From Planotetraspora silvatica (GTDB taxonomy: Bacteria > Actinomycetota > Actinomycetes > Streptosporangiales > Streptosporangiaceae), in contig NZ_BOOQ01000007.1 of the NCBI RefSeq assembly GCF_016863315.1, positions 62,001 to 126,000 on the forward strand: a DNA stretch of 64,000 nucleotides, in the 5' to 3' direction. Numbering within the stretch: position 1 is the first letter of the stretch; each line of letters begins with the position of its first letter. The notes beneath the pieces are model-generated. The model was not told the DNA's origin, did no database searches, and saw only the letters and a list, made by a program, of their open reading frames with translations. Of this stretch, positions 1 through 64,000 are shown piece after piece. The translations under genes and the position numbers were made by a program.

Positions 1-1
1 G

Positions 2-142
2 ATCCTGCGGTTCTTCGACGGATTCGAGCTGGCCGAGCCGGGCCTGGTGTCCACAGGGGAGTGGCGTCCGGAGCCGGACGAGCCCACCATCCCCAAGCTG
101 CCCGGCATCGACGGGTTCAGCGGGGTTGGCCTGCTCCGCTGA
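2..142 (+). CDS. SAM-dependent methyltransferase, DUF574 family (C-terminal end only)
   Basis: Only the last 46 codons are in the window; the gene runs in from the left edge and stops at TGA 140-142. The reading frame shows FFDGFELAEPGLV followed by a conserved W (GEWRPEP). This is the characteristic C-terminal signature of the actinobacterial DUF574 (Methyltransf_19) SAM methyltransferases. These are often found as stand-alone paralogues, and the substrates of most are unknown. Nothing can be said about its N-terminal SAM site. The last bases of the gene are copied again just downstream (see the repeat at 128-239). The family assignment rests on a short but distinctive motif. Confidence 0.75.
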   Translation: MLRFFDGFELAEPGLVSTGEWRPEPDEPTIPKLPGIDGFSGVGLLR

Positions 143-239
143 GAGCGACTGAAGGCTCGCGCGGGTCTGCCCGTCAGGTGGCGCTCGCGCGGGCCTGCTC
201 CGCTGAAAGCAAGCGGCTGAAGGCTCGCGCCGGCCTGCC
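128..239. repeat. Imperfect direct duplication of a gene 3' end
   Basis: A segment of about 44 bp starting GGCCTGCTCCGCTGA at 128 includes the stop codon of the methyltransferase. It recurs at 192-239 with a 4-base insertion and a few substitutions. Both copies end in CTGAAGGCTCGCGC plus a CTGCC tail. A second, shorter tandem (GTGCGCGTCAGACGGCG) lies at about 257-290 and runs up to the stop codon of the next gene. Confidence 0.8.
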
Positions 240-280
240 TCAGACTCGCGTGTGCCGTGCGCGTCAGACGGCGGTGCGCG

Positions 281-1240
281 TCAGACGGCGCTCGCCATCG
301 GGCCGCCGTTGTACCGTACGGCGTCGCCGATGGCTTCCAGGAGGTCGAACGGCGTGCCCGTGGCGTCGGCGTACGCACGGTGCAGGTTGAGCGCCAGCCT
401 CTCGGCGTCCGGCATGTCCGCGAACTCGCCGAGGTCGCAGCGCTGCGCCGCCTCGAGCGGCGTCAGGCCCTCGGCGAGCCCGGCCCGCGCGGTCCGCAGC
501 ACCAATTGGAGATAGCGCTCCATGCCGGCCAGCACCCCGGGCAACTCGGCCCCCGCGATGAGGGGACCGTGACCGGGGACGACGTGGTCGGCGCCGAAGT
601 CGGCGAGCCAGCCCAGCGACGCGATCGCCCCCTCGACCGAGCCCATGAACACCAGCGGGGTGACGCCGTGGAAGATCAGGTCGCCGGTGAACAGGACCCG
701 CTCCTCGGGAAGCCAGGCCACGACGTCGCCGGTCGTGTGCGCGGGATGGCCGGGGTGCAGCAGGTCGACGCGGCGCGAGCCGGTGAACAACGTCAGATCC
801 GAGCGCAGGACGACCGAGGGGGCCCGTCGCGTGACGCGGCCCCAGTCCGGCACCGGCTGCCAGACGGGCGGGCAGCCGTCGATGATCGGATCGACCAGCA
901 GTCCCTCGCGCATGGCCTCGTGGCCGATCAGCACCGTCGTGTTCGGAAGCAGGCTGTTGCCGTAGGTGTGGTCGCCGTGCAGGTGCGTGTTGACCGCCAT
1001 GGTCAGCGGCGCGTCGCCGGTGGCCGCGCCCACGGCGGCCAGGAATCGGCGGGTGCGCTGCTCGGTGGCGCAGGTGTCGATGACGATGGTGCCGTCGGGG
1101 CCGTTCACCGCGCCGGCGTTGTTGATCCACCAGGTGCCGTCGGGCTGCACCCAGGCGAAGACGCCTTCGACGATCTCGTGCAGGGCCGCCGCCTCGGGCG
1201 CGGAGCCGGCTCCGTCGTGCGTCGATGTCACCGTTGTCAT
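281..1240 (-). CDS. MBL-fold metallo-hydrolase
   Basis: This is a 319-residue metallo-beta-lactamase-fold hydrolase. The full binuclear metal site is visible: HLHGDH at residues 86-91 (H86, H88, D90, H91), H168 in HTTGD, D187 in FTGD and H224 in VPGHGP. No signal peptide is seen, so it is probably cytoplasmic. The C-terminal 80 residues are helical and typical of cyclase-like members acting on esters or thioesters; the actual substrate cannot be read. A GAGGG motif directly precedes the ATG on the minus strand, which is tight but usable. It stands alone, convergent with the methyltransferase and divergent from pgm. Confidence 0.85.
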   Translation of the reverse strand: MTTVTSTHDGAGSAPEAAALHEIVEGVFAWVQPDGTWWINNAGAVNGPDGTIVIDTCATEQRTRRFLAAVGAATGDAPLTMAVNTHLHGDHTYGNSLLPNTTVLIGHEAMREGLLVDPIIDGCPPVWQPVPDWGRVTRRAPSVVLRSDLTLFTGSRRVDLLHPGHPAHTTGDVVAWLPEERVLFTGDLIFHGVTPLVFMGSVEGAIASLGWLADFGADHVVPGHGPLIAGAELPGVLAGMERYLQLVLRTARAGLAEGLTPLEAAQRCDLGEFADMPDAERLALNLHRAYADATGTPFDLLEAIGDAVRYNGGPMASAV

Positions 1241-1468
1241 CCCTCTGTTCGTGCGCGGATCACGGATTCGCGGGCAGGTCGCGGGACCATTCGCCGCCCG
1301 CGTGCCCCGGTTACGATACGACCCCTTTGGGCGATTCTATGAAGCGGTCCTCTCGTACGGCACGGCCGCCGGTGACCAGCGGCGCCTCCCGGAGGGGAGA
1401 GCCGGAGGATATGGGGCAGACTGGCGGATGCCCCCGTCTGACGGCGAACCGCAGGAGCATGAGAGCCC

Positions 1469-3106
1469 ATGGCCGACCCACGCGCCGGACAACCCGCCCG
1501 CCCCTCCGACCTCGTTGACGTGGCCCGTCTGGTCACGGCCTACTACGCCTTGCACCCCGATCCCGAGCAGGCCGGCCAGCGGGTCGCGTTCGGGACGTCG
1601 GGTCACCGGGGATCGGCGCTCAACGTCGCCTTCAACGAGGACCACATCCTCGCGACCAGCCAGGCCATCTGCGAGTTCCGGGCGAGCAGGGGCGTGGACG
1701 GGCCGCTCTTCCTCGGCGTCGACACCCATGCCCTCTCCGAGCCCGCCCGGGTCAGCGCGCTGGAGGTCTTCGCGGCCAACGGCGTCTCCGTGCTGATCGA
1801 CAGCCGTGACGGGTACACGCCGACGCCCGCCGTCTCCCACGCGATCCTCACCTTCAACCGCGGTCGCGAGACGGGACTCGCCGACGGGGTCGTGGTCACG
1901 CCGTCGCACAACCCCCCGGCGGACGGCGGCTTCAAGTACAACCCGCCGAACGGCGGCCCGGCGGACACCGACGCCACGTCGTGGATCCAGGACCGGGCCA
2001 ACGCGCTGATCGCCGATGGCCTGAAGGAGGTCCGGCGCATCCCCTACGCCCGCGCGTTGGCGGCGTCCACGACCGGGCGATACGACTTCCTCGGGGTGTA
2101 CGTCGACGACCTCGGATCGGTGGTGGATCTCGAGGCGGTCCGGGACGCGGGCGTCCGCATCGGAGCCGATCCGCTGGGCGGTGCCAGTGTGGCCTACTGG
2201 GGGGAGATCGCGGATCGGTACGGGCTCGACCTGACCGTGGTGAATCCCCTGGTCGACCCGACCTGGCGCTTCATGACGCTCGACTGGGACGGCAAGATCA
2301 GAATGGACTGCTCGTCGCCGTACGCGATGGCGTCCCTGATCGGCAAGCGCGACGCCTTCGACGTCTCGACGGGCAACGACGCGGACGCCGACAGGCACGG
2401 CATCGTGACCCCCGACGCCGGGCTGATGAACCCCAACCACTTCCTCGCCGTCGCGATCTCCTACCTGTACGGCAACAGGCCCGGATGGCGGCCGGACACG
2501 GGGGTCGGCAAGACCCTGGTCAGCAGCAGCATGATCGACCGGGTCGCGGCCGATCTGGGCCGGCGCCTGGTCGAGGTTCCCGTGGGGTTCAAGTGGTTCG
2601 TGTCCGGGCTGCTCGACGGATCGCTGGGCTTCGGCGGCGAGGAGAGCGCGGGCGCCTCCTTCCTCCGCCGTGACGGCTCGGTGTGGACCACCGACAAGGA
2701 CGGCATCGTCATGGCGCTGCTGGCGTCGGAGATCATCGCGGTCACGGGCCGCTCGCCGAGCGAGCACTACTCCGGTCTGGTCTCCCGGTTCGGGGACCCC
2801 GCCTACGCGCGGGTCGACGCGCCCGCGACCCGCGAGCAGAAGGCGGTTCTGAGCAGGTTGTCCCCCGAGCAGGTCACCGCCGGCACGCTCGCGGGGGAGC
2901 CGATCACCGAGGTGCTCACGTCCGCTCCCGGCAACGGCGCGGCCATCGGCGGGCTCAAGGTGTGCACGGAGAACGCCTGGTTCGCCGCACGCCCTTCCGG
3001 TACGGAGGACGTCTACAAGATCTACGCCGAGTCGTTCCGCGGCCGGGACCATCTCGGCGAGGTGCAGGAGGAGGCCCGGGCCCTGGTCGACACGGCCCTG
3101 GGATGA
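1469..3106 (+). CDS. pgm: Phosphoglucomutase (alpha-D-glucose phosphate-specific)
   Basis: Interconverts glucose-1-phosphate and glucose-6-phosphate, linking glycolysis to glycogen, trehalose and cell-wall sugar synthesis in the cytoplasm. The 545-residue protein has the usual family length and all landmarks. The substrate-facing FGTSGHRG is near residue 41. The phosphoserine loop TPSHNPP has catalytic S146. The Mg2+ loop is D304-x-D306-x-D308-R309. The sugar-binding loop GGEESAGAS is near residue 390, and the phosphate-binding RPSGTED is near 515. It is monocistronic, ending in a strong hairpin shared with the convergent acyl-CoA ligase. Confidence 0.97.
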
Positions 3107-3123
3107 GTCGACACGGCCCTGGG
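3086..3123. repeat. 17-bp direct repeat across the pgm stop codon
   Basis: GTCGACACGGCCCTGGG occurs at 3086-3102, inside the last codons of pgm, and again at 3107-3123, just after the TGA. The offset is 21 bp. It looks like a recent short tandem duplication at the gene end. Confidence 0.85.
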
Positions 3124-3201
3124 TCAAGGGGAGCCGGCGCTTCGCGGAGAGACTCGAAGCGGTTCGGCGGAATCGGCGCCGCGCGTTCCGGAGAGCTCCG
3201 A

Positions 3202-3238
3202 CGCGTGAGCCGGCGTCCGTGACGGGCCGGCTCACGCG
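3202..3238. terminator. Bidirectional hairpin between pgm and acyl-CoA ligase
   Basis: A perfect 13-bp stem, CGCGTGAGCCGGC at 3202-3214 pairing with 3226-3238, surrounds an 11-nt loop. It sits between two convergent genes. There is no long T tract, as usual for actinomycete terminators. Confidence 0.8.
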
Positions 3239-3247
3239 CCGGGGTGA

Positions 3248-5095
3248 TCAGTCTCCGTAGAGCAGGTCGATCGCGTCGGAGTACTTGCTGTGGATGATCC
3301 GGCGGCGCAGGGAGAACTTGGGCGTGAGCTCCTCGGTCTGGGTCGACCACTCCACGGGCAGCAGCTTCCACTTCTTGATCTGCTGAACCCGTGCCAGGCG
3401 CTCGTTGGCCCTGGTCACGATGGTCTCGACCGCGGCCAGCACCTGGGGGTGCTCGGCCAGGTCGGCGAGCCCGGTGAAGGTGAGGCCCTGAGTGCGGGCC
3501 CAGGCCGGGGCGGCCTCGCCGTCCAGCGTGATGAGCGCGACCGGGTAGGGGCGGCGGTCGCCGAACGCCAGGGCCTGGCCCACCAGGGGATGCTCCTTGA
3601 GAAGGTTCTCGATGTTGGCGGGGGAGATGTTCTCGCCGCCCGCCGTGATGATGAGCTCCTTCTTGCGGTCGATGATCCGGCAGAACCCGTCCTCGTCGAG
3701 GGTGCCGACGTCACCGGTGTGCAGCCAGCCGTCCTCGTCGAGGAGGTCGGCCGTGGCCTGCGGCAGGTTGAGATAGCCCGACGTCCCGATGGGGCCGCGC
3801 ATCAGCACCTCGCCGTCGTCGGCGATCTTCAGTTCGACGCCGGGGAGCGCCGGGCCCACCGAGCCGAGCTTGTACCTGGTGGGGGTGTTGACCGTGCACG
3901 CACCGGTGGTCTCGGTCATGCCGTAGACCTCGAGGATGTTCAGGCCGAGGCCGGCGAAGAAGCGCTGCACCTCGATGGAGAGGGGTGCCGCGCCCGACGA
4001 CAGCCAGCCCGCCCGGTCGAAGCCGATCAGCGACCGGACGAGTGACAGCAGGGCCGCGTCGGCCTGCTCGTAGGCCTGGACGATCTCAGGAGGGGGCGTC
4101 GCGCCGTTCTGGCCCGCCTCGATGTAGGCGACTCCCGCGGCCATCGCCGCCCTGGCCTGCGCCTGCTGCTCCTCGGGCTGGGTGTCCATGACCGCGAGCA
4201 GCCCCGCCATGATCTTCTCCCAGACCCGGGGGACGCCGAAGAACAGCACCGGCCGCACCTCGCGGAGCACCGTGCTGAGCTGCGTGAGGTCGGGGCAGAA
4301 GTGGACGTGCGAGCCCTTGAACAGGGGCAGGTAGAGGCTCAGCACCCGCTCGGCGATGTGGGCGTAGGTGAGGTAGGAGATCTGGGTGCCCAGGTCGGGG
4401 AGCGAGGAGGTCCTCTCGATCGCGCTGACCTCGTAGCTGATGTTGCGGTGGCTCAGCGGCACGCCCTTGGGGTTGCCGGTCGTGCCCGAGGTGTAGAGCA
4501 CCGTGGCGGTGTCGCCGGGCCGTACGGCACGCAGGCGGCCCTCGACGAGCGCCGGGTCGGCCGCGTGCCGTTCCCTGCCGAGGGCGACGAAGGCGTCCCA
4601 GGTCATGAAGCGGTCGCCCGAAGGACACGCCTCCGGGTCGAGCACGATCACCTTGGTCAGGTGCGGGAGTTGATCCAGGGCGTGCTGCCAGCGCGCCAGT
4701 TCGTCGGCTCCGCCGATCACCGCGATCTTCGCGTTCGAGTCTCCCGCGATGTACGTCACCTGCTCGGGGGCGAGCGTGGCGTAGACGGAGATCGGGGTGG
4801 CCCCCGCGTGGACGGCCCCGAGGTCGGCCAGCACGTGCTCGGTGCGGTTGACCATCATGAGCGTCACGGCGTCGCCCGCCTCCAGGCCCAGCGCGGCGAA
4901 GGCGGCCGCGAGTGCCAGCACCTCCGACCTGGCCTGGGCGAAGGTCAGCGTCTCCCAGCCGTCGCCGGCGCGCATCGAGTACGCGGGGGCGTCGGGGTGA
5001 GCCTCGGTGATGTCCTGAAGCCGGCTGCAGAGGGTGTATTCACGAATCTGGTCCTCTATCAGGGAACGCTCGTACAGAATGTCGGCTTTAGTCAT
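3248..5095 (-). CDS. Long-chain fatty acid--CoA ligase (AMP-binding)
   Basis: Activates a fatty acid to acyl-AMP and then acyl-CoA. The 615-residue protein has the adenylate-forming P-loop YTSGTTGNPKG near residue 205. It also has the YGMTETTG motif, TGDVG (ribose-binding Asp) and DRKKELIITAGGENISP near the C-terminal hinge. This matches the FAA1/AMP-dependent synthetase branch. I chose ATG 5095 (MTKADILYE) because AAAGG lies about 9 nt upstream; an ATG 54 nt further up (5149) has no such site. Monocistronic, with a 764-bp upstream gap. The chain-length preference cannot be read. Confidence 0.93.
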   Translation of the reverse strand: MTKADILYERSLIEDQIREYTLCSRLQDITEAHPDAPAYSMRAGDGWETLTFAQARSEVLALAAAFAALGLEAGDAVTLMMVNRTEHVLADLGAVHAGATPISVYATLAPEQVTYIAGDSNAKIAVIGGADELARWQHALDQLPHLTKVIVLDPEACPSGDRFMTWDAFVALGRERHAADPALVEGRLRAVRPGDTATVLYTSGTTGNPKGVPLSHRNISYEVSAIERTSSLPDLGTQISYLTYAHIAERVLSLYLPLFKGSHVHFCPDLTQLSTVLREVRPVLFFGVPRVWEKIMAGLLAVMDTQPEEQQAQARAAMAAGVAYIEAGQNGATPPPEIVQAYEQADAALLSLVRSLIGFDRAGWLSSGAAPLSIEVQRFFAGLGLNILEVYGMTETTGACTVNTPTRYKLGSVGPALPGVELKIADDGEVLMRGPIGTSGYLNLPQATADLLDEDGWLHTGDVGTLDEDGFCRIIDRKKELIITAGGENISPANIENLLKEHPLVGQALAFGDRRPYPVALITLDGEAAPAWARTQGLTFTGLADLAEHPQVLAAVETIVTRANERLARVQQIKKWKLLPVEWSTQTEELTPKFSLRRRIIHSKYSDAIDLLYGD

Positions 5096-5373
5096 AGATG
5101 AGCCTTTTTGTGTGGGGGATGGCATCTGACTTGGGACGTATCGCATCACGCGGCCAAATGGGTTACAAGAGGTTCACCTGAATGCCTTCTTCGAGGTGAG
5201 CTCAGGAGTGCGTTCTTCGAGACCGGACGCCATTTCCCGCTCGCGCGAGAAGGCGGGAATCCCATTGGCCTAGACCATTCACGGCGCGGTCGGGAAATCC
5301 GACGCGGGCCGTTGATATCGCCCGCGGTTCGCAGGGAAGGGAAGCGGCCGCCACAAGGATTTCATCCGGCTCC

Positions 5374-5487
5374 GGGCGTCGGGCGGGGCCGTACCGTCAG
5401 GTGACGACGTGCTCTCCGGCCGCAAGAGCAGGGCGTCGGGCGGGGCCGCGCCGTCGGGTGACGACGTGCTCTCCGGCCGCGAGAACG
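5374..5487. repeat. Two-copy 57-bp tandem repeat
   Basis: Unit 1 (5374-5430) and unit 2 (5431-5487) abut head to tail. Both read GGGCGTCGGGCGGGGCCG, then a GGTGACGACGTGCTCTCC block and CGGCCGC, differing at only a few positions. No reading frame across it looks coding. Confidence 0.9.
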
Positions 5488-5572
5488 GGTTTCCTCCGTG
5501 ATCCGAGGGCGAACTGGGGTCCGAGGGTGAACCCCGGCCTGGCGGGCGCCGCCACCCCGCTAATGGCGCGAT

Positions 5573-5619
5573 TTTCATTTCTCACGGAAGTCGCTCACGA
5601 TTCCGTGAGAAATGAAAAG
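5573..5619. promoter_or_regulatory. Perfect 18-bp inverted repeat (operator or hairpin)
   Basis: TTTTCATTTCTCACGGAA at 5573-5590 is the exact reverse complement of 5602-5619, around an 11-bp centre. The arms are much more AT-rich than the surroundings. It lies 241 bp upstream of padR and 478 bp upstream of the acyl-CoA ligase start. A dimeric-regulator site, a strong hairpin or a small mobile-element remnant would all fit. Confidence 0.85.
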
Positions 5620-5803
5620 GAATCACCGGCAACGCCTGGGCCTGTCTCCGCCACCCCGACTTCCGCGCAGTCGTCACGCACCGGGGAAAGCCGCCAAAGG
5701 TTCATCCAGCCCCACTGCCCCCTGCCGGAACGGCAGGGTCGAACGGTTCGCGGAAACCTCGCCCGGGAAGTCGCGGGCGGTCTCGCCATCGCGTCGTGAG
5801 GGC

Positions 5804-5832
5804 TTGACAGCGATGGGGATAACCGTTAGCCA
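5804..5832 (+). promoter_or_regulatory. Probable padR promoter
   Basis: A consensus -35 hexamer TTGACA at 5804-5809 is followed after 17 bp by TAGCCA (5827-5832), a weak -10. The gene starts 28 bp further on, behind TAGGAGG. PadR repressors often autoregulate over such a promoter, but no clear PadR dyad was recognised. Confidence 0.45.
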
Positions 5833-5859
5833 TGGTGACCAACGATCATAGGAGGGCCC

Positions 5860-6387
5860 ATGCAGCAGGAAGTGGTGCTGGCGATGCTGGCCAAGGAGCC
5901 CTCGCACGGCTACCAGCTGCGCGCACGGCTGCGCGACGCGCTCGGCCCCCTCGGCGACGCGATGAACGCCGGGCAGATCTACGTCACCCTGACCCGGCTG
6001 GAAAAGGCCGGCCTGCTGTCGGTCGAGAAATCCGCCGATGACGCCGACCGGTCGGATCGCAAGGTGTACGCCCTCACCCCCGACGGCCAACAGCGAGTCG
6101 CCGAGTGGATCGCCGAGGTGAGCTGGCCACGGCCCGACCTCGCGGAGTTCCATCTCAAGCTGATCGCGGCCGCGTCGGCCGGCCTGGCCGACCCGCTCAC
6201 CATCGTCGACACCCAGCGACGCGAGCTGCTGCGCCGGCTGCGTGACGCCCAGCGCGCCGCCATGGCCGAGCCGGACCGCTCGGACGCGGGGCTGTTGCTG
6301 GAGGGCATCGTGCTCCGGCTTCAGGCGGACCTGCGCTGGCTCGAGGCATGCGAGCAGAACTGGACCTGCCGAAGGAGTGGATCGTGA
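5860..6387 (+). CDS. PadR family transcriptional regulator
   Basis: A 175-residue DNA-binding repressor with an N-terminal winged helix (LAMLAKEPSHGYQLRARL, then NAGQIYVTLTRLEKAGLL). The C-terminal dimerisation helices (residues ~90-165) are the PadR-like C-terminal domain. The start is well supported by AGGAGG 8 nt upstream. It is followed by an ABC ATPase remnant and an FtsX-type permease. The order padR - ATPase - permease is a common actinomycete arrangement in which PadR controls its own efflux transporter. Here the transporter is broken, so the regulator may be a leftover or may control other targets. Confidence 0.93.
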   Translation: MQQEVVLAMLAKEPSHGYQLRARLRDALGPLGDAMNAGQIYVTLTRLEKAGLLSVEKSADDADRSDRKVYALTPDGQQRVAEWIAEVSWPRPDLAEFHLKLIAAASAGLADPLTIVDTQRRELLRRLRDAQRAAMAEPDRSDAGLLLEGIVLRLQADLRWLEACEQNWTCRRSGS

Positions 6388-6530
6388 ACACCGCCGCCGA
6401 CACGTCCGTGCTGCTCGCCCGCGGGTCGCGAAAGGAGAAGGGAGAGGGATCGCTGCGCGCCGTCGACGGGGTCGATCTCGACATCGGCCCGGGAGATGCG
6501 GTCGGCGCCCTCGCCGGACTGGAGGACTGA
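6384..6530 (+). pseudogene. ABC transporter ATP-binding subunit, gutted by internal deletion
   Basis: A GTG start (overlapping the padR stop, GTGA) opens a 48-codon frame. It begins like a LolD/MacB-type ATPase: charged N-terminus, LRAVDGVDLDIGPGDAVG. It then passes straight into ALAGLED and a stop. Walker A, the Q-loop, the signature motif and Walker B, about 170 residues in all, are absent. The frame stays open across the junction, so the remnant may be translated but cannot bind ATP. The following permease start still has its GGAGGA site inside the last codons. I read this as a deletion in the ancestral ATPase gene. Confidence 0.75.
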
Positions 6531-6531
6531 G

Positions 6532-8364
6532 GTGACGGGTCGCATCCTTCTCGTGGGCCGCCTCGCCGTGCGTGATCTCCGGCGGCGCCGCACCGAGGCC
6601 GCGCTTTTGCTGCTTGCCATCATGGCGGCCACCACGACGTTGACTCTCGGGCTCGTCCTGAGCGACGCGGCCGGCGACCCGTACCAGAGCACCCGTGAGG
6701 CGACCAACGGACCCGACGTGGTCGCCGGCGTCAGCCGGCCCGCCAAGCTTTCCGGTCTCGAGAACCTGGCCGGCGCTCCCGGCGTCATCGGCCACGGCGG
6801 ACCGTACCCGGTCATCCCGGCGAAACTTCAGGCATCCGATCGAACGTCAGATGTGCAGGCCGTGGGCCGCGACGCCGCATCCGTGTCGGTCGACCAGCCT
6901 GAGCTGACACAGGGCAGCTGGGTCGGCGACGGCGGCGTGGTGGTCGAGGCCGCCTTCGCCGACGCGCTCGATGTGCGCGTCGGTGATCCGGTCACCCTGG
7001 ACGGCCGTTCGTTCGAGGTCGTCGGCGTCGCGGTCACCGCCGCCATGCCGCCCTACCCGGGGTCGTCCTGCATCGTCTCCGTCGGTTGCGCGAGCGGTGC
7101 GACTCCCGAGGAGCTGTCCGAGCTTCCTCCGGGCCTGTTACAGAATCCAGGTCTGGTCTGGCTCACCGAGGCGGATGTGCGGAGCCTCGCCACCGATTCG
7201 GACTCCCTGTCCTACGTGATGAACCTGAAGCTGGCCGACCCGGATGAGGCGCAGGCGTTCGTCGACGCGAACCTCCGGGAGAGCCGGGACGCCCCCCGCC
7301 TGGAGTCCTGGGAGAACATCCTCGAAGACGCCACCGAGCTGGCCAGAGACTCCCAGATCCTGCTGCTGATCGGAGCCTGGCTGCTCGGTCTGCTCGCCGT
7401 GGCCAGTCTTTCGGTGCTGGCCGGCGGCCGGATGGCCGATCAGACCAGACGCGTCGGACTCCTCAAAGCAGTCGGCGGCACACCGAGCCTGGTCGCCGCC
7501 GTGCTGCTCGCGGAGTATGTCCTCGTGGCCGTCGTCGCGGCCGCGGCCGGGTTGGCGGTCGGATCGCTGACCGCTCCGTTGCTCACCGAGTCCAGCGCTG
7601 GCCTCGTCGGCAGCGCGGGCACGCCGTCGATGACCATGTCCACGGCCGTTTCGGTGACCGCCGTGGCACTCGGCGTCGCGGTGGTCGCGACCCTTGTTCC
7701 GGCCGTGCACGCCGCCCGCTCCAGCACCGTCGACGCGCTGGCCGACTCGGCACGCCCACCTCGCCGCGTCGGTTGGCTGATCGCGATCTCGGCGCGACTG
7801 CCCGTCCCGCTGCTTCTCGCCTTGCGGGTCGCCGCCCGACGGCCGCGACGGGTCGTCCTGGCCGCGGTCAGCATCGCGATCACAGTCAGCGGGATCTACG
7901 TCCTCCTGGTGCTCAACGCCTTCCTCACCACCCAGCCGCTCACCGGCGGATATGACGATGCCCAGGTGGAGGTGCTGCGCCATGTGCTTCTCGTCTGGAC
8001 GGTCATCCTGCTCTGCCTGGCGGCGGTCAACGCCATCGTCATCACCTGGGCGACGGTGCTCGACAACCGGCATTCGTCGGCGCTGGCGCGCGCCCTCGGC
8101 GCAACCCCTCGTGAGGTGAGTGCGGCACTGGCGGCCGCACAGGTTCTGCCCGCGCTCGTCGGTGCTGTCTTGGGCGTCTTCCCGGGCGGCTTCGCACTGT
8201 TCGCCGCGATAAACGCGATCACCGGCGGCGACGGCGACAGGGCCGCGCTTCCCTCGCTCTGGCAGCTGCTCGCCACGGTGCTGGCAACCGTGCTCGTGGT
8301 GGCGGCGCTCACCGCTGTTCCCGCCCGCCTCGGTGGCCGCCGCCCCGTGACCGAGACTCTCTGA
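6532..8364 (+). CDS. FtsX-like ABC transporter permease
   Basis: A 610-residue membrane protein of the FtsX/MacB permease class. Transmembrane segment 1 is near residues 20-45. A large extracytoplasmic domain (~50-270) follows, then two further clusters of membrane helices: three near 280-400 and four more in the C-terminal half. The first FtsX-like core contains the hallmark GRMADQTRRVGLLKAVGGTP; the second contains RHSSALARALGATPREV. I chose GTG 6532 because GGAGGA precedes it by about 6 nt. Its partner ATPase gene immediately upstream is deleted, so it either borrows another ATPase or is non-functional. Confidence 0.92.
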   Translation: MTGRILLVGRLAVRDLRRRRTEAALLLLAIMAATTTLTLGLVLSDAAGDPYQSTREATNGPDVVAGVSRPAKLSGLENLAGAPGVIGHGGPYPVIPAKLQASDRTSDVQAVGRDAASVSVDQPELTQGSWVGDGGVVVEAAFADALDVRVGDPVTLDGRSFEVVGVAVTAAMPPYPGSSCIVSVGCASGATPEELSELPPGLLQNPGLVWLTEADVRSLATDSDSLSYVMNLKLADPDEAQAFVDANLRESRDAPRLESWENILEDATELARDSQILLLIGAWLLGLLAVASLSVLAGGRMADQTRRVGLLKAVGGTPSLVAAVLLAEYVLVAVVAAAAGLAVGSLTAPLLTESSAGLVGSAGTPSMTMSTAVSVTAVALGVAVVATLVPAVHAARSSTVDALADSARPPRRVGWLIAISARLPVPLLLALRVAARRPRRVVLAAVSIAITVSGIYVLLVLNAFLTTQPLTGGYDDAQVEVLRHVLLVWTVILLCLAAVNAIVITWATVLDNRHSSALARALGATPREVSAALAAAQVLPALVGAVLGVFPGGFALFAAINAITGGDGDRAALPSLWQLLATVLATVLVVAALTAVPARLGGRRPVTETL

Positions 8365-8394
8365 GCACCACGTGCGATCCGGGGATCACGGCCT

Positions 8395-8425
8395 GCCGGC
8401 GCGGGGTGTGCACGGCCGCGCCGGC
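8395..8425. terminator. Hairpin between FtsX permease and SnoaL-like gene
   Basis: GCCGGCGCGG (8395-8404) pairs perfectly with 8416-8425 around an 11-nt loop. It sits between convergent genes, so it probably serves both. Confidence 0.7.
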
Positions 8426-8448
8426 GTGACCGCCTGGTCGGTCCTGAG

Positions 8449-8835
8449 TCAGCTCAGCGCCTTGAGCATGAGCGGGACGTCGACGTAGGACTCCATGCGG
8501 ACGATCCTGCCGTCGCGCACCTGCCACACGTGAACCTCGGGGACGTCGAAGGGGACGGAGCCGTTCGTGGTCGTGCCGACGGTACGGCCGACCTCCACGA
8601 CGCGATCGTCGGCTTCGATGATCTGCTCGACGGTCACCTTGGAGTCGATGTGCTGGAGAAGCCCGGTGAAGAAGGTGACTGCTCCGTCGTGCCCCTTGTA
8701 GTTCCCGCCCCAGGGCAGCAGCTCCGACTGGTAGATCTCGACCTCGGGGTCGAAGAGCTCGGCGATCACATTGAAGTCGTGCGTCTCGAAGGCGTCGTAG
8801 AGCCGCCTGATAATCTCGACGTTGTTTTCGGTCAT
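8449..8835 (-). CDS. SnoaL-like / nuclear transport factor 2-like protein
   Basis: A 128-residue single-domain protein of the NTF2-like alpha+beta-barrel superfamily. It has an N-terminal helix (EIIRRLYDAFETHDF), an ELFDPEVEIYQ strand and the C-terminal VWQVRDGRIVRMESYVD signature of SnoaL/ketosteroid-isomerase-like proteins. Some members are isomerases or polyketide cyclases, but many are uncharacterised; the reaction here is unknown. A GGGGGA site precedes the ATG. It is divergent from a TetR gene 128 bp away, so TetR may control it. Confidence 0.85.
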   Translation of the reverse strand: MTENNVEIIRRLYDAFETHDFNVIAELFDPEVEIYQSELLPWGGNYKGHDGAVTFFTGLLQHIDSKVTVEQIIEADDRVVEVGRTVGTTTNGSVPFDVPEVHVWQVRDGRIVRMESYVDVPLMLKALS

Positions 8836-8963
8836 GGCTGTCCCCCAGAGAAACGGGCTGAAGAGGCGACGGTGGGTGGGCCCGGCGAACCGTCATGAGA
8901 AGTCTTCAGATCGTCATCAGGGCGCACAAGTGGGCTCGGGATTGTCGGAAGGAAGCTGCCGCC

Positions 8964-9563
8964 ATGTTCGGAAAACCTGGGCGACCGGCCGAGGATCGGG
9001 TCGGGCGTCAGCAGGAGATCTTCCTGGCGGTGGCCCCGCTGATCAGCGCGTACGGTGTCAAGGAGATCACCATGGCGCGAGCGGCGCGGGCTGCGCGGAT
9101 GTCGGTCGGGGGCCTGTACCACTACTTCCCGAACAAGCGGGAGCTCTTGCTCTTCGGCCTTTCGCCCGCCAACCTCGAACGCCTCTGCGCGAGGTTCCGT
9201 GACCGGCACGGCCACCTGGCTTTGACCGATCCGCAGGCCTACCTCGCGGCCAGCCTGGACTCGCTGACCGCCGCCGCCGGCGCCTTCGTCGCCCCCTCGG
9301 TGCTCGCCGCGACCCATCTCGGCATCGACACGTTCCGCGCCCTCCTCGACGAGGCGCTCGAGACCGAGGTCATCGGTCTGGTCGACACCATCCGGATCGC
9401 CCATCCGGGCATCGGCGACGAGTCCGCGATCGCCCTCAACCGCGCCCTGCGCCGCCAGTGCGTCAGTGCGCTGCTCGATCCCCAGATCACCGCGGCGGAC
9501 CTGCGTGCCCAGATCGAGGGCCTGGTCGTCGGATTCACCGGCATGGCCGGATCAGCCGCGTGA
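8964..9563 (+). CDS. TetR family transcriptional regulator
   Basis: A 199-residue repressor. The N-terminal helix-turn-helix runs through AYGVKEITMARAARAARMSVGGLYHYFPNKREL (residues ~30-62), which is standard for TetR. The C-terminal helices form the ligand and dimer domain. I prefer ATG 8964 (MFGKPGRPAED) with a GGAAGG stretch upstream. An in-frame ATG at 8895 would add 23 residues lacking any domain. Divergent from the SnoaL-like gene. It is convergent with the histidine kinase. Confidence 0.9.
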   Translation: MFGKPGRPAEDRVGRQQEIFLAVAPLISAYGVKEITMARAARAARMSVGGLYHYFPNKRELLLFGLSPANLERLCARFRDRHGHLALTDPQAYLAASLDSLTAAAGAFVAPSVLAATHLGIDTFRALLDEALETEVIGLVDTIRIAHPGIGDESAIALNRALRRQCVSALLDPQITAADLRAQIEGLVVGFTGMAGSAA

Positions 9564-9645
9564 CGCCCGCGTCGGCGGAAGAGCACATCTAGCCGTACGG
9601 GACGCGGTGGGCTTCTCCCCGCCCGCGCCGGGTCGTGGGGCGCCC

Positions 9646-11058
9646 TCAGGCGGCCGTCAGCGGATCGCTTCTCTGGTCGAGGAGCCGCAACCGGAGGACC
9701 AGGCGGGCGCCCAGGGGCGCGTCCTCGCAGCACAGCGTCCCGCCGTGGGCTTCGGCGATCTCGCGGGAGATGGCCAGCCCGAGGCCGCTGCCACCGGGAT
9801 CGCGGCGCCTGCCGGAGTCCAGCCGCGTGAAGCGTTCGAAGACGCGCTCACGGTCCCGGGGCGCTATGCCGTCGCCGTCGTCCGACACGGTGACGACGAC
9901 CTCGCCGCCCACCGTCTCGATGGCGACGTCCACCCGGGTCTCCGCATGACGCTGTGCGTTGTTGAGAAGGTTCTCGATGACCCGCATGAGCTGGACGCAC
10001 GTGCCGTTGACGCGGGCGCCGCCTGATGGATGGACGTGCACGGGCACGCCGCCGTCCCGCCGCTCCACGGCATCGCGGACCAGGTCGTCGATGTCGACGG
10101 CGTCGGGTGGGGCCGGTTCCTCGCCGGTGATGCGGGCCAGGACGAGCAGATCGTCGACGATCGCCTGAAGGCGGTCGACGCCCATGAGCGCCGATCTGAT
10201 GGCATCGTGCGCGTTAACATTTTCCGGATCGAGAAGGGCGCTCTCCAGTTGGAGGCGCATTCCGGCCATCGGTGTCCGCAACTCGTGGGAGGCGTCGGAG
10301 GCGAACCGGCGGTGGTGCTGCACCGCCGTCTCCATCCGGTCGAGGACCTCGTTGGCGGTGCCGACGAGCTGGGAGATCTCGTTGCGACCGGGCGGCTGAG
10401 GCAGCCGCAGGCTCAGGTCGTTCGGGGTGATCTCCGACATCTTGGCGCGGCTCAGTGTCACCGGGCACAGGGACCTGCCGAGGAGAGCCCAGGTCAGCCG
10501 GGCGATCGCCGCGAGCAACGGCAGGGCCGCGGCCGCGATCAGCAACTCCAGGCGGTGCTTCGTCAGGATGGACGGCGCGGGAAGCGCGGCGTAGACGAAG
10601 GTGGAGTCCGCTTCCCGGGAGGTCCTGATGGCCGCGAGAAGAGAGCATCCGCCCGGGCCGCACTCGGTCAGCTTCTGGATCGGATTGTCGGGCGGCGGCC
10701 GCACCGCGGAAAGCGGCGGCAGACCGGCGGCCGGCTTGCTGGACTCGATGACGCGGTCCCTGGAATCCACGACCTGGACGAGTTTGACCTGATTGAAGAC
10801 CGGGATCGTGTGCGGCACGTCGCCGTTGCGCAACGCCGTGCTCCACCGCCCGGCGACACGTCTGGTCTCGGCGCACGCGTCGGTTTCGAGCTTGTGCCGG
10901 ATGACCATGTCCAGACTCGCGCCCGCCCCGGTCAGGACCAGGAACGACAACGCGGTCGCGGCCATCGTGTAGCGCGCCCGGAGCGACTGCGGCCGGTACA
11001 TGGTCCAGCGGAATCTCCTGCCGCCGGTCGTGCGGTGGGAGATGGCGCGGGTCACCAT
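9646..11058 (-). CDS. Sensor histidine kinase (orphan)
   Basis: A 470-residue membrane kinase. TM1 is around residues 31-52 and the extracytoplasmic sensor around 53-168. TM2 is around 169-194, followed by a HAMP linker. The HisKA domain carries the phosphorylation site SHELRTP at H258. The HATPase domain has an N-box around NLLNNAQRHAE, DDGDGI and GSGLGL. GGAGG lies 5 nt before the ATG. No response regulator adjoins it on either side, so its partner must be elsewhere or lost. A pair of cysteines (CGPGGC, ~133-138) in the sensor domain could form a disulfide. Confidence 0.93.
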   Translation of the reverse strand: MVTRAISHRTTGGRRFRWTMYRPQSLRARYTMAATALSFLVLTGAGASLDMVIRHKLETDACAETRRVAGRWSTALRNGDVPHTIPVFNQVKLVQVVDSRDRVIESSKPAAGLPPLSAVRPPPDNPIQKLTECGPGGCSLLAAIRTSREADSTFVYAALPAPSILTKHRLELLIAAAALPLLAAIARLTWALLGRSLCPVTLSRAKMSEITPNDLSLRLPQPPGRNEISQLVGTANEVLDRMETAVQHHRRFASDASHELRTPMAGMRLQLESALLDPENVNAHDAIRSALMGVDRLQAIVDDLLVLARITGEEPAPPDAVDIDDLVRDAVERRDGGVPVHVHPSGGARVNGTCVQLMRVIENLLNNAQRHAETRVDVAIETVGGEVVVTVSDDGDGIAPRDRERVFERFTRLDSGRRRDPGGSGLGLAISREIAEAHGGTLCCEDAPLGARLVLRLRLLDQRSDPLTAA

Positions 11059-11743
11059 GTCGCCCTCCGATGGGCCGGTGCGAGCGGGTCGGTGGCCCTG
11101 GGAGTGTGCGCCCGGTTCGGGAGAGGGGGCCGTGATGGGCTATGAGTCACCTGCGCCCTCCGCTGAACAGTCGGTACTGCCGGGGCTGGGGACGGGCCCG
11201 GACCTGGAGATGACCGGGGTCTTCCGCGTCGAGGCGATGCCGTTCGGCGCGGGATCGCCCTTGCGCGCCGAGCTCAGAGCCTGCTGCACGGAGCGGCGGA
11301 TATCTCCATGGGATCCGTTGAAGTCCATTTCGTAACTGTATGAACAAAATGTGGCATTTGGGTGGCTGCGTTACACCTAGCCTAGGTGTCGGGTTATGTG
11401 AACATTGTGTAGGACCGCACCTGTTGGGAAGGTTGCGCTGTCAGCATGCCCTGTTCCTGCGGGGGTTCGGGAGCTCACACCCGTCGCGATCAGGTGGAAC
11501 ACCGCTCTCGGCATTCGAGGTCGGCGAACTCCCAGGCCACTTCGGATAAGTAGAAAATTGAACGACCGCCGGCTCAGGCCGACCTCGCGGGGGGCAATGC
11601 CGGGCAGGGGCGTCGGACCGGATCAGGTCGGCCGTTGAGGTCGAATTCCTAACCCTATTTTGCGGATCTTTGGTGCTAATCTCGCCTTTGGTTGGCATAT
11701 CGCGGTTGTCCATGTGGTCATCGGTTTCTTGGAGGCCATGGCG
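11059..11743. other. 685-bp intergenic region, no convincing gene
   Basis: Lies between the kinase (leftward) and a membrane protein (rightward). A 62-codon minus-strand frame at 11140-11328 exists but has no ribosome site and no recognisable domain. A CCTAGG-centred palindrome at 11373-11389 and a lower-GC stretch around 11330-11400 and 11650-11710 suggest promoters. Confidence 0.55.
11373..11389. promoter_or_regulatory. 17-bp palindrome, candidate operator
   Basis: ACACCTAG and CTAGGTGT (11373-11380, 11382-11389) are perfect inverted halves around one central C. It is too short for a terminator and fits a dimeric regulator site in the lower-GC part of the gap. Confidence 0.55.
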
Positions 11744-12661
11744 ATGTCGTCCGGGAAGCCGGAGCCGGAGAAGGTCTCCGAGCAGTCCGATGAGAAGCCC
11801 CGACCGGTCCCGAAGACGCGGCCGCCGAAGCGTTTCCAGCTCTCCTGGGAGGCCGTCGGGGGCATCACGGCGATCGCCGGTGTCGTGGCCGCCGTCGTCT
11901 TCGGCGTGTTGCAGATGGTGGCCCCGGCGGATGAGACGGAGCCCACCCGTGGCACTCCCAGTGTTTCCGCCGTTCCCGCCGACGAGAGGCTGGAACTGGT
12001 CGATCTGTCGCCGTCGCGCGAACCGGTCGACGTTCCGGTGTCCCAGTACGAGTCCGACGGCCGGACCACCGCCCCCTCGGCGGGCTCAACGGTGCCCGGC
12101 GGCGACTCCAGGGAGCGCCGCGCGCTCGTGGTCACCCTTCGCAACTCCACCGAGGACACGGCGTTGCTGACCGGGGTGAAGCTTGTCGTCCACTCGACCT
12201 TCGTGCCGTCGACGTGTGAAGGCGGCGGGGGTGAAGGCGTGAAGGCGACTCTCAACTACGACTTCCGGTTCCCCGAGAAACTCCAGGGGTCCTGGGCGCA
12301 CACCGAACCTCAGGTCTTCGCGGTGCAGCCGCACGACGCCGACGCCCTGTCGATCACCATGGGCCCCGAGGAGGAGGCGGGCCTGACGCTGATGTGGCGC
12401 TTCTCCGTATACGGGGTGTCCAAGGGGGGCAAGGAGGCGTACTGGGGAGACGGCGTCTGGACCGACTACTACGAGCTGTCTGACGCCGATTACGCCAGTT
12501 ATGTTCTGGGCGACTCTCCCAAGCCCGTCGACGACGAGGTACGGGCCTGCGCGGCCCAGGTCCTGAGCGGCCTCAGGAACTTCACGGCCGGCTCCTCCCT
12601 GGTCGTCCATCCCGGCGTGACCGCGATGATCGACTACTACCGGCGGCTGGCCGAGTCGTGA
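11744..12661 (+). CDS. Single-pass membrane protein of unknown function
   Basis: I do not recognise a family. The 305-residue protein has a charged, Pro-rich cytoplasmic N-terminus (~residues 1-37). One membrane segment (AVGGITAIAGVVAAVVFGVL, ~41-60) follows, then an extracytoplasmic beta-rich domain containing VTLRNSTEDTALLTGVKL. That string resembles the immunoglobulin-like folds of surface proteins. GGAGG (11731-11735) is 8 nt from ATG 11744 and only 2 nt from ATG 11738, so 11744 is favoured. Its stop overlaps the GTG start of the next gene (GTGA), implying translational coupling and a shared job with the propeller protein. Confidence 0.75.
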   Translation: MSSGKPEPEKVSEQSDEKPRPVPKTRPPKRFQLSWEAVGGITAIAGVVAAVVFGVLQMVAPADETEPTRGTPSVSAVPADERLELVDLSPSREPVDVPVSQYESDGRTTAPSAGSTVPGGDSRERRALVVTLRNSTEDTALLTGVKLVVHSTFVPSTCEGGGGEGVKATLNYDFRFPEKLQGSWAHTEPQVFAVQPHDADALSITMGPEEEAGLTLMWRFSVYGVSKGGKEAYWGDGVWTDYYELSDADYASYVLGDSPKPVDDEVRACAAQVLSGLRNFTAGSSLVVHPGVTAMIDYYRRLAES

Positions 12662-14148
12662 CGGAGGACGGGGCGGGCGACCGGCGGTCTCTCTCGCGCC
12701 GGGAGATCATCGTGTCCGGCCTCACCCTGGGCCTGGGGGCGGCCGGTCTCGCCTGGTACGTCGCGGGGATGCGGTCGTCGCGGTCCGAACCGTCACCGAA
12801 AAGCGAGTTCCGGCCGCCGTCGCCGGCGCCGGCGCCGACCTCAGCCGGGTGGCAGCGTCCGATCGTGGTCGGCCCCATGTGCACGATGGCGCGGTCGGGC
12901 GACGACCTCTATCTGTACGACGCGCGCGGAACCGTGCACGCGCTGGACGCGGGGACAGGCGCCACCCGGTGGAAAGCCGAGCCGGGCGTGCCGGTCGACA
13001 CCGGTATCCTCCTGTCGGGTGACATGGTGGTGGTCGGTGGCACCCCCCACCCGGCGGACGGCGCGATCCCCGCGCCGAACTCGCCGGAGGGCGCGGTGGT
13101 CGCCCTCGATCGCCGTACGGGCGAGCCCGTCTGGCGCCACGGCACCGTGGGGTCCTTCCGTTTCATCGGCGGCCCTCTGCCGGGATCGGTTCTGGTGCAC
13201 GATTCCGACGGTGTGCTCCGGCTTCTGAACGCGGCCACCGGCGAGGTCGTCTGGCGGAGCGAGGTCGCGTCTGACACGTTCCACCTCTTCAGCGTCGCTC
13301 GGCTGGCGGTCAGTGGCCCGGTCGTCCTGGAGACCTTCGTCGGCACACTGCGGGCCGATATGGGCGACCCGGTCACGCACCCGAACACCGACTGGTTCCG
13401 TGCCCTCGACGGCGTCGACGGCACGGTGAGGTGGACGGCCGACGTCGCCGCGGCGAAGTGGACCGTCGTACCTCACGCTGGAGGCGGACGGCCCGGAACC
13501 TCGGGCAGTATTAATTGGCTCAGCACCGAGGTCGCCGGTTTCGTCCATGTCGTACGGGCGATCCTTTCGCCTACCGGCGATCCGAATTTCGCGCTTTCCA
13601 CCACGTCGGAACTGGTCGGCGTCGACGTCGGCTCCGGCCGGAGCATGTGGACGTTCCCCGCCGGGCTGATGTCGCAACCCGTCGTCGAAGCGGACGCGAT
13701 CTACGTCGCGAGCGCCGAGACGCCTGACGACGCTGTGCGGATCCACGGGTGGGACGCCCGCACTGGACGGGAGCTGTGGACGTTCAGACCTGACGGCGAC
13801 GACGCGAAGATCCTGATTCCCGGCGCGACGTCGCTCGCGATCGACGGCGAAGTCCTGTGCGCCGGGTCGCTGGACGGGATCGTCGCCGTCGATGTCCGCA
13901 CCGGCAGGAAGAACTGGTCGGTCCATCACAGAGCGCATGGTCTGCGAGGGGCTCCCGTGATATCGGGAGGCGTCGTCTACATGGTGGACGACTCCGGCCC
14001 GGCCGACATCCGCGCCTGGCGATTGAGCGACGGGCGGGAGCGTCCGTTCGACGGCCCGCGCGGGGGAGGTCGGACGCTGGTGCCCGCAGGCGACATGCTC
14101 TACGTGACCTCCGACACCGCGCTGTACGGGATCCCACTCGGCGAGTGA
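12658..14148 (+). CDS. Exported PQQ-like beta-propeller repeat protein
   Basis: A 496-residue protein with a Tat-like or Sec signal: SRREIIVSGLTLGLGAAGL at ~residues 14-32. A run of propeller blades follows, each with A(x)D(x)TG(x)xxW-type repeats (ALDAGTGATRWKAE, ALDRRTGEPVWRH, LLNAATGEVVWRS, GWDARTGRELWTF, AVDVRTGRKNWSV). These match PQQ_2/BamB-like propellers. No Ca/PQQ catalytic residues were recognised, so it is more likely a scaffold or ligand-binding protein than a dehydrogenase. It overlaps the preceding membrane protein by 4 bp. It ends 10 bp from the convergent F420 enzyme. Confidence 0.85.
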   Translation: MTEDGAGDRRSLSRREIIVSGLTLGLGAAGLAWYVAGMRSSRSEPSPKSEFRPPSPAPAPTSAGWQRPIVVGPMCTMARSGDDLYLYDARGTVHALDAGTGATRWKAEPGVPVDTGILLSGDMVVVGGTPHPADGAIPAPNSPEGAVVALDRRTGEPVWRHGTVGSFRFIGGPLPGSVLVHDSDGVLRLLNAATGEVVWRSEVASDTFHLFSVARLAVSGPVVLETFVGTLRADMGDPVTHPNTDWFRALDGVDGTVRWTADVAAAKWTVVPHAGGGRPGTSGSINWLSTEVAGFVHVVRAILSPTGDPNFALSTTSELVGVDVGSGRSMWTFPAGLMSQPVVEADAIYVASAETPDDAVRIHGWDARTGRELWTFRPDGDDAKILIPGATSLAIDGEVLCAGSLDGIVAVDVRTGRKNWSVHHRAHGLRGAPVISGGVVYMVDDSGPADIRAWRLSDGRERPFDGPRGGGRTLVPAGDMLYVTSDTALYGIPLGE

Positions 14149-14158
14149 TCGCGCTGGG

Positions 14159-15328
14159 TCATCGGTGGACGTGGGGGAGCACCTCCCGGGCGTAGAAGTC
14201 GATCACTTTCTCCTGGTCGTCCTGGCCGGAGTGGATGAACGGCGTGGCGCCGAGGTCGAGCAGGCGCTGGACGGCCTTGATGTGCACCTGGGGATCCGTG
14301 CCGCGCGGCCACGAGGCGTACACCTTCGACAACGGCCAGCGTTGCTCGGCGATGCGCTGGATGGTCACCGGATCGGGCTGGTAGAGCAGATCGCCGAAGC
14401 CGTGGACGGTGAACCGCCACCTCCGCGCCGCCTGATCGGCCTCCGCCTGGCCGCCCACCACGACCCAGGTCTCGACGAGCTTGGGCATGGCGTCCGGGTT
14501 CTTCCCGGCGGCGCGCGCGCCCTCGTTGAACGCGTCGACCATGCGCTTGTCGGTGACGTCGTGTGTCTGCACCACCCAGCCGTCGCCGTACCGCCCGGCC
14601 AGGTAGGCGCTCTTCGGCCCACTGGCCGCGACGTGGATCGGCACGGGAGTGGTCGGCACGTCGTAGAGCTTGAACTGGTCGGTCCGGTAGTAGCGGCCCT
14701 TGTGGGTGACCCGCTCGCCGGTCCAGAGCTTGCGGATGAGCCCGATGGCCTCGATCAGCCGGTCGTGACGCTCGGGATAGCGGTCGAAGCGGCCCGTCGA
14801 AGCCAGCTCGTTGAGCGCCTCTCCCGTGCCGACGCCGAGGAACACCCTCCCGGGCGTCAGGATGCCGAGGGAGGCGAACGCCTGCGCGACCTGGGAGGGA
14901 TGGTGGCGGTACAGCGGGCAGGTGACGCCCGTGCCGTACGTCAGCCGGGGTGTGCGCTCGCCGATCAGAGCCAGCGTCAGCCACGGGAACATGCTGTGGC
15001 CCTCATTGTCCTGCCACGGTTGAGAGTGGTCGCTCGTCCACACGTACCCGAACCCGGCGCGATCGGCCATCTCGGCGAAACGGACGAGGTCCGGTGTCCG
15101 GAACTGCTCGTGCCCGAGGACGAACCCGACCGGCGACGCCGGCGGTCTCGCTCCGCCGGCCGGCGACGGGCTCGGGGTGGTGCCCGAACCCGGTCCGCGC
15201 AGGACGCCCGTGCCCAGTGCCGCGCCGCCCACCGCCGCGATTCCCAGCATGGAGAACCGCCGCCGGGAAATCGTCTCTGATCCGCTCGGCTCCGTTCCGG
15301 GACGCCGTTCGCGCTCGTGTCCGCTCAT
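14159..15328 (-). CDS. Tat-exported F420-dependent dehydrogenase, FGD2 family
   Basis: A luciferase-like TIM-barrel enzyme of 389 residues. A Tat signal at ~residues 18-45 (SRRRFSMLGIAAVGGAALG) is followed by a Pro/Ser linker. The barrel shows WTSDHSQPW, YGTGVTCPL, LGVGTGEALNE and HVAASGPKSA, motifs of F420-dependent glucose-6-phosphate dehydrogenase relatives. The Tat signal points to the FGD2 subgroup. The mycobacterial member, Rv0132c, acts on hydroxymycolic acids, which this organism may not make, so the substrate is open. ATG 15328 is chosen with GGGGGAG upstream. A longer frame to 15475 would bury the Tat motif. Confidence 0.9.
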   Translation of the reverse strand: MSGHERERRPGTEPSGSETISRRRFSMLGIAAVGGAALGTGVLRGPGSGTTPSPSPAGGARPPASPVGFVLGHEQFRTPDLVRFAEMADRAGFGYVWTSDHSQPWQDNEGHSMFPWLTLALIGERTPRLTYGTGVTCPLYRHHPSQVAQAFASLGILTPGRVFLGVGTGEALNELASTGRFDRYPERHDRLIEAIGLIRKLWTGERVTHKGRYYRTDQFKLYDVPTTPVPIHVAASGPKSAYLAGRYGDGWVVQTHDVTDKRMVDAFNEGARAAGKNPDAMPKLVETWVVVGGQAEADQAARRWRFTVHGFGDLLYQPDPVTIQRIAEQRWPLSKVYASWPRGTDPQVHIKAVQRLLDLGATPFIHSGQDDQEKVIDFYAREVLPHVHR

Positions 15329-15556
15329 CGTCGTTCTCCCCCCGAGATCGACACGAGATCGTCGCCCCATACCCCCACTTATTCCGCATAAACAGCACAA
15401 ATGGCGATATATCGCACCGCTGGAATTAAAGGGCGCGACGCGGAAGGTGAGTAGGGGCGTACTCAGGACGGTCATGGCGACATCGGCTTAGCCTCCCTCC
15501 ATGAGGTGGTGATCCCACCGGGATGACTCCTCGTGAGAGACCTCAAAGGGGGGCCC

Positions 15557-17527
15557 ATGCCAGAGATTCCCGTCCTCGGCCTGGCGGACGACCACGCACT
15601 CGGCGACGTTCACGAGATGCCGCGGATGCGCGAGATCGTCCAGTCCAGCCCGCTCACCCCGGCCGACCGGGCGGTGCTGGTCGACCAGGCGGCCGTCGTT
15701 ATCGACGGGCTCTACGCGCACCTGCTGCACAAGCGCGCGATGTACGCGATCGATCCCAGCCAGCGGCTGCGCCTGCTGCGTGCCAAGCTGCCCACGCTGT
15801 CCGACGCCGAGTTCCACGTCGAGCTCGTCAAGATCTTCAATCAGCTCCGCGACGGGCACACCGAGTACGTCCTGCCGGAGGCGTACCAGGGCCCGGTCGC
15901 CTTCCTCGGCATCCGGGTCGAGCGGTGCTGGGACGGGGACACGTCCCGCTATCTCGTCACGAGCCGGTACGACAAGCTGACGGGCGACCCGCAACTCGTT
16001 CCCGGCGTGGAGGTCACCCACTGGAACGGCATGCCCGTCGAACTGGCCGTGGCCAGGAACGCCGAGCGCGAGTTCGGCGGCAACCCCGCGGCCCGGCTCG
16101 CCCGGGGGCTGCAGGCCATGGCGATCCGCCCGTTCGTCACCTCGGCGCTGCTCGAGGAGGACTGGGCTGACATCAGGTACCGGACGCAGGCCGGCGTGAC
16201 GCGTGACGTCCGCATCCCCTGGCGGGTCTTCGACTCGATCGAGGACCTCCGCGAGTTCCTCGGTCTCCGCCCGACCGTGGCGGGAGCGGTGCCGACCGCG
16301 GTGGGCTACGACCTGCGCACGAGCCTCGCGCAGCGGCTGCGCAAGCGGCTGTTCACCGCGTCAGGCGAGGAGCCCGGCGCCGGCGGGGCGGCGGTGGGCG
16401 GCGAGATCGCCACCACCCGGCCCGAGCTGAAGGCCAGGATCATCCGTACCGGGGACGGCCGCGAGTACGGCCATCTGCGGATCTTCTCCTTCCACCTCGA
16501 GGACCTGAACGCCGACGGAGACTTCGTCGACGACATCATCGGCTTCCTCAACGAGGTGGCGAGGGTCCTGACCCTGCTGCCGGAGAACGGGCTCATCGTC
16601 GACGTCCGCGACAACGGCGGCGGCTTCGTCGTCGCGGCCGAATACCTGCTGCAGATGCTCACCCCCAACCGGATCGCCCCCGGGCTGGCCCAGTTCGTCT
16701 GCACTCCGACCACCGCCGCCTTCACCCAGGCTCGCGACGAGATGGCCGCCTGGCGCGCGTCGATCGCCGATTCGGTGCAGACCGGCGCGCAGTACTCCAG
16801 CGGTGTACCGCTGGACGCGGCCGACTTCATCAACGCGGCGGGGCAGCTATACCACGGGCCGGTCGTGCTCGTCACGGACGCGCTCTGCTACAGCGCCACC
16901 GACACGTTCGCGGCAGGCTTCCAGGACAACCGTGTCGGCCCGGTGCTCGGGGTGGACGAGGCGACCGGCGCGGGCGGCGCGGAGGTCCGCACCCACTCCG
17001 CCATCTTGCAGGACTGGCCGGAAGGCCCGCTCCGGCCGCTTCCCGGCGGAGCCGACTTCCGGCTCTCCATCCGCCGTACGCTCCGGGTCGGGGCGCACGA
17101 GGGCCAGATCATCGAGGACTTCGGCGTCGTTCCCGACCACCTGTACCGGCTGACCAGGCGTGACGTCCTCGAAGGCAACCTGGACCTGATGGACAGGGCC
17201 GTCGCGCTCCTGCGTGAGGGCAGGCCGCGCACTCTGGAGGTCGAGGACGTCGCCGTCGACGGCGCCCAGATCACGCTCACCCTGTCCACCCGCGCGCTCA
17301 CCGGCGTCGACGCCTACGCCAACGACCGGCCGGTCGCGGTCGTCGCCGTCGCGGACGGGACGAACTCGATCTCCTTCGCCGTGCCCGAGGCGGAGTCGGT
17401 GACCGTCCGGCTGCTCGGTTTCGACGGGACCGTGCTGTCCGCCGCGAGGAACCTGCTCTTCCGCGCGGCGGACGGCGCGGACGAGGGAGGCAAGACCTCG
17501 TTCGTGCGCGAGCGGATCGCTCTCTAG
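15557..17527 (+). CDS. S41 family peptidase, no signal peptide
   Basis: A 656-residue protein related to C-terminal/tail-specific proteases. An N-terminal helical part contains FNQLRDGHTEYVLP (~residues 92-105), the S41 entry motif. A PDZ-like middle follows (GVEVTHWNGMPVE). The catalytic half has LIVDVRDNGGGF and the serine loop DALCYSATDTFAAGF. C-terminal residues ~560-656 form a beta-domain. ATG 15557 follows AGGGGGG by 4 nt. It begins without a hydrophobic leader, unlike most exported S41 proteases, so a cytoplasmic or non-classical location is implied. Divergent from the FGD2-like gene. Confidence 0.88.
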   Translation: MPEIPVLGLADDHALGDVHEMPRMREIVQSSPLTPADRAVLVDQAAVVIDGLYAHLLHKRAMYAIDPSQRLRLLRAKLPTLSDAEFHVELVKIFNQLRDGHTEYVLPEAYQGPVAFLGIRVERCWDGDTSRYLVTSRYDKLTGDPQLVPGVEVTHWNGMPVELAVARNAEREFGGNPAARLARGLQAMAIRPFVTSALLEEDWADIRYRTQAGVTRDVRIPWRVFDSIEDLREFLGLRPTVAGAVPTAVGYDLRTSLAQRLRKRLFTASGEEPGAGGAAVGGEIATTRPELKARIIRTGDGREYGHLRIFSFHLEDLNADGDFVDDIIGFLNEVARVLTLLPENGLIVDVRDNGGGFVVAAEYLLQMLTPNRIAPGLAQFVCTPTTAAFTQARDEMAAWRASIADSVQTGAQYSSGVPLDAADFINAAGQLYHGPVVLVTDALCYSATDTFAAGFQDNRVGPVLGVDEATGAGGAEVRTHSAILQDWPEGPLRPLPGGADFRLSIRRTLRVGAHEGQIIEDFGVVPDHLYRLTRRDVLEGNLDLMDRAVALLREGRPRTLEVEDVAVDGAQITLTLSTRALTGVDAYANDRPVAVVAVADGTNSISFAVPEAESVTVRLLGFDGTVLSAARNLLFRAADGADEGGKTSFVRERIAL

Positions 17528-17682
17528 TGGCCCGTCACGCGACCTTCGCCGGGCAACTGGTCGAGCTTCTGATGGGTGAGCTCGCGGCGGTCGGCGAGTC
17601 AGGACCACCTCCAACGAGGCAGCCGGCCTGACGAGTCCACCGCCGGAGATCGATCAGCCGTCCGAGGTTCGGTCGCGGGCCA

Positions 17683-18393
17683 CTAGCTGTCGCGTCCGGG
17701 GAAGACGCCTTGCGTGCAGATCACGTAGGTCAGCCCGTTGGGGGCGGCACTGCGCAGGTCGGGCAGCTTGAACGTGGTCCGTCCGTCGCCTCCGTAGGAG
17801 GTGCCGAGCAACGCGAACAGGGCCTGGTTCTGGTTGATCGCCAACGTCTGTCCGGCGGCCGGGGTGCCTCCGGCGACGCCGCCGGCCACCAGCCACACGG
17901 ACCCCATGGTGCATTCCGTCCCCCTGCCGGCCGTGGCGAGGCTGGTTCCGGTACCGAAACGCGGATCCGGAACGGAGTCGCCCTTGGGGCCCGCCGGGCC
18001 CGCCGGGCCCGCCGAGCCCGTCGGACCGGTCGTTCCCCGCGGACCTGTGGCACCCTTGGGGCCTTGAGGACCGGTCGCGCCGGTCTTACCCGCCGGGCCC
18101 TGGGCACCCGTTTTGCCTGTCGCGCCGGTCTTCCCCGTGGGGCCCTGGGGTCCCTTCACATTCCAGGAGAGCCGCGACTCGGTTGTCTTGCACTTGGTCG
18201 TCGAGGGAACGATCCGGGCGGCTCGGGTGGTCTTGCCGACGCAGGCGTAGATCGTGCTCGGTGCAGAAGATGCGCTCACCAGAGCGATTCCGCCCGACGT
18301 GGCGAGACCGCCCGCCGCGGCGGCCACGGCCAGGATGGCCGCCAATCTCAGCCCGCGTCCCGCCGGACGGCGCCACCGTTCGTTATGTGCCAT
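17683..18393 (-). CDS. Secreted collagen-like protein with phage-tail-collagen-type C-terminus
   Basis: A 236-residue exported protein. A Sec signal or anchor lies at ~residues 16-42 ([19 protein letters not shown]). A short Cys-bearing domain (YACVGKTTR...TKC) follows. Twenty uninterrupted Gly-X-Y triplets then run from GPQ to GDS (~80-139). The C-terminal domain contains [20 protein letters not shown], a strong match to the phage tail collagen fold (PF07484-type) seen in microcystin-dependent-like proteins. The triplets should trimerise outside the cell. AGGAGG precedes ATG 18393 by 7 nt. The mix suggests a surface fibre; its partner is unknown. Confidence 0.88.
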
Positions 18394-18488
18394 ATGAGAC
18401 CTCCTAGGTCCACGACCGTCATCTGCCGACGGTCGACGGTCGGGAGGGTCCCTGGGTTGGCGCATCCGACATCACGCTTCGGCACCGA

Positions 18489-18524
18489 AATACGGTGAGC
18501 GCCGGCAATACGGTGAGCGCCGGC
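18489..18524. repeat. Perfect 18-bp tandem duplication
   Basis: AATACGGTGAGCGCCGGC is repeated exactly at 18489-18506 and 18507-18524. It lies upstream of the collagen-like gene start and next to the right-hand inverted repeat. Confidence 0.9.
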
Positions 18525-18538
18525 GCGGTGACGGGCCA

Positions 18539-18967
18539 CTAGCTCTGGTCCTCCGACAGCCACACCTCCGGGCGCATGCGAATCCTGATCATCCGGTCCG
18601 TCGCCTCCACTGAGGAGGCGACGTACCGGCCGCCGCCTTCCTCACCGAGATAGCGGCCGGCGAAGGCGCGCCGCTCGTCGGACGTCACCGACTCGTCGAT
18701 CCCGGTCACCGGGCCCTCCACCGACACGTACCGATACGGCACCTCGGTGGACTGGACGCAGAGGCTGAACCGCCCCGCCTGCCTGATCAGCCGTGCCTTG
18801 CGGCTGTCGCGCGCGGTGATCAGGACGATGTCGCCCCCGGGCGCGTACTCGTACCAGATCGGCACGGTCAGCGGACCGTGGGCGTCCCCGTCCACAACGC
18901 TCACCACCGCGACCCTCACCTCCGCGAGGAACGCCTCGCGCTCCTGGCCGCTCATCGTTCGCGACAT
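18539..18967 (-). CDS. Pyridoxamine 5'-phosphate oxidase family (PPOX-class) protein
   Basis: A 142-residue split-barrel flavin or F420-binding protein. VAVVSVVDGDAHGPLTVPIWYEY at residues ~17-39 and LITARDSRKARLIRQAGRFSLCVQ are typical of small PPOX-class proteins, many of which are F420-dependent in actinomycetes. The substrate cannot be read. I chose ATG 18967 (MSRTMSGQ) with GGAAGAGGG upstream; the longer frame to 19069 adds a basic stretch without a domain. A CRP-type dyad lies about 95 bp upstream. The stop codon is part of a 15-bp inverted repeat. Confidence 0.85.
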   Translation of the reverse strand: MSRTMSGQEREAFLAEVRVAVVSVVDGDAHGPLTVPIWYEYAPGGDIVLITARDSRKARLIRQAGRFSLCVQSTEVPYRYVSVEGPVTGIDESVTSDERRAFAGRYLGEEGGGRYVASSVEATDRMIRIRMRPEVWLSEDQS

Positions 18968-19319
18968 CGTCAGCCCTCTTCCGTCGAAGACCGTCCGGTA
19001 CGGCTCGCCGGACAGCAGTCTCCGCCGGGACCTGCCGGGGGAGCCCACGTCTCGGAACCTGTGTGACAAGCATCACAATCACCGTCGGCGCGCTCGCCCG
19101 GCATGTCCACCGGTGTGTCTCAGGCCATGAGATGAGCGAGGCGTCCGCACAGGTGGCTTTCGTTCGTCGGAGGTCGTCCCGGGATTGCGGTCATCCCTAT
19201 CGGATCTCGCAGCCGGGACGTTACAAGGTGTCCGGCGGTTTACTCACTGTCAGCTTTCGCGGTTTCGGTCATTTTCTTACGATCAGAGCGCTTTGGACCG
19301 ATCTTTGTGTGAGGTTGAC
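18968..19319. other. 352-bp divergent promoter region
   Basis: Lies between the PPOX gene (leftward) and the LamG gene (rightward). It contains an exact TGTGA-N6-TCACA dyad; nothing coding is supported. Confidence 0.6.
19062..19077. promoter_or_regulatory. CRP/FNR-type operator
   Basis: TGTGACAAGCATCACA matches the classic cAMP-receptor-family dyad TGTGA-N6-TCACA exactly. It is centred about 100 bp upstream of the PPOX start and about 250 bp upstream of the LamG gene start, so it could serve either. Confidence 0.6.
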
Positions 19320-21347
19320 ATGAGACTCTCGTGGCCGGGGAAATCCGGCCGAAACGGCGGCCGTGAGCGCTATCGACTGCTGAGCGTGTCGGCTGCGTTC
19401 GCTCTGGCGGCGTCGTTGCTGGCGATTCCGCTTCCCGCGGCCGCCGCGGACGTGCCCCTGGCGCCGACCAACCTGATGTCGCACGGCAAGCCGTGCGCCA
19501 CCGGCGCGGAGCGACCGTCCGTGCTGACGGCCACGCCGGTTCTGGCGGCGAGGCAGCAGCACCCGACCCCCGGCAAGCAGTCACTGACCACCTCGTTCTA
19601 CTGGTGGCCCCTCGGCGGAACCCGTAACGAGACCGACGTGTTGTCCCAGGCGTCCGGCAACCCGTCGAACGTCTCGCAGGCCATCCCCGCGGGCAGGCTC
19701 ACCGACGGCTCGTCGTACGTGTGGCAGGCGCGCACCTTCGACGGCACCGCCTTCGGGCCGTGGTCGGTCAAGTGCCAGTTCACGGTCGACCTGACCCCGC
19801 CGCCCGCACCGGGTGGCGTCACGTCGAGCGACTACCCGTCCGGCGGCCCGCACGGCGGAGTGGGTGTCCCCGGAGTCTTCGAGGTCACCGCGCCGGCGGA
19901 GGGTGCGGACGACATCGCGGGTTACGAATACAGCTTCGACTCCGGAACCGTCGGTGGCACATTCGTCGCCGCTCGCGCGCACGACCACGGCGCCACCTTC
20001 ACGGTCGCCCCGCCGCACGACGGTTCCAACAGGTTGACCGTGTGGTCCACGGACCGGGCCGGTCGGCGCTCCACGCCGTTCACCTACTCCTTCAGCGTGC
20101 GGGCGCCGGCGGGTCCCGCGGCCGAGTGGACGTTCGACGAGACCGGCGACGCCGGCGACCTCACCGGGCACGGCAACACGGCCGTCCTCTCCGGCGGAGC
20201 CACGCGCACCGACGGCAGGGGCGGCGTGGGCGCCGCCCTCTCACTGGACGGCGTCTCCGCGTTCGCCGCCACGAACGGCCCGGTTCGAGCCCCGAACCCG
20301 GACACCGGCACGATGACCAAGGTGCGCACCGACCACACCTTCACGGTCACGGCGCGCGTGAAGCCTTCCGCGACCGGAGACGGCGAGGTGGCCGCGGTGT
20401 CCGCCGACGGCGCTCTCACGTCCGCGTACGTGCTGGGCCGGTCCGGCGACCGCTGGACGTTCCGGATGGCGGGCTCCGACGCGGAGGCCCCCGTCTCGGC
20501 CGTCGTGTCCTCCGACGCCGCCGCGACGGCGGGGAAGTGGACGCACCTCGCGGGCGTCTACGACTCGTTCACCCATGAGCTGCGGCTCTACGTGAACGGC
20601 GTCAGGCAGTCGACCACCGCCACCCTTGAGGGCGGTTTCCGCGCCACCGGGCCGGTCGCCGTGGGCCGCGCCAAGGCCGCCGGAGTCGCGACCGGCTTCT
20701 TCGGCGGGGCCGTGGACGACGTGCGCGTGTACGACTACGCCGAGTCCGACCCCCACCTGGCGGCCTTCGCCGTGCCTGTCCAGCCGGTCATCTCGTTCCC
20801 CGACGGCGACACGGTGTCGCAGGGCGAGAAACTGACCGTCCGGTTCGACGTGCCCGGCGACGAGAACGTGGTCAGGTTCGAATACGACGACAACGGCTCT
20901 AACCGGAGTGTCGAGGCGATCGGCGGCTCCGCCACGGTCACGATCGACGCCCGCTCGACGGGCACGAATGTGGTCTCCGCCGTCGCCGTGGACGCAGCAG
21001 GCCATCGGTCCCCGGAGGTCCTGGCCTCGTTCACGGTGGTGGGCGTGGCGAGCGTCTCCGGCACGGTGGTGGACCTCGACACGTTCATGCCCGTGGAAGG
21101 CGCCACGGTGACCATGGAGCCGGGCGGCCTGTCCATGGTCACCGGTCCGGACGGCATGTACAGATTCGACGGCTTCCCCGCCGGTTTCTACACGTTGTCG
21201 GCGAGCAAGGACGGCGCCTGCCCTCTGTCGTCGGGCAACACCCGGTTGCACATTGATGATTCGGCGGTGAGGCGCGACCTGCCGGTGTTCCCGCCGTTCG
21301 ATGACTCCGGGATGCCCACCTGCACCCCCGGGCAGGGGTCCGAGTAG
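19320..21347 (+). CDS. Secreted LamG-domain (concanavalin-like) protein
   Basis: A 675-residue exported protein. A Sec signal (LLSVSAAFALAASLLAIPLPAAAA) ends near residue 42. Ig/fibronectin-like domains follow (~45-260, ending near TYSFSVRAPAG). A LamG jelly roll comes next (~265-480: AEWTFDETGD ... TGKWTHLAGVYDSFTHELRLYVNG ... AVDDVRVYDYA, typical LamG_3). Then an Ig-like domain and a C-terminal carboxypeptidase-regulatory-like domain (SGTVVDLDTFMPVEGATVTM ... DGFPAGFYTLSASK). No catalytic domain is seen, so a carbohydrate- or matrix-binding role is inferred. GAGG precedes the ATG. Confidence 0.85.
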   Translation: MRLSWPGKSGRNGGRERYRLLSVSAAFALAASLLAIPLPAAAADVPLAPTNLMSHGKPCATGAERPSVLTATPVLAARQQHPTPGKQSLTTSFYWWPLGGTRNETDVLSQASGNPSNVSQAIPAGRLTDGSSYVWQARTFDGTAFGPWSVKCQFTVDLTPPPAPGGVTSSDYPSGGPHGGVGVPGVFEVTAPAEGADDIAGYEYSFDSGTVGGTFVAARAHDHGATFTVAPPHDGSNRLTVWSTDRAGRRSTPFTYSFSVRAPAGPAAEWTFDETGDAGDLTGHGNTAVLSGGATRTDGRGGVGAALSLDGVSAFAATNGPVRAPNPDTGTMTKVRTDHTFTVTARVKPSATGDGEVAAVSADGALTSAYVLGRSGDRWTFRMAGSDAEAPVSAVVSSDAAATAGKWTHLAGVYDSFTHELRLYVNGVRQSTTATLEGGFRATGPVAVGRAKAAGVATGFFGGAVDDVRVYDYAESDPHLAAFAVPVQPVISFPDGDTVSQGEKLTVRFDVPGDENVVRFEYDDNGSNRSVEAIGGSATVTIDARSTGTNVVSAVAVDAAGHRSPEVLASFTVVGVASVSGTVVDLDTFMPVEGATVTMEPGGLSMVTGPDGMYRFDGFPAGFYTLSASKDGACPLSSGNTRLHIDDSAVRRDLPVFPPFDDSGMPTCTPGQGSE

Positions 21348-21402
21348 AAGACCGTGAGATCGGCGCGGCGGCACACGGTGTGCGCCGCGCCGGTCACGCG
21401 TT

Positions 21403-22449
21403 CTACGGCGCGGCGGACGTGGAGGACGTGGGAGACGCGCGGGGTGTGGAGATCGCCTTGGACAGTGCCTTGCGGACCATCTCCGCGACGTGCTCGACGG
21501 TGGCGATGCCGTCTCCCATGGAGCGGGTGCGGCTCGACAGGACGGCGATCAGGTAGTCGTGGTCGTCGCCCCGGACCCGGCCGATGCTGTTGATGGTCCA
21601 CAGGTCCCCGTCGATCTTGCGGGGCAGCCAGCCGTTCTTGAGCGCCGTCGTGTCCTTCCGGCCTGCGGCGGCGCTGACCCCCCAGTCCTGCGAAGAGACG
21701 ACGTTGCCCATCAGGTCCAGGACGTATCGGCGGTTCTTGTCGGTGAGCGGGCTCTTCTTGGACGTCAGTGTCTTCAGGAGGCGGATCTGGTCGGCCACGT
21801 CGGTCATGGTGGCGCCCCAGTAGCCTGCCGGACCCACCGTCGTGTGGCGCAGCTTGAGCTTCTTGTTGGCGGCCGCCACGCCATATGAGCCGCCGACCCG
21901 GTTCCACAACGCGTCGGCGGCGTTGTTGTCGCTTTCGGTGATCATGCGGGTGGCCAGGGCGCGCTCGTCGCGGCTGAGCCCGCGCTTTTCCCGCTGGGCG
22001 CGCAGGAGGAGCGTCACGAGGATGTCGACCTTGACGATGCTCGCGGTGGCGTGCTTCATGCCGGCGTTGTAGCCGTACGACAGTCCTGTGGACAGGTCCT
22101 GGATCTGCACCGAGAGCTGGCCGGACCGGCCTTTCAGGTACGACCCGACGCGGCGGGTGAGGTCCTTGCGCGCCGACTTCGAGAAGACCGGCTTGGGAGC
22201 GGGGGTGGGTGTCGGGCTCGGCGTGGGGCTCGGTGCCGGCGTCGGCGTGGGCGCGGGGACGACGGCCTCGATCGTCGTGGAGGGGGAGGCCATGTGCACC
22301 GCTTCGGGGCGCGAAGCGGTGAACTGCGAGCCGCCTCCGATGAGGGCCGCGACCGTCACGAGCGCGACCGCGGCACGGAGGACCGGCTGGTGCCGGGGCG
22401 CAGGCCGCAGAGCGGCTCCGGGGGAGTCACGGGGCCGCCTGAACGTCAT
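21403..22449 (-). CDS. Class A beta-lactamase-like serine hydrolase, exported
   Basis: A 348-residue protein. A signal or anchor lies at ~residues 24-42, and a Pro/Thr/Ser-rich linker of about 24 residues (64-87) may span the wall. The penicilloyl-serine transferase fold follows: S137-I-V-K140 (SxxK), S173-D174-N175 (SDN) and KNGW near residue 270 in place of KTG. No clear Glu166-type ExxxN omega-loop motif was seen. It may therefore be a wall-modifying or house-keeping enzyme rather than a resistance enzyme. ATG 22449 is the only sensible start; there is no strong ribosome site. Confidence 0.85.
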   Translation of the reverse strand: MTFRRPRDSPGAALRPAPRHQPVLRAAVALVTVAALIGGGSQFTASRPEAVHMASPSTTIEAVVPAPTPTPAPSPTPSPTPTPAPKPVFSKSARKDLTRRVGSYLKGRSGQLSVQIQDLSTGLSYGYNAGMKHATASIVKVDILVTLLLRAQREKRGLSRDERALATRMITESDNNAADALWNRVGGSYGVAAANKKLKLRHTTVGPAGYWGATMTDVADQIRLLKTLTSKKSPLTDKNRRYVLDLMGNVVSSQDWGVSAAAGRKDTTALKNGWLPRKIDGDLWTINSIGRVRGDDHDYLIAVLSSRTRSMGDGIATVEHVAEMVRKALSKAISTPRASPTSSTSAAP

Positions 22450-22573
22450 GCCAGACAGGTTTATGCACGCATATTGGCCCAACCTTGGGCAAAGCTACAA
22501 ATTTCCTGGACCAAATCACTCTGGTCCATGAAGAAACCCAGGCAACACCCGCCCCCACCCCACGCCCCCCTCC

Positions 22574-22785
22574 GCGTGATCATGCACAAGTTCGGCGACA
22601 CGCCGTCCGACCTGGACCTCCGCGGTGCGTGATCATGCACGGATTCGGGCGCGCACCATTTCACCTGCGCGAACCGCGAGCGTGATCATGCACGGATTCG
22701 ATTATGTGCGGTCTCACCAGCGTGAACCCTGGGCGTGATCATGCACGGTCTCGTGCATCGAGCGAGGCTCCGTACAGACGACAGG
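22574..22785. repeat. Four-unit tandem array with exact 53-bp period
   Basis: The 14-mer GCGTGATCATGCAC is invariant at 22574, 22627, 22680 and 22733, always 53 bp apart. Bases after it (GGATTCG or similar) are also conserved. By eye, units 2 and 3 agree at about 38 of 53 positions, while units 1 and 4 are more diverged. The core contains a GTG-N6-CAC dyad. Spacers are degenerate copies rather than unrelated sequence, so this is not a CRISPR. It is noncoding. Confidence 0.9.
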
Positions 22786-22800
22786 GTCTGCGCAGACGAC

Positions 22801-22834
22801 GGAGGCTCCGTACAGACATCTGTACGGAGCCTCC
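22801..22834 (-). terminator. Strong terminator of the PGRP gene
   Basis: GGAGGCTCCGTACAG (22801-22815) pairs perfectly with 22820-22834 around a 4-nt loop (ACAT). It lies 52 bp beyond the stop of the leftward PGRP gene. Another copy of GAGGCTCCGTACAGAC at 22764-22779 could pair with the same right arm. Confidence 0.85.
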
Positions 22835-22885
22835 GCATGGCCTGAGCCAGCTGGCGAGCAGGGCGATCCGCCCTGCCGGGCCCGC

Positions 22886-25216
22886 CTACTTCACGTAGGC
22901 GATGCCCTCGGTGACGACGGTGGGCCGCCCGGAGGTGCCCGCCACCACGATCTTGATGGTGTGCTTGGCGCTGGTGGTCCAGGTCTTCGTCCAGAAGATG
23001 TTGCGGTAGTTCGTCGTCGACGTCTTGGTGTCGAAGACCGTCGTTTTGACGCCGTCCACGTAGATGGTCAGAGCGCCGGTGTTCGGGGCCCGCTTGCCGA
23101 TCAGCCCGACCGAGCGGCCGGTGAAGGTGTACGTGGCGCTCGCGTTCTTGGCCGTGCTGAACAGGGTCGAGCCGCCGAGGTAGGACGAGGAGGTGGTCTT
23201 CTTCCACGTCCCGGTCCGCTTGGCGTACGACTCGTAGAGCAGGGCGGCGGTCCGGGTCGCCGACGAGGTCTTGGAGTTGCCCGCCGCGTCGGTGGCGGTG
23301 ACCGACCAGACCTTCGAGGCCTGCGACTTCGACGAGGACGACCAGGAGGTCGCCGTGGTCGACAGCGTGGCCTTGGACGGCGAGACGATCCCCAGTGTCC
23401 GCAGCAGCGTGTTGTCCGTCGCCTTCCAGTGGAGGCCGACCGGGATGACGCCCGTCGTGCTGACCGCGCCGGTCCGGATGCCGAGGTAGGCCGCGGTGCC
23501 GAAGGCCGGAGCCGTCTTGTCCACCACCACCGTGTAGGTCGACGACGTCGCCGTCGTGCCGTTGATGTTGACGGCACGCAGCTGCACCTTGTGAGAGCCG
23601 CTCGCGAGGGTCAGGCTCGCCGAGGCCGCCGTGGCGGACGGCGTGGAGACGACCTTTCCGTCCACCACGACCTCATACTTCGACAGCGCGGCCTTCCTGG
23701 AGGTCCAGCTGAGCGAGACCGTCCCCTTGGTGTAGTAGGTCGAGCCCGACTTCGTGGCGCCGGTGATCCCGCTGAGGGAGAGCGACGTGACCGGGGTCGT
23801 CCACTGCTTGGCCGTCGTCCTGATGCCGGGGAGCGCGGCGTAGAGCTTCGTGCCGGGGCACGCCGTGGCGAAGCCGTCCCGGTGACCGGAGATCGTGTTG
23901 AAGCTGTACGTGCCCGGCTTGAACTTCCCGTTGTCGGCGGTGATCGTCATCGGGGTCTTACCCGTCGGGTCTCCGCCGGCCAGGCCGAGCTTCCATGCGG
24001 CGAGCTTGGCGATCGCGTCGAGGGCGACCTTCGGCGGGGTGGGGTCGCTGGGGTCGTTGAAGCTGCCGAGCAGAGCGATCCCGGACGAGGACGTGTTGAA
24101 ACCCAGCGTGTGCGCGCCGATCACGGGTTGGTCGACGCCGCCCGCCCGGCCCTCGAAGATCGTGCCGCACTTGTCGACGAGGAAGTTGTAGCCGATGTCG
24201 TTCCACCCGTTCGTCTTGACGTGGTAGAGCATGATCCCCCGGATGATCGCGGGAGAGTCGGCGCAGGAGTAGTCGTTGACGCCGTCCGTGTGATGCACGA
24301 AGACCGCCTTGACCGTGGTCGCGTACTCGGGCGGATCCGTGACCAGCTTCTCGTCGGCGCTCCACGACGCGCGGGTCTTGATGGTCGGGCGGGGCGCGGT
24401 GCTCGTCGGTGTGACCGCGAGCGCCTTCGGCGTGGCCTTCGCCGTCGGGGTCGGCGTCGCCTTGGGAGTGGCGCTCGGGGTCGTCTTCGGCGTGGCGCTG
24501 GGGGACGGCGTGGCGGAGGGCGTGGGCGTCGGGGTCGAGGCCGGTGTCGTGACCGGCCCGGCCGGCGGGGCGTCCACGGTCGACGGACTCGGCTCGGACC
24601 CGGGTTCGGAGGACGGGGCACCGTCCGGCTCCGTGGTGCTGACGGCGCCCGCGAGGGTCACGTCGCCCAACTGCTCGCCCGCGGCCCGGACTCCGGTCTT
24701 CCGCGTGCCGTTTCCCGGATCGACGAGTTCGACGCGGAGTCCGCGGGGCAGGGCGTGGCCCTTGCCCGTCACACGGACCTCGACGCCGTTGGAGGGTCCC
24801 ACCCACAAAGGCGCGGTGGCGCCGCGGGCCTGCCGGTCGGTCGCGCTGCCCACGTCGGGCAGGTCGTCGCTCTCGGCCTCGACCGGACGCCACGACGACC
24901 AGGCGCCGGATGCCGCGGCGCGTGTGCGCACCTCGACCGCGCCGTCGATGGCCTCGTGAGCGTCGTTCCAGCTGACACCCAGCAGGCTGAACGGCTTGGT
25001 GGTCGCGGCCGGCAGGCCCTGGACCGACTGCTTGCCGGATCCTCCCGACTGGCCGGAGGGCAGGTCGCGTAGCGCGAGCGTGTTCACCTGCCCCGGGGTG
25101 GGGGGCTGCGCCGCAGGCGACGCGGTCGACGATGGCCCGCCGACCACCACGAAGGCCACGGCCGCGGCCGCCACAGGTGCGATCGTGCTCAGCGCGACGA
25201 TCATGCGCCTCTTCAT
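22886..25216 (-). CDS. Secreted peptidoglycan-recognition N-acetylmuramoyl-L-alanine amidase
   Basis: A 776-residue exported protein. The signal peptide is at ~residues 1-32. An N-terminal beta-domain (~45-190) is followed by a long Pro/Thr/Ala-rich linker (~205-280). The PGRP/amidase_2 domain (~285-450) has zinc-site motifs FVHHTDG, YHVKTNGWNDIGYNFLVD and GHRDGFATACPG. C-terminal Ig-like and bacterial-surface repeats run from ~470 to 776. It should cleave the amide between MurNAc and the stem peptide. ATG 25216 has GGAG 5 nt upstream. The linker suggests the enzyme reaches through the wall. Confidence 0.93.
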   Translation of the reverse strand: MKRRMIVALSTIAPVAAAAVAFVVVGGPSSTASPAAQPPTPGQVNTLALRDLPSGQSGGSGKQSVQGLPAATTKPFSLLGVSWNDAHEAIDGAVEVRTRAAASGAWSSWRPVEAESDDLPDVGSATDRQARGATAPLWVGPSNGVEVRVTGKGHALPRGLRVELVDPGNGTRKTGVRAAGEQLGDVTLAGAVSTTEPDGAPSSEPGSEPSPSTVDAPPAGPVTTPASTPTPTPSATPSPSATPKTTPSATPKATPTPTAKATPKALAVTPTSTAPRPTIKTRASWSADEKLVTDPPEYATTVKAVFVHHTDGVNDYSCADSPAIIRGIMLYHVKTNGWNDIGYNFLVDKCGTIFEGRAGGVDQPVIGAHTLGFNTSSSGIALLGSFNDPSDPTPPKVALDAIAKLAAWKLGLAGGDPTGKTPMTITADNGKFKPGTYSFNTISGHRDGFATACPGTKLYAALPGIRTTAKQWTTPVTSLSLSGITGATKSGSTYYTKGTVSLSWTSRKAALSKYEVVVDGKVVSTPSATAASASLTLASGSHKVQLRAVNINGTTATSSTYTVVVDKTAPAFGTAAYLGIRTGAVSTTGVIPVGLHWKATDNTLLRTLGIVSPSKATLSTTATSWSSSSKSQASKVWSVTATDAAGNSKTSSATRTAALLYESYAKRTGTWKKTTSSSYLGGSTLFSTAKNASATYTFTGRSVGLIGKRAPNTGALTIYVDGVKTTVFDTKTSTTNYRNIFWTKTWTTSAKHTIKIVVAGTSGRPTVVTEGIAYVK

Positions 25217-25471
25217 GAATCTCCGATCATTCGGGGGACCGATCCCGTTCACCGCGCCATGTCGTCGCCGGGGAAGGTCGGGGAAGTATGCGGCCGGGGG
25301 CCAGGCAGTACCGCGCCTGGTTTATCACAGATAGACCGATCCTTCGTTGGGAACACGACACCACGACTCACCGCTCGGCGTGGGAGGCGACGCGTCCGGG
25401 GGACGGCGGACGGGCCGCGGCCGCATGCCTGGGCTGGTGAGGGACTAATTCGGATGAACTCCGCATGTTTC

Positions 25472-25491
25472 CTGTGTGACGTAGCACACAG
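25472..25491. promoter_or_regulatory. CTGTGTG-N6-CACACAG dyad
   Basis: Seven-base perfect inverted halves around ACGTAG, somewhat like CRP-family sites but not the consensus. It is 256 bp upstream of the PGRP start. Confidence 0.35.
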
Positions 25492-25515
25492 TCGCGCGGC
25501 GGCCTTGCCCCGCGC

Positions 25516-25547
25516 CCCGGGTCCGAGGAGTCCTGATCGGACCCGGG
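25516..25547 (-). terminator. Terminator of the egt operon
   Basis: CCCGGGTCCGA (25516-25526) pairs with 25537-25547 around a 10-nt loop, 31 bp beyond the egtD stop. Confidence 0.75.
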
Positions 25548-25578
25548 AGACGGCGCTGGCCGCCGGGCGCGGGCCCGA

Positions 25579-26550
25579 TCAGCGCCGGAAGGAGAGCGAC
25601 AGCCCGAACCTGCCCGCCCGGTCCGTCCACCAGTGGCGCAGGTCGAACCCGCTCGCGGCCAGTTCGTCCCGCACTCGCTCCGGGCGGAACTTCGCCGATA
25701 TCTCGGTACGGATCTCCTCGCCCTCGGCGAAGTGGGCGACCAGGTCCACTGCGGGAAGCCGTACCGACTGGCCGCGCAGCGAGCGAAGCCGCATCTCCAT
25801 CCACTCGTTCCCGGCGTCCCACAACGCGTGATGGGCGAAGGCCGCCGGGTCGAAGTCGGCGCCCAGTTCCCGGTTGAGCACCCGGAGGACGTTGACGTTG
25901 AACTCCGCCGTGACACCGGCCGCGTCGTCGTAGGCCGCCACGAGGACGGCCGGATCCTTGACCAGGTCGGTGCCGAGCAGGAGGGCGTCGCCGGGCGACA
26001 GCGTGCCGTACAGGTCGAGCAGGAACGCCGCCCGCTCATCCGGGACGAGGTTGCCGATCGTGCTGCCGAGGAACGCCACCATCCGGCGTCCCATCCGGGG
26101 AAGCTCACTGAGGTGGGCGCCGAAATCGGCGATGACCGCGTGCACGGCGAGCTCGGGATAGTCCGCCCGTAGCGCGTGCGCGGCGCTCATCAGCGCGCTC
26201 TCGCTCACATCCACCGGCACGTACCGGCTCAGTGTGCCCTCGGAACGCATCGCCCCGAGCAGCAGCCTGGTCTTCTCCGACGACCCCGACCCGAGTTCGA
26301 CGAGCGTCTGCGCTCCGGCCGCCGCGGCGATGTCGCCGGCGTGGGCCACGAGGATCTCCCGTTCCGCCCGCGTCGGGTAGTACTCGGGCAGCCGGGTGAT
26401 CTCCTCGAAAAGCTCGCTGCCGCGGGCGTCGTAGAACCACGCGGGCCGCAGCCGCTTGGGCACGGAGGTCAGGCCGCCGAGCGCGTCGGCGCGCAGCGCG
26501 GCGTCGAGGTAGCCGGCGGAAAGGTGGTTCTCGATGGTCAGCGTGGTCAT
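25579..26550 (-). CDS. egtD: L-histidine N(alpha)-methyltransferase EgtD
   Basis: Trimethylates histidine to hercynine with three SAM, the first dedicated step of ergothioneine synthesis. The 323-residue protein has the family length and motifs: RLPEYYPTRAEREIL, LVELGSGSSEKTRLLL (SAM loop, residues ~81-96), VPVDVSESAL and FLGSTIGNL. GTDLVKDP follows. Its ATG overlaps the egtC stop (ATGA), so it is the last gene of a coupled operon. The stop is followed by a strong hairpin. Confidence 0.97.
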   Translation of the reverse strand: MTTLTIENHLSAGYLDAALRADALGGLTSVPKRLRPAWFYDARGSELFEEITRLPEYYPTRAEREILVAHAGDIAAAAGAQTLVELGSGSSEKTRLLLGAMRSEGTLSRYVPVDVSESALMSAAHALRADYPELAVHAVIADFGAHLSELPRMGRRMVAFLGSTIGNLVPDERAAFLLDLYGTLSPGDALLLGTDLVKDPAVLVAAYDDAAGVTAEFNVNVLRVLNRELGADFDPAAFAHHALWDAGNEWMEMRLRSLRGQSVRLPAVDLVAHFAEGEEIRTEISAKFRPERVRDELAASGFDLRHWWTDRAGRFGLSLSFRR

Positions 26551-27305
26551 GGTTCCTCCGTGGCCGCGGTTTCAATGGGGGTCACCGACACCTCGCCGCG
26601 GCGGGCGACGAGCAGGCTTCGGTCCGGGACGTCGAACCATCCCGCGGTGTCGTCGGACGGCTCGGAGGCCACCACGACCCCGCGGTCGTCGACCCGATAG
26701 GTGAGGGTGTCGCCGTAGGCCGTCGCGGCGATCGACTCCCCGTCGGTGATGAGCAGGTTCAGCCGGCCGCCCGCGTGCGTGGCCACCTCACCGACCGTAC
26801 GAGCGAGGGCGGCCGCCATGGTCGCCCCTCCGGCGAGCCGGTGCCTGACCAGCGCCCACACGAGCGCGGAGTCCGTGCGGGCCGGCAGGTCGAGGAGCAT
26901 CGCGGCGGGCAGCAGGCCGGCCAGCCCGGCCGCCGAGCCCGGCCAGCCCGTGACGACGCCGTTATGGCTGAACAGGTGACGCCCGTCCCGGAAGGGGCAG
27001 GCCGCGGACGCGCCGGGGGCGGTGCCCTCCGTCGCCGAACGGACGGCGGCGAGCAGCGCCCGGGTGCGGGTCACCCGCGCCACGTCGGCGAAGGACTCGT
27101 CGGCCCACATCGGGACCGCCTGTCGGTACCGGGCGGGCACCGGGTCGCCTTCGGCGTACCAGCCGGCGCCGAACCCGTCGGCGTTGACCGTGCCGTACCG
27201 CTGCCGCCGCGGGGCCCAGGCCTGGCGGTGCAGCCCGAACGGCGGGTCCATCAACACCTCGCGGAGGGAGACGGGTTCGCCCAGGTAGGCCACATGACGG
27301 CACAT
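26547..27305 (-). CDS. egtC: Gamma-glutamyl hercynylcysteine sulfoxide hydrolase EgtC
   Basis: Class II (Ntn) glutamine amidotransferase fold, 252 residues. It removes glutamate from gamma-glutamyl-hercynylcysteine S-oxide. The catalytic nucleophile is Cys2, exposed after Met removal (MCRHVAYLGEP). NADGFGAGWY, RTRALLAAVRSAT and FSHNGVVTGW are the usual substrate-binding strings. The start is fixed by the need for Cys2; its ATG shares one base with the egtB stop (TGATG). The next gene overlaps by 4 bp. Confidence 0.96.
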   Translation of the reverse strand: MCRHVAYLGEPVSLREVLMDPPFGLHRQAWAPRRQRYGTVNADGFGAGWYAEGDPVPARYRQAVPMWADESFADVARVTRTRALLAAVRSATEGTAPGASAACPFRDGRHLFSHNGVVTGWPGSAAGLAGLLPAAMLLDLPARTDSALVWALVRHRLAGGATMAAALARTVGEVATHAGGRLNLLITDGESIAATAYGDTLTYRVDDRGVVVASEPSDDTAGWFDVPDRSLLVARRGEVSVTPIETAATEEP

Positions 27306-28615
27306 CAGGCGCCCTCGCCGGGCGCCGCGTCCCGCGCCGTGCGGAATCCCGAGAAGATCTGCCGCCGGATCGGGTAGTCCCAGTTGCGGAACGTGCCCCG
27401 GCAGGCGACGGGGTCGGTGGCGAACGAGCCGCCGCGCAGCACCTTGTACTCGTCGCCGAAGAACACCTCGGAGTACTCCCGGTAGGGGAACGCGGCGAAG
27501 CCGGGATATCCGCGGAAATCGCTGGAGGTCCACTCCCAGACGTCGCCGATCAGCTGTCGCACGCCGTAGGCGGAGGCCCCGGCGGGGTAGGCGCCCACCG
27601 GGGCGGCCTGCAGGTGGCGCTGGCCGAGGTTGGCGTGCTCGACGCCCGGCTCCTCGTCACCCCACGGATAGCGACGGGAGCGGCCGGTCGCGGGGTCGTG
27701 CCGGGCGGCCTTCTCCCACTCGGCCTCGGTGGGCAGCCGCCTGCCGGCCCACGAGGCGTAGGCCTCGGCCTCGTACCAGCACACGTGCAGGACGGGCTCG
27801 TCTCGCGGCACCGGCTCGACGTGCCCGAACCGGCGCCTCAGCCACACGCCGTCCGCACGCCACCAGAACCTGGGAGCGGTCAGCCCGGCCTCCTGACGGT
27901 GGGCCCACCCGCGGGCCGACCAGAGCTCCGGACGGTCGTACCCGCCGGCCTCGATGAACGCCAGGTAGTCGGCGTTGGCGACCGGCACGGTGTCGATCCA
28001 GTAGCCGGGCAGGTCCACCTGGTGCGCCGGCCGCTCGTTGTCCAGTGCCCAGGGCTCGGCCGACGTGCCCATGGTGAACGGCCCCGCGGGGACGAGCACC
28101 TCCGTCGGCCACCGTCCCGAGCTCGCCTCCGGAGGAGGGGCCGACAACACCGGGGTCCCGTCGCGCAACTGGTGGGTGGCCAGCATGGTCTCGTCGTGCT
28201 GCTGCTCGTGCTGCACGATCATCCCGAACGCGAAGCCGTTCTCGACCAGCGGGCTTCCCTCGACGGGCGACCGCTCCAGCAGCCCGACCACCCGCTGCCT
28301 GACCGTCGCGATGTACCGGCGCGCCTCCTCGGGTGAGAGCAGGGGCAGCCTCGGCCGCTCGGCCCGTGGATGCTCGAACGCGTCGTACAGAGAGTCGATC
28401 TCGGGGCGCATGGGCTCCTGGCCGCCCACCGCGCGCAGCAGCCACAACTCCTCCTGGCTGCCCACGTGCGCCAGGTCCCAGACGAGGGGGGACATCAGCG
28501 CGGAGTGCTGTTTGATCAGGTCGTCCTCGTCGACGCAGCCGGTGAGCGCCAGACTGCGCTCGCGGGCGGCGGTCAGCAGGTCGTAGGCGCGGCTGCGGAT
28601 GTCTTCGCCGGTCAT
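27305..28615 (-). CDS. egtB: Hercynine oxygenase EgtB (sulfoxide synthase)
   Basis: Non-haem iron enzyme joining hercynine and gamma-glutamylcysteine through oxygen. The 436-residue protein starts with a DinB-like helical domain with the iron triad HEQQHDE (HX3HXE) near residue 137. It ends in an FGE-sulfatase domain (PAGPFTMGTS, RLPTEAEWEKAARH, YPWGDEEP, GDVWEWTSS, VLRGGSFAT). Length and order match mycobacterial EgtB. The start overlaps the egtA stop (ATGA). Confidence 0.97.
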   Translation of the reverse strand: MTGEDIRSRAYDLLTAARERSLALTGCVDEDDLIKQHSALMSPLVWDLAHVGSQEELWLLRAVGGQEPMRPEIDSLYDAFEHPRAERPRLPLLSPEEARRYIATVRQRVVGLLERSPVEGSPLVENGFAFGMIVQHEQQHDETMLATHQLRDGTPVLSAPPPEASSGRWPTEVLVPAGPFTMGTSAEPWALDNERPAHQVDLPGYWIDTVPVANADYLAFIEAGGYDRPELWSARGWAHRQEAGLTAPRFWWRADGVWLRRRFGHVEPVPRDEPVLHVCWYEAEAYASWAGRRLPTEAEWEKAARHDPATGRSRRYPWGDEEPGVEHANLGQRHLQAAPVGAYPAGASAYGVRQLIGDVWEWTSSDFRGYPGFAAFPYREYSEVFFGDEYKVLRGGSFATDPVACRGTFRNWDYPIRRQIFSGFRTARDAAPGEGA

Positions 28616-29874
28616 GTCCCGGCCTCCGTTCGGATCGGGTCGCGGATCTCGGAGCGGGGGGTGTCGTCGGCCGGGCAACGGCCACGGCTGACGTAGGTGT
28701 CGGTGAAGCGCTCGACCGCCGTGCGGACGGCGCCGGGAGCGTCCATCCGGTCCAGCGCGTCCAGGGCGGCGGTGAAACAGGCGGCCGCGGCCCCGGCCAT
28801 CTCGCGGTCGGCGAGTCCCTGTGCGGCGGCCCGCCGCCAGGGCCCGGGCTCGAAGGGGTCCCAGCTCTCCGTCGCGGCCAGGGCCCGGTCGGCGGCCACG
28901 GGGTCCTCGACGAGCGCGGTGGCCACGGCCAGCGGGACGAGCCAGCCGTCGTCGCCGTGCTGGGCGTCGATCATCCGCAGCTCGAGCCAGCCGTGCGGCC
29001 GTACCGGCGGGAACAAGGTGGTGAGGTGGTAGTCGACGTCCTCGCGGGTGACCGGACGGGGTCCCGCGCCCGCGAGCCAGTCCCGCAGCGTCAGGCCCAG
29101 CGGCACCTGCCACGGAGCCGGGCCGCGGACGCACATCACGGGCGCGTCCAGTGCGTACCTCGCCCACGACTCCGCCGGATTGGAACCCGCGGGAGGCGAC
29201 GTCCTGCGCGGGTCGATCCGGGCCCACACGGCCTGCCGCGTCGACTTCCAGCCGGTCGGCCTGCCGGCGTGACGGGGCGAGTTCGCGAAGGCCCCGACCA
29301 GGACGGGCCCGATGGCGTGCGCCACCCGCCATCGGCGTTCCACTCCCGAGGGCCCGCCTCCGGGGAGCCCCGCGTCGAGGCACACCTGCACGGACGCCGT
29401 GCCGCACATCATGGTCCTGCCGTGCGGGCCCGCGCGGTCGAAGTAGCTCTCCATCGCCACGTACCGGGGAGCGTCCCGCACTCGCACCGGCGGGCGGTAC
29501 GGATCGGCGCCGCCTCCGGACAGGCGCAGCCCGGCGGCGTCCATACCGGCGCGCATCCGCGTCATGTCGGCCGCCGCGGTCGCCACGGCGTCGCCCAGCG
29601 ACGGCGCGGCGGCGGAGCTGAGCTCGACCTGGCCGCCGGGCTCGCGCGAGATGCTGCCGGCCAGGTCACGCGCGTCCGGCAGCGCCGCCGTGACCCGGTC
29701 CGGGTCGACCTGCGCGTACGGATCACGCTCGTCGTGGACGAACCATTCCAGCTCCACCCCGACCGTCCCGGGCGTGCCGGGCGTCAGACAGGTCGTCGCG
29801 ATGTATTCGATGGCGTCGTCGGCGCTCCACCTCGCCGCGCGCGGCGGCGCCTTTTCCCCTGATCCCCGATGCAC
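28612..29874 (-). CDS. egtA: Glutamate-cysteine ligase EgtA
   Basis: Makes gamma-glutamylcysteine, the sulfur donor substrate for EgtB. The 420-residue protein is of the GCS2-like class: GVELEWFVHDE (metal/ATP), GGQVELSSAA, MCGTASVQVCLD and PHGWLELRMIDAQ are family motifs. The first gene of egtABCD. The start is a GTG at 29874 preceded closely by a GGGGG stretch; a few residues of N-terminal uncertainty remain. The 5' end faces an ECF sigma gene 133 bp away. Confidence 0.95.
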   Translation of the reverse strand: MHRGSGEKAPPRAARWSADDAIEYIATTCLTPGTPGTVGVELEWFVHDERDPYAQVDPDRVTAALPDARDLAGSISREPGGQVELSSAAAPSLGDAVATAAADMTRMRAGMDAAGLRLSGGGADPYRPPVRVRDAPRYVAMESYFDRAGPHGRTMMCGTASVQVCLDAGLPGGGPSGVERRWRVAHAIGPVLVGAFANSPRHAGRPTGWKSTRQAVWARIDPRRTSPPAGSNPAESWARYALDAPVMCVRGPAPWQVPLGLTLRDWLAGAGPRPVTREDVDYHLTTLFPPVRPHGWLELRMIDAQHGDDGWLVPLAVATALVEDPVAADRALAATESWDPFEPGPWRRAAAQGLADREMAGAAAACFTAALDALDRMDAPGAVRTAVERFTDTYVSRGRCPADDTPRSEIRDPIRTEAGT

Positions 29875-30007
29875 GCCCCCTTGGTCTCAGGAGGACGGCC
29901 AAGCGTTACGGACGTTGTCGACTATTTCGTTGCGGGATGTCGGTTGTTCAGATCGGCCTCCGCGGCCGCCGCCGCCTCTCGCCGAAATGTCAGGAGGGCC
30001 GGTTAGA

Positions 30008-30703
30008 GTGCGGGGCATGCCCGAGGCCGACACGCAGTCACCTGGCCCCGCCCTTCCGGCAGACGACGTCGTCGTGGAGGCCCTGCGCTGCGGCGACGAG
30101 GACATGTTCGCGGCGCTCCTCACGGCCTGGTCGCCGGGGATGTTGCAGGTCGCCCGCGCGTACGTCGCGGACGAGCACGCGGCGGAGGACGTCGTCCAGG
30201 ACGCGTGGGTGGGCGTGCTGCGCGGCATCGACAAGTTCGAGGCCCGGTCCGCCCTGCGCACCTGGGTCTACCGCATCGTCATCAACAGGGCCAAGACCCG
30301 GGGCGTCAACGACGCCCGCACGGTTCCCATGACGAGCCTCACCGCGGCCAAGGAGGATTTCGGCCCCGCCGTCGATCCCGGCGGTCCCCGGGCCGGCTCG
30401 CGCGGCGCCGACGATCCCCTCGCGCCGCCGCGGACACCGGTGGCGTGGCCGTCCCCCGAGGGCGAGATCCTCGCCCTCGAGGTCCATCAGCACATCGAGC
30501 GCGCGCTCGGCTCACTGCCCGCCCGGCAGCGGATCGTGATAACACTGCGTGACATGCAGGGGTACAGCAGCGACGAGGTCTGCGCGCTTCTTGAGATCAC
30601 CGCGGCGAACCAGCGGGTGCTGCTGCACCGTGCAAGGACGTCGCTGCGCGGCACGCTGGACCGTTACCTGACGGCCCAGTCCGGCAAGGAGCCGACGCGA
30701 TGA
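30008..30703 (+). CDS. ECF-type RNA polymerase sigma factor
   Basis: A 231-residue group IV sigma factor. Region 2 spans ~residues 30-95 (AYVADEHAAEDVVQDAWVGVL, ARSALRTWVYRIVINRAKT). A long Pro/Gly-rich linker of about 50 residues follows. Region 4 is at ~160-215 (LGSLPARQRIVITLRDMQGY, SSDEVCALLEITAANQRVLL). I chose GTG 30008 because AGGAGG (29992-29997) is 10 nt upstream; ATG 30017 would be 19 nt away. It overlaps the anti-sigma gene by 4 bp. Divergent from egtABCD, so it may be redox-linked; this is inference. Confidence 0.92.
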   Translation: MRGMPEADTQSPGPALPADDVVVEALRCGDEDMFAALLTAWSPGMLQVARAYVADEHAAEDVVQDAWVGVLRGIDKFEARSALRTWVYRIVINRAKTRGVNDARTVPMTSLTAAKEDFGPAVDPGGPRAGSRGADDPLAPPRTPVAWPSPEGEILALEVHQHIERALGSLPARQRIVITLRDMQGYSSDEVCALLEITAANQRVLLHRARTSLRGTLDRYLTAQSGKEPTR

Positions 30704-30939
30704 CCACGATGAACTGCGACGAGTTCGTCCGCCTGGTCACCGCCTACCTCGACGAGGATCTCGACGCGGGGACGGAACGACGCTTCACCGGGCACATCTC
30801 CGAGTGCGGCGGCTGCGACGTCTACCTCCGGCAGATCCGCGTCACCGTCACCGAGTTGGGTCACCTGCCCGCCCACGGCCTGACCGACCAGGCACGCGAA
30901 ACCCTGCTCAACGCGTTCCGCGACTGGTCGGCCAGGTAA
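30700..30939 (+). CDS. Zinc-binding anti-sigma factor (ZAS type)
   Basis: A 79-residue protein with the ZAS signature HxxxCxxC (HISECGGC, residues ~32-39) plus an upstream Cys (NCDEFVRLVTAYLDEDLD). This is the minimal sigma-clamping domain that lies N-terminal in many anti-sigma factors. It has no membrane segment, so it is soluble, as in RsrA-type redox sensors. ATGA overlap with the sigma gene indicates coupled expression. Whether it loses zinc on oxidation cannot be read directly. Confidence 0.9.
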   Translation: MTTMNCDEFVRLVTAYLDEDLDAGTERRFTGHISECGGCDVYLRQIRVTVTELGHLPAHGLTDQARETLLNAFRDWSAR

Positions 30940-30957
30940 AACGCCTCCGTCCGTGTG

Positions 30958-32640
30958 TCAGGGGCGCTCGGTCTCCAGCCGCGCGGTCAGGTCGGCGGTG
31001 ATCTCGGTCGTCGCCCTCAGCGTGGGGTCGAGCGGGCGCAGGTAGGTCTGCTGGACGCCCGGCACCCGGTCCTCCACGACGAACGTGGCCCTGGTGTACG
31101 CCTCGGATCCGGGTGTCTGCACGTGCGGCAGCACCTTGAAGTCGGCGGTCATGGCGTCGCGCTCGATCCTCGTCAGCACGTAGCCACGCTGGTTGTTGTA
31201 GAACTTCAGATGCGGATTGATCGCCAGGTAGGGATGCGTGGCCGGATCGGAGTCCGCGCCGTCGCCGCCGGTGCTGATCGAGGTGGCGACCAGTTCGGAA
31301 CCCACCGACCGGCCCGTCGGGTCGTCGTAGTCGAGCTTGAGGTCGCTGGCCCAGTGGGCGTGCACGTCCCCGGTGAGGACGACGGCGTTGCGGACCTTGG
31401 CGTCCACCCACCCCTGGGTGATGCGCTGCCGGGAGGCGACGTATCCGTCCCAGGCGTCCTGACTGGTCACCTTGGCGGGACCCGCGTTGTTGTCGCGCTG
31501 GGCGAAGAAGACCTGCTGCCCGATGACGTCCCACTGGGCCTGGGACCTGCGGAAGCCGTCCAGCAGCCATGCCTCCTGCTCGGCGCCCGTGATGGAACGA
31601 GCCGGGTCGGAGGCCTCCGGGCAGTCGTCGTAGCCGTCGCCGCAGCCCTGGTCGCTGCGGAACTGCCGGGTGTCGAGCATGTGGAAGGTGGCCAGGCGCC
31701 CCCAGCGGATCCGCCGGTAGAGCTGCATGTCGATGCCGTGCGGGATCGAGGCGCGGCGCAGCGGCATGTTCTCGTAGTAGGCGCGGAAGGCGGCCTCGCG
31801 CCGGGCCAGGAAGTTCGGCTGCGGAATAGCGGGGTTCTCCGGGACCTCGTCGGCCCAGTTGTTGTCGAGTTCGTGGTCGTCCCAGACCACGAGCCACGGC
31901 GCGGCGGCGTGGGCGGCCTGCAGGTCCAGGTCGGCCTTGTACTGGGCGTGCCGCTGCCGGTACCCGGCGAGGGTCTCGGTCTCGGGGCCCTCGTGGTCGC
32001 GGACGTTGCCGCCGGGGATGGTGTAGGTGTCCCTGGTGTACTCGTACTGGTAGTCGCCCAGGTGCAGGACGAGGTCGGGGCAGTCCTCGGCCAGCCGCCG
32101 GTACGACGTGAAGTAACCGTGCTCGTACTGGGCGCACGAGACGAACGCCATGGTGAGGGACCCGCCGAGCGACGACGGGCGCGGCGCGGTCCTGGCCCGG
32201 CCGGTGGGGGACAGGTAGGGGCCGGTCCTGAAGCGGTACCAGTAGTCGCGGTCGGGTGAGAGGCCGTCCACCTCCACGTGCACGCTGTGCCCCCACTGCG
32301 GGGTGGCCTCCGCGATGCCGGCGCGCACCATGTGACGACAGCGCTCGTCGGCGTAGACCTGCCACATCACCGCGAACGGGCGCAGGGGCATGCCGCCCAG
32401 GCCGTCTTCGGCGAGTGGGGTCTGGGCCAGGCGCGTCCAGATGACGAAGCCGGCGTGGTCGGGGTCGCCCGAGGCGACGCCGAGGGTGAACGGGTCGGTG
32501 AGCAGGCCACGGGAGGCGAGGCTCTTCGCGGTCTCCACGGCCGGGTCGGGTGCGGCGAGGGCGGGGGCGGACGGCAGGGCCGTGACCGCTCCCGCGGCCA
32601 GACCGGTGACAAGGAAGGATCGTCGATCGAGGTGCGGCAC
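30958..32640 (-). CDS. phoD: PhoD-family alkaline phosphatase, Tat-exported
   Basis: A 560-residue secreted phosphodiesterase/phosphomonoesterase. The Tat signal DRRSFLVTGLAAGAVTALP is at residues 5-23. The N-terminal beta-domain has FTLGVASGDPDHAGFVIWTR. The metal core has FVSCAQYEHGYF, LHLGDYQYEY, VVWDDHELDNNW and LTGDVHAHWA. These are the Fe/Ca site motifs of PhoD. Start is GTG 32640 with AGGAGC about 6 nt upstream. PhoD enzymes usually respond to phosphate starvation, but no Pho box was recognised. Confidence 0.95.
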   Translation of the reverse strand: MPHLDRRSFLVTGLAAGAVTALPSAPALAAPDPAVETAKSLASRGLLTDPFTLGVASGDPDHAGFVIWTRLAQTPLAEDGLGGMPLRPFAVMWQVYADERCRHMVRAGIAEATPQWGHSVHVEVDGLSPDRDYWYRFRTGPYLSPTGRARTAPRPSSLGGSLTMAFVSCAQYEHGYFTSYRRLAEDCPDLVLHLGDYQYEYTRDTYTIPGGNVRDHEGPETETLAGYRQRHAQYKADLDLQAAHAAAPWLVVWDDHELDNNWADEVPENPAIPQPNFLARREAAFRAYYENMPLRRASIPHGIDMQLYRRIRWGRLATFHMLDTRQFRSDQGCGDGYDDCPEASDPARSITGAEQEAWLLDGFRRSQAQWDVIGQQVFFAQRDNNAGPAKVTSQDAWDGYVASRQRITQGWVDAKVRNAVVLTGDVHAHWASDLKLDYDDPTGRSVGSELVATSISTGGDGADSDPATHPYLAINPHLKFYNNQRGYVLTRIERDAMTADFKVLPHVQTPGSEAYTRATFVVEDRVPGVQQTYLRPLDPTLRATTEITADLTARLETERP

Positions 32641-32844
32641 AAGTGCTCCTAGGGGCGATCCGGGAGAGGGACCACCGTAGCCTGACCGCCCGGCGTGACT
32701 CTCGGGTTAACTCCACTTGTCACGTATAAGGCGGTATGTGCCCCAGGAACCGCGTCCCGCGCGCCGATGGCCGGTCACCGAGAAAACCGTTCGTGGCCGT
32801 ACGGCCCGCCGTGTCACTGTGGCAGCCGGAGGAGGGAGCGTGCG

Positions 32845-34272
32845 GTGGCATCGATCGTCGTTTGCGGCGGAAGCGTGGTGGGATCGGCGGCGGCACTCAT
32901 GCTGGCGCGCGACGGGCACTCCGTGACCATGCTCGAGGCGGACCCAGGCGGGCCGCCGTCCGGTCCCGGCCGTGTGTGGACCTCCTGGGATAGAAGAGGC
33001 GTGCCGCAGTTCCGCCAGGCGCACAACCTGCTGCCGCGGTTCTGGCGCGTCCTGGAAGCCGAACTGCCGGAGCTGATCGACCGCCTGCGGGAGTCGGGCT
33101 GCGTGTGGATGGACGCGCTGACACCCATGCCACCGGGGATCACGGACAGGGCGCCGCGTCCCGGGGACGACCGCTTCCGATACATGGCCGGGCGACGCCC
33201 GATCGTCGAGGCCGCGTTCTCCGCCGCCGCGCAGGAGGAGCCCGGCGTGACCGTCCGCCGCGGCGTCCGGGTCGCGGGCCTTCTGGCGGGCACCGGCCCG
33301 TCGCAGGGCACGCCCCACGTCGCCGGCGTGCGGACGGCGGACGGGGAGGAGATCCCGGCCGACCTCGTGGTGGACGCCATGGGCCGGCGCACGCCGTCCT
33401 CGGACTGGCTGGAGGGCATCGGCGCCCGCAGGCCGTGGACGGAGGCCGAGGAAGGCGGTTTCGTGTACCACACCCGCTACTTCAGCGGGCCCGCCCTGCC
33501 GATCCGCAGGGCCGCTCCGTTCACCCCGATGGGGACGTTCTCGCTGCTGACCATTCCCGGCGACAACGGCACGTGGTCGGTGACGGTCGTCGCCTCGCGA
33601 AAGGACGCGCCGCTCAGGGCGCTGCGCGACCCCGACACCTTCACACGTCTCGTGCGTGCCTGTCCCGCACACGTCCAGTGGCTCGCGGGAAAGCCCATCA
33701 CCGAGGTCCTGACCATGGCGGGGATCCTCGATCGCCGCCGCCGGTTCGTCGTCGACGGGCGCCCCGTGACCACCGGGTTCGCCGCCGTCGGTGACGCGGT
33801 GATCTGCACCAACCCCACGGCAGGCAGGGGGCTGAGCCTGGGGCTCGTCGACGCGCGACTCCTGCGGGACGTCGTCCGCAAGCACGTGGACGACCCGGCG
33901 ACGTTCCCCGAGGCTCTGGACCAGGCGACCGAGCAGTCGGTCACGCCGTACTACCGGGACCAGGTCGCCACCGACCACGCGCGGCTCGCCGAGATGGACG
34001 CGCTCCGCCAAGGCGAGGAGCCACGGTCCACGGCCACGGCCACGGCCACGGCCACGGCCACGGCCACGGCCATGGCCCGGTTCGAGGCGGCCGCCTACTC
34101 CGACCCCGACGTCTTCCGCGCCCTCCTGGAGACGGCCACGTGCCTGGCCTCGCCCGCGGACGTCCGCGCGCGGCCGGAGCTTCGGGCCAGGCTGGACCAG
34201 GTGGGCCCGGTGGAGGCTCCCCGGATCCCCGGCCCCGATCGCGAGCGGTTGCTCAGGCTGCTCGCGGAATGA
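32845..34272 (+). CDS. FAD-dependent oxidoreductase
   Basis: A 475-residue flavoprotein of the geranylgeranyl-reductase/halogenase-like superfamily. FAD-binding VVCGGSVVGSAAALMLARDGH is at residues ~5-25, where the usual GxGxxG is relaxed to GGSVVG. The region VVDAMGRRTPSSDWL and the GD motif FAAVGDAVICTNPTAGRGLSLGL are present. GTG 32845 follows a GGAGGAGGGAG stretch. Near residue 395 a seven-fold Thr-Ala run is encoded by a hexanucleotide repeat. The substrate is unknown; no clustered pathway genes surround it. Confidence 0.85.
   Translation: MASIVVCGGSVVGSAAALMLARDGHSVTMLEADPGGPPSGPGRVWTSWDRRGVPQFRQAHNLLPRFWRVLEAELPELIDRLRESGCVWMDALTPMPPGITDRAPRPGDDRFRYMAGRRPIVEAAFSAAAQEEPGVTVRRGVRVAGLLAGTGPSQGTPHVAGVRTADGEEIPADLVVDAMGRRTPSSDWLEGIGARRPWTEAEEGGFVYHTRYFSGPALPIRRAAPFTPMGTFSLLTIPGDNGTWSVTVVASRKDAPLRALRDPDTFTRLVRACPAHVQWLAGKPITEVLTMAGILDRRRRFVVDGRPVTTGFAAVGDAVICTNPTAGRGLSLGLVDARLLRDVVRKHVDDPATFPEALDQATEQSVTPYYRDQVATDHARLAEMDALRQGEEPRSTATATATATATATAMARFEAAAYSDPDVFRALLETATCLASPADVRARPELRARLDQVGPVEAPRIPGPDRERLLRLLAE
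34030..34071. repeat. In-frame ACGGCC hexanucleotide repeat (7 units)
   Basis: Seven perfect ACGGCC units followed by ATGGCC encode (Thr-Ala)7-Met-Ala inside the FAD oxidoreductase. Copy-number changes would keep frame and alter only linker length. Confidence 0.95.
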
Positions 34273-34319
34273 CCGCGGACTCCTGGCTGACGTCGCCTCG
34301 GGCTGCCTAGGGTGTGGGC

Positions 34320-34430
34320 ATGGCGACATGGGATGACGTACGCCGGATCGCACTGGACCCGCCCGAGACGGCCGAGCGGTCGTCGCGAGAAGACGCTCAG
34401 GAATGGCGGGTCAAGGACAAGCTGTTCGCT
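34320..34430 (+). pseudogene. MmcQ/YjbR-family DNA-binding protein, N-terminal remnant
   Basis: From ATG 34320 the frame reads MATWDDVRRIALDPPE, then later WRVKDKLFA. This is the conserved N-terminus of actinomycete MmcQ/YjbR proteins, which are normally about 115-120 residues. After about 37 codons the similarity ends abruptly, and the frame continues in unrelated sequence to a stop at 34562. The rest of the gene is missing. A minus-strand gene occupies the space, so an insertion or deletion truncated it. Confidence 0.65.
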
Positions 34431-34465
34431 GAGGCTCGCTCACGCTGCGGGGAGCCGGCGGGCGG

Positions 34466-34735
34466 TCATTTCAGGCAATGCCCGCAGGGCTGGAGATCGC
34501 CGCCCACTTCAGTCAGCGCCCACGACTGCAGTTCACTGAGGCCGCCGCAGTACTTGACGTAGTCCCCGGTCCAGCGAGTGCCCCGGGTCGGGCTGCCCGT
34601 GATGAACGTGCAGGTGGCGCGATGCAGGACGAGGTAACTCGGGTGAGGTTTACGCGCAGTGTTCACGACGAACTCGTCGGGATGCTCTGCCAGCCACTTC
34701 AGATAGCCGGCGTCATCATCGATGAAGGGCGACAT
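34466..34735 (-). CDS. Small Cys-containing protein of unknown function
   Basis: An 89-residue protein. DDDAGYLKWLAEHPDEFVVN and SYLVLHRATC form a conserved-looking N-terminal module that I recall in many small actinomycete hypotheticals. Cysteines in HRATC, KYCGG and QPCGHC could make a zinc site. No ribosome site is evident. It sits directly on the break point of the YjbR remnant, so it may have arrived with the rearrangement. Function unknown. Confidence 0.6.
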   Translation of the reverse strand: MSPFIDDDAGYLKWLAEHPDEFVVNTARKPHPSYLVLHRATCTFITGSPTRGTRWTGDYVKYCGGLSELQSWALTEVGGDLQPCGHCLK

Positions 34736-34812
34736 AAGGCCATGGTGACCACGAAAAGATGAATCCGCCTGATATTCCAGCGGAATTCTTCCGGAGTGGT
34801 GAGCGGCGCTGT

Positions 34813-35982
34813 TCAGAAGGTGTCGGCGCGGAGCAGGCCGGTGGGGAAGTGGTGGAGTGAGCGCGCGCCGTCGGCCGTGATCTCGAACATCTCACCGGTC
34901 TGAACGCCGGCCCGCAGGTCGGTGGTGCAGACGTTCGGCTGCACGACCACGGTCATCCCCTCTTCCAGCGGAAGCAGGTCCCGTCCGGACGGCTCGGACC
35001 GGTGGCTGAGCACCGGGGGCAGGTAGCCGCCGCCGAGCCCGTGCACGAGGTCGTCGACGGTGGTGAATCCCGCGTCGAGCACCAGGTCCGCCGCCTTCCG
35101 CAGTTCGAGCGGCAGAGCGCCCGGGCGGAGCAGTCCCGACATGGCCGCGAGCGCGGCGTCGGCGACATCGTGCAGTTCGCGGTACAGAGGCGTCGGCTCC
35201 GCGTCGACGGTGACGGTCCGCAACACCTGGCCCGGATAGTCCGGGCCCCACGTGGTGCTCAGTTCGAAGACCACGACCGAGCCGGACTCCAACAGACGGG
35301 AGGTCGGCCACTGGCCGGGCGCGCACCGGTCCGGCGACTCCATCGACGTCGCCGCGACGTAGTGGATGTGGTTCACGCCGCCGATCGCGGCGTAGGCCGA
35401 CTCGACCGCCGCCACCAGGTCCAGTTCGGTCGCGCCCGGAACCGCCGCCGACACCAGGGCGGCGGCCGACAGGTCGGTGAGCGCCGCGGCGTGGCGCAGC
35501 CAGGCCATCTCCTCGTCGCTCTTGCGCGCGCGCAGCCTGCCGTACTCTCCGTCGAGCTCCACCACGGCGGCCACGCCGTCGAGGGCGGTGCGGAGGCTCA
35601 CCGGCACCGGGCCGATCGTGCCGACCCGCCGAACCGTCCCGAGCGTCGACAGCACCGTGTCCGGCGTCCGCTCAACTATCGGGGCGACCTCGCAGCCTGT
35701 CGCCAGGCGCCGTGCGTTCGGCACGTGGTTGGGGAAGCTCACCAGGAGAGCGGGTGGGGCGCCCGGCCGCAGTACCGCGACCGCCTCGCGGGTCACCGGC
35801 CAACCGGTCAGCCAGGGCACCGCGTTCCCGAACTTGTTCGCCCCGTAGGCGATCACCGCGTCGAGTTCGTGCCGCGCCGCGAGCTCCTCGATGGTGGCCC
35901 GTCTCCGGGCCATCTCTGCGTCGGAGAAATCGGGTGGTGGCGTCCCCACACCCCGGGACAGAAGGCTCGGTCGCGTCGACAT
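34813..35982 (-). CDS. M24 (pita-bread fold) family protein, metal ligands degenerate
   Basis: A 389-residue creatinase/aminopeptidase P-like protein with an N-terminal ribonuclease H-like domain (~1-140) and a C-terminal pita-bread domain (~150-389). Canonical M24 peptidases use D, D, H, E, E. Here the first Asp position reads FEL, the second reads PGQVLRT (Gln) and the first Glu reads VVQPNV (Gln). The His (LVHGLGGGY) and last Glu (TGEMFEI) remain. That pattern resembles metal-free creatinase rather than Xaa-Pro peptidase. ATG 35982 or GTG 35991 are both possible, and no ribosome site is seen, so it may be leaderless. Confidence 0.8.
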   Translation of the reverse strand: MSTRPSLLSRGVGTPPPDFSDAEMARRRATIEELAARHELDAVIAYGANKFGNAVPWLTGWPVTREAVAVLRPGAPPALLVSFPNHVPNARRLATGCEVAPIVERTPDTVLSTLGTVRRVGTIGPVPVSLRTALDGVAAVVELDGEYGRLRARKSDEEMAWLRHAAALTDLSAAALVSAAVPGATELDLVAAVESAYAAIGGVNHIHYVAATSMESPDRCAPGQWPTSRLLESGSVVVFELSTTWGPDYPGQVLRTVTVDAEPTPLYRELHDVADAALAAMSGLLRPGALPLELRKAADLVLDAGFTTVDDLVHGLGGGYLPPVLSHRSEPSGRDLLPLEEGMTVVVQPNVCTTDLRAGVQTGEMFEITADGARSLHHFPTGLLRADTF

Positions 35983-36034
35983 GGGGTGCACTGTAACGGC
36001 TATGCACTCGTTTGCACTAGGGCGCGGGCGCCCG

Positions 36035-36982
36035 TCAGGTGCGGCGGGCGCGGGCGCGGCGTTTGCCTTCGTGCATGGCCTGGACGCGGGCTACTGGGAT
36101 CGTGTGGCCCTCCTCCACCAGATCGGCCGGCAACTCCTGTGGCTCGGGCATGAGCTCGGTCCACGGGTCGCGGTCGCCGAGCAGCCGTGCCGCGGTGTGC
36201 ACGGTGAAGTCCGACGGCGTGACGCTGTCCAGGTCCTCCCAGGCGACGGGGAACGACACGGGCACGCCCGGCCGTACGCGCGGGCTGTAGGCCGCCACGA
36301 CCGTGGCCCCGCCCGCGCGGGTGGAGTCGAGGAACACCTTGCCTCCCCGGTCCTCCCGGATGAACGCGGTCGTCGCCAGGGCCGGGTCGAGGCGTTCCGC
36401 GCGTGCGGCGACCGCGCGGGTGGCCGCCGCCACGTCCCATATGTCCGCCGCCGTGAGGGGGACGAACACGTGCACGCCCTTGGCGCCGCTGGTCTTGACC
36501 GCGCCCGCCAGTCCGGCGTCGGCGAGGGCCTGCCGTACGAGATGGGCGGCGCGTACGGCCATGCCGAACGCGTCACCTTCCGGCGGGTCGAGGTCGAGCA
36601 CGAGATGGGTCTGGTGTCCCGGTTCGCCGGCGCGTATCAGGGCCGGGTGGTATTCGACGGCTCGCTGGTTGGCGAACCACAACAAGGTGGGGCGGTCGTC
36701 GCAGAGGGCGTAGGACACCTCCCGCTTCGAACTCTCCGCCCACACCGTGACCGTCCGCACGAACGGCGGGGCGTACTTCGGGACGTTCTTCTGCATGAAC
36801 GGGTCCTGGCCCGCACGCACCCGCATCACCGACAGCGGCCGGTCCCGCAGGGCCGCCACCGCTCGATCGCTCACGGCGTCCAGGTAGTCCACCAGATCAC
36901 GCTTGCTCGCACCGGCCCCGTCGAACAGCGGCTGGTCGAGATTCGTGAGCGACACTCCGTCCCGCACCTCATCGCTGGTCAC
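36035..36982 (-). CDS. LigD-type DNA polymerase/primase domain protein
   Basis: A stand-alone archaeo-eukaryotic-primase-like polymerase (LigD PolDom), 315 residues. Motifs: NLDQPLF near the N-terminus, RVRAGQDPFMQKNVP, LDLDPPEGD (catalytic acidic residues), KTSGAKGVHVFVP and SPRVRPGVPVSFPVAWEDL. Such domains act in non-homologous end joining with Ku and ligase. Neither Ku nor ligase domains are adjacent, so it is a split or accessory polymerase. The GTG start at 36982 is likely but not supported by a strong ribosome site. Confidence 0.9.
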   Translation of the reverse strand: MTSDEVRDGVSLTNLDQPLFDGAGASKRDLVDYLDAVSDRAVAALRDRPLSVMRVRAGQDPFMQKNVPKYAPPFVRTVTVWAESSKREVSYALCDDRPTLLWFANQRAVEYHPALIRAGEPGHQTHLVLDLDPPEGDAFGMAVRAAHLVRQALADAGLAGAVKTSGAKGVHVFVPLTAADIWDVAAATRAVAARAERLDPALATTAFIREDRGGKVFLDSTRAGGATVVAAYSPRVRPGVPVSFPVAWEDLDSVTPSDFTVHTAARLLGDRDPWTELMPEPQELPADLVEEGHTIPVARVQAMHEGKRRARARRT

Positions 36983-37194
36983 CAGCCCACCATGCCGATG
37001 CCGGGGCGAGAGGTCAACCACAGGCCACACGTGATACCGGGCGACGGCCGAGATGAAACCCTCGTGAAACCGGTGACGGATACCTTTACCCCGACCAGCG
37101 CGACGTCCGTCCGATGGGGGCCACGGGGGCCCATGGCCGGACTTGCGCTGAAAGTCACCGGATACGGGGGCGCCGGTGATGTCACGGTGATACA

Positions 37195-37232
37195 CCGCTC
37201 TCCTGGCGGTGGCGGCGCCGCCGGGAGAGCGG
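37195..37232. promoter_or_regulatory. Long hairpin in the leader of a secreted peptide gene
   Basis: CCGCTCTCCTGGCGG (37195-37209) pairs with 37218-37232 with one G-U position and an 8-nt loop. It ends 38 bp before the peptide ATG. It could also terminate upstream readthrough. Confidence 0.55.
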
Positions 37233-37270
37233 TCGACGACGTGCTGGACGAGGACCCTGGGAGAGCACCC

Positions 37271-37429
37271 ATGAAGAAGAAGACGGCGGCGGCGATTGTC
37301 GCGCTCGTCGTGGCGGCGGTCCTCGGCGGGAGTGTCGCGCCGGCGGCGGCGGTCTCCTCCCCGTGCGGTGACAAGGTCTTCACCTGCGACAGCACCTGGA
37401 TGGATCCCGGTCCCGCCAACGGCTCGTGA
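37271..37429 (+). CDS. Small secreted two-cysteine peptide, novel
   Basis: A 52-residue frame starts KKKTAAAIVALVVAAVLGGS after the Met and then APAAA. This is a textbook Sec signal ending near residue 27. The remaining 25 residues (SSPCGDKVFTCDSTWMDPG plus a few) contain exactly two Cys, suggesting a disulfide loop of five intervening residues. GGGAGAG lies 5 nt before the ATG. I recognise no family. Possibilities are a secreted signalling or antimicrobial peptide, a small surface protein, or a truncated gene. No processing or immunity genes adjoin. Confidence 0.6.
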   Translation: MKKKTAAAIVALVVAAVLGGSVAPAAAVSSPCGDKVFTCDSTWMDPGPANGS

Positions 37430-37451
37430 CGGTGGGGGTCGGGTGACCGGG

Positions 37452-40412
37452 TCAGGACGGCAGGAACGGCCTGACCTTCTCGACGGCGCGCAACTCCTCG
37501 ACGGCGCGCAGCTCCTCACGTGCGCGTTCGTGCCAGACGGGCAGGCCGATCTCGGCGAACGCCTCCGCGGCCGTGTCCAGCAGCGTCCTGGCCAGATCGG
37601 GGTCTCCGCGCGCGGCCGCGAGGCGGCCGCCGGCCAGTTGGGCGCGGGCCGTGAGGAACGGCTCGCCCAGCTCGGTGGCCGTGGCGAGGGCGTGCTCCAG
37701 GCGTTCGGCCGCGTCGTCGAGGTCGCGCGCCAGGAGAAGAGCCTCGCCGATCCCCAGCAGGCCGTACACCTCGCCGATCCGGTCCCCGACGGCCTGGGAG
37801 GCGCCCAGAACCTGCTGGAAGGCGTCCTCCGCCTGACCGGCCGCGCCCTGGCTCAGGTGAAGTGCGCCGAGGCGGTTGAGGATCTGCGCACCTCCCCGCG
37901 TGTTGCCGAGGTCGCGGTAGACGGCCAGAGCCGTCTCCAGCAGGCGGGCCGCGGCGTCGGGACGGCTCTGCTCGATGTGGATCTGGGCGATGCTCCCGAG
38001 CACGTGAGCCTCGGCATGCCGGTCGCCCGCCTCGCGGAGCATCCGGAGCGCGTGGCGGTAGCCGCGCAGTGCCGTTCCCGCCCGTCCCTCGACCCGCTCG
38101 ATGAGGGCGGCGTTGCGCAGGGTCAGGGCCCGCCCATGATGATCGTCCACGGCCTCGAAGAGCGTGAGCGCGGCGTCGAGATGCGGGCGCGCGGCGGTGT
38201 AGTGCTGCCGGAACAGCTCGAGTGTCCCGAGCGAGTACCGCATCGCCGCCTCGCCGCGTGTGTCGCCGGCCCGGCGCGCCGCGTCGAGGGCGACCTGCGA
38301 GGTGTGCCGCCAGTCGTCGAACAGGCCCTGCGCCTCGAACAGTGTGATCGCCGTCATCGCCAGGTCCCAGCAGGTCTCGCTCGAACCGAGCCCGGCCGCC
38401 TGCTCGACGGCCGCCACCAGGCCGAGCCGTTCGCTGCGCAGCCAGCCTCCCGGGTCCTCCAGGAGCCGCGCGGTCGTGGGCTCGCCGCAGTCCCACCGGG
38501 GAGCGCCCCCGTGGAGGACCGTGTAGTCGCCGCCGTACTGCCGGCGGTGCGCCTGCTCGGCGAGGGCGAGATACGCCCCGGTCAGCCGGGTCAGAGCGGC
38601 CGCCGTCGCTCCGGAGGGCTCGTCGGCCTCCCCGCGTTCTCTGGCGTGCAGCCGTACGAGGTCGTGGACCCGGTAGCGGGCCTCGCCGAGGTCGTCCATG
38701 CCCGCGTACTCGACGAGCCGTGCCTCCACCAGGCCCTCGAGGACGTCCTCGGCGTCACGTGGTTCCTCGTCGAGAAGCGCCGCCGCGACCCATCCGGCGA
38801 AGTCGGGGATCTCCAGCAGCCCCAGGCGGCGGAAGAGGACCTGGCTGCGCTCCGCGAGTCCCGAATAGCCGAGGGCGAGGCTGGCCCGGACCGACAGGGT
38901 TCCGTGCGTGAGCTCGTCGAGCCGGTCGCGTTCTGCCTCAAGCCGGGAGATGAGCCGCTCGACGGTCCAGTGCGGCCGCGCTGCCAGGCGGGCACCGGCG
39001 ATCCGGAGAGCGAGGGGCAGCCGCCCGCACAGCTCGGCCAGCCGCGCGGCGGTCGCGGCGTCGGTGGTCAGCTCGGCCCGGCCGGTGATCGCATCCAGCA
39101 GTTCGACGGAGGCGGCGGCGTCCAGGACGTGGAGGACGAGCCGGCGGGCGCCGGGCAGAGCGGTGAGCGCGGCGCGACTCGTGATCAGCACCGCGCAGCC
39201 GTCTCCGGGCGGAATCAGCGGTTCGACCTGCGCCTCGTCCGCGGCGTCGTCCAGCAGCACCAGGACGCGCCTACCGGAGAGCCGGGCGCGGAACGCCTCG
39301 GCGCGCTCGTCGAGACCGTCGGGGACCGCCGTGCCCGGCGTCCCCAGCGCGCGCAGGAACCGGCCGAGCGCCTGCGAGGCGTCGACCGGCTCCGACCCCG
39401 CACCGCGCAGATTCACATACAGCTGACCGTCGGGGAAGTCGTCCCGCACGTCGTGCGCCGCCTGTACGGCCAGTGCGGTCTTGCCCACCCCGGGCATGCC
39501 GGACACGGGACAGATCACCGGCGCCCCGGGAGGGCCGGTCCGCAGGATGTCGACGATCCTGCCGATCTCGCCGTCGCGCCCGGTGAGATCGCCCACTCGC
39601 GGCGGCAGCATGCACGGCGGGGCGGCCTGGTCCCTGTCCTCCGCCGGTCGGGCGCGGGTTCCCGAATCCAGCCCCGCGTGGGGGTCTCCGCGCAGGATGG
39701 CCTGTTCCAGCGAGCGCAGCTGCGGCCCCGGCTCCAGACCCAGTTCTTCCGCCAGAGCGGTGCGGATGCGCCGGTAGGCGTCCAGGGCCTCGGTACGGCG
39801 CCCCGCCCGGTGCATCGCCAGCATCAGGCGCGCCCCCATCGACTCCGCCAGCGGATCCGCCGCCACCAGGGAGATCAGCTCGGGGATGATCTCGGCATGG
39901 CAGCCCAGGGCCAGGTCGGCGTCGATACGCTCGGCCAGCACCCGCTTACGATCCTGTTCGAGCCGCTCCGCGGCCTCGGCGAGGGCGGCCACGTCGTCCA
40001 GACCCGCGAAGGCGCGTCCGTGCCACAACGCGAGGGCCTCTCGCTGGAGCGCCACCGCCGTCTCCAGATCCTCGGCGTCCAGCGCGTTCCTGGCCCGTAC
40101 GGCGAGATCGGCGAACATCCAGGCGTCCACCTCTTCGGGCGCCGCGGACAGGGCGTAGCCGGAACGGTCGTGCCGGATCCGCCCGGGGTCGTCCAGAGTT
40201 CTGCGGAGACGGTGCACGAGCACCTGAAGGTTCTTGCCGGCGCGCGGTCCGAGTCGCTCGCCCCACATCGCGTCGATCAACGTCTCGGCGGAGACCACCT
40301 GTCCCCGGGCGCAGACGAGCAGTGCCAGCAGTTGTTCCTGCCTCCGGGATGACAGATGAGCGGGACTCCCGTCGACGATCAGTGTCACATCGCCAAGTAC
40401 TCGGAACCTCAT
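37452..40412 (-). CDS. AfsR/SARP-family regulator with NB-ARC and TPR domains
   Basis: A 986-residue STAND regulator. An OmpR-like winged helix (~1-95) and a bacterial transcriptional activation domain (~100-245: EDLETAVALQREALALWHG, RRTEALDAYRRIRTALAEEL) come first. An NB-ARC ATPase follows (~270-560; Walker A GMPGVGKTALA; VLVLLDDAADEAQ). TPR repeats fill the C-terminal 400 residues. Such proteins activate secondary metabolism or development after an unknown ligand is sensed. The last codons carry an 18-bp tandem duplication (37480-37515) repeating ELRAVE. Divergent from XRE across 230 bp. Confidence 0.93.
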   Translation of the reverse strand: MRFRVLGDVTLIVDGSPAHLSSRRQEQLLALLVCARGQVVSAETLIDAMWGERLGPRAGKNLQVLVHRLRRTLDDPGRIRHDRSGYALSAAPEEVDAWMFADLAVRARNALDAEDLETAVALQREALALWHGRAFAGLDDVAALAEAAERLEQDRKRVLAERIDADLALGCHAEIIPELISLVAADPLAESMGARLMLAMHRAGRRTEALDAYRRIRTALAEELGLEPGPQLRSLEQAILRGDPHAGLDSGTRARPAEDRDQAAPPCMLPPRVGDLTGRDGEIGRIVDILRTGPPGAPVICPVSGMPGVGKTALAVQAAHDVRDDFPDGQLYVNLRGAGSEPVDASQALGRFLRALGTPGTAVPDGLDERAEAFRARLSGRRVLVLLDDAADEAQVEPLIPPGDGCAVLITSRAALTALPGARRLVLHVLDAAASVELLDAITGRAELTTDAATAARLAELCGRLPLALRIAGARLAARPHWTVERLISRLEAERDRLDELTHGTLSVRASLALGYSGLAERSQVLFRRLGLLEIPDFAGWVAAALLDEEPRDAEDVLEGLVEARLVEYAGMDDLGEARYRVHDLVRLHARERGEADEPSGATAAALTRLTGAYLALAEQAHRRQYGGDYTVLHGGAPRWDCGEPTTARLLEDPGGWLRSERLGLVAAVEQAAGLGSSETCWDLAMTAITLFEAQGLFDDWRHTSQVALDAARRAGDTRGEAAMRYSLGTLELFRQHYTAARPHLDAALTLFEAVDDHHGRALTLRNAALIERVEGRAGTALRGYRHALRMLREAGDRHAEAHVLGSIAQIHIEQSRPDAAARLLETALAVYRDLGNTRGGAQILNRLGALHLSQGAAGQAEDAFQQVLGASQAVGDRIGEVYGLLGIGEALLLARDLDDAAERLEHALATATELGEPFLTARAQLAGGRLAAARGDPDLARTLLDTAAEAFAEIGLPVWHERAREELRAVEELRAVEKVRPFLPS

Positions 40413-40453
40413 CGGTGCTTCCCCGAACGATGGCGTACTTCAGGACCGGTGTG

Positions 40454-40475
40454 ATCCGTTCCATGGTGAACGGAT
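40454..40475. promoter_or_regulatory. 8-bp-arm dyad in the AfsR/XRE divergent region
   Basis: ATCCGTTC (40454-40461) and GAACGGAT (40468-40475) are perfect inverted halves around CATGGT. The site is 42 bp from the AfsR-like start and 168 bp from the XRE start. Confidence 0.5.
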
Positions 40476-40642
40476 TCGGCGAGAATAGCCCGAATGATCC
40501 CTTCCGGGGTAGCGATCCCGGACATCCGCTGAACCGCCCCATGTGGGTGCCGTCGCATACGCGAAGCATGATCAGGACCGTCGGCCGACTGTGGGTGCAG
40601 CAGGACCACCTTCCCGGCCTGACCCGGTCTTAGCGTGGGGGA

Positions 40643-41599
40643 ATGGAAGGCGAGAGCCCCCTTGGTGAGTTCCTGCGCGCGCGGCGCCAGGTCACGACGA
40701 TCGAACAGGCGGGACTGACAGGGGTCGGGCCCCGCCGCAGGACTCCCGGCCTGCGCCGCGATGAAGTGGCCATGCTCGCGGGCATCAGCATCGACTACTA
40801 CAGCCGTCTCGAGCAGGGCAGAGAACGCCGCCCCTCTGATCAGGTCATCGACGCCCTCGCACGGGTCCTCCAGCTCGACGAGGAGGCCACCGAACATCTG
40901 CACGAGCTCGCGCGTGGACGGCCGCACAAGCTGACGCCTGAAGGGCACGTCGATCGGGTCGAGCCCGGCCTGATCCGGCTGATCGACGGCTGGGAGATAG
41001 TGCCCGCGTACGTGGTGAACAGCCGCCTGGACGTGCTGGTCAGGAATGCCGTGGCGGACGCTCTCTACGAGGGGCTCGAGCACAGCGACAACCTGCTCAG
41101 GCTCGCCCTGCTCAACCCGGCCGCCCGCGGGTTCTACCTCGACTGGGACCTGGACACCACCTCCAAGGTGGCCCACCTGCGCGCCACGGCCGGCCTGAGC
41201 TCCGACGACCCCGACCTGATCGAGCTGGTCGAGGAGCTCACGGCCGGGAGCGAGGACTTCCAGCGGATGTGGGCCCGGCACGACGTGCGGGGCAGAACGC
41301 GCGCGCCCGTCCGCTTCCATCGCGACGACGTCGGGGACGTGATCACGACGATGGAGGTCCTCAGCGTCGACGGCTCGCCGGGTCAGAAACTGATCGTCTT
41401 CCAGGCCGAGCCCGGCAGCCCGTCCGAGAACGCGCTGATCGTGCTCCGCGACCGCATGCGGCCAGGCGGCGGCCGCCGCAGGGGACCGCGGGCGAGGCCG
41501 CCGGAGCAGGGGGAGGACCCTGAGGGCGGCCACTCCGACGGCGCCGATCTCCTGGACCCGGCCGCGGCGGAACTGCTGCGGCGCGCCGAGCCGCGGTGA
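40643..41599 (+). CDS. XRE-family regulator with MmyB-like ligand-binding domain
   Basis: A 318-residue regulator. The N-terminal helix-turn-helix (RTPGLRRDEVAMLAGISIDYYSRLEQGRE, ~residues 33-61) is followed by the MmyB-like ligand domain (~100-270). That domain includes NPAARGFYLDWD and the closing VLSVDGSPGQKLIVFQAEPGS. In actinomycetes these regulators usually sit beside short-chain dehydrogenase genes. Here an SDR gene is adjacent but convergent. Gly/Arg-rich residues ~275-318 are probably disordered. Confidence 0.92.
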   Translation: MEGESPLGEFLRARRQVTTIEQAGLTGVGPRRRTPGLRRDEVAMLAGISIDYYSRLEQGRERRPSDQVIDALARVLQLDEEATEHLHELARGRPHKLTPEGHVDRVEPGLIRLIDGWEIVPAYVVNSRLDVLVRNAVADALYEGLEHSDNLLRLALLNPAARGFYLDWDLDTTSKVAHLRATAGLSSDDPDLIELVEELTAGSEDFQRMWARHDVRGRTRAPVRFHRDDVGDVITTMEVLSVDGSPGQKLIVFQAEPGSPSENALIVLRDRMRPGGGRRRGPRARPPEQGEDPEGGHSDGADLLDPAAAELLRRAEPR

Positions 41600-41618
41600 T
41601 CCTCCCCTTGCCGAGCTC

Positions 41619-42488
41619 TCAGCCGGCTCTCTTCACGGCCTTCTTCGCGGCCGTCACCCTGTAGAGCAGCGGGTAGGGCAGGAAACGGGCGAGCAGTGCG
41701 GCGATCTTGGCGTCGCGGCCCACGAGTTGACGTGGCCGCGGTTTGGCGGCGGTCAGCGCCTTGACGATGACCAGGGAGACGTGATAGGGGGAGATCCCGG
41801 TCTCCCCGCTCTTGACGGCGTTCGCCCTCGTCTTGCGGATCTGCTCGGCGTAGCGGTCGGCCTCGGCGGGCAGTTGCTTGACCAACTCGTCGGCGGCGGC
41901 CCTGCCCGTCTCCCAGATGGGTGTCGCGATCGTGCCGGGCTCGACGAGGATCACCGCGATCCCGAACGGGGCGAGTTCCGCGCGCAGGCTGTCGCTGAGC
42001 CCCGCCAGGCCGAACTTCGCGGCGTGGTACGGGCCGAGCATCGGCCCGGCGATCCGCCCGCCGATCGATCCCACCATCACGATCCGGGGATCGTCGCCCG
42101 ATTCCGCCGCCTGCCGGAGCGCGGGCGACACCGACTGCGTGACGATCAACTGGCCCGTCAGGTTGATCTCGATCTGGCGCCGGAACACCTCGATGGGCAG
42201 ATACTCCAACGGCCCGGCCAGCGCCACGCCCGCGTTGTTCACCAGCCCGTGCAGCGGCCCGGCCGCGCACACGACCTTTCCCGCCGCCCGTACGGAGGCC
42301 TCGTCGGTGAGATCCATCCGGACCACGCTCACCCCGTCCGGATGCTCGCGAAGCAGCGACTCCTCATCCTCGGTCCTGCGCACCGCCGCCCAGACGTGGA
42401 AGCCCGCGCGCACCAGGTCGGCGACGCAGGCGCGGCCGATGCCGGTGGAGGCGCCGGTGACCATGACAGATCGCCGTTCAGATGCCAT
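41619..42488 (-). CDS. SDR family oxidoreductase
   Basis: A 289-residue short-chain dehydrogenase. The cofactor motif VTGASTGIGRACV (TGxxxGIG) is at ~residues 9-21. VNNAGVAL (NNAG), a Ser in MVGSIGGR and the catalytic YHAAKF (YxxxK) follow. The extended C-terminus (~240-289) is rich in Lys/Arg and typical of 17-beta-hydroxysteroid-dehydrogenase-like members. The substrate is unknown. Convergent with the XRE/MmyB gene 20 bp away, a partnership often seen in divergent form. Confidence 0.92.
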   Translation of the reverse strand: MASERRSVMVTGASTGIGRACVADLVRAGFHVWAAVRRTEDEESLLREHPDGVSVVRMDLTDEASVRAAGKVVCAAGPLHGLVNNAGVALAGPLEYLPIEVFRRQIEINLTGQLIVTQSVSPALRQAAESGDDPRIVMVGSIGGRIAGPMLGPYHAAKFGLAGLSDSLRAELAPFGIAVILVEPGTIATPIWETGRAAADELVKQLPAEADRYAEQIRKTRANAVKSGETGISPYHVSLVIVKALTAAKPRPRQLVGRDAKIAALLARFLPYPLLYRVTAAKKAVKRAG

Positions 42489-42556
42489 GAGATTCAGCCT
42501 CGCTCAATTCGCGATTCCGGTATGTCCCGGAAGACTACGCGGGAGCAGGCCCCTCG

Positions 42557-43618
42557 TCAGGAATGGGCGGGGTGATCTTCCCTGACGTACAGGCGCTCCC
42601 CGTCGTCGAACCGGTCCGTCGGCCGCAGGCCGGTCCTGACCGCCACCTTGATCGACCCGTGATGGTCGGGGTGCACGTGCGCCTCGATGCGGTGGGCGCC
42701 GCGGGCGCCGAGCCACCCGGCGAGCGCTTCGGCCGCCTCCGACGCGTAGCCCCGGCCCTGCCACGCCGTCCCGATCACCCAGGCGATCTCGGCCCGGTGC
42801 CCGCCGTCCACAACCGTCGCCTGGACGGTGCCGACGGCATGGCCGTCACTGTCGCGGACGACCCAGTTCAACCATTCCTGGGCGCCGTCGGGGGAGCGGC
42901 CCACGGCCAGCCGGGCATAGCGGGCCCGCAGCGCGTCCCGGGTGGGCGGCTCGCCGCCGATGAAGACGTACAGCGCCGGATCGGCGAGTACCTCGGTCAT
43001 CTCGTCGGCGTCGTCGACGGTGAGCGGTGACAACGCGAGTCTGGGCGTCGTGATCCGGCCCTCCGGCCGGGCGACGTCGGCGGCCGAGACGGTGTAGTAC
43101 CAGCCGTCCCGCCAGTCGAACGGCGCGTCCACGGAATGATCCAGCGCCACTCCGCCGGCCAGGAGGTCCAGCGCCCACCTGTTGGCCGAGTGCGCGATCA
43201 CCAGGACCCGGGAGCCGTCCCACGCGGCGGTGAGATCCCGGAGGAAGTCACGGGTCTGATCGACGACCTGGCGGTAGCTCTGCCCGCCCGGCCAGGGCAC
43301 TTCGATGTGCCGGGACCGCTCCGCCGCGAGCCGCGCCACCGGCATGCCGTTCCGGTCGCCGTAGTCGCACTCGCGGAGCCGTGCGTCCTGGAAGACCGGG
43401 ATCTCGGAACCGGTGAAGGCGATCTCCGCGGTCTGTACGGCACGGCGCAGGTCGGAGGTGAACACCGCGGCGATCCCGTCGTCACGGCGGCGGACGCCGA
43501 GGTCGGCGGCCAGCGCGCGACCACGCGGCGACAACTCGCCGGGCAGCCACCCGGTCGCGATCCCCGCCTCGTTGTCCGTCGTGATCGAGTGTGTCTCGTA
43601 CACGATTGTCACTGCCAC
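42557..43618 (-). CDS. Histidine phosphatase - GNAT acetyltransferase fusion
   Basis: A 353-residue two-domain protein. Residues ~1-185 form a histidine-phosphatase fold in which the usual RHG is replaced by ETHSIT (catalytic His10). SDLRRAVQTAEIA and VLVIAHSANR (second His) are kept. Residues ~190-350 are a RimJ/RimL-type acetyltransferase: TTPRLALSPLTVDDADEM, AEIAWVIGTAWQGRGYASEA (acetyl-CoA loop) and EAHVHPDHHGSIKVAVRTG. The frame is continuous with no stop at the junction. Each domain looks intact, so a true bifunctional enzyme is likely; substrates are unknown. Confidence 0.88.
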   Translation of the reverse strand: MAVTIVYETHSITTDNEAGIATGWLPGELSPRGRALAADLGVRRRDDGIAAVFTSDLRRAVQTAEIAFTGSEIPVFQDARLRECDYGDRNGMPVARLAAERSRHIEVPWPGGQSYRQVVDQTRDFLRDLTAAWDGSRVLVIAHSANRWALDLLAGGVALDHSVDAPFDWRDGWYYTVSAADVARPEGRITTPRLALSPLTVDDADEMTEVLADPALYVFIGGEPPTRDALRARYARLAVGRSPDGAQEWLNWVVRDSDGHAVGTVQATVVDGGHRAEIAWVIGTAWQGRGYASEAAEALAGWLGARGAHRIEAHVHPDHHGSIKVAVRTGLRPTDRFDDGERLYVREDHPAHS

Positions 43619-43661
43619 GGCCGAAACCTATCCGAGCCGGGCGTGGGCGGCGGACGACCGG

Positions 43662-43859
43662 TCAGCCGTTGCCGCGGCGGCCCCGGATCCGCCACGCCCA
43701 CCACAGGAGTGCCAGGCCGATCAGCACCACGATGGCGCCCAGCACGGCGTACTGGCCGTGGCCCGACATCATGGAACCGCCGAGCACTCCCGTGCCCTGG
43801 GCGATCCAGACGCATCCGATGAGGCAGAACAGCACCCCGACGACACCGCGAACCCACAT
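43662..43859 (-). CDS. Small two-TM membrane protein
   Basis: A 65-residue protein with two hydrophobic segments: VRGVVGVLFCLIGCVWIAQG (~3-22) and YAVLGAIVVLIGLALLWWAW (~37-56). A basic tail RIRGRRGNG follows. The second loop contains a Gly/Met-rich SMMSGHG. GGAG lies 6 nt before ATG 43859, preferred over an ATG 48 nt further upstream. I recognise no function; similar tiny membrane proteins are widespread in actinomycetes. Confidence 0.75.
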   Translation of the reverse strand: MWVRGVVGVLFCLIGCVWIAQGTGVLGGSMMSGHGQYAVLGAIVVLIGLALLWWAWRIRGRRGNG

Positions 43860-43975
43860 GTTCCGCTCCGATCTGCGATCTGCCGGTGGCATGCCGCGCC
43901 ACCACACAGTAAGGCCCGCCGGGACCGTAACCCTTACAAGGTGCTTACCGGGTGGAACCGGCCTCGATCGGATCC

Positions 43976-44713
43976 TCAGCGGGGGTGGCTGCCGCCGTCC
44001 ACGCTCACGACCTGGTTGGTGAGGTAGCCGTTGCGGAGCACGGCCATGGCGAGGTCGGCGACCTCCTCGGGCCGGCCGAACCGGCCGACGGGGATCGCGT
44101 GGGGGCCCACGCCCAGTGCCGGCGACATCGCGGTGTCCTCGATCAACGCGGGCGCGAGGGCGTTCACCGTCACTCCGCGGCTCGCGACCCGGGCCGCGAG
44201 GAAATGCAGGACCCCGTGCAGGCCCGCCTTGGACGCGGCGTAGTGCGGGCCCACGACGCCGCCGGTGAAGGCGGCGATCGACGAGATGAACAGCACCCGG
44301 CCGAACCCGCGCTCCACCATCGCGGGCACCACCTGCTGGGCCAGCATGAACGGCGCACGCAGGTTGACGTCGATGGTCAGGTTCCAGGTCTCCAGGTCCA
44401 CGTCGGTGTACGCCTGCCGTACGGCGTAACCGGCGTTCGGGATCAGCAGGTCGACGGGGCCGAGGGCGTCGACGGTCTCGGCGACGAGGCGCGCGGGCAC
44501 CTCGGGGTCGGCGAGGTCACCGGAGAGGGCGATCGCGTCCAGCCCCGACTCCCCGGCTTCGGTCACGAGGAGTTCGGCCTCGTGCGCGCGGGTGCCGTAC
44601 GCGAAGGCCGTCCGCACGCCGGCGGCGATCAGGCGCCGGCCCAGCGCGCCGCCGATGCCGCCCGAGGCCCCGGTGAGCAGGGCCACCCGGCCCGCGAGGT
44701 CCATTCCGGTCAT
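43976..44713 (-). CDS. SDR family oxidoreductase
   Basis: A 245-residue classical short-chain dehydrogenase. Cofactor loop LTGASGGIGGALG, D-loop SGDLADP, PNAGYAV (NAG), catalytic Ser in ISSIAAF and YAASKAGLHG (YxxxK) are all present. The C-terminal Gly-rich VVSVDGGSHPR is the usual end of FabG-like enzymes. ATG 44713 follows GGAGGAGG by 6 nt. It lies just downstream of the transporter operon's terminator and has its own start signals. Confidence 0.92.
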   Translation of the reverse strand: MTGMDLAGRVALLTGASGGIGGALGRRLIAAGVRTAFAYGTRAHEAELLVTEAGESGLDAIALSGDLADPEVPARLVAETVDALGPVDLLIPNAGYAVRQAYTDVDLETWNLTIDVNLRAPFMLAQQVVPAMVERGFGRVLFISSIAAFTGGVVGPHYAASKAGLHGVLHFLAARVASRGVTVNALAPALIEDTAMSPALGVGPHAIPVGRFGRPEEVADLAMAVLRNGYLTNQVVSVDGGSHPR

Positions 44714-44742
44714 TGCGCGCCTCCTCCGCCGATCACACATGA

Positions 44743-44790
44743 CCTTCGCCGGGGACCGGCCCACCAGGAGGGGCCGGTCCCCGGCGAAGG
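44743..44790 (-). terminator. Terminator of the OFA transporter operon
   Basis: A perfect 19-bp stem: 44743-44761 pairs with 44772-44790, with a 10-nt loop. It lies 49 bp beyond the small-subunit stop, isolating the next SDR gene. Confidence 0.9.
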
Positions 44791-44838
44791 GGCGACTGAC
44801 GTGTTAGTACCCGGCCGACGGGGTGCGCGCCGGTCAGA

Positions 44839-44967
44839 TCAACCGGAGAAGAGCTGGCTGAGCTTGAGCAACAGCTCGTAGACGCCGTAGGCGAAGGGCA
44901 GGCCCACCCACAGCCAGGCCAGGATCATCAACGGGGTGCGGGAGGCCGTCTCGGTCTGTTCGGTCAT
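44839..44967 (-). CDS. MFS transporter small subunit (42 residues)
   Basis: A tiny protein with one long hydrophobic helix (LMILAWLWVGLPFAYGVYEL, residues ~13-32) and an amphipathic tail. It corresponds to the small subunit encoded behind OFA-type MFS genes in actinomycetes. Its ATG shares one base with the transporter stop codon (TGATG) and GGAGG lies 6 nt upstream, so translation is coupled. It probably binds the transporter as a single-helix accessory; its exact role is unknown. Confidence 0.85.
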   Translation of the reverse strand: MTEQTETASRTPLMILAWLWVGLPFAYGVYELLLKLSQLFSG

Positions 44968-46379
44968 CAGGAGCCTCCCTGCGGAGTGGCCAGCGTGCCC
45001 GGTTCGTCGACCGTCACGAGCGGCGGTTCGTGGTACTTGTCCTTGACGGGCCGGATCATCTCGTTGGACAGGAAGCCGACCACCAGCAGGCCGATCATGA
45101 TGTACAGCGAGGTCGTGTAGAGCGCGGGCCCCGTCTTGCCCGCCGCCTTCTGCGAGTCGGCGATGGCGTTGACGATCAGCGGGCCGAGGACGCCGGCGAT
45201 CGACCAGGCGGTGAGCAGGCGGCCGTGGATGGCGCCGACCTGGTAGGTGCCGAACAGATCCTTGAGGTACGCCGGCACGGTGGCGAAGCCGCCGCCGTAG
45301 AAGGACAGGATGCCGAGCGCGCACAGGATGAACACGACCGTGTGGGAGTCCCCGGCCAGCGAGATGATCAGGTACAGCACGGCGCCCACGCCGAGATAGA
45401 CGCGGTACATGTTCTTGCGCCCGATGAGGTCCGAGGTCGAGGACCACACGATGCGCCCGGTCATGTTGGCGAGCGAGAGCAGCGCGACGAAGCCGGCGGC
45501 GGCGCTCACGGAGATCGGGGTCGCCGTGTTCGCGAAGAAGTCCTGGATCATGGGCGCGGCCTTCTCCAGGATGCCGATGCCCGCGGTGACGTTGAAGCAC
45601 AGGACGACCCACAGGAACCAGAACTGCGGCGTGCGGATGGCGTTGCGCGCCGAGACGTTCGCGGTGGTGACCAGCGCCCGGGCGGCGGCCTTCGCCGGAT
45701 CCCAGCCCTTGGGCAGCCAGCCGTCCGCCGGGACCCGAACCAGGAGCACGCCCAGGGACATGAAGACCGCGTAGACCACACCGTGCACGAGGAACGTCTT
45801 CGCGATGCCGCCCGTACCGGCGCCGAAGGAGCCGAGCATCTGGGTGGACCACGGCGAGGCGATGAGCGCTCCGCCGCCGAAGCCCATGATGGCGATGCCC
45901 GTGGCCATTCCCGGCCGGTCGGGGAACCACTTCATCAGCGTGGACACCGGCGAGATGTAGCCGATCCCGAGGCCGATCCCGCCCACGAAGCCGTACCCGA
46001 GGACCACCAGCCAGTACTGACTCGTCGCCACACCGAGGGCCGAGATCAGGAATCCGGACGCGAAGCAGACCATCGAGACGAACATCGCCCAACGGGGGCC
46101 GTTGCGCTCGACCAGCGGCCCGCCGAAGGCGGCGGACAGGCCGAGCATGACGATGCCGAGCTGGAAGGGCAGCGCGCTTTGCGTACCGGACAGGTCGAGC
46201 GCCTTCTCGAGCGGCGGCTTGAAGACGCTCCACGAGTAGGCCTGGCCGATGGACAGGTGTACGGAGAGGGCTGCTGGGGGGACGAGCCACCGGCTCCAGG
46301 TGGGCGGTGCGATCGTGCGCGAACGACTGAGAAACCCACCTGAAGTGGGAAGTATCAGCTTTTGGCCATCTTCGAGCAT
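44967..46379 (-). CDS. OFA family MFS transporter (oxalate/formate antiporter-like)
   Basis: A 470-residue, twelve-helix major facilitator. OxlT-like landmarks: HLSIGQAYSWSVFKPPLEKAL in the first helix region (~40-60), GGIGLGIGYISPVSTLMKWFPDRPGMATG in helices 4-5, and ILSFYGGGFATVPAYLKDLFG. The OFA family includes oxalate:formate exchangers, so formate or oxalate transport is inferred. No ribosome site is seen at ATG 46379, so it may be leaderless. Divergent from an FdhF/YdeP-like oxidoreductase across 195 bp, which supports a formate/oxalate link. Confidence 0.9.
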   Translation of the reverse strand: MLEDGQKLILPTSGGFLSRSRTIAPPTWSRWLVPPAALSVHLSIGQAYSWSVFKPPLEKALDLSGTQSALPFQLGIVMLGLSAAFGGPLVERNGPRWAMFVSMVCFASGFLISALGVATSQYWLVVLGYGFVGGIGLGIGYISPVSTLMKWFPDRPGMATGIAIMGFGGGALIASPWSTQMLGSFGAGTGGIAKTFLVHGVVYAVFMSLGVLLVRVPADGWLPKGWDPAKAAARALVTTANVSARNAIRTPQFWFLWVVLCFNVTAGIGILEKAAPMIQDFFANTATPISVSAAAGFVALLSLANMTGRIVWSSTSDLIGRKNMYRVYLGVGAVLYLIISLAGDSHTVVFILCALGILSFYGGGFATVPAYLKDLFGTYQVGAIHGRLLTAWSIAGVLGPLIVNAIADSQKAAGKTGPALYTTSLYIMIGLLVVGFLSNEMIRPVKDKYHEPPLVTVDEPGTLATPQGGS

Positions 46380-46574
46380 GAACAGGCAGTATGTCGCAGT
46401 CGATACTTCTTGTCTACGCTAACAATGCAAAGTCAAGTCACGGCCTTTGTGAGCTCCGCGTACAACCCGGGCATCGTCTGACCGGCCGGTGGTCCGTCGC
46501 GACCCTCGCCATTACGCGTACCTTCACGAGGCGTACTTTGTAGGTGGGCGGACGGCCGGAAGTGAGGTACTGGG

Positions 46575-48866
46575 GTGGCGAGAAAGGCTCCGCGGCAGGA
46601 CGCCGGCGACGAGGGGCTCGAGGTAGGACCTCCGAAGGAGTGGGCGGCGGGTGTTCCCGGGGTGGCCCACTCGCTGGCGATGTCTTATGCCCAGATGGGT
46701 GTCAAGCGCACACTTCTGACATTGGTGCGGGTGAATCAGAAGCACGGCTTCGACTGCCCGGGGTGCGCCTGGCCGGAAGGGCGACACCGCAGCCCCGCGG
46801 AATTCTGTGAGAACGGCGCGAAGGCGGTGGCGGAGGAGGCGACCCTTCGCCGGGTGACCCGCGATTTCTTCGCCGAGCACCCCGTGACGGAATTGGCCGG
46901 GCGCAGCGACTACTGGCTGGGTCAGCAGGGCAGGCTCACCGAGCCGATGTACAAGCCGGCCGGATCCGACCATTACGAGCCGGTGGCGTGGGACGAGGCG
47001 TTCTCGATCATCGCCAGGGAGCTCAGGGCGCTCGAGAGCCCCGATGAGGCGCTCTTCTACACCTCCGGGCGGACGTCGAACGAGGCGGCGTTCCTCTACC
47101 AGCTCATGGTCCGCCGTTTCGGCACCAACAACTTGCCCGACTGTTCCAACATGTGCCACGAGTCCAGCGGCTCGGCCCTCACCCAGACGCTGGGCATCGG
47201 CAAGGGAACGGTGTCGCTGGACGACCTCCACAAGGCCGACCTCATCTTCGTGGTGGGGCAGAACCCCGGCACCAACCACCCGCGCATGTTGTCGGCGCTG
47301 GAGAAGGCCAAGGGGAACGGCGCCCGCATCGTCGCGGTCAACCCGCTGCCCGAGGCCGGGCTGATGCGGTTCAAGAACCCCCAGAAGGCGAGCGGGGTCG
47401 CCGGGCGCGGCACGAAACTGGCCGACCGGTTCCTCCAGATCCGCCTCAACGGCGACATGGCGCTGTTCCAGGCCCTGTCGAAGCTCATGCTCGAGGCCGA
47501 CGACGCGGCCCCGGGGTCGGCGGTCGACCACGAGTTCGTCGAGACCCACACCCACGGGTTCCGCGATTTCGAGAAGAACGTCCGCGAGCTCGAATGGGAG
47601 GACGTGGAGGAGGCGACGGGCCTGCCCCGGACCGCCATCGAGGAAACGGTCCAGGACGTGCTCGGCGCGAAGTCGGTGATCGTGTGCTGGGCCATGGGCC
47701 TGACCCAGCACAAGAACTCCGTCGCCACCATCCGGGAGGTCGTCAACTTCCTGCTGCTGCGCGGCAACGTCGGGCGGCCGGGGGCCGGGGTGTGTCCCGT
47801 GCGAGGGCACTCCAACGTCCAGGGCGACCGCACGATGGGCATCTACGAGAAGCCCTCGGCGGCCTTCCTCGACGCGCTGCGTGACGAGTTCGGCTTCGAG
47901 CCGCCCCGCCGCCACGGCGCCGACGCGGTGGAGTCGATCAGGGCCCTGCGCGACGGGCACGCCAAGGTGTTCATCGCGATGGGGGGCAACTTCGTCTCCG
48001 CGACGCCGGACACGGCGGTGACCGAGGCGGCGATGCGGCGGGCCAGGCTCACCGTGCAGGTGTCGACCAAGCTGAACCGGTCCCACGCCGTGGCAGGTGA
48101 GCAGGCGCTCATCCTCCCCACGATGGGCCGCACGGAGAAGGACGGCGACCGGTTCGTGACGGTCGAGGACTCAATGGGCATGGTGCACGCCTCCCGGGGA
48201 CGGCTGGCTCCCGCCTCACCCGATCTGCTCTCCGAAGTGGCCATCGTCAGCCGGCTGGCCATGAGGCTCTTCGAGCAGGACGGCGTCGCCGGCATCCCCT
48301 GGGAGCGTTTCGAGACCGACCATGACGCCATCCGGGACCGCATCGAGCGCGTGGTGCCCGGATTCGACGACTTCAACGCCAGGGTGCGCGAGCCCGGGGG
48401 CTTCACCCTCCCCAACGCCCCCCGCGACGAACGGCGCTTCCCGACCGACACGGGCAAGGCGAACTTCACCGCCAACGCCCTCGAGGTCCTCCGTCTCGCG
48501 CCGGGGCGCCTCCTGCTGCAGACGGTGCGCAGCCACGACCAGTACAACACCACGATCTACGGCATGGACGACCGCTACCGCGGCGTGCACAACGGCCGCC
48601 GGGTCGTCTTCGTCAACCCCGACGACCTCGCCGAGCGCGGCATCGCGGACGGCGAACTCGTCGATCTGATCAGCGAGTGGCCCGACGGGGAGCGCACGGC
48701 CGAGGCGTTCCGTGTGATCGCCTACTCCACCGCGCGCGGGTGCTGCGCGGCCTACTTCCCCGAGACCAATGTGCTCGTGCCGCTCGACTCGACCGCGGAC
48801 ACCTCCAACACCCCCACGTCCAAGAGCGTCGTCGTACGGCTCAAGCGGCACGTCGCCGCCGAATGA
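46575..48866 (+). CDS. FdhF/YdeP family molybdopterin oxidoreductase
   Basis: A 763-residue cytoplasmic bis-MGD enzyme related to formate dehydrogenases. Near residues 58-78, CPGC and a later Cys (EFCENG) replace the classic four-Cys FeS motif. TSGRTSNEAAFLYQ and the probable Mo ligand Cys in SNMCHESSG are present. VVGQNPGTNHPRML, RPGAGVCPVRGHSNVQGDRTMGI and the C-terminal molydopterin-binding TVRSHDQYNTTIYGMDDRYRG follow. GTG 46575 has GAGG upstream. Without clear electron-transfer subunits, its in vivo acceptor is unknown. It ends in a strong hairpin. Confidence 0.92.
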   Translation: MARKAPRQDAGDEGLEVGPPKEWAAGVPGVAHSLAMSYAQMGVKRTLLTLVRVNQKHGFDCPGCAWPEGRHRSPAEFCENGAKAVAEEATLRRVTRDFFAEHPVTELAGRSDYWLGQQGRLTEPMYKPAGSDHYEPVAWDEAFSIIARELRALESPDEALFYTSGRTSNEAAFLYQLMVRRFGTNNLPDCSNMCHESSGSALTQTLGIGKGTVSLDDLHKADLIFVVGQNPGTNHPRMLSALEKAKGNGARIVAVNPLPEAGLMRFKNPQKASGVAGRGTKLADRFLQIRLNGDMALFQALSKLMLEADDAAPGSAVDHEFVETHTHGFRDFEKNVRELEWEDVEEATGLPRTAIEETVQDVLGAKSVIVCWAMGLTQHKNSVATIREVVNFLLLRGNVGRPGAGVCPVRGHSNVQGDRTMGIYEKPSAAFLDALRDEFGFEPPRRHGADAVESIRALRDGHAKVFIAMGGNFVSATPDTAVTEAAMRRARLTVQVSTKLNRSHAVAGEQALILPTMGRTEKDGDRFVTVEDSMGMVHASRGRLAPASPDLLSEVAIVSRLAMRLFEQDGVAGIPWERFETDHDAIRDRIERVVPGFDDFNARVREPGGFTLPNAPRDERRFPTDTGKANFTANALEVLRLAPGRLLLQTVRSHDQYNTTIYGMDDRYRGVHNGRRVVFVNPDDLAERGIADGELVDLISEWPDGERTAEAFRVIAYSTARGCCAAYFPETNVLVPLDSTADTSNTPTSKSVVVRLKRHVAAE

Positions 48867-48870
48867 CCGG

Positions 48871-48905
48871 CCGAACCCGGCGGGCGTCCAGTCCGCCGGG
48901 TTCGG
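48871..48905 (+). terminator. Terminator after the YdeP-like gene
   Basis: CCGAACCCGGCGG (48871-48883) pairs perfectly with 48893-48905 around a 9-nt loop, 5 bp after the stop codon. Confidence 0.85.
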
Positions 48906-48965
48906 TATCCCCATCGTCGTCGGCCTAATTCAATGTATAAGAAGTAGGTTTATAGAGTTATTTCA

Positions 48966-48989
48966 GTGAATGCGCGGGTGAACATTCAC
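48966..48989. promoter_or_regulatory. GTGAATG/CATTCAC dyad in an AT-rich promoter
   Basis: Seven-base inverted halves (48966-48972, 48983-48989) in the lower-GC stretch (about 48925-49035) upstream of the sulfotransferase gene, 49 bp from its start. Confidence 0.45.
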
Positions 48990-49037
48990 AAGGAACTCTC
49001 AGTGAATTATTAGAAAAATCGAGTAGTCTCTCCCGCT

Positions 49038-49907
49038 ATGACCTGGCAGCGGAAGGTCAATAACGCCTTCATCAAGTACGCAGGATTCCAGTTCAATCGA
49101 GTAGGGAATGGGGGGCCGGCGGAGGCCGCGCCGGAGGAGCTGGTCCGGCCGCCGGAGGATCCGCGGATCGATCGGCTGCTGGCCGCGCCGATCTTCATCC
49201 TGTCTCCCGTCCGCTCGGGTTCCACTCTGCTGAGGGCGATGCTCAACGCCCACTCGATGTTGCACGCCCCCCACGAACTCCACGTGCGGCGGCTCTTCGT
49301 GAACTTCGGGACCCCGCTGGCCGAGTCGGCGATGAGCGCCCTCGGCCACAACAGGGCCGACCTGGAGCATCTGCTCTGGGACCGGGTGCTCCACCGGGAG
49401 CTCGTCAAGAGCGGCAAGCGGTTCATGGTGGACAAGACCCCGGCCAACGCCTTCGCCTACCAGCGGATCACGGCCTGCTGGCCCGACGCGCGGTTCATCT
49501 TCCTGCTGCGTCACCCCGCGTCCATCGCGGCCTCATGGCACGAGGCGGACCCGGAAAAGCGCACTCCCGAGGAGGCGGCGCTGGACGCCCTGCGGTACAT
49601 GAAGGCGGTCGAACGGGCGCGTAAGGCGCTTTCCGGCCTGACCGTGAGATATGAGGACCTGACCGCGGAGCCGGAGAAGGAGACCCGCCGGATCTGCGAA
49701 TTCCTCGACGTCCCCTGGGAATCAGGAATGCTGACATATGGCGACCTGAGCGTCGCGGAGAAGGGGCTCGGCGACTGGAAGGACAAGATCCGTTCCGGCC
49801 GTGTCCAGGCCGGCCGTGACCTGCCCTCCGAAGGGGAGATCCCCGACGCGCTGAAGCCGATGAGCGTGCGCTGGGACTACCTTCCCCGTACGGCGGAGCG
49901 GACATGA
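49038..49907 (+). CDS. Sulfotransferase
   Basis: A 289-residue PAPS-dependent sulfotransferase. The 5'-phosphosulfate loop PVRSGSTLLRAML is at residues ~57-69. The 3'-phosphate-binding region ARFIFLLRHPASIAASW and a later VRYEDLTAEPEKETRRICEFL complete the Sulfotransfer fold. No signal peptide. The acceptor is unknown, but the next gene is a GT4 glycosyltransferase only 19 bp away, so a glycan or glycolipid acceptor is inferred. No strong ribosome site precedes ATG 49038. Confidence 0.9.
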   Translation: MTWQRKVNNAFIKYAGFQFNRVGNGGPAEAAPEELVRPPEDPRIDRLLAAPIFILSPVRSGSTLLRAMLNAHSMLHAPHELHVRRLFVNFGTPLAESAMSALGHNRADLEHLLWDRVLHRELVKSGKRFMVDKTPANAFAYQRITACWPDARFIFLLRHPASIAASWHEADPEKRTPEEAALDALRYMKAVERARKALSGLTVRYEDLTAEPEKETRRICEFLDVPWESGMLTYGDLSVAEKGLGDWKDKIRSGRVQAGRDLPSEGEIPDALKPMSVRWDYLPRTAERT

Positions 49908-49926
49908 GCCGTCGCGGGACGGTGCT

Positions 49927-51075
49927 ATGAAGATCCGCTACATGCTCCTCCACGCCTACGGCATGGGGGGCACCATCCGCACGGTCCTCAACCAGGCCAA
50001 CGCCATGGCCGCCGCCGGGCACGACGTAGAGGTGATCAGCACGGTCCGGCGGCGCGACGAGCCGCAGTTCGAGATCGATCCCCGCGTGCGCCTCACGGCC
50101 CTGGCCGACCAGAGGGGCGGGGTGCGGCGCGACTCCGTGGGCCGCCGGGCCTGGCGCATGATGCGCGGCAGGCTCGTTCCGGTCGGGGAGTTCAAGGCCG
50201 AGTACTTCACCGAGCGGGTGGAGCGGGCGGTCATCGACTACGTCTCCTCGCTGAGGGACGGGATCCTGGTGACCACCCGGCCGGCTCTCAACCTCATCTC
50301 GGCCCGCCGTACCCCCGGGAGCGTGGTCCGCATCGCCCAGGAGCACATGAACCTGGGCACCTACCCGGAGACCGTGCGCGCCGACATCGCCCGCCACTAC
50401 TCCCGGTTCGACGCGGTCGTGACGCTGACGGCGAGCGACCGCGACGACTACCGCGAACTGCTGCCCGGCACCCGCGTCGAGTGGGTGCCGAACGCCGTCG
50501 CCACGCTCGGCCGGACGCCCTCGCGGCAGGAGAACCCGCTCGTGGTCGCCGCCGGCAGGCTCGTCGGGCAGAAGGGCTTCGACCTGCTCATCCCGGCGTT
50601 CAAGCAGGTCGTGGCGTGCAATCCGGAATGGAGCCTGCGCATCTTCGGCACCGGCCCGAAGAAGGCCGACCTCAACGCGCTGATCGAGAAACACGGGTTG
50701 GCCGGCAACGTCACGCTCATGGGCCGCAGCGACCGGCTCGACCAGGAGCTGGCCAAGGCGTCGATCTACGTGCTCAGCTCCCGCTTCGAGGGGCTGCCGA
50801 TGGTGATGATCGAGTCGATGGCCCACGCGCTGCCGATCGTCGCCTTCGACTGCCCGACCGGTCCCGGCGACGTCCTCACCCACGAGGTGGACGGCCTGCT
50901 CGTGCCGGGCGGTGACGTCGACGCGCTGGCCTCCGGCGTGAACCGGGTCATCGCCGACCGCGATCTCCGCGTCCGGATGGGTGCGGCCGCCGCCGCGACG
51001 GCTCTGGAGTACTCGCCGCAGAAGGTCATGCCGAGGTGGGAGAACCTGTTCGCCGACCTCTCCGCCGCCCGCTGA
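49927..51075 (+). CDS. Glycosyltransferase family 4 protein
   Basis: A 382-residue GT-B fold enzyme. The N-terminal acceptor domain starts MLLHAYGMGGTIRTVLNQAN. The C-terminal donor domain has VVAAGRLVGQKGFDLLIPAF, LRIFGTGPKKADLNALIE and SSRFEGLPMVMIESMAHALP (the E-x7-E region of GT4). The donor and acceptor sugars are unknown. It follows the sulfotransferase in the same direction and is followed by a dyad that may end the transcript. Confidence 0.92.
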   Translation: MKIRYMLLHAYGMGGTIRTVLNQANAMAAAGHDVEVISTVRRRDEPQFEIDPRVRLTALADQRGGVRRDSVGRRAWRMMRGRLVPVGEFKAEYFTERVERAVIDYVSSLRDGILVTTRPALNLISARRTPGSVVRIAQEHMNLGTYPETVRADIARHYSRFDAVVTLTASDRDDYRELLPGTRVEWVPNAVATLGRTPSRQENPLVVAAGRLVGQKGFDLLIPAFKQVVACNPEWSLRIFGTGPKKADLNALIEKHGLAGNVTLMGRSDRLDQELAKASIYVLSSRFEGLPMVMIESMAHALPIVAFDCPTGPGDVLTHEVDGLLVPGGDVDALASGVNRVIADRDLRVRMGAAAAATALEYSPQKVMPRWENLFADLSAAR

Positions 51076-51107
51076 GGAGATCGCACGGCCTCAGTCCTGG
51101 GGTTCAT

Positions 51108-51134
51108 CCCGACAAATAAGTGTCATTTGTCGGG
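51108..51134. promoter_or_regulatory. Perfect 10-bp-arm palindrome, candidate operator
   Basis: CCCGACAAAT and ATTTGTCGGG (51108-51117, 51125-51134) flank AAGTGTC. The dyad lies 62 bp upstream of the FAD monooxygenase start, the position of a TetR/MarR operator. It could double as the glycosyltransferase terminator. Confidence 0.6.
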
Positions 51135-51195
51135 TTTAGGGTATTTCGTCCACCTGTGGTGGGTCTCTCAGCGAGATCCAGCGGAAAGGGACGTC

Positions 51196-52683
51196 ATGGC
51201 TGCCGTAACGGACGTGGTGGTCGTGGGGGCGGGCCCCACGGGGTTGCTCGTCGCGGCCGATCTCGCCACGGCAGGCCTGTCCTGTGTCGTGCTCGAACGC
51301 CGTCACGGCGAGTCGAACCTGAGCCGCGCCGCCGGCGTCCACGCGCGGACGCTCGAGGAACTCGACGCGCGCGGTCTGGCGGACGACTTCGTGGCGGCCG
51401 GCCTCCCCATCGACACGCTGAAGGTGTTCGGGCGTGGAGTGCTCGACCTGTCCCGCCTGGACACCCGCTTCCCGTACATGCTGGCCATGCCGCAGTTCAT
51501 GACCGAACGGCTGCTCACGGAGCGGGCCAGGAAGATGGGCGTCGAGTTCGTGCCGGGCGCGGAGGTGACGGGACTGCGCCAGGACGCCGACGGGGTGGAC
51601 CTCGACATCCGGGCCCACGACGGCCAGGAGTCCACCTGGCGGGCCCGCTACGTGGTGGGCGCCGACGGGGTGCGCAGCGCGGTTCGGCGCTCGCTGGGCC
51701 TGCCCTTTCCCGGCCTCTCCGTGGCGCGCTCGCTCCTGTTGTGCGACGTGCGGATGACCGATCCGCCGCCGAACGTCCTGACGGCGGACGCGGTCAGGGA
51801 CGGGTTCGCCTTCGTGCTGCCCTTCGGCGACGGCTGGTACCGCGTGATCGTGTGGAGTCGGCGAAGACGGCGGCCCGACACCGCCCCGGTGGAACTCGGC
51901 GAGATCCGCGAGATCACCCGGCGGGTGCTCGGGACCGACTTCGGCATGCACGACCCCCGATGGATATCGCAGTTCCACTGTGACGAGCGGCAGGTGCCCA
52001 CCTATCGCGTGGGGCGGGTCTTCCTCGCGGGCGACGCCGCGCACGTGCACTCCCCGGCGGGTGGTCTCGGGATGAACACGGGCCTGCAGGACGCGGCCAA
52101 CCTCGCGTGGAAGCTCGCCGCCGTGATGCGGGACGGGGCGCCGGCCTGGCTGCTCGACACCTACGGCAGCGAACGGCACCAGGCCGGCGAGCTCGCGCTC
52201 CGCACCAGCGGCAGGCTCCTGCGCAGTGCGATGGCGCGCCCCCGGACGTTGCGCGCGGCCTGGCGGGTGCTTCTCCGGGCCGGCATGCGCTACCCGCCGC
52301 TGGCCCGGCGCATGGCGGAGACGGTCTCGGGGATCGGCCTCGCCTATCCCGCGGCGCCCGGCGCCCATCCGCTCGTGGGCCGCCGAGCGCCGGACGTCCC
52401 GCTGGACGGTCCCGGCCCGAAAAGCGTGTACCAGGCGTTGCGTTGCAGACGCTGGCTACTGGTCGCGCCCGAGGGCTCACGGATCCCGGCCCAGGCGGCC
52501 GCCGGGTGGGACGGCCGCGTGCGGGTCGTCACGGCGGGCGGCGCCACCAGCACGCTCGTGCTCGTCCGCCCTGACGGATACATCGCCTGGGCGGCCGGTG
52601 CGGGCTCCGAGTCGTCCGCCGACCGGATCCGTACGGCTCTGGCCGAATGGTGCGGCCCGCCGCCGACCCCGGTCACCCACTGA
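51196..52683 (+). CDS. FAD-dependent aromatic monooxygenase (class A)
   Basis: A 495-residue flavoprotein hydroxylase of the PheA/TfdB class. FAD loop VVGAGPTGLLVAADLATAGL is at ~residues 8-27. The DG motif GADGVRSAVR and the GD motif FLAGDAAHVHSPAGGLGMNT are present. The C-terminal thioredoxin-like domain (~385-495) ends in VLVRPDGYIAW. These enzymes hydroxylate phenols, polyketides or antibiotics; rifampicin-inactivating enzymes belong to the same family, but substrate cannot be assigned. ATG 51196 chosen; the longer frame to 51127 lies inside the palindrome. Confidence 0.9.
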   Translation: MAAVTDVVVVGAGPTGLLVAADLATAGLSCVVLERRHGESNLSRAAGVHARTLEELDARGLADDFVAAGLPIDTLKVFGRGVLDLSRLDTRFPYMLAMPQFMTERLLTERARKMGVEFVPGAEVTGLRQDADGVDLDIRAHDGQESTWRARYVVGADGVRSAVRRSLGLPFPGLSVARSLLLCDVRMTDPPPNVLTADAVRDGFAFVLPFGDGWYRVIVWSRRRRRPDTAPVELGEIREITRRVLGTDFGMHDPRWISQFHCDERQVPTYRVGRVFLAGDAAHVHSPAGGLGMNTGLQDAANLAWKLAAVMRDGAPAWLLDTYGSERHQAGELALRTSGRLLRSAMARPRTLRAAWRVLLRAGMRYPPLARRMAETVSGIGLAYPAAPGAHPLVGRRAPDVPLDGPGPKSVYQALRCRRWLLVAPEGSRIPAQAAAGWDGRVRVVTAGGATSTLVLVRPDGYIAWAAGAGSESSADRIRTALAEWCGPPPTPVTH

Positions 52684-52716
52684 CCGGTTCTCCGGGAGCC
52701 GGAGACCGCCGGGCGT

Positions 52717-53706
52717 TCACCGGACGGCGGGGTGGACCGTCCCGCCCGGCCGCGGCCTGTCCTGGCCGCGCCGCCGGCCGTCACGGCGCAGGAACAGCAC
52801 CACGGCGCCGGGCAACGTGGAGACGAACGTGAGGACGCCGTAGACCACCGCGGCGGTGAGCCCCTGGGCGGCTCCCAGACCCGTGACGCCGAACGCCAGG
52901 GTGGAGACGGCCTCTCTCGGCCCCCAGCCTCCGATGTTCACCGGCAGGCCCATCACGAGGAGCGTCAGAACCAGCGGCGGCAGCAACTGCGAGACCGTCG
53001 CGTGTGATCCCGCGGTGCGGGCGGCGACGAGGAAGAGGACGAGGTGCCCCGCCACCGCGCCGGCGGACAGCAGCGCCACCCGCGGCCAGACGTCGCGGGC
53101 GAGCAGGGCGGTGCGCCCCTCCGTCCATGCCGTCGCGAGGGCGCGGTGCCACGGTGCCCCGCCCCGCCGCGACAGGGTCCATCCGCCGATCACGAGGAGG
53201 ACGGCGAGCAGGACCAGCGCCCCGATCGTCAGCGCGCTGCCCGGCGCGAGGTCGTGGGCCACGGCCGAGATCAGCGCGGGCTGGGTGAGCAGCACCGTCA
53301 CACCCACGGCGATGAGCACCACCTGGCCGGCGAACCGTTCGAGGACCACGGCGCGCACGCCCCGGCCCACGTTCCCGGACTGCCGGCCGTGACTCACCGC
53401 CCGGTGGACGTCCCCGAGCACTCCCGCGGGCAGCAGCACGTTGAGGAACAGCGCCCGGTAACAGTCCGCGACGGCCGTCGGCAGCGACAGCCGCAGGTCG
53501 AGTCGACGCGCCACGAGACACCAGCGCCAGGCGCTGACCACGGTGGTCGCCAGGCCGATCACGAGGGCCGCGATCGCCGACCGGCCGTCGATCACGCGAA
53601 GCCCGTCCACGAAGGCGCCCGTGCCGAGGCGCCACACGAGGATCCCCAGGATGCCCGCTCCGATGAGCATCCGCAGCCAGGGCCAGAGCCTGCGCATCAG
53701 CGTCAC
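52717..53706 (-). CDS. LPG-synthase-like TM protein (flippase-like domain, UPF0104)
   Basis: A 329-residue polytopic membrane protein with eight or so helices, including LMIGAGILGILVWRL at the N-terminus. YRALFLNVLLPAGVLGDVHRA, VLERFAGQVVLIAVG and VNIGGWGPREAVSTLAFG are typical of the lysylphosphatidylglycerol synthase TM superfamily (YbhN/AglD-like). Family members move or modify lipid-linked molecules. The GTG at 53706 overlaps the upstream methyltransferase stop (GTGA). It is the last gene of the leftward chain. Confidence 0.85.
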   Translation of the reverse strand: MTLMRRLWPWLRMLIGAGILGILVWRLGTGAFVDGLRVIDGRSAIAALVIGLATTVVSAWRWCLVARRLDLRLSLPTAVADCYRALFLNVLLPAGVLGDVHRAVSHGRQSGNVGRGVRAVVLERFAGQVVLIAVGVTVLLTQPALISAVAHDLAPGSALTIGALVLLAVLLVIGGWTLSRRGGAPWHRALATAWTEGRTALLARDVWPRVALLSAGAVAGHLVLFLVAARTAGSHATVSQLLPPLVLTLLVMGLPVNIGGWGPREAVSTLAFGVTGLGAAQGLTAAVVYGVLTFVSTLPGAVVLFLRRDGRRRGQDRPRPGGTVHPAVR

Positions 53707-54563
53707 GCGGCGACCGCCCTCGGGGGGAGCACGAGCAGGTCGGTGTGGTGGAGGACGACGCCGAGCTCGCCCGCGTGGCAGGCCTGGAGCCTTCTGCGCA
53801 GGTAGGGATCCGTCCGGGACGTGAGGTCGGGCCGCTGCTCGCAGGCGGCGGCGACCCACCCGCGCAGCCATTCCTCCGCCAGAGCGGCGGAGTCCGCGCC
53901 GAGCCGCCAGGGGCTCGGACGGCTCCGCACCACAGCTCCGCGTCGCTCGAAGGCCTTGGTGGCGGCGTCGGGGGCGTCGGGGCCGAGCAGACGGCGGCCT
54001 CCGGTCGTGCGTCGCTGATGGGCGTTGAAGGCCTCGGCCAGCTCGGCGTCGAGAGGGTCGGCGGGGGACAGGTCGGCCCTGCCCGCGACGGACAGGGTCA
54101 GCAGCGCCGGGCAGCCGGCGTCGACACACGCCGCGGCCAGATCGTCGATCTCGTCGAACGTGAGCAGATCCAGCAGCGCGGACGCGGTCACCAGCGACGT
54201 GCCGCCGAAGTCGTCGGCGCGCAGAGCGGTGAGATCTCCCTGGCGGGTCTCGACCGTCACCGGGCCTCCGTCGGCCGCCGAGGTGGGCACGCCCTCATCG
54301 ACGTGGGCGAGCAGCTCGGGATCACGATCACGGAGGATCCAGTGTTGCGGGCCGCGCAGCCGCCCGGCGAGCCATCGGACCTGTGAGCCGGTGCCGCAAC
54401 CGAGATCCTGGATGACCAGCCGCTCCGGTGCGACCTCCGCCAGGTAGGCCCGCAGCGGGTCGAGCAGCTCGGCCGCTCTGGCCGCGGCGTCCGCGCCCTC
54501 GCGCAACGCCAGCCAGTCCGGGGTGACTCGGGCCGGCTCGCCGCCGGATGCCGGCGTGCTCAT
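53703..54563 (-). CDS. Class I SAM-dependent methyltransferase
   Basis: A 286-residue methyltransferase. The SAM loop IQDLGCGTGSQVRWLAGRL is at residues ~51-69. LRDRDPELL (motif II) and SLVTASALLDLLTFDEIDDLA (post-I/III) follow. The substrate is unknown. It overlaps both neighbours by 4 bp (stop/start TGA with ATG on the glycosyltransferase side, GTGA on the membrane protein side), so all are one coupled operon. Confidence 0.88.
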   Translation of the reverse strand: MSTPASGGEPARVTPDWLALREGADAAARAAELLDPLRAYLAEVAPERLVIQDLGCGTGSQVRWLAGRLRGPQHWILRDRDPELLAHVDEGVPTSAADGGPVTVETRQGDLTALRADDFGGTSLVTASALLDLLTFDEIDDLAAACVDAGCPALLTLSVAGRADLSPADPLDAELAEAFNAHQRRTTGGRRLLGPDAPDAATKAFERRGAVVRSRPSPWRLGADSAALAEEWLRGWVAAACEQRPDLTSRTDPYLRRRLQACHAGELGVVLHHTDLLVLPPRAVAA

Positions 54564-55648
54564 CGTGTCCCTCCTTGTAGTCGTCCGAGCACGACGGCCA
54601 TGCGCCGTGCCGTCTCATGCCACGGTTCCAGCCGGTCACGGCGATCGCGTGCCGAGAGCCGGAGCCGGCGCCGCAGGCCGGGATCGCCGAACCAGCGGCG
54701 AAGCCCCGCCGAGATCGCCGCGGGGTCCTCCGGAGATACAAGGATTCCCGGCGGATTGCCATCGGAAGCCTCACCGAGGGTCTGCGGCACGCCGCCCACG
54801 GCCGTGGCCAGCACCGGGACCCCGCGCGCCAGCGCCTCGGTCACGACCATGCCGTACGTCTCCGAGCGGGACGGGAGCACCACGAGGTCGGCGCCCGCGT
54901 ACTCCCCGGCCAGCCGCTCACCCGTCAGCGGGCCGGCCAGCCGTACACGGCCGGCGAGCCCGAGACGATCGATCAGCCACCGCAAACGGCCGACATGCGC
55001 GGGATCCCGGCTCAGCGGCCCGACGATCTCGCAGCTCCAGGACGGCTCCCGGACGTCCGCGAGGGCCTCGACAAGCAGGTCGTGGCCCTTGGTCGGGGTC
55101 ACAGAGCCGACGCAGAGCAGCCGGGAGGAGCCGTCGGTGCCGGACGCCAGGGGCGCGCCGTCGGCGCCGGGGGAGACCACGTGGACCCGTTCTCCCGGCA
55201 GCCCGTGGTGATCGATCAGCCGGCGCGCCGTCCAGGGGCTGGTGGCCACGACGACTCCGGCGGCGTGCAGGGTCTCCCGTTCGAGGGCGTCCAGGTCCGC
55301 CGCCGCGTCCGGCTCCGGCCCGATCTCGTCGCCCAGCGGCAGGTGGACCAGGACCGCCAGGCGCAGCCGCCCGGCGTGCGGGACGATCACGTCGGGGACC
55401 CCGCACGCGACGAGCCCGTCGAGGAGGACGACCGCGTCATCGGGCACCGCGGCGAGCGCCCGGGCGAGCTCCGTCCGGGCGTCGTCATCCGGTCGCGGCC
55501 AGGCTCCCCGCACGGCGATCTCGTGGACCGGCAGACCGCCCGCCGCGAGCCCCTGGCAGACCTGGCGGTCGTAGACGTTGCCGCCGCTCGGGGCGGCCAC
55601 GTCGTCGACGTCGCCGGGCAGCACGGCGAACACGGCGGCCGTGCTCAC
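54560..55648 (-). CDS. Glycosyltransferase family 4 protein
   Basis: A 362-residue GT-B enzyme. N-terminal [17 protein letters not shown], donor-side [40 protein letters not shown] and [20 protein letters not shown] (E-x7-E) are GT4 motifs. The acceptor domain lacks the extra N-terminal segment of many wall enzymes. It shares 4 bp with the methyltransferase (downstream) and with the PTPS-like gene (upstream), so all are co-translated. Likely glycosylates the product of the cluster. Confidence 0.92.
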
Positions 55649-56043
55649 AGGGTGCGCTCGTACGTCGCCCAGGCGACATGCGACTCGTGCAGGGAGACGG
55701 TGATTCCCGCGAGCCCGCGGGCCCCCTCTCCGAGCGCGCCCGCGTGAACCCGGTCGGCGAGCCGGTCGGCGATGACCTTGGCCAGGTACTCGGTCGAGGT
55801 GTTGACGCCGGTGAAGGCGGGCTCGTCGTCGAGGTTGCGGTAGTTGAGATCGGCGAGCACCGCGCTGAGCTCCTGGGTCGCCAGCCCGATGTCGACGACG
55901 ATGTTGTCGGCGTCGAGGTCGGCGCGGCGGAACGTCGCGTCGACCACGAACGTCGCCCCGTGCAGCCGCTGCGCGGGGCCGAAGACCTCGCCGCGGAAGC
56001 TGTGAGCGATCATGACGTGGTCGCGAACGGTGATGCTGAACAA
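55645..56043 (-). CDS. PTPS/QueD-like protein with degenerate active site
   Basis: A 132-residue protein of the 6-pyruvoyltetrahydropterin synthase/6-carboxytetrahydropterin synthase fold. [11 protein letters not shown] keeps the first zinc His (H14). In the canonical C-x(n)-LHGH motif, this protein reads PAQRLHGA: the catalytic Cys is Ala and the third zinc His is Ala30, with only H28 kept. The C-terminal [12 protein letters not shown] retains the Glu/His region. A TTG start at 56043 with AGAGG 7 nt upstream fits best; no ATG is near. It is translationally coupled to GT4. Confidence 0.82.
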
Positions 56044-56054
56044 GGTGGAACCTC

Positions 56055-57038
56055 TCAGGGCTGGGCGGGGTCGTAGACGATTCGGTGACACAGAGCGGAC
56101 GGATCGCCGGCGAGACGGGACATCGCCCCGGGCAGGTCCTCGAACCCGCTCTCGCCGGTGATCAGCGCGTCGAACACGGGATCGGCGAGCAGGCGCAACG
56201 CCAGCGACAGCCGGTCGGAGAAGCCGCGGCGCGCACGCCGGGCCGGGGACACCATGCCCACCTGGCTGCTGCGGAGGGTCAGACGGCGGGAGTGGAAGAA
56301 CTCGCCCAGGGGCAGGCTGACCCGGCGGTCGCCGTACCAGCTGAGCTCGATGACCGTTCCCTCGGGCGCGAGCAACTCGAGGGACCGGAGCAGTCCCGCC
56401 TCGGTGGCGCTGGCGTGGACGACGAGGTCGCACTCGCCCTCGGCCTCATCGGGCGACGCGAAGCCGACGCCGAGCGCCGCGGCGACACCGGCCCGCGCGG
56501 GATTCACATCGACCAGTTGGACGCCGACGCCGGGGAATCCCGAGAGCAGCCCGGCCACGGCGCAGCCGACCATCCCGGCGCCGACGACGGCGATCCGATC
56601 GCCGACCAGTGGCGCCGCGTCCCACAGGGCGTTCACCGCGGTCTCGACGGTTCCGGCGAGCACGGCCCGCTCCGGGGGCACCCCGTCCGGCACGGGGACG
56701 ACCGTCTCGGCGGGGACCACGTAACGGGTCTGGTGGGGGTAGAGGCAGAAGACGGGACGGCCGAGCAGATCCGGCGGCCCGTGCTCGACGACCCCGACGT
56801 TGAGGTAGCCGTACTTCACGGGCCAGGGGAAGTCGCCCTCCTGGAACGGCGCCCGCATCACGTCGTACTGGTTCTCGGGCACGCCGCCGCGCAGGACCAG
56901 GGTCTCGGTGCCCCGGCTGACCCCCGAGCAGAGCGTACGGACCCGCACCTCGCCTGGGCCTGGCTCCGGCAGGGCGACCGATCTGATCTCGCCCTCTCCG
57001 GGAGACGTGAACCAGAAGGCACGTGCCGTACGTATCAC
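56055..57038 (-). CDS. Zinc-type medium-chain dehydrogenase/reductase
   Basis: A 327-residue MDR-superfamily enzyme. It shows the [16 protein letters not shown] entry of BchC-like/zinc-binding alcohol dehydrogenases, then [17 protein letters not shown] in place of the usual GHE zinc motif. The NAD(P) loop [15 protein letters not shown] is at ~residues 183-197. C-terminal [21 protein letters not shown] completes the fold. The GTG start at 57038 follows GGAG by 9 nt. First gene of a five-gene leftward operon; it may oxidise the alcohol or polyol of the cluster's product. Confidence 0.85.
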
Positions 57039-57067
57039 CGGGCATCTCCTCAATTGGTGGATAGATG

Positions 57068-57091
57068 GTACATATGGGTACGAATGAGTAC
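57068..57091. promoter_or_regulatory. Three GTAC motifs at 10-bp spacing
   Basis: GTAC occurs at 57068, 57078 and 57088 exactly 10 bp apart, within ATG-containing decamers (ATATGGGTAC, GAATGAGTAC). The sites face the same side of the helix in the 64-bp divergent promoter. Confidence 0.6.
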
Positions 57092-57102
57092 AGGGGTTCC
57101 GA

Positions 57103-57897
57103 ATGACGGCACCGTCCATACGAACTACTCCAACAACACGTGCACAGTTCGGCGCGGGTTCAATCCACTGGGAACAGGCCGCCGGGGCGGGTGTCCAGGT
57201 CGGCCTGCTGGGCCTCCTCCACGCCGTCGTGGGCCTGAGCACGGCGAGCCTGGCCGCCGGGGTCGTCTACACGGCCGCCCTGTGGGTGTTCCTCGCCGTC
57301 GCCGCCAGGCGGTCGGGAACCCGCTCACTGGGCCCGGCCGATCATGTCACGCTGGCTCGCGCGCTGCTCGTCGGGGGTGTGACGGCGCTCGTGGCGGTCT
57401 TGGTGATGACGGATCACCCGGCCGGAGGGCTGTCGCTGGTGATCCTCGTCACACTCGCCACGGTGGCCCTGATCCTCGACGCCGTCGACGGTCAGGTCGC
57501 CAGGCGCACCGGGACCGTGTCCAAGCTGGGCGCACGCTTCGACATGGAGGTCGACGCCTTCCTGATCCTGGTCCTGAGCGTCTACGTCTCGGTCTCCCTG
57601 GGCGCGTGGGTGCTGGTGATCGGCGCCATGCGGTACGCCTTCGTCGTGGCCGGCTGGACGACGCCCTGGCTGCGGTCGGCGTTGCCGCCGAGCTTCGCCA
57701 GGAAGGTCGTGGCGGCGACGCAGGGGATCGTGCTCGTCGTGGCCGCCTCGGGCGTGCTGCCGTACCCCGTCGAGGCCGTCTCGGTCGGAGCGGCGCTGGC
57801 GTCCCTGGTGTGGTCCTTCGGCCGCGACGTCGTCTGGCTCCGGCGCAACCGCCCCGCCCGGACAGGGGCGGCGCCGGCGGGTAGGGCTAGCCGGTGA
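57103..57897 (+). CDS. CDP-alcohol phosphatidyltransferase family protein
   Basis: A 264-residue integral membrane enzyme with six or so helices. The full catalytic motif D-x2-DG-x2-AR-x8-G-x3-D-x3-D is present: D126, D129, G130, A133, R134, G143, D147, D151. It should join a CDP-activated lipid to an alcohol acceptor, or a CDP-alcohol to a lipid. The acceptor is unknown. It is divergent from the MDR-PTPS-GT4-methyltransferase-flippase operon and shares its short promoter. Its stop overlaps the end of a convergent regulator gene by 11 bp. Confidence 0.92.
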   Translation: MTAPSIRTTPTTRAQFGAGSIHWEQAAGAGVQVGLLGLLHAVVGLSTASLAAGVVYTAALWVFLAVAARRSGTRSLGPADHVTLARALLVGGVTALVAVLVMTDHPAGGLSLVILVTLATVALILDAVDGQVARRTGTVSKLGARFDMEVDAFLILVLSVYVSVSLGAWVLVIGAMRYAFVVAGWTTPWLRSALPPSFARKVVAATQGIVLVVAASGVLPYPVEAVSVGAALASLVWSFGRDVVWLRRNRPARTGAAPAGRASR

Positions 57898-58552
57898 GGC
57901 CGAGTTCGCCCGCGCGTAGCCCGGCCTGGAACCGGGAATCGGCCTCCAGCGTGGCCATGAGCTCGGCGACCCGTCTCCGGTAGGTGCGCACGGACAGGCC
58001 GAGGCCTCTGGCCGCGGTCTCGTCGGTGTATCCGGCGCCGAGAGCGCGCAGGACGGCCCGGTTGTCGTCGTCGAGATGGGGCCGGTCGCCGGACAGATAG
58101 GCCGCCAGGTCGGTCGCGTTGTCCCACGCGGCGAGGAAGAGGGCGTGCACGCCGCTGACGAGCGCGGGCGAAGTGGTGACGGTGAACTCGCGTGGGCCCG
58201 GAGCCTCAGGGCTCGCGAGGATCATCACCCGCCGGTCGATGATGATCGTTTCGTGGGGGAGCGGTGCCGAGCTGATCCGCACCCGGCCGCCCGCGGCCGT
58301 GATCTGGCCAAGGTGCCGTCGCGACGCCTCGTCGGCGAGGGCGGCCGGCGTGAGCAGCTTGCGCACCACGAAACCGGCCGTGCCGTCCGCGTGCATCCGG
58401 CCGCTGATCGCCTCCCGTGCCTCAGGTTGCGACCACGTGTCCAGATCGCGGGCCGCGCACACGAACTCGTGACGGGCGCCGGCGAACAGATGACCCGCGC
58501 GAGCGACGAGCTCCGCGTCACCGCGGACGGTCATGACCTGGTTAGCAGTCAT
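57887..58552 (-). CDS. LuxR-like transcriptional regulator with PLD-type sensor half
   Basis: A 221-residue protein. The C-terminal winged or LuxR-like helix-turn-helix (ALGAGYTDETAARGLGLSVR and on, ~residues 165-220) ends in SRFQAGLRAGELGL. This ending is typical of short actinomycete LuxR relatives. The N-terminal ~150 residues resemble a TrmB/phospholipase-D-like regulatory fold (ETIIIDRRVMILASPE). No canonical receiver Asp is seen. It overlaps the end of the CDP-alcohol gene by 11 bp in convergent orientation; it could control the neighbouring cluster or the divergent aldo-keto reductase. Confidence 0.8.
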   Translation of the reverse strand: MTANQVMTVRGDAELVARAGHLFAGARHEFVCAARDLDTWSQPEAREAISGRMHADGTAGFVVRKLLTPAALADEASRRHLGQITAAGGRVRISSAPLPHETIIIDRRVMILASPEAPGPREFTVTTSPALVSGVHALFLAAWDNATDLAAYLSGDRPHLDDDNRAVLRALGAGYTDETAARGLGLSVRTYRRRVAELMATLEADSRFQAGLRAGELGLTG

Positions 58553-58637
58553 TCATCCATTATGACCGGCCCGGCCGGGGTGGCAGCTTGTTGCCATCGC
58601 ATCGACCCGGCTCCGCCGGCGGAGGAGTCTTGCCCAT

Positions 58638-59525
58638 ATGACGACGAACGGATATTCGGTTTCTCCCGCCGCGCTCACAGGGGAGTTCCGCCTCGGCGGA
58701 GAACTGCCGGTCAACCGGCTCGGTTTCGGCGCGATGCGGCTGCCGACCGGCACCTTCGACGGTCCCGCCCGCGACCCGGAGACGGGCGTCGCGGTGCTTC
58801 GCCGCGCGCTCGAACTGGGCGTGAACCACATCGACACGGCGTGGTTCTACCGCCGGGGCGGGGTGGTGGCCAACGACCTGATCAAGACGGCGCTCGCGCC
58901 GTACGGGGACGGGCTTGTGATCGCGACGAAGGTCGGGCCGTTGCTGGACTCCTCGGGAGTGCCGAGCGGTGAGGCCGGCCCCGCGCAACTGCGCGGACTC
59001 GTGGAGGACAACCTGAGCAGCCTCGGCGTGGACCGGCTCGACCTCGTCTACCTGCGAGTGGGAGGCATGAACGCCCCCGGCGGGTTCTCGATCTCCGACC
59101 GGTTCGCGGCCCTGGCCGAGTTGCGCGAGGAAGGGCTGATCAGGCACCTCGGCGTGAGCAACGTCGATGCCGCCCAGTTGGCCGAGGCCCAGCGGATCGC
59201 ACCGGTGGCGGCCGTGCAGAACAGCTTCCATGTGCAGGACCGCGGCGACGCCGAGGTTCTGGACCGATGTGAGGAGGCCGGGATCGCCTTCGTGCCGTTC
59301 TTCCCGCTCGGCGGCGGGCGGCGGCCGATCGACGGCGCCCGTCTCGCCGGCGTCACGGAGCGCCACCAGGCCACGACGCCGCAGGTCGCGCTCGCGTGGC
59401 TGCTGGCGAGCTCACCGGTGATGCTCGCGATCCCCGGCACGGGTTCTCTCGAGCATCTGGAGGAGAACATGGCCGCGGGGCGGATCCGCCTGACGCCCGA
59501 CGACCTGGCCGCCCTCGACGATTGA
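58638..59525 (+). CDS. Aldo/keto reductase
   Basis: A 295-residue TIM-barrel NADPH oxidoreductase. N-terminal RLGFGAMRLP, catalytic Asp-Tyr region IDTAWFYRRGG, GLVIATKVG (catalytic Lys) and DLVYLRVGG are present. In the last, the usual His is Arg/Val-shifted as in some subfamilies. The NADPH region AIPGTGSLEHLEENM follows. The reduced substrate is unknown. Divergent from the LuxR-like gene by 85 bp. Confidence 0.9.
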   Translation: MTTNGYSVSPAALTGEFRLGGELPVNRLGFGAMRLPTGTFDGPARDPETGVAVLRRALELGVNHIDTAWFYRRGGVVANDLIKTALAPYGDGLVIATKVGPLLDSSGVPSGEAGPAQLRGLVEDNLSSLGVDRLDLVYLRVGGMNAPGGFSISDRFAALAELREEGLIRHLGVSNVDAAQLAEAQRIAPVAAVQNSFHVQDRGDAEVLDRCEEAGIAFVPFFPLGGGRRPIDGARLAGVTERHQATTPQVALAWLLASSPVMLAIPGTGSLEHLEENMAAGRIRLTPDDLAALDD

Positions 59526-59533
59526 GCACCGGG

Positions 59534-59567
59534 CCGCCCACGCAGACGGAGGCGCCTGCGTGGGCGG
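59534..59567. terminator. Hairpin between the AKR and glycerophosphodiesterase genes
   Basis: CCGCCCACGCAG (59534-59545) pairs with 59556-59567 around a 10-nt loop. The genes are convergent, so it likely serves both. Confidence 0.8.
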
Positions 59568-59599
59568 TCGGGGAGTTCGGGGCGGTCGGGGTGACGGGG

Positions 59600-60664
59600 T
59601 CAGCCGCGGGGGCCCCTGTACTGCCTGGGCAGAGTGAAGCCCCTGTCGGCGAGCACCGCCCGCAGGCGGTCGGGGTAGTCGGTGATGAGGCCGTCGACGC
59701 CGTCATCGATGAGCTTGTTCATGGTGGGCTCGTCGTCGACGGTCCAGGGGATCACCTTCAGGCCGAGCCGGTGGGCCTCGTCGACCATCGCCTTCGTGAC
59801 GTACGGCCGGTAGCCGGGGTCGGTCACCTTCCCGTTCTGCGGGAACCCGTGGACGGGCGAGAAGGCCTTGGCCCCGAACGACTTGATCGCCTTCAGCGGG
59901 TCGCCGCCGAAGGCGTCGATGTCGATGCCGCCCAGCCAGGGCGACGCGCCGGGCTGGCCGGTCTGGAGGAAGTCGTAGTTGGTGAGCGCCACCAGCGGAA
60001 GCCGCGGCTCGACCTTCCGCATGCGCATGAGCGAGCCCCAGTCGAAGCTCTGGATCGTGACCTGCTTGATCATGTGAGCGCGGCGGATCTCCCGCGCGGC
60101 GACCTGGACGAACTGCTCACGCGGCGCGGTCTCCGCCGGGGCGCCCGCCTCGACCTTGGTCTCGACGTTCAGCTTCACATCGTGCGCGTGGAAGCGCTTG
60201 ACCAGGTCGAACACCTCGCTCAGCAGCGGCATCCGGGCCCCGGGGGCGGGCCGCTGCCCGGGGAACTCCGTCAGCGGCTTCGACCCGCAGTCCAGCGTCC
60301 TGACCTGGGCGAGGGAGAGCGTGTTCACATACTTACCGACATAGGGGTATTCGGGGTCGCCGGGGGAGACGGGCCCGGTGTCCTGGCACTTGCGGCCGTC
60401 CACCTTGCGGTCGTGCGTGACGACGGCCTTGCCGTCCTCGGTGATCTGGATGTCCAGTTCCAGCGTGCTGACGCCGACGCGCAGCCCGCTGGCGAAGGAG
60501 TCGAGCGTGCTCTCCACGACGAGACCGAGGCCGCCACGGTGAGCCTGGAGGTCGAAGCTCTTGTGGTGATGTCTTCCTGACGAGGTCGCGGACGCCGGGT
60601 TCGCGAGGGCCATGACGGCCGCTCCGGCAAGTAGGGCCGCGGCGGTGCTGCGGAATCTGGTCAC
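59600..60664 (-). CDS. Secreted glycerophosphodiester phosphodiesterase
   Basis: Hydrolyses glycerophosphodiesters to glycerol-3-phosphate and an alcohol. The 354-residue protein has a Sec signal (AAALLAGAAVMALANPASA, ~7-25) and a His-rich cap (GRHHHKSFD). The TIM-barrel GDPD motif FDLQAHRGGLGLVVEST follows, then STLELDIQITEDG (metal Glu, Asp), VVTHDRKVDG and LNVETKVE (metal Glu). VHGFPQNGKV and the C-terminal IPWTVDDEPTM complete the family pattern. GTG 60664 has AGGAGA 5 nt upstream. Confidence 0.93.
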   Translation of the reverse strand: MTRFRSTAAALLAGAAVMALANPASATSSGRHHHKSFDLQAHRGGLGLVVESTLDSFASGLRVGVSTLELDIQITEDGKAVVTHDRKVDGRKCQDTGPVSPGDPEYPYVGKYVNTLSLAQVRTLDCGSKPLTEFPGQRPAPGARMPLLSEVFDLVKRFHAHDVKLNVETKVEAGAPAETAPREQFVQVAAREIRRAHMIKQVTIQSFDWGSLMRMRKVEPRLPLVALTNYDFLQTGQPGASPWLGGIDIDAFGGDPLKAIKSFGAKAFSPVHGFPQNGKVTDPGYRPYVTKAMVDEAHRLGLKVIPWTVDDEPTMNKLIDDGVDGLITDYPDRLRAVLADRGFTLPRQYRGPRG

Positions 60665-61056
60665 ATGCGTCTCCTGGTCCGATGTACGGAAGGGGGCGTG
60701 CCCCCGGACGGTGTGGCGCGATGGTGCAGAGGAGTCGTGGCACGACGGCCCGGCAAGCTTCGCGGGACCCGGGCGGGCGCGACCACGGGTCCCAACCTGC
60801 CGATGATCCGTGACCCCTGAGGAAACGTCCGGAGAAGGCTCGACCACCTTCTTGTTCACGTCCGGGACGCTCCCGCGCGCATCGGCTCACGGCAGTACGG
60901 CGACGCGGCAGGCCGGCCGGGGCGGCACGTCGCGCACACGACGTTCCTCGGGTGGGGCGGGCCGTGCCGCGCTTCATGGATTGTCATTGCCCAGTCGATC
61001 AGCTGTTCGCCGTACGGGGGCGGTGACGTTCAACGTCCGGAATTAATTTCTGCCGT

Positions 61057-62637
61057 ATGCCTGGATGTGATTTCACCCGCAGAGACCTGCTCCGCTGGAC
61101 GGCGGTGGCGGCGGCCGCCGTGCCGCTCACCGGCATGGGCCCCGCACGCGCCTACGCCTCGGCCAAGCCCACGGACGTGATGCCCGTCAACCTGGAACTC
61201 GTGACGCTCACCGAGGACCGGGCGGTGATCACGTGGTACACCGGCGTGCCCGGCACCGACGACGGCCTGGGCCGGATGGTCCCCGCGCCCGCCGACGGAG
61301 AGGTGGTCTACGGCACCCATCCCTCGCGGCTGAACCGCGTCGCGGGCGGCATCCGCTCGCACACGCCCTACCACCACGTGGAACTGACCGACCTCGAACC
61401 TGGCCAGACCTACTACTACCAGGCGCGATCCAACGGGAAGCTCGCCTCGCCCATGGAGTTCACCCTCATCGCCGGCAACGCGGTGGGGACCTCCGACTAC
61501 GGTCGCGGCACGAACGGCCCCTTCTCCTTCACGACGCCGCAGCCGCCGCCGGGACGTTTCCTGTTCTCGATCGTGCTCTGCAACGACCTGCACATGGGGG
61601 AGACCCAGGCCGGGCTGGTCGGCGGCCAACCGCAGTACATCGGCATCTCCCAGGTTCCCGGGCTGCCGCCGTACCCGGAGGTGATGCTGGAGTCCCTGGT
61701 CGACGACGTCGCCAGGCTCGACCCGACCTACCTTCTGGCGGCCGGCGACATCTCGGCCGAAGCCGTGCCCGCCGACCTCAACCGGTCCCGGCAACTTCTG
61801 ACCCGGTTCGGGCGGTACCGCGAGGACTACTTCGTCACGCGCGGGAACCATGACCGCGCGCACAGCGGGGACGCCTACGCCACCTGCCGGGTCGGCAGGT
61901 GGCAGGGCAACGACTGCTTCCAGGACGCCTACTTCCCCCAGGACGAGCTGACGTACTTCTCGAAGGACCTCTCGGGGCTGCACGTGATCGGCCTCGACAC
62001 CTACGACAAGCCGGGCAACGGCGGCGACGCCGGCGGCATGTCGCCGGAGCAGATGTCGTGGTTCCAGGCCGATCTGGCCGCGCACAGGGACCAGCCGACC
62101 GTCGTCTTCGGGCACCACCCGCTCGTGATGACCGACTCGCCGTTCCCGATCACTCCGGGCAGTTCCCTCGACGCCGCTCAGGCGGCCGCGGTCCTCGGCG
62201 CGTACGCGAAGACCCCCGGCGTCTTCCTTCACCATGCCGGGCACACGCACCGCAACCACCGCACCGTCAGCCCCGCCGCGCCCGGCGTCACGCTGCAGGA
62301 GGTCGCCGCGGTCAAGGAGTACCCCGGAGGCTTCTCCCTGCTCAGGCTGCACACCGAGGGGTACGCGCTGAACTTCTACAAGTGCCGCAGCGAGCTGGCG
62401 CGCGCGTGGAGCGAGCGCAGCCGGCAGGAGATCCTGGGCTACTGGCCGCAGTTCGCGCTGGGCAACCACGTCTCCGATCGCAACAGCGTCGCCAAGCGGG
62501 ACCTTTCCGGGCTGCGGCGGCCGCACCACGGCCGGGGACACGGTCACGACGACCACGACGGCCACGGTCACGAGGGCCACGGTCACGACGACCACCACGG
62601 CCGCTCACACTCCGAGGTCGCACATAGCGCGAGCTGA
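61057..62637 (+). CDS. Tat-exported metallophosphoesterase with His-rich tail
   Basis: A 526-residue purple-acid-phosphatase-like protein. The Tat signal FTRRDLLRWTAVAAAAVPLTG is near residues 6-26. An N-terminal Fn3-like domain (~45-165: DRAVITWYTGVPG) comes next. The metal core has VLCNDLHMGE, LAAGDISAEA, VTRGNHDRAH, VFGHHPLV and HHAGHTHRNH. The C-terminal 40 residues hold 13 His arranged in GHGHDDH-type runs. This tail should bind divalent metals or be a storage/delivery arm. Alkaline or acid phosphatase activity is likely; the natural substrate is unknown. Confidence 0.88.
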   Translation: MPGCDFTRRDLLRWTAVAAAAVPLTGMGPARAYASAKPTDVMPVNLELVTLTEDRAVITWYTGVPGTDDGLGRMVPAPADGEVVYGTHPSRLNRVAGGIRSHTPYHHVELTDLEPGQTYYYQARSNGKLASPMEFTLIAGNAVGTSDYGRGTNGPFSFTTPQPPPGRFLFSIVLCNDLHMGETQAGLVGGQPQYIGISQVPGLPPYPEVMLESLVDDVARLDPTYLLAAGDISAEAVPADLNRSRQLLTRFGRYREDYFVTRGNHDRAHSGDAYATCRVGRWQGNDCFQDAYFPQDELTYFSKDLSGLHVIGLDTYDKPGNGGDAGGMSPEQMSWFQADLAAHRDQPTVVFGHHPLVMTDSPFPITPGSSLDAAQAAAVLGAYAKTPGVFLHHAGHTHRNHRTVSPAAPGVTLQEVAAVKEYPGGFSLLRLHTEGYALNFYKCRSELARAWSERSRQEILGYWPQFALGNHVSDRNSVAKRDLSGLRRPHHGRGHGHDDHDGHGHEGHGHDDHHGRSHSEVAHSAS

Positions 62638-63048
62638 CCGACGGGACCCTCCGGACGGGCCGCCCGGGGGAAACACGTACGCGCTCACGTGGGGGTGCGG
62701 TGTTTCCTGCGGCCCGTCCGATTGCGTCTCCGGAGCGATCCCTCGGTGGAGGAGCCTGAGACGCAGTCATGAGCGTAGGTGACAGCCTGCTGGGAGATCC
62801 CTACCTGTTCGGCAATATCCCGCTCTGCCTCGATCGCGGCGGATCGGTCACCGTCACACGAGTCGGGTTCGGGGAGAATCTGGGGGACCTCAATGTGGAC
62901 GCCTTCACCCGCGTTCGGCAGGGGCATCGTCGTCACCTATCTCTCCGACAGAGTGGAGCGCCGGTTAGGCATTTCCCTCGGCATCGGTTTATGCGCCCCC
63001 GGCGACGCACCGATCGAGAGTGTTTGCGCCTGACGGCCTCGCCGCAGG
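62638..63048. other. 411-bp intergenic region with a possible HTH gene remnant
   Basis: Holds a nested hairpin just after the phosphoesterase gene. A minus-strand stretch near 62780-62850 reads ERDIAEQVGISQQAV, which looks like a helix-turn-helix fragment. No complete gene was recognised. Confidence 0.5.
62652..62720 (+). terminator. Nested inverted repeat after the phosphoesterase gene
   Basis: CGGACGGGCCGC (62652-62663) pairs with 62709-62720; inside it GGAAACAC (62669-62676) pairs with 62700-62707. Starts 15 bp after the stop codon. Confidence 0.65.
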
Positions 63049-63600
63049 TCACTGGGCCGGTCCGTAGAAGAGGGCCGTCAGCCGGGGCAGGCGGCGTCGC
63101 ATCTCCTTTTCGTCGCCGAAGTCGAAATCCCAGTCCGGATCCAGGCGGGGATGCCGGACCGAGAAGGACCACGGCGGCGGTTCCTCGCCCGTCACGGCCT
63201 GATAGGCGTTCCAGGCCGCGCTGAGGACGTCCTCCCCCTGAAGGTCGTCGCCTTGGGCGTGCGCGTTCCGGACGGCGGGGACGTCGGCGAGCGAGTCGGG
63301 GTCTTCGATCGCCTGGCCGTACGCCGCCTCGCCCTGGGCGACGAGCCAGCCCCGGAAGTAGTCGAATCCGTCGTCCGAGGCGCCGCCGTTGATCACATAC
63401 GCGGCCGCCCACAGGTCCGCTCGATAGGAGGCGTTGAGCAGGTCCCAGAGCGGCCGTTCGAATGCGACGATCTCGGCCGGTTCTCGCTGGGACAGCAGCG
63501 CGACCATCTGCCGGGCCACCGCCTCGGCGTCGTCGCGGGTCTCCTCGTCGAGCTCTGATCGGGCCTGGTGGACGAGGCCCCACACGTCATCGGTATCCAT
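63049..63600 (-). CDS. DUF4240 domain protein
   Basis: A 183-residue protein matching DUF4240: DDVWGLVHQARSE at the N-terminus, LWDLLNASYRADLWAAAYVI, DGFDYFRGWLVAQGEAAYGQ and PPPWSF late in the sequence. Members are common in actinomycetes, cytoplasmic and uncharacterised; a nucleic-acid or toxin-related role has been guessed but not shown. Single-gene unit; ATG 63600 has no strong ribosome site. Confidence 0.88.
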   Translation of the reverse strand: MDTDDVWGLVHQARSELDEETRDDAEAVARQMVALLSQREPAEIVAFERPLWDLLNASYRADLWAAAYVINGGASDDGFDYFRGWLVAQGEAAYGQAIEDPDSLADVPAVRNAHAQGDDLQGEDVLSAAWNAYQAVTGEEPPPWSFSVRHPRLDPDWDFDFGDEKEMRRRLPRLTALFYGPAQ

Positions 63601-63833
63601 GCTCGCCGAGCGTAACGGTCACGAATTACGCGAAAAGCATGTCCTTATCGCGAAATATGGCCATGGTCCATAAGTTCTAGATAAAGATTCTGTTACATTA
63701 CCGGACGCACCAAATATGGAGATTTAGGCCCTTGACGAAGATTCACTGCCTAGCGAAGATCATGACAATTGCGCACATTCTGCCGGGATAACCCCCTCCC
63801 CGGGAAATCGTGTGCCAACTGGAGGAATCTGTC

Positions 63834-64000
63834 ATGGGGCGTTCCATCAATGGCAGGGTCGGCCGCGTAGCGGTCGTACTGGCCCTGCCCATTGCCCTCA
63901 CCCTCACTCTCAGTCCGAACCCCGTTCTCGCCGATCCCTCTCCGCAGGCCGGTCAGGTCGTGCCGGATCGGCAGCCCAGCACCGACCAGAACGGTGTGGC
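63834..64000 (+). CDS. Start of a secreted protein (cut by window end)
   Basis: Only the first 55 codons are present. A Sec signal RVAVVLALPIALTLTLS ends at about Ala34 (PVLA), after which a Pro/Gln-rich, probably disordered mature start follows (DPSPQAGQVVPDRQPSTDQN). GGAGGA lies 8-9 nt before ATG 63834. The upstream 230 bp is notably AT-rich for this genome, with TTGACG near 63733. Function cannot be assigned from the fragment. Confidence 0.8.
   Translation, partial: MGRSINGRVGRVAVVLALPIALTLTLSPNPVLADPSPQAGQVVPDRQPSTDQNGV

Follow-up and report, generated by a model that had tools for sequence, protein, structure and literature searches.

The 64,000-nucleotide stretch of Planotetraspora silvatica DNA analysed here (the window) carries five leftward genes, encoding an MDR dehydrogenase, a PTPS-like protein, a GT4 glycosyltransferase, a methyltransferase (MT) and an LPG-type membrane protein; a CDP-alcohol phosphatidyltransferase (CDPAT) is encoded on the other strand (Table 1). 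The initial annotation had read the leftward genes as an operon and this is borne out: all six frames, five leftward and one rightward, run uninterrupted from start to stop, with 4-bp overlaps at three junctions (PTPS/GT4, GT4/MT and MT/LPG) and a spacing of 11 bp between MDR and PTPS, the latter starting with TTG. Third-position G+C is 0.88-0.94 in 6/6 genes, which fits real genes of such G+C. The divergent CDPAT had been credited with a perfect catalytic motif, and the motif is complete (DxxDGxxARx8GxxxDxxxD), but the gap that separates it from MDR is 64 bp and not 65. No sigma-70-type promoter match occurs within 52600-58000. The MDR-CDPAT gap was also considered as the site of a regulatory palindrome, an idea that was dropped: the one in the window is weak, and the commonest 7-mers of this region, present in 25/53 regions, resemble ribosome-binding sites.

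Table 1. Genes and intergenic region of the locus, in window positions.
Feature	Coordinates	Strand	Length	Remark
MDR-fold dehydrogenase, NAD-type Rossmann fold	56055..57038	-	327 aa	core gene
PTPS-like T-fold protein, SCO6650 ortholog	55645..56043	-	132 aa	core gene
GT4 glycosyltransferase	54560..55648	-	362 aa	core gene
Class I SAM-dependent methyltransferase (MT)	53703..54563	-	286 aa	
LPG-synthase-TM type membrane protein, possible flippase	52717..53706	-	329 aa	
CDP-alcohol phosphatidyltransferase (CDPAT)	57103..57897	+	264 aa	divergent partner
Divergent intergenic region	57039..57102		64 bp	presumed promoters of both units, from geometry

Families of the six proteins

The families assigned at the outset hold for all six products, five of them by Pfam cut-offs and the dehydrogenase by the fold of its model. 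The MDR dehydrogenase stays under every Pfam cut-off, scoring 17.6 with ADH_zinc_N (cut-off 31.8). Its AlphaFold2 model, with a mean pLDDT of 88, matches MDR dehydrogenases, the best being 2d8a (E 1.2e-20), and model and fold match together identify an MDR protein with an NAD-binding Rossmann domain. At column 37, the zinc Cys position, the 24 aligned sequences have Y (9), F (9), C (3), H (2) or R (1), while D177, C98, H102 and E132 are kept in 24/24. It is an MDR fold without the conserved catalytic zinc Cys.

The PTPS-like protein scores 81.4 bits against Pfam PTPS (cut-off 22.4) and matches PDB 3d7j, which is Streptomyces coelicolor SCO6650, at 6e-72; by sequence it is the ortholog of SCO6650. 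Ala24, Ala30 and Glu120 are found in 24/24 aligned sequences and Tyr68 in 23/24. Positions 30, 24 and 68 are those of a zinc His, the catalytic Cys and a catalytic His of working enzymes, and because these are replaced by Ala30, Ala24 and Tyr68 the protein is unlikely to function as a pterin synthase. Zinc-dependent pterin synthase chemistry was therefore dropped, the family assignment being retained. NCBIfam cut-offs are not reached either (QueD 34.0 against 89.25; 6PTHBS 22.7 against 125.5).

GT4 is over the cut-off of Pfam Glycos_transf_1 (105 bits) and also matches GT4-conflict (60 bits). The latter match might point to a biological conflict or defence system, a reading that we consider extremely unlikely: the match is weaker than that to Glycos_transf_1 and is common to the other GT4 of the window (49927-51075). 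Moreover, PADLOC gives no match for five of the six proteins and a weak one (17.4 bits) for MDR, and a defence system was dropped on this ground. MT barely passes Methyltransf_25 (27.5 bits, cut-off 27), with D53, G55 and G57 invariant in 25/25. The LPG-type protein matches LPG_synthase_TM (PF03706) with 103.4 bits (cut-off 33.4), remains under the TIGR00374 cut-off and is a possible flippase. CDPAT is over the cut-off of CDP-OH_P_transf (PF01066) with 44 bits, and its nine checked motif and charged columns are invariant in 25/25 aligned sequences; the fold matches of its model are led by PgsA at E 0.009, every match having E >0.001.

Recurrence of the gene set in actinomycetes

Two sets of loci were compared, 80 chosen by similarity and 34 from evenly drawn genomes; genes were counted from tblastn hits above a score or length threshold in loci spanning no more than about 20 kb. 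Some loci are truncated by the end of a contig, and a gene missing from these says little. The initial annotation had joined the six families into one pathway, a proposal at odds with any scattering of the genes in relatives. In fact, the neighbourhood recurs: all six genes are present, none farther than 8 kb from PTPS, in 65/80 similarity-picked and 19/34 evenly drawn loci. MDR-PTPS-GT4 is a near-invariant core, and in the window the PTPS ortholog adjoins MDR and GT4 as in the SCO6650-type cluster. GT4 was found in 77/80 and 34/34 loci; loci L024 and L027 are without GT4 and LPG, and L072 retains PTPS only. Many soil actinomycetes have the cluster: it is present in species of Streptomyces, Micromonospora, Actinomadura, Amycolatopsis and Pseudonocardia and in 47/345 genomes drawn evenly from the class.

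Of the seven flanking genes of the window, two recur in 1/80 loci each and five in 0/80. The FAD monooxygenase, regulator-like, sulfotransferase, aldo/keto reductase, GDPD, phosphatase and molybdopterin oxidoreductase genes were thus rejected as members; the second GT4 was left out of this count, since it cross-matches the operon GT4. The association of the six is beyond chance, because they recur across actinobacterial genera and the flanking genes do not.

Among the 34 evenly drawn loci, eight are without CDPAT, nine without MT and five without LPG. Three diverged loci (L103, L127 and L128, the last cut close to MDR) have MDR-PTPS-GT4 and no CDPAT, MT or LPG nearby; the lipid steps may therefore have been added to a glycosylated core. 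The same loci could also speak for a natural product that is soluble and secreted, a glycosylated pyrimidine or pteridine made by GTP cyclohydrolase II together with PTPS-like, MDR and GT4, with the LPG-type protein serving export or protection and CDPAT modifying membrane lipids separately. That CDPAT lies mostly on the opposite strand across loci is in keeping with this idea, and so is the secondary metabolism suggested in PMC2853524 for a list of late genes including SCO6655. Against it, CDPAT (74/80 and 26/34) and LPG (73/80 and 29/34) stay with the core as flanking genes do not, and we regard a soluble product as rather unlikely.

The initial annotation knew of no pathway with this set of genes. 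A name for the product, or a paper on the pathway, was indeed not found in the open-access literature searched, including by enzyme names, nor did a described glycolipid or antibiotic pathway emerge to which the genes map; the same orphan locus is nevertheless recognizable around SCO6650-SCO6655, where one structure has been solved. The gene order in Streptomyces (e.g. locus L130), PTPS-GT4-MT-LPG-creatininase-GCHII, would fill the six tags SCO6650-SCO6655, and SCO6655 is a GTP cyclohydrolase II of the FAPy-forming type. In S. coelicolor, expression of the locus appears to come late, at the stage of aerial mycelium and spores (PMC3610822 and PMC2853524).

GTP cyclohydrolase II and its neighbour genes

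Most relatives carry, with the six genes, a gene for GTP cyclohydrolase II (GCHII) and a creatininase-family and/or RibD_C gene, which the initial annotation did not mention. GCHII was found in 64/80 and 26/34 loci, and at least two GCHII genes are present in 25/30 genomes with the cluster against 5/30 without it.

The neighbour of GCHII follows the residue, taken from alignments, at the position of E. coli Tyr105, which we take to be the switch residue. In the first set a creatininase-family gene accompanies 45/45 non-Tyr and 0/19 Tyr GCHII, in the second 13/13 and 0/13, the pooled counts being 58/58 non-Tyr GCHII against 0/34 Tyr rows. The non-Tyr residue in the 58 relatives is M, H, L, Q or C. 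A RibD_C gene stands beside 32/34 Tyr rows and is not near 46/58 non-Tyr GCHII; among NCBIfam models RibD_C comes closest to that of archaeal ribosylamino-pyrimidinone reductase, scoring 133.8 bits where the cut-off is 186. Few independent events lie behind this rule, because the non-Tyr enzymes form one branch of the GCHII tree and, of the five changes of GCHII type on the MDR+PTPS tree, a single one is forced by well supported branches. Creatininase-family proteins from two relatives reach no NCBIfam equivalog cut-off: they score 130 and 135 with MftE (cut-off 172), 92 and 98 with the creatininase model (235) and 34 and 38 with ArfB (180), and are closer to MftE than to ArfB.

No GCHII was found within the cluster locus of the window. 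The genome has two GCHII-RibD_C pairs on other contigs, unlinked to the cluster, and these two extra GCHII group with the cluster-linked Tyr type (100/99). All three GCHII of the genome carry the switch Tyr, so that the replaced residue of the FAPy-forming type is absent from them and a creatininase partner would not be needed. Two creatininase-family genes of this genome (C7:140196 and C30:159226) were examined as the missing partner and rejected, as they are not beside its GCHII.

The presence of these genes in most relatives points to a start from GTP by a riboflavin-type route. Since the switch residue predicts the neighbour of GCHII, the pathway very probably begins, as judged from these comparisons, with the conversion of GTP to 2,5-diamino-6-ribosylamino-pyrimidinone phosphate, either in one step or by way of a formyl compound and a formamidase. 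A glycolipid pathway unrelated to GTP, with GCHII, creatininase and RibD_C as passengers, would agree with the lack of a linked GCHII in the window and with genomes G414 and G475, whose single GCHII is located outside the cluster. It is an improbable explanation, considering that GCHII recurs at the loci, that extra copies accompany the cluster and that the switch residue tracks its neighbour.

Equally improbable is a GTP cyclohydrolase I pterin pathway of the tetrahydrobiopterin, queuosine or 7-deazapurine type, with the PTPS-like protein acting as a QueD or PTPS. The Pfam PTPS match agrees with it, and clusters of the huimycin type contain a methyltransferase and a glycosyltransferase besides GTP cyclohydrolase I and a QueD-like enzyme (PMC7439116). 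The QueD score far under its cut-off, the replaced zinc and catalytic positions and the recurrence of GCHII as the cyclohydrolase of the loci all argue the other way; a 7-deazapurine cluster like that of huimycin was dropped, since huimycin uses GTP cyclohydrolase I (same source).

A proposed pathway and its relation to known systems

The six genes probably finish a molecule started from GTP and glycosylated, which in most species examined would be tied to lipid and translocated across the membrane; the inferred product is a pyrimidine or pteridine that is glycosylated and, as a rule, lipid-linked. In the first step, strongly supported by comparison, a dedicated GCHII would open GTP: the Tyr enzyme would yield 2,5-diamino-6-ribosylamino-4(3H)-pyrimidinone 5'-phosphate, and the non-Tyr enzyme would halt at the 5-formylamino compound, to be deformylated by the adjoining creatininase-family protein. 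Second, the RibD_C reductase, where present, would form the ribityl chain; in the window genome the two unlinked GCHII-RibD_C pairs would supply both steps. Third, the zinc-less PTPS-like T-fold protein could use its conserved Glu to hold the 2-amino-4-oxo ring and, together with the MDR enzyme, remodel the side chain or the ring, perhaps closing a pteridine. GT4 would then attach a sugar. Finally, at most loci, the window included, a methyl group would be added, CDPAT would link a product hydroxyl to lipid through a phosphodiester and the LPG-type protein may flip the lipid-linked product outwards.

That the window genes carry out the later steps of a GTP-derived glycolipid pathway conserved in actinobacteria, with all five steps as described, is to us an evenly balanced proposition. 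More tentative is the view of a new class of membrane lipid, in which a pyrimidine or pteridine that a split route derives from GTP is glycosylated, methylated, phosphatidylated and flipped to the outer face, with the pathway switched on in aerial hyphae and spores. GCHII would here do the ring opening done elsewhere by GTP cyclohydrolase I, and the zinc-less T-fold protein and its MDR partner would perform the later reshaping. If the lipid reading is true, the cell surface of actinomycetes would gain a base-containing lipid. The switch-residue rule also offers a reason for an oddity of the literature, a cyclohydrolase II whose reaction ends part-way: such an enzyme had a creatininase-family gene beside it in 58/58 rows. 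The rule shows two gene sets serving one intermediate.

Among known systems, zinc MDR alcohol dehydrogenases have the fold of the window MDR, but their catalytic zinc Cys is not conserved here (3/24); BchC is its top NCBIfam match (39.7 bits), far under the cut-off of 291. QueD/PTPS enzymes (COG0720) have the Pfam family and fold of the window PTPS, which differs from them at zinc and catalytic positions and in falling under the QueD and 6PTHBS cut-offs. CDP-alcohol phosphatidyltransferases (PgsA, PIP synthase and archaetidylinositol phosphate synthase) have in common with the window CDPAT the full catalytic motif, although CDPAT is under the cut-offs of the three matched NCBIfam models. The S. 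coelicolor SCO6650-SCO6655 locus, tied to the window through the orthologous PTPS (3d7j), differs in that the window genome has its GCHII and RibD_C unlinked and duplicated, the GCHII carrying the switch Tyr, and in that the window's cluster lacks a creatininase gene.

The archaeal/BrbF-type start of riboflavin synthesis (GCH III and ArfB) likewise splits GTP opening and deformylation over two enzymes, and a bacterial creatininase-like formamidase has been described (PMC9478397). The creatininase family and the RibD_C reductase of the cluster correspond to this route; the opener is instead a GCHII with its switch Tyr replaced, and the creatininase-family proteins score better with MftE than with ArfB. 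To our knowledge, the later enzymes of the cluster have no counterpart there.

The six-gene set and its conservation

An operon of five leftward genes facing a CDP-alcohol phosphatidyltransferase gene had been proposed in the initial annotation; all six frames are open at the positions it gave, with a third-position G+C of 0.88-0.94. The overlaps of about 4 bp it described are found at three junctions (4 bp each), the dehydrogenase and PTPS-like genes being instead 11 bp apart, and the transferase does lie on the opposite strand, across a divergent gap of 64 bp and not 65 bp. Five of the six proteins pass their Pfam cut-off, the methyltransferase only barely; in the Pfam profile search the dehydrogenase reaches none, and its predicted structure (model mean pLDDT 88) has the MDR fold.

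Coordinates of the genes discussed (window positions unless a fetched locus is named; C-numbers are contigs of the same genome, C7 being that of the window)
Feature	Location	Position	Strand	Remark
MDR-fold dehydrogenase (MDR)	window	56055-57038	-	
PTPS-like T-fold protein (PTPS)	window	55645-56043	-	
GT4	window	54560-55648	-	
Methyltransferase (MT)	window	53703-54563	-	
LPG-synthase-TM type membrane protein (LPG)	window	52717-53706	-	
CDP-alcohol phosphatidyltransferase (CDPAT)	window	57103-57897	+	
Flanking gene	window	57887-58552	-	3' end overlaps CDPAT 3' end by 11 bp; resembles DUF6879 and helix-turn-helix profiles weakly; does not recur with the cluster
Sulfotransferase, second GT4, FAD monooxygenase	window	49038-52683	+	one row; monooxygenase rifampin monooxygenase-like, yet far under those models' cut-offs
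Molybdopterin oxidoreductase	window	46575-48866		763 aa
GCHII-RibD_C pair	L099 (C46)	7925-9533		stand-alone
GCHII-RibD_C pair	L100 (C16)	7967-9339		stand-alone
1312-aa frame near that pair	L100 (C16)	10523-14461		by eye, NRPS adenylation-carrier-like, then membrane and hexapeptide-repeat parts
Creatininase-family gene (Pfam)	L102 (C7)	14139-14987		about 14 kb past the window's right end

Co-occurrence of the six families within 8 kb in actinomycetes, the check suggested at the outset, was borne out: 65 of the 80 loci of a first set, and 19 of the 34 of a second, have all six no more than 8 kb from PTPS. The first set came from a contig scan with the 132-aa PTPS and comprises the best 80 of at least 376 confirmed loci, and is thus chosen by similarity. 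Among these best 80, MDR is found within 8 kb of PTPS in 79, GT4 in 77, MT in 75, CDPAT in 74 and LPG in 73, and the complete loci span 4.6-7.4 kb; one locus has PTPS alone (L072), two are without GT4 and LPG (L024, L027), and some of the other gaps fall at contig ends. Seven flanking window genes were followed in the same best 80 of at least 376, where two recur in one locus each and five in none.

PTPS matches occur in 9 of 246 evenly drawn genomes of the phylum (E <=1e-25) and in 47 of 345 of the class, that is 22 of 127 genera (E <=1e-15), the window's own genome being counted in both. The second set (n=34) takes 33 of the 47 non-window places in the class sample, the 14 left out all belonging to one genus (g3), and one from the phylum sample. 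It holds PTPS and GT4 in 34 loci each, MDR in 32 (L104 and L120, the negatives, are cut beside its position), LPG in 29, CDPAT in 26, GTP cyclohydrolase II (GCHII) in 26, MT in 25, the reductase family gene RibD_C in 16 and a creatininase-family gene in 13. Three diverged loci (L103, L127, L128; PTPS identity 51-56%) keep only MDR-PTPS-GT4 of the six, L127 having GCHII and RibD_C besides; all six are present in L126 (45%). In L110, L135 and L136 two extra genes stand between GT4 and MT: an MFS transporter (family checked in L110) and a Methyltransf_19 protein (checked in L136). Four Amycolatopsis loci (L007, L011, L013, L059) carry a second GT4 homolog (54-55% identity) about 7 kb downstream, with an inositol-monophosphatase-like gene in between (family called on L009).

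Residues of the core enzymes

The PTPS protein is an ortholog of SCO6650, as its match is named in the PDB (3d7j, 6e-72). In an alignment with 2g64, which is annotated as a putative PTPS, and 23 relatives, Ala24 stands where 2g64 has Cys, Ala30 where it has the second His of its HGH motif, and Tyr68 (23/24) where it has the His of DHRNLD; Glu120, the residue holding the 2-amino-4-oxo ring in such folds, is invariant. The authors of 3d7j reportedly found neither zinc nor PTPS activity in SCO6650. D177, C98, H102 and E132 of the dehydrogenase are kept in 24/24 sequences, and column 37 is Cys in only 3/24. CDPAT has its full motif together with R86, R145, R177 and K201 in 25/25, and its predicted model (mean pLDDT 88) is closest, though weakly, to PgsA (E 0.009).

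GTP cyclohydrolase II and neighbouring creatininase-family genes

A GCHII gene is found close to the core in 64 of the best 80 of at least 376 loci and in 26 of 34 in the second set. In SCO6655 of Streptomyces coelicolor the Tyr equivalent to E. coli Tyr105 is reportedly a Met, and for this reason the enzyme turns GTP into the 5-formylamino compound; we take that position to be the switch column, and the residue was read from alignments. In the first set (best 80 of at least 376), 45 of the 64 enzymes lack the Tyr (Met in 29, His in 15, Cys in 1), with a creatininase-family gene in the locus in 45/45, and 19 are Tyr, with one in 0/19; the second set gives 13/13 for non-Tyr (Met in 6, His in 3, Leu in 3, Gln in 1) and 0/13 for Tyr. 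When the two sets are combined, leaving out the near-duplicate L115 and including three genes from the window's genome (31 of the Tyr rows being cluster loci), creatininase accompanies 58/58 non-Tyr versus 0/34 Tyr rows, and RibD_C 12/58 versus 32/34; family identity was checked by Pfam for two creatininase-family genes and for RibD_C genes. Because RibD_C is absent near 46 of 58 non-Tyr enzymes, we do not assume that it is required everywhere. Non-Tyr enzymes group together in the GCHII tree as a single branch (98/85), the switch column being part of its input. In a quickly built tree of MDR+PTPS the two labels switch five times, together, well supported branches forcing one change only; the rule, as read from sequence, is therefore consistent, with few proven independent events, and the Fisher values calculated for it take no account of relatedness. 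PMC9478397 describes an archaeal two-enzyme form of GTP opening and a bacterial creatininase-like formamidase, which offer a precedent for split GTP-opening chemistry.

Three GCHII genes occur in the genome of the window, on C2 (within a frame exceeding 600 aa), C16 and C46. The latter two, each followed by a RibD_C gene, group on the GCHII tree with the cluster-linked Tyr type (support 100/99), and none of the six cluster genes was found in the loci around them; they are 84% identical and both of Tyr type. The creatininase-family gene to the right of the window is possibly, as a guess, mycofactocin MftE. At least two GCHII matches occur in 25 of 30 genomes with the cluster versus 5 of 30 without, the two groups being unmatched for relatedness; five cluster-bearing genomes depart from this, G272, G446 and G498 with their sole copy inside the cluster, G414 and G475 with no GCHII in it.

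Expression, proposed product and known parts

The Streptomyces order PTPS, GT4, MT, LPG, creatininase, GCHII (e.g. L130) fills the six tags SCO6650-SCO6655, so SCO6652 is probably the methyltransferase. PMC3610822 gives SCO6652 log2 changes of +0.8, +4.3 and +4.1 at 24, 48 and 72 h in second versus first mycelium, and PMC2853524 names SCO6655 GTP cyclohydrolase II and tabulates it (r -0.61) among genes that, by its account, mostly go up in stationary phase. GTACGCG occurs on either strand in 20 of 53 divergent MDR/CDPAT intergenic regions of relatives, as a raw count, and could be part of an operator or promoter.

The gene families, their conservation and the GCHII-creatininase rule are established at the level of sequence. 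The best account of the product would be a pyrimidine or pteridine that derives from GTP, carries a sugar and, in most lineages, is joined to a lipid and flipped; we infer each step of catalysis, with strong comparative backing for the first, and likewise the lipid link and transport. Among the papers listed by full-text searches of the openly available literature, none names the product or describes the whole gene set. The parts already known are the SCO6650 structure and, reportedly, an assay of SCO6655, and the whole can be read as a GTP-opening module of riboflavin type that feeds an orphan pathway.
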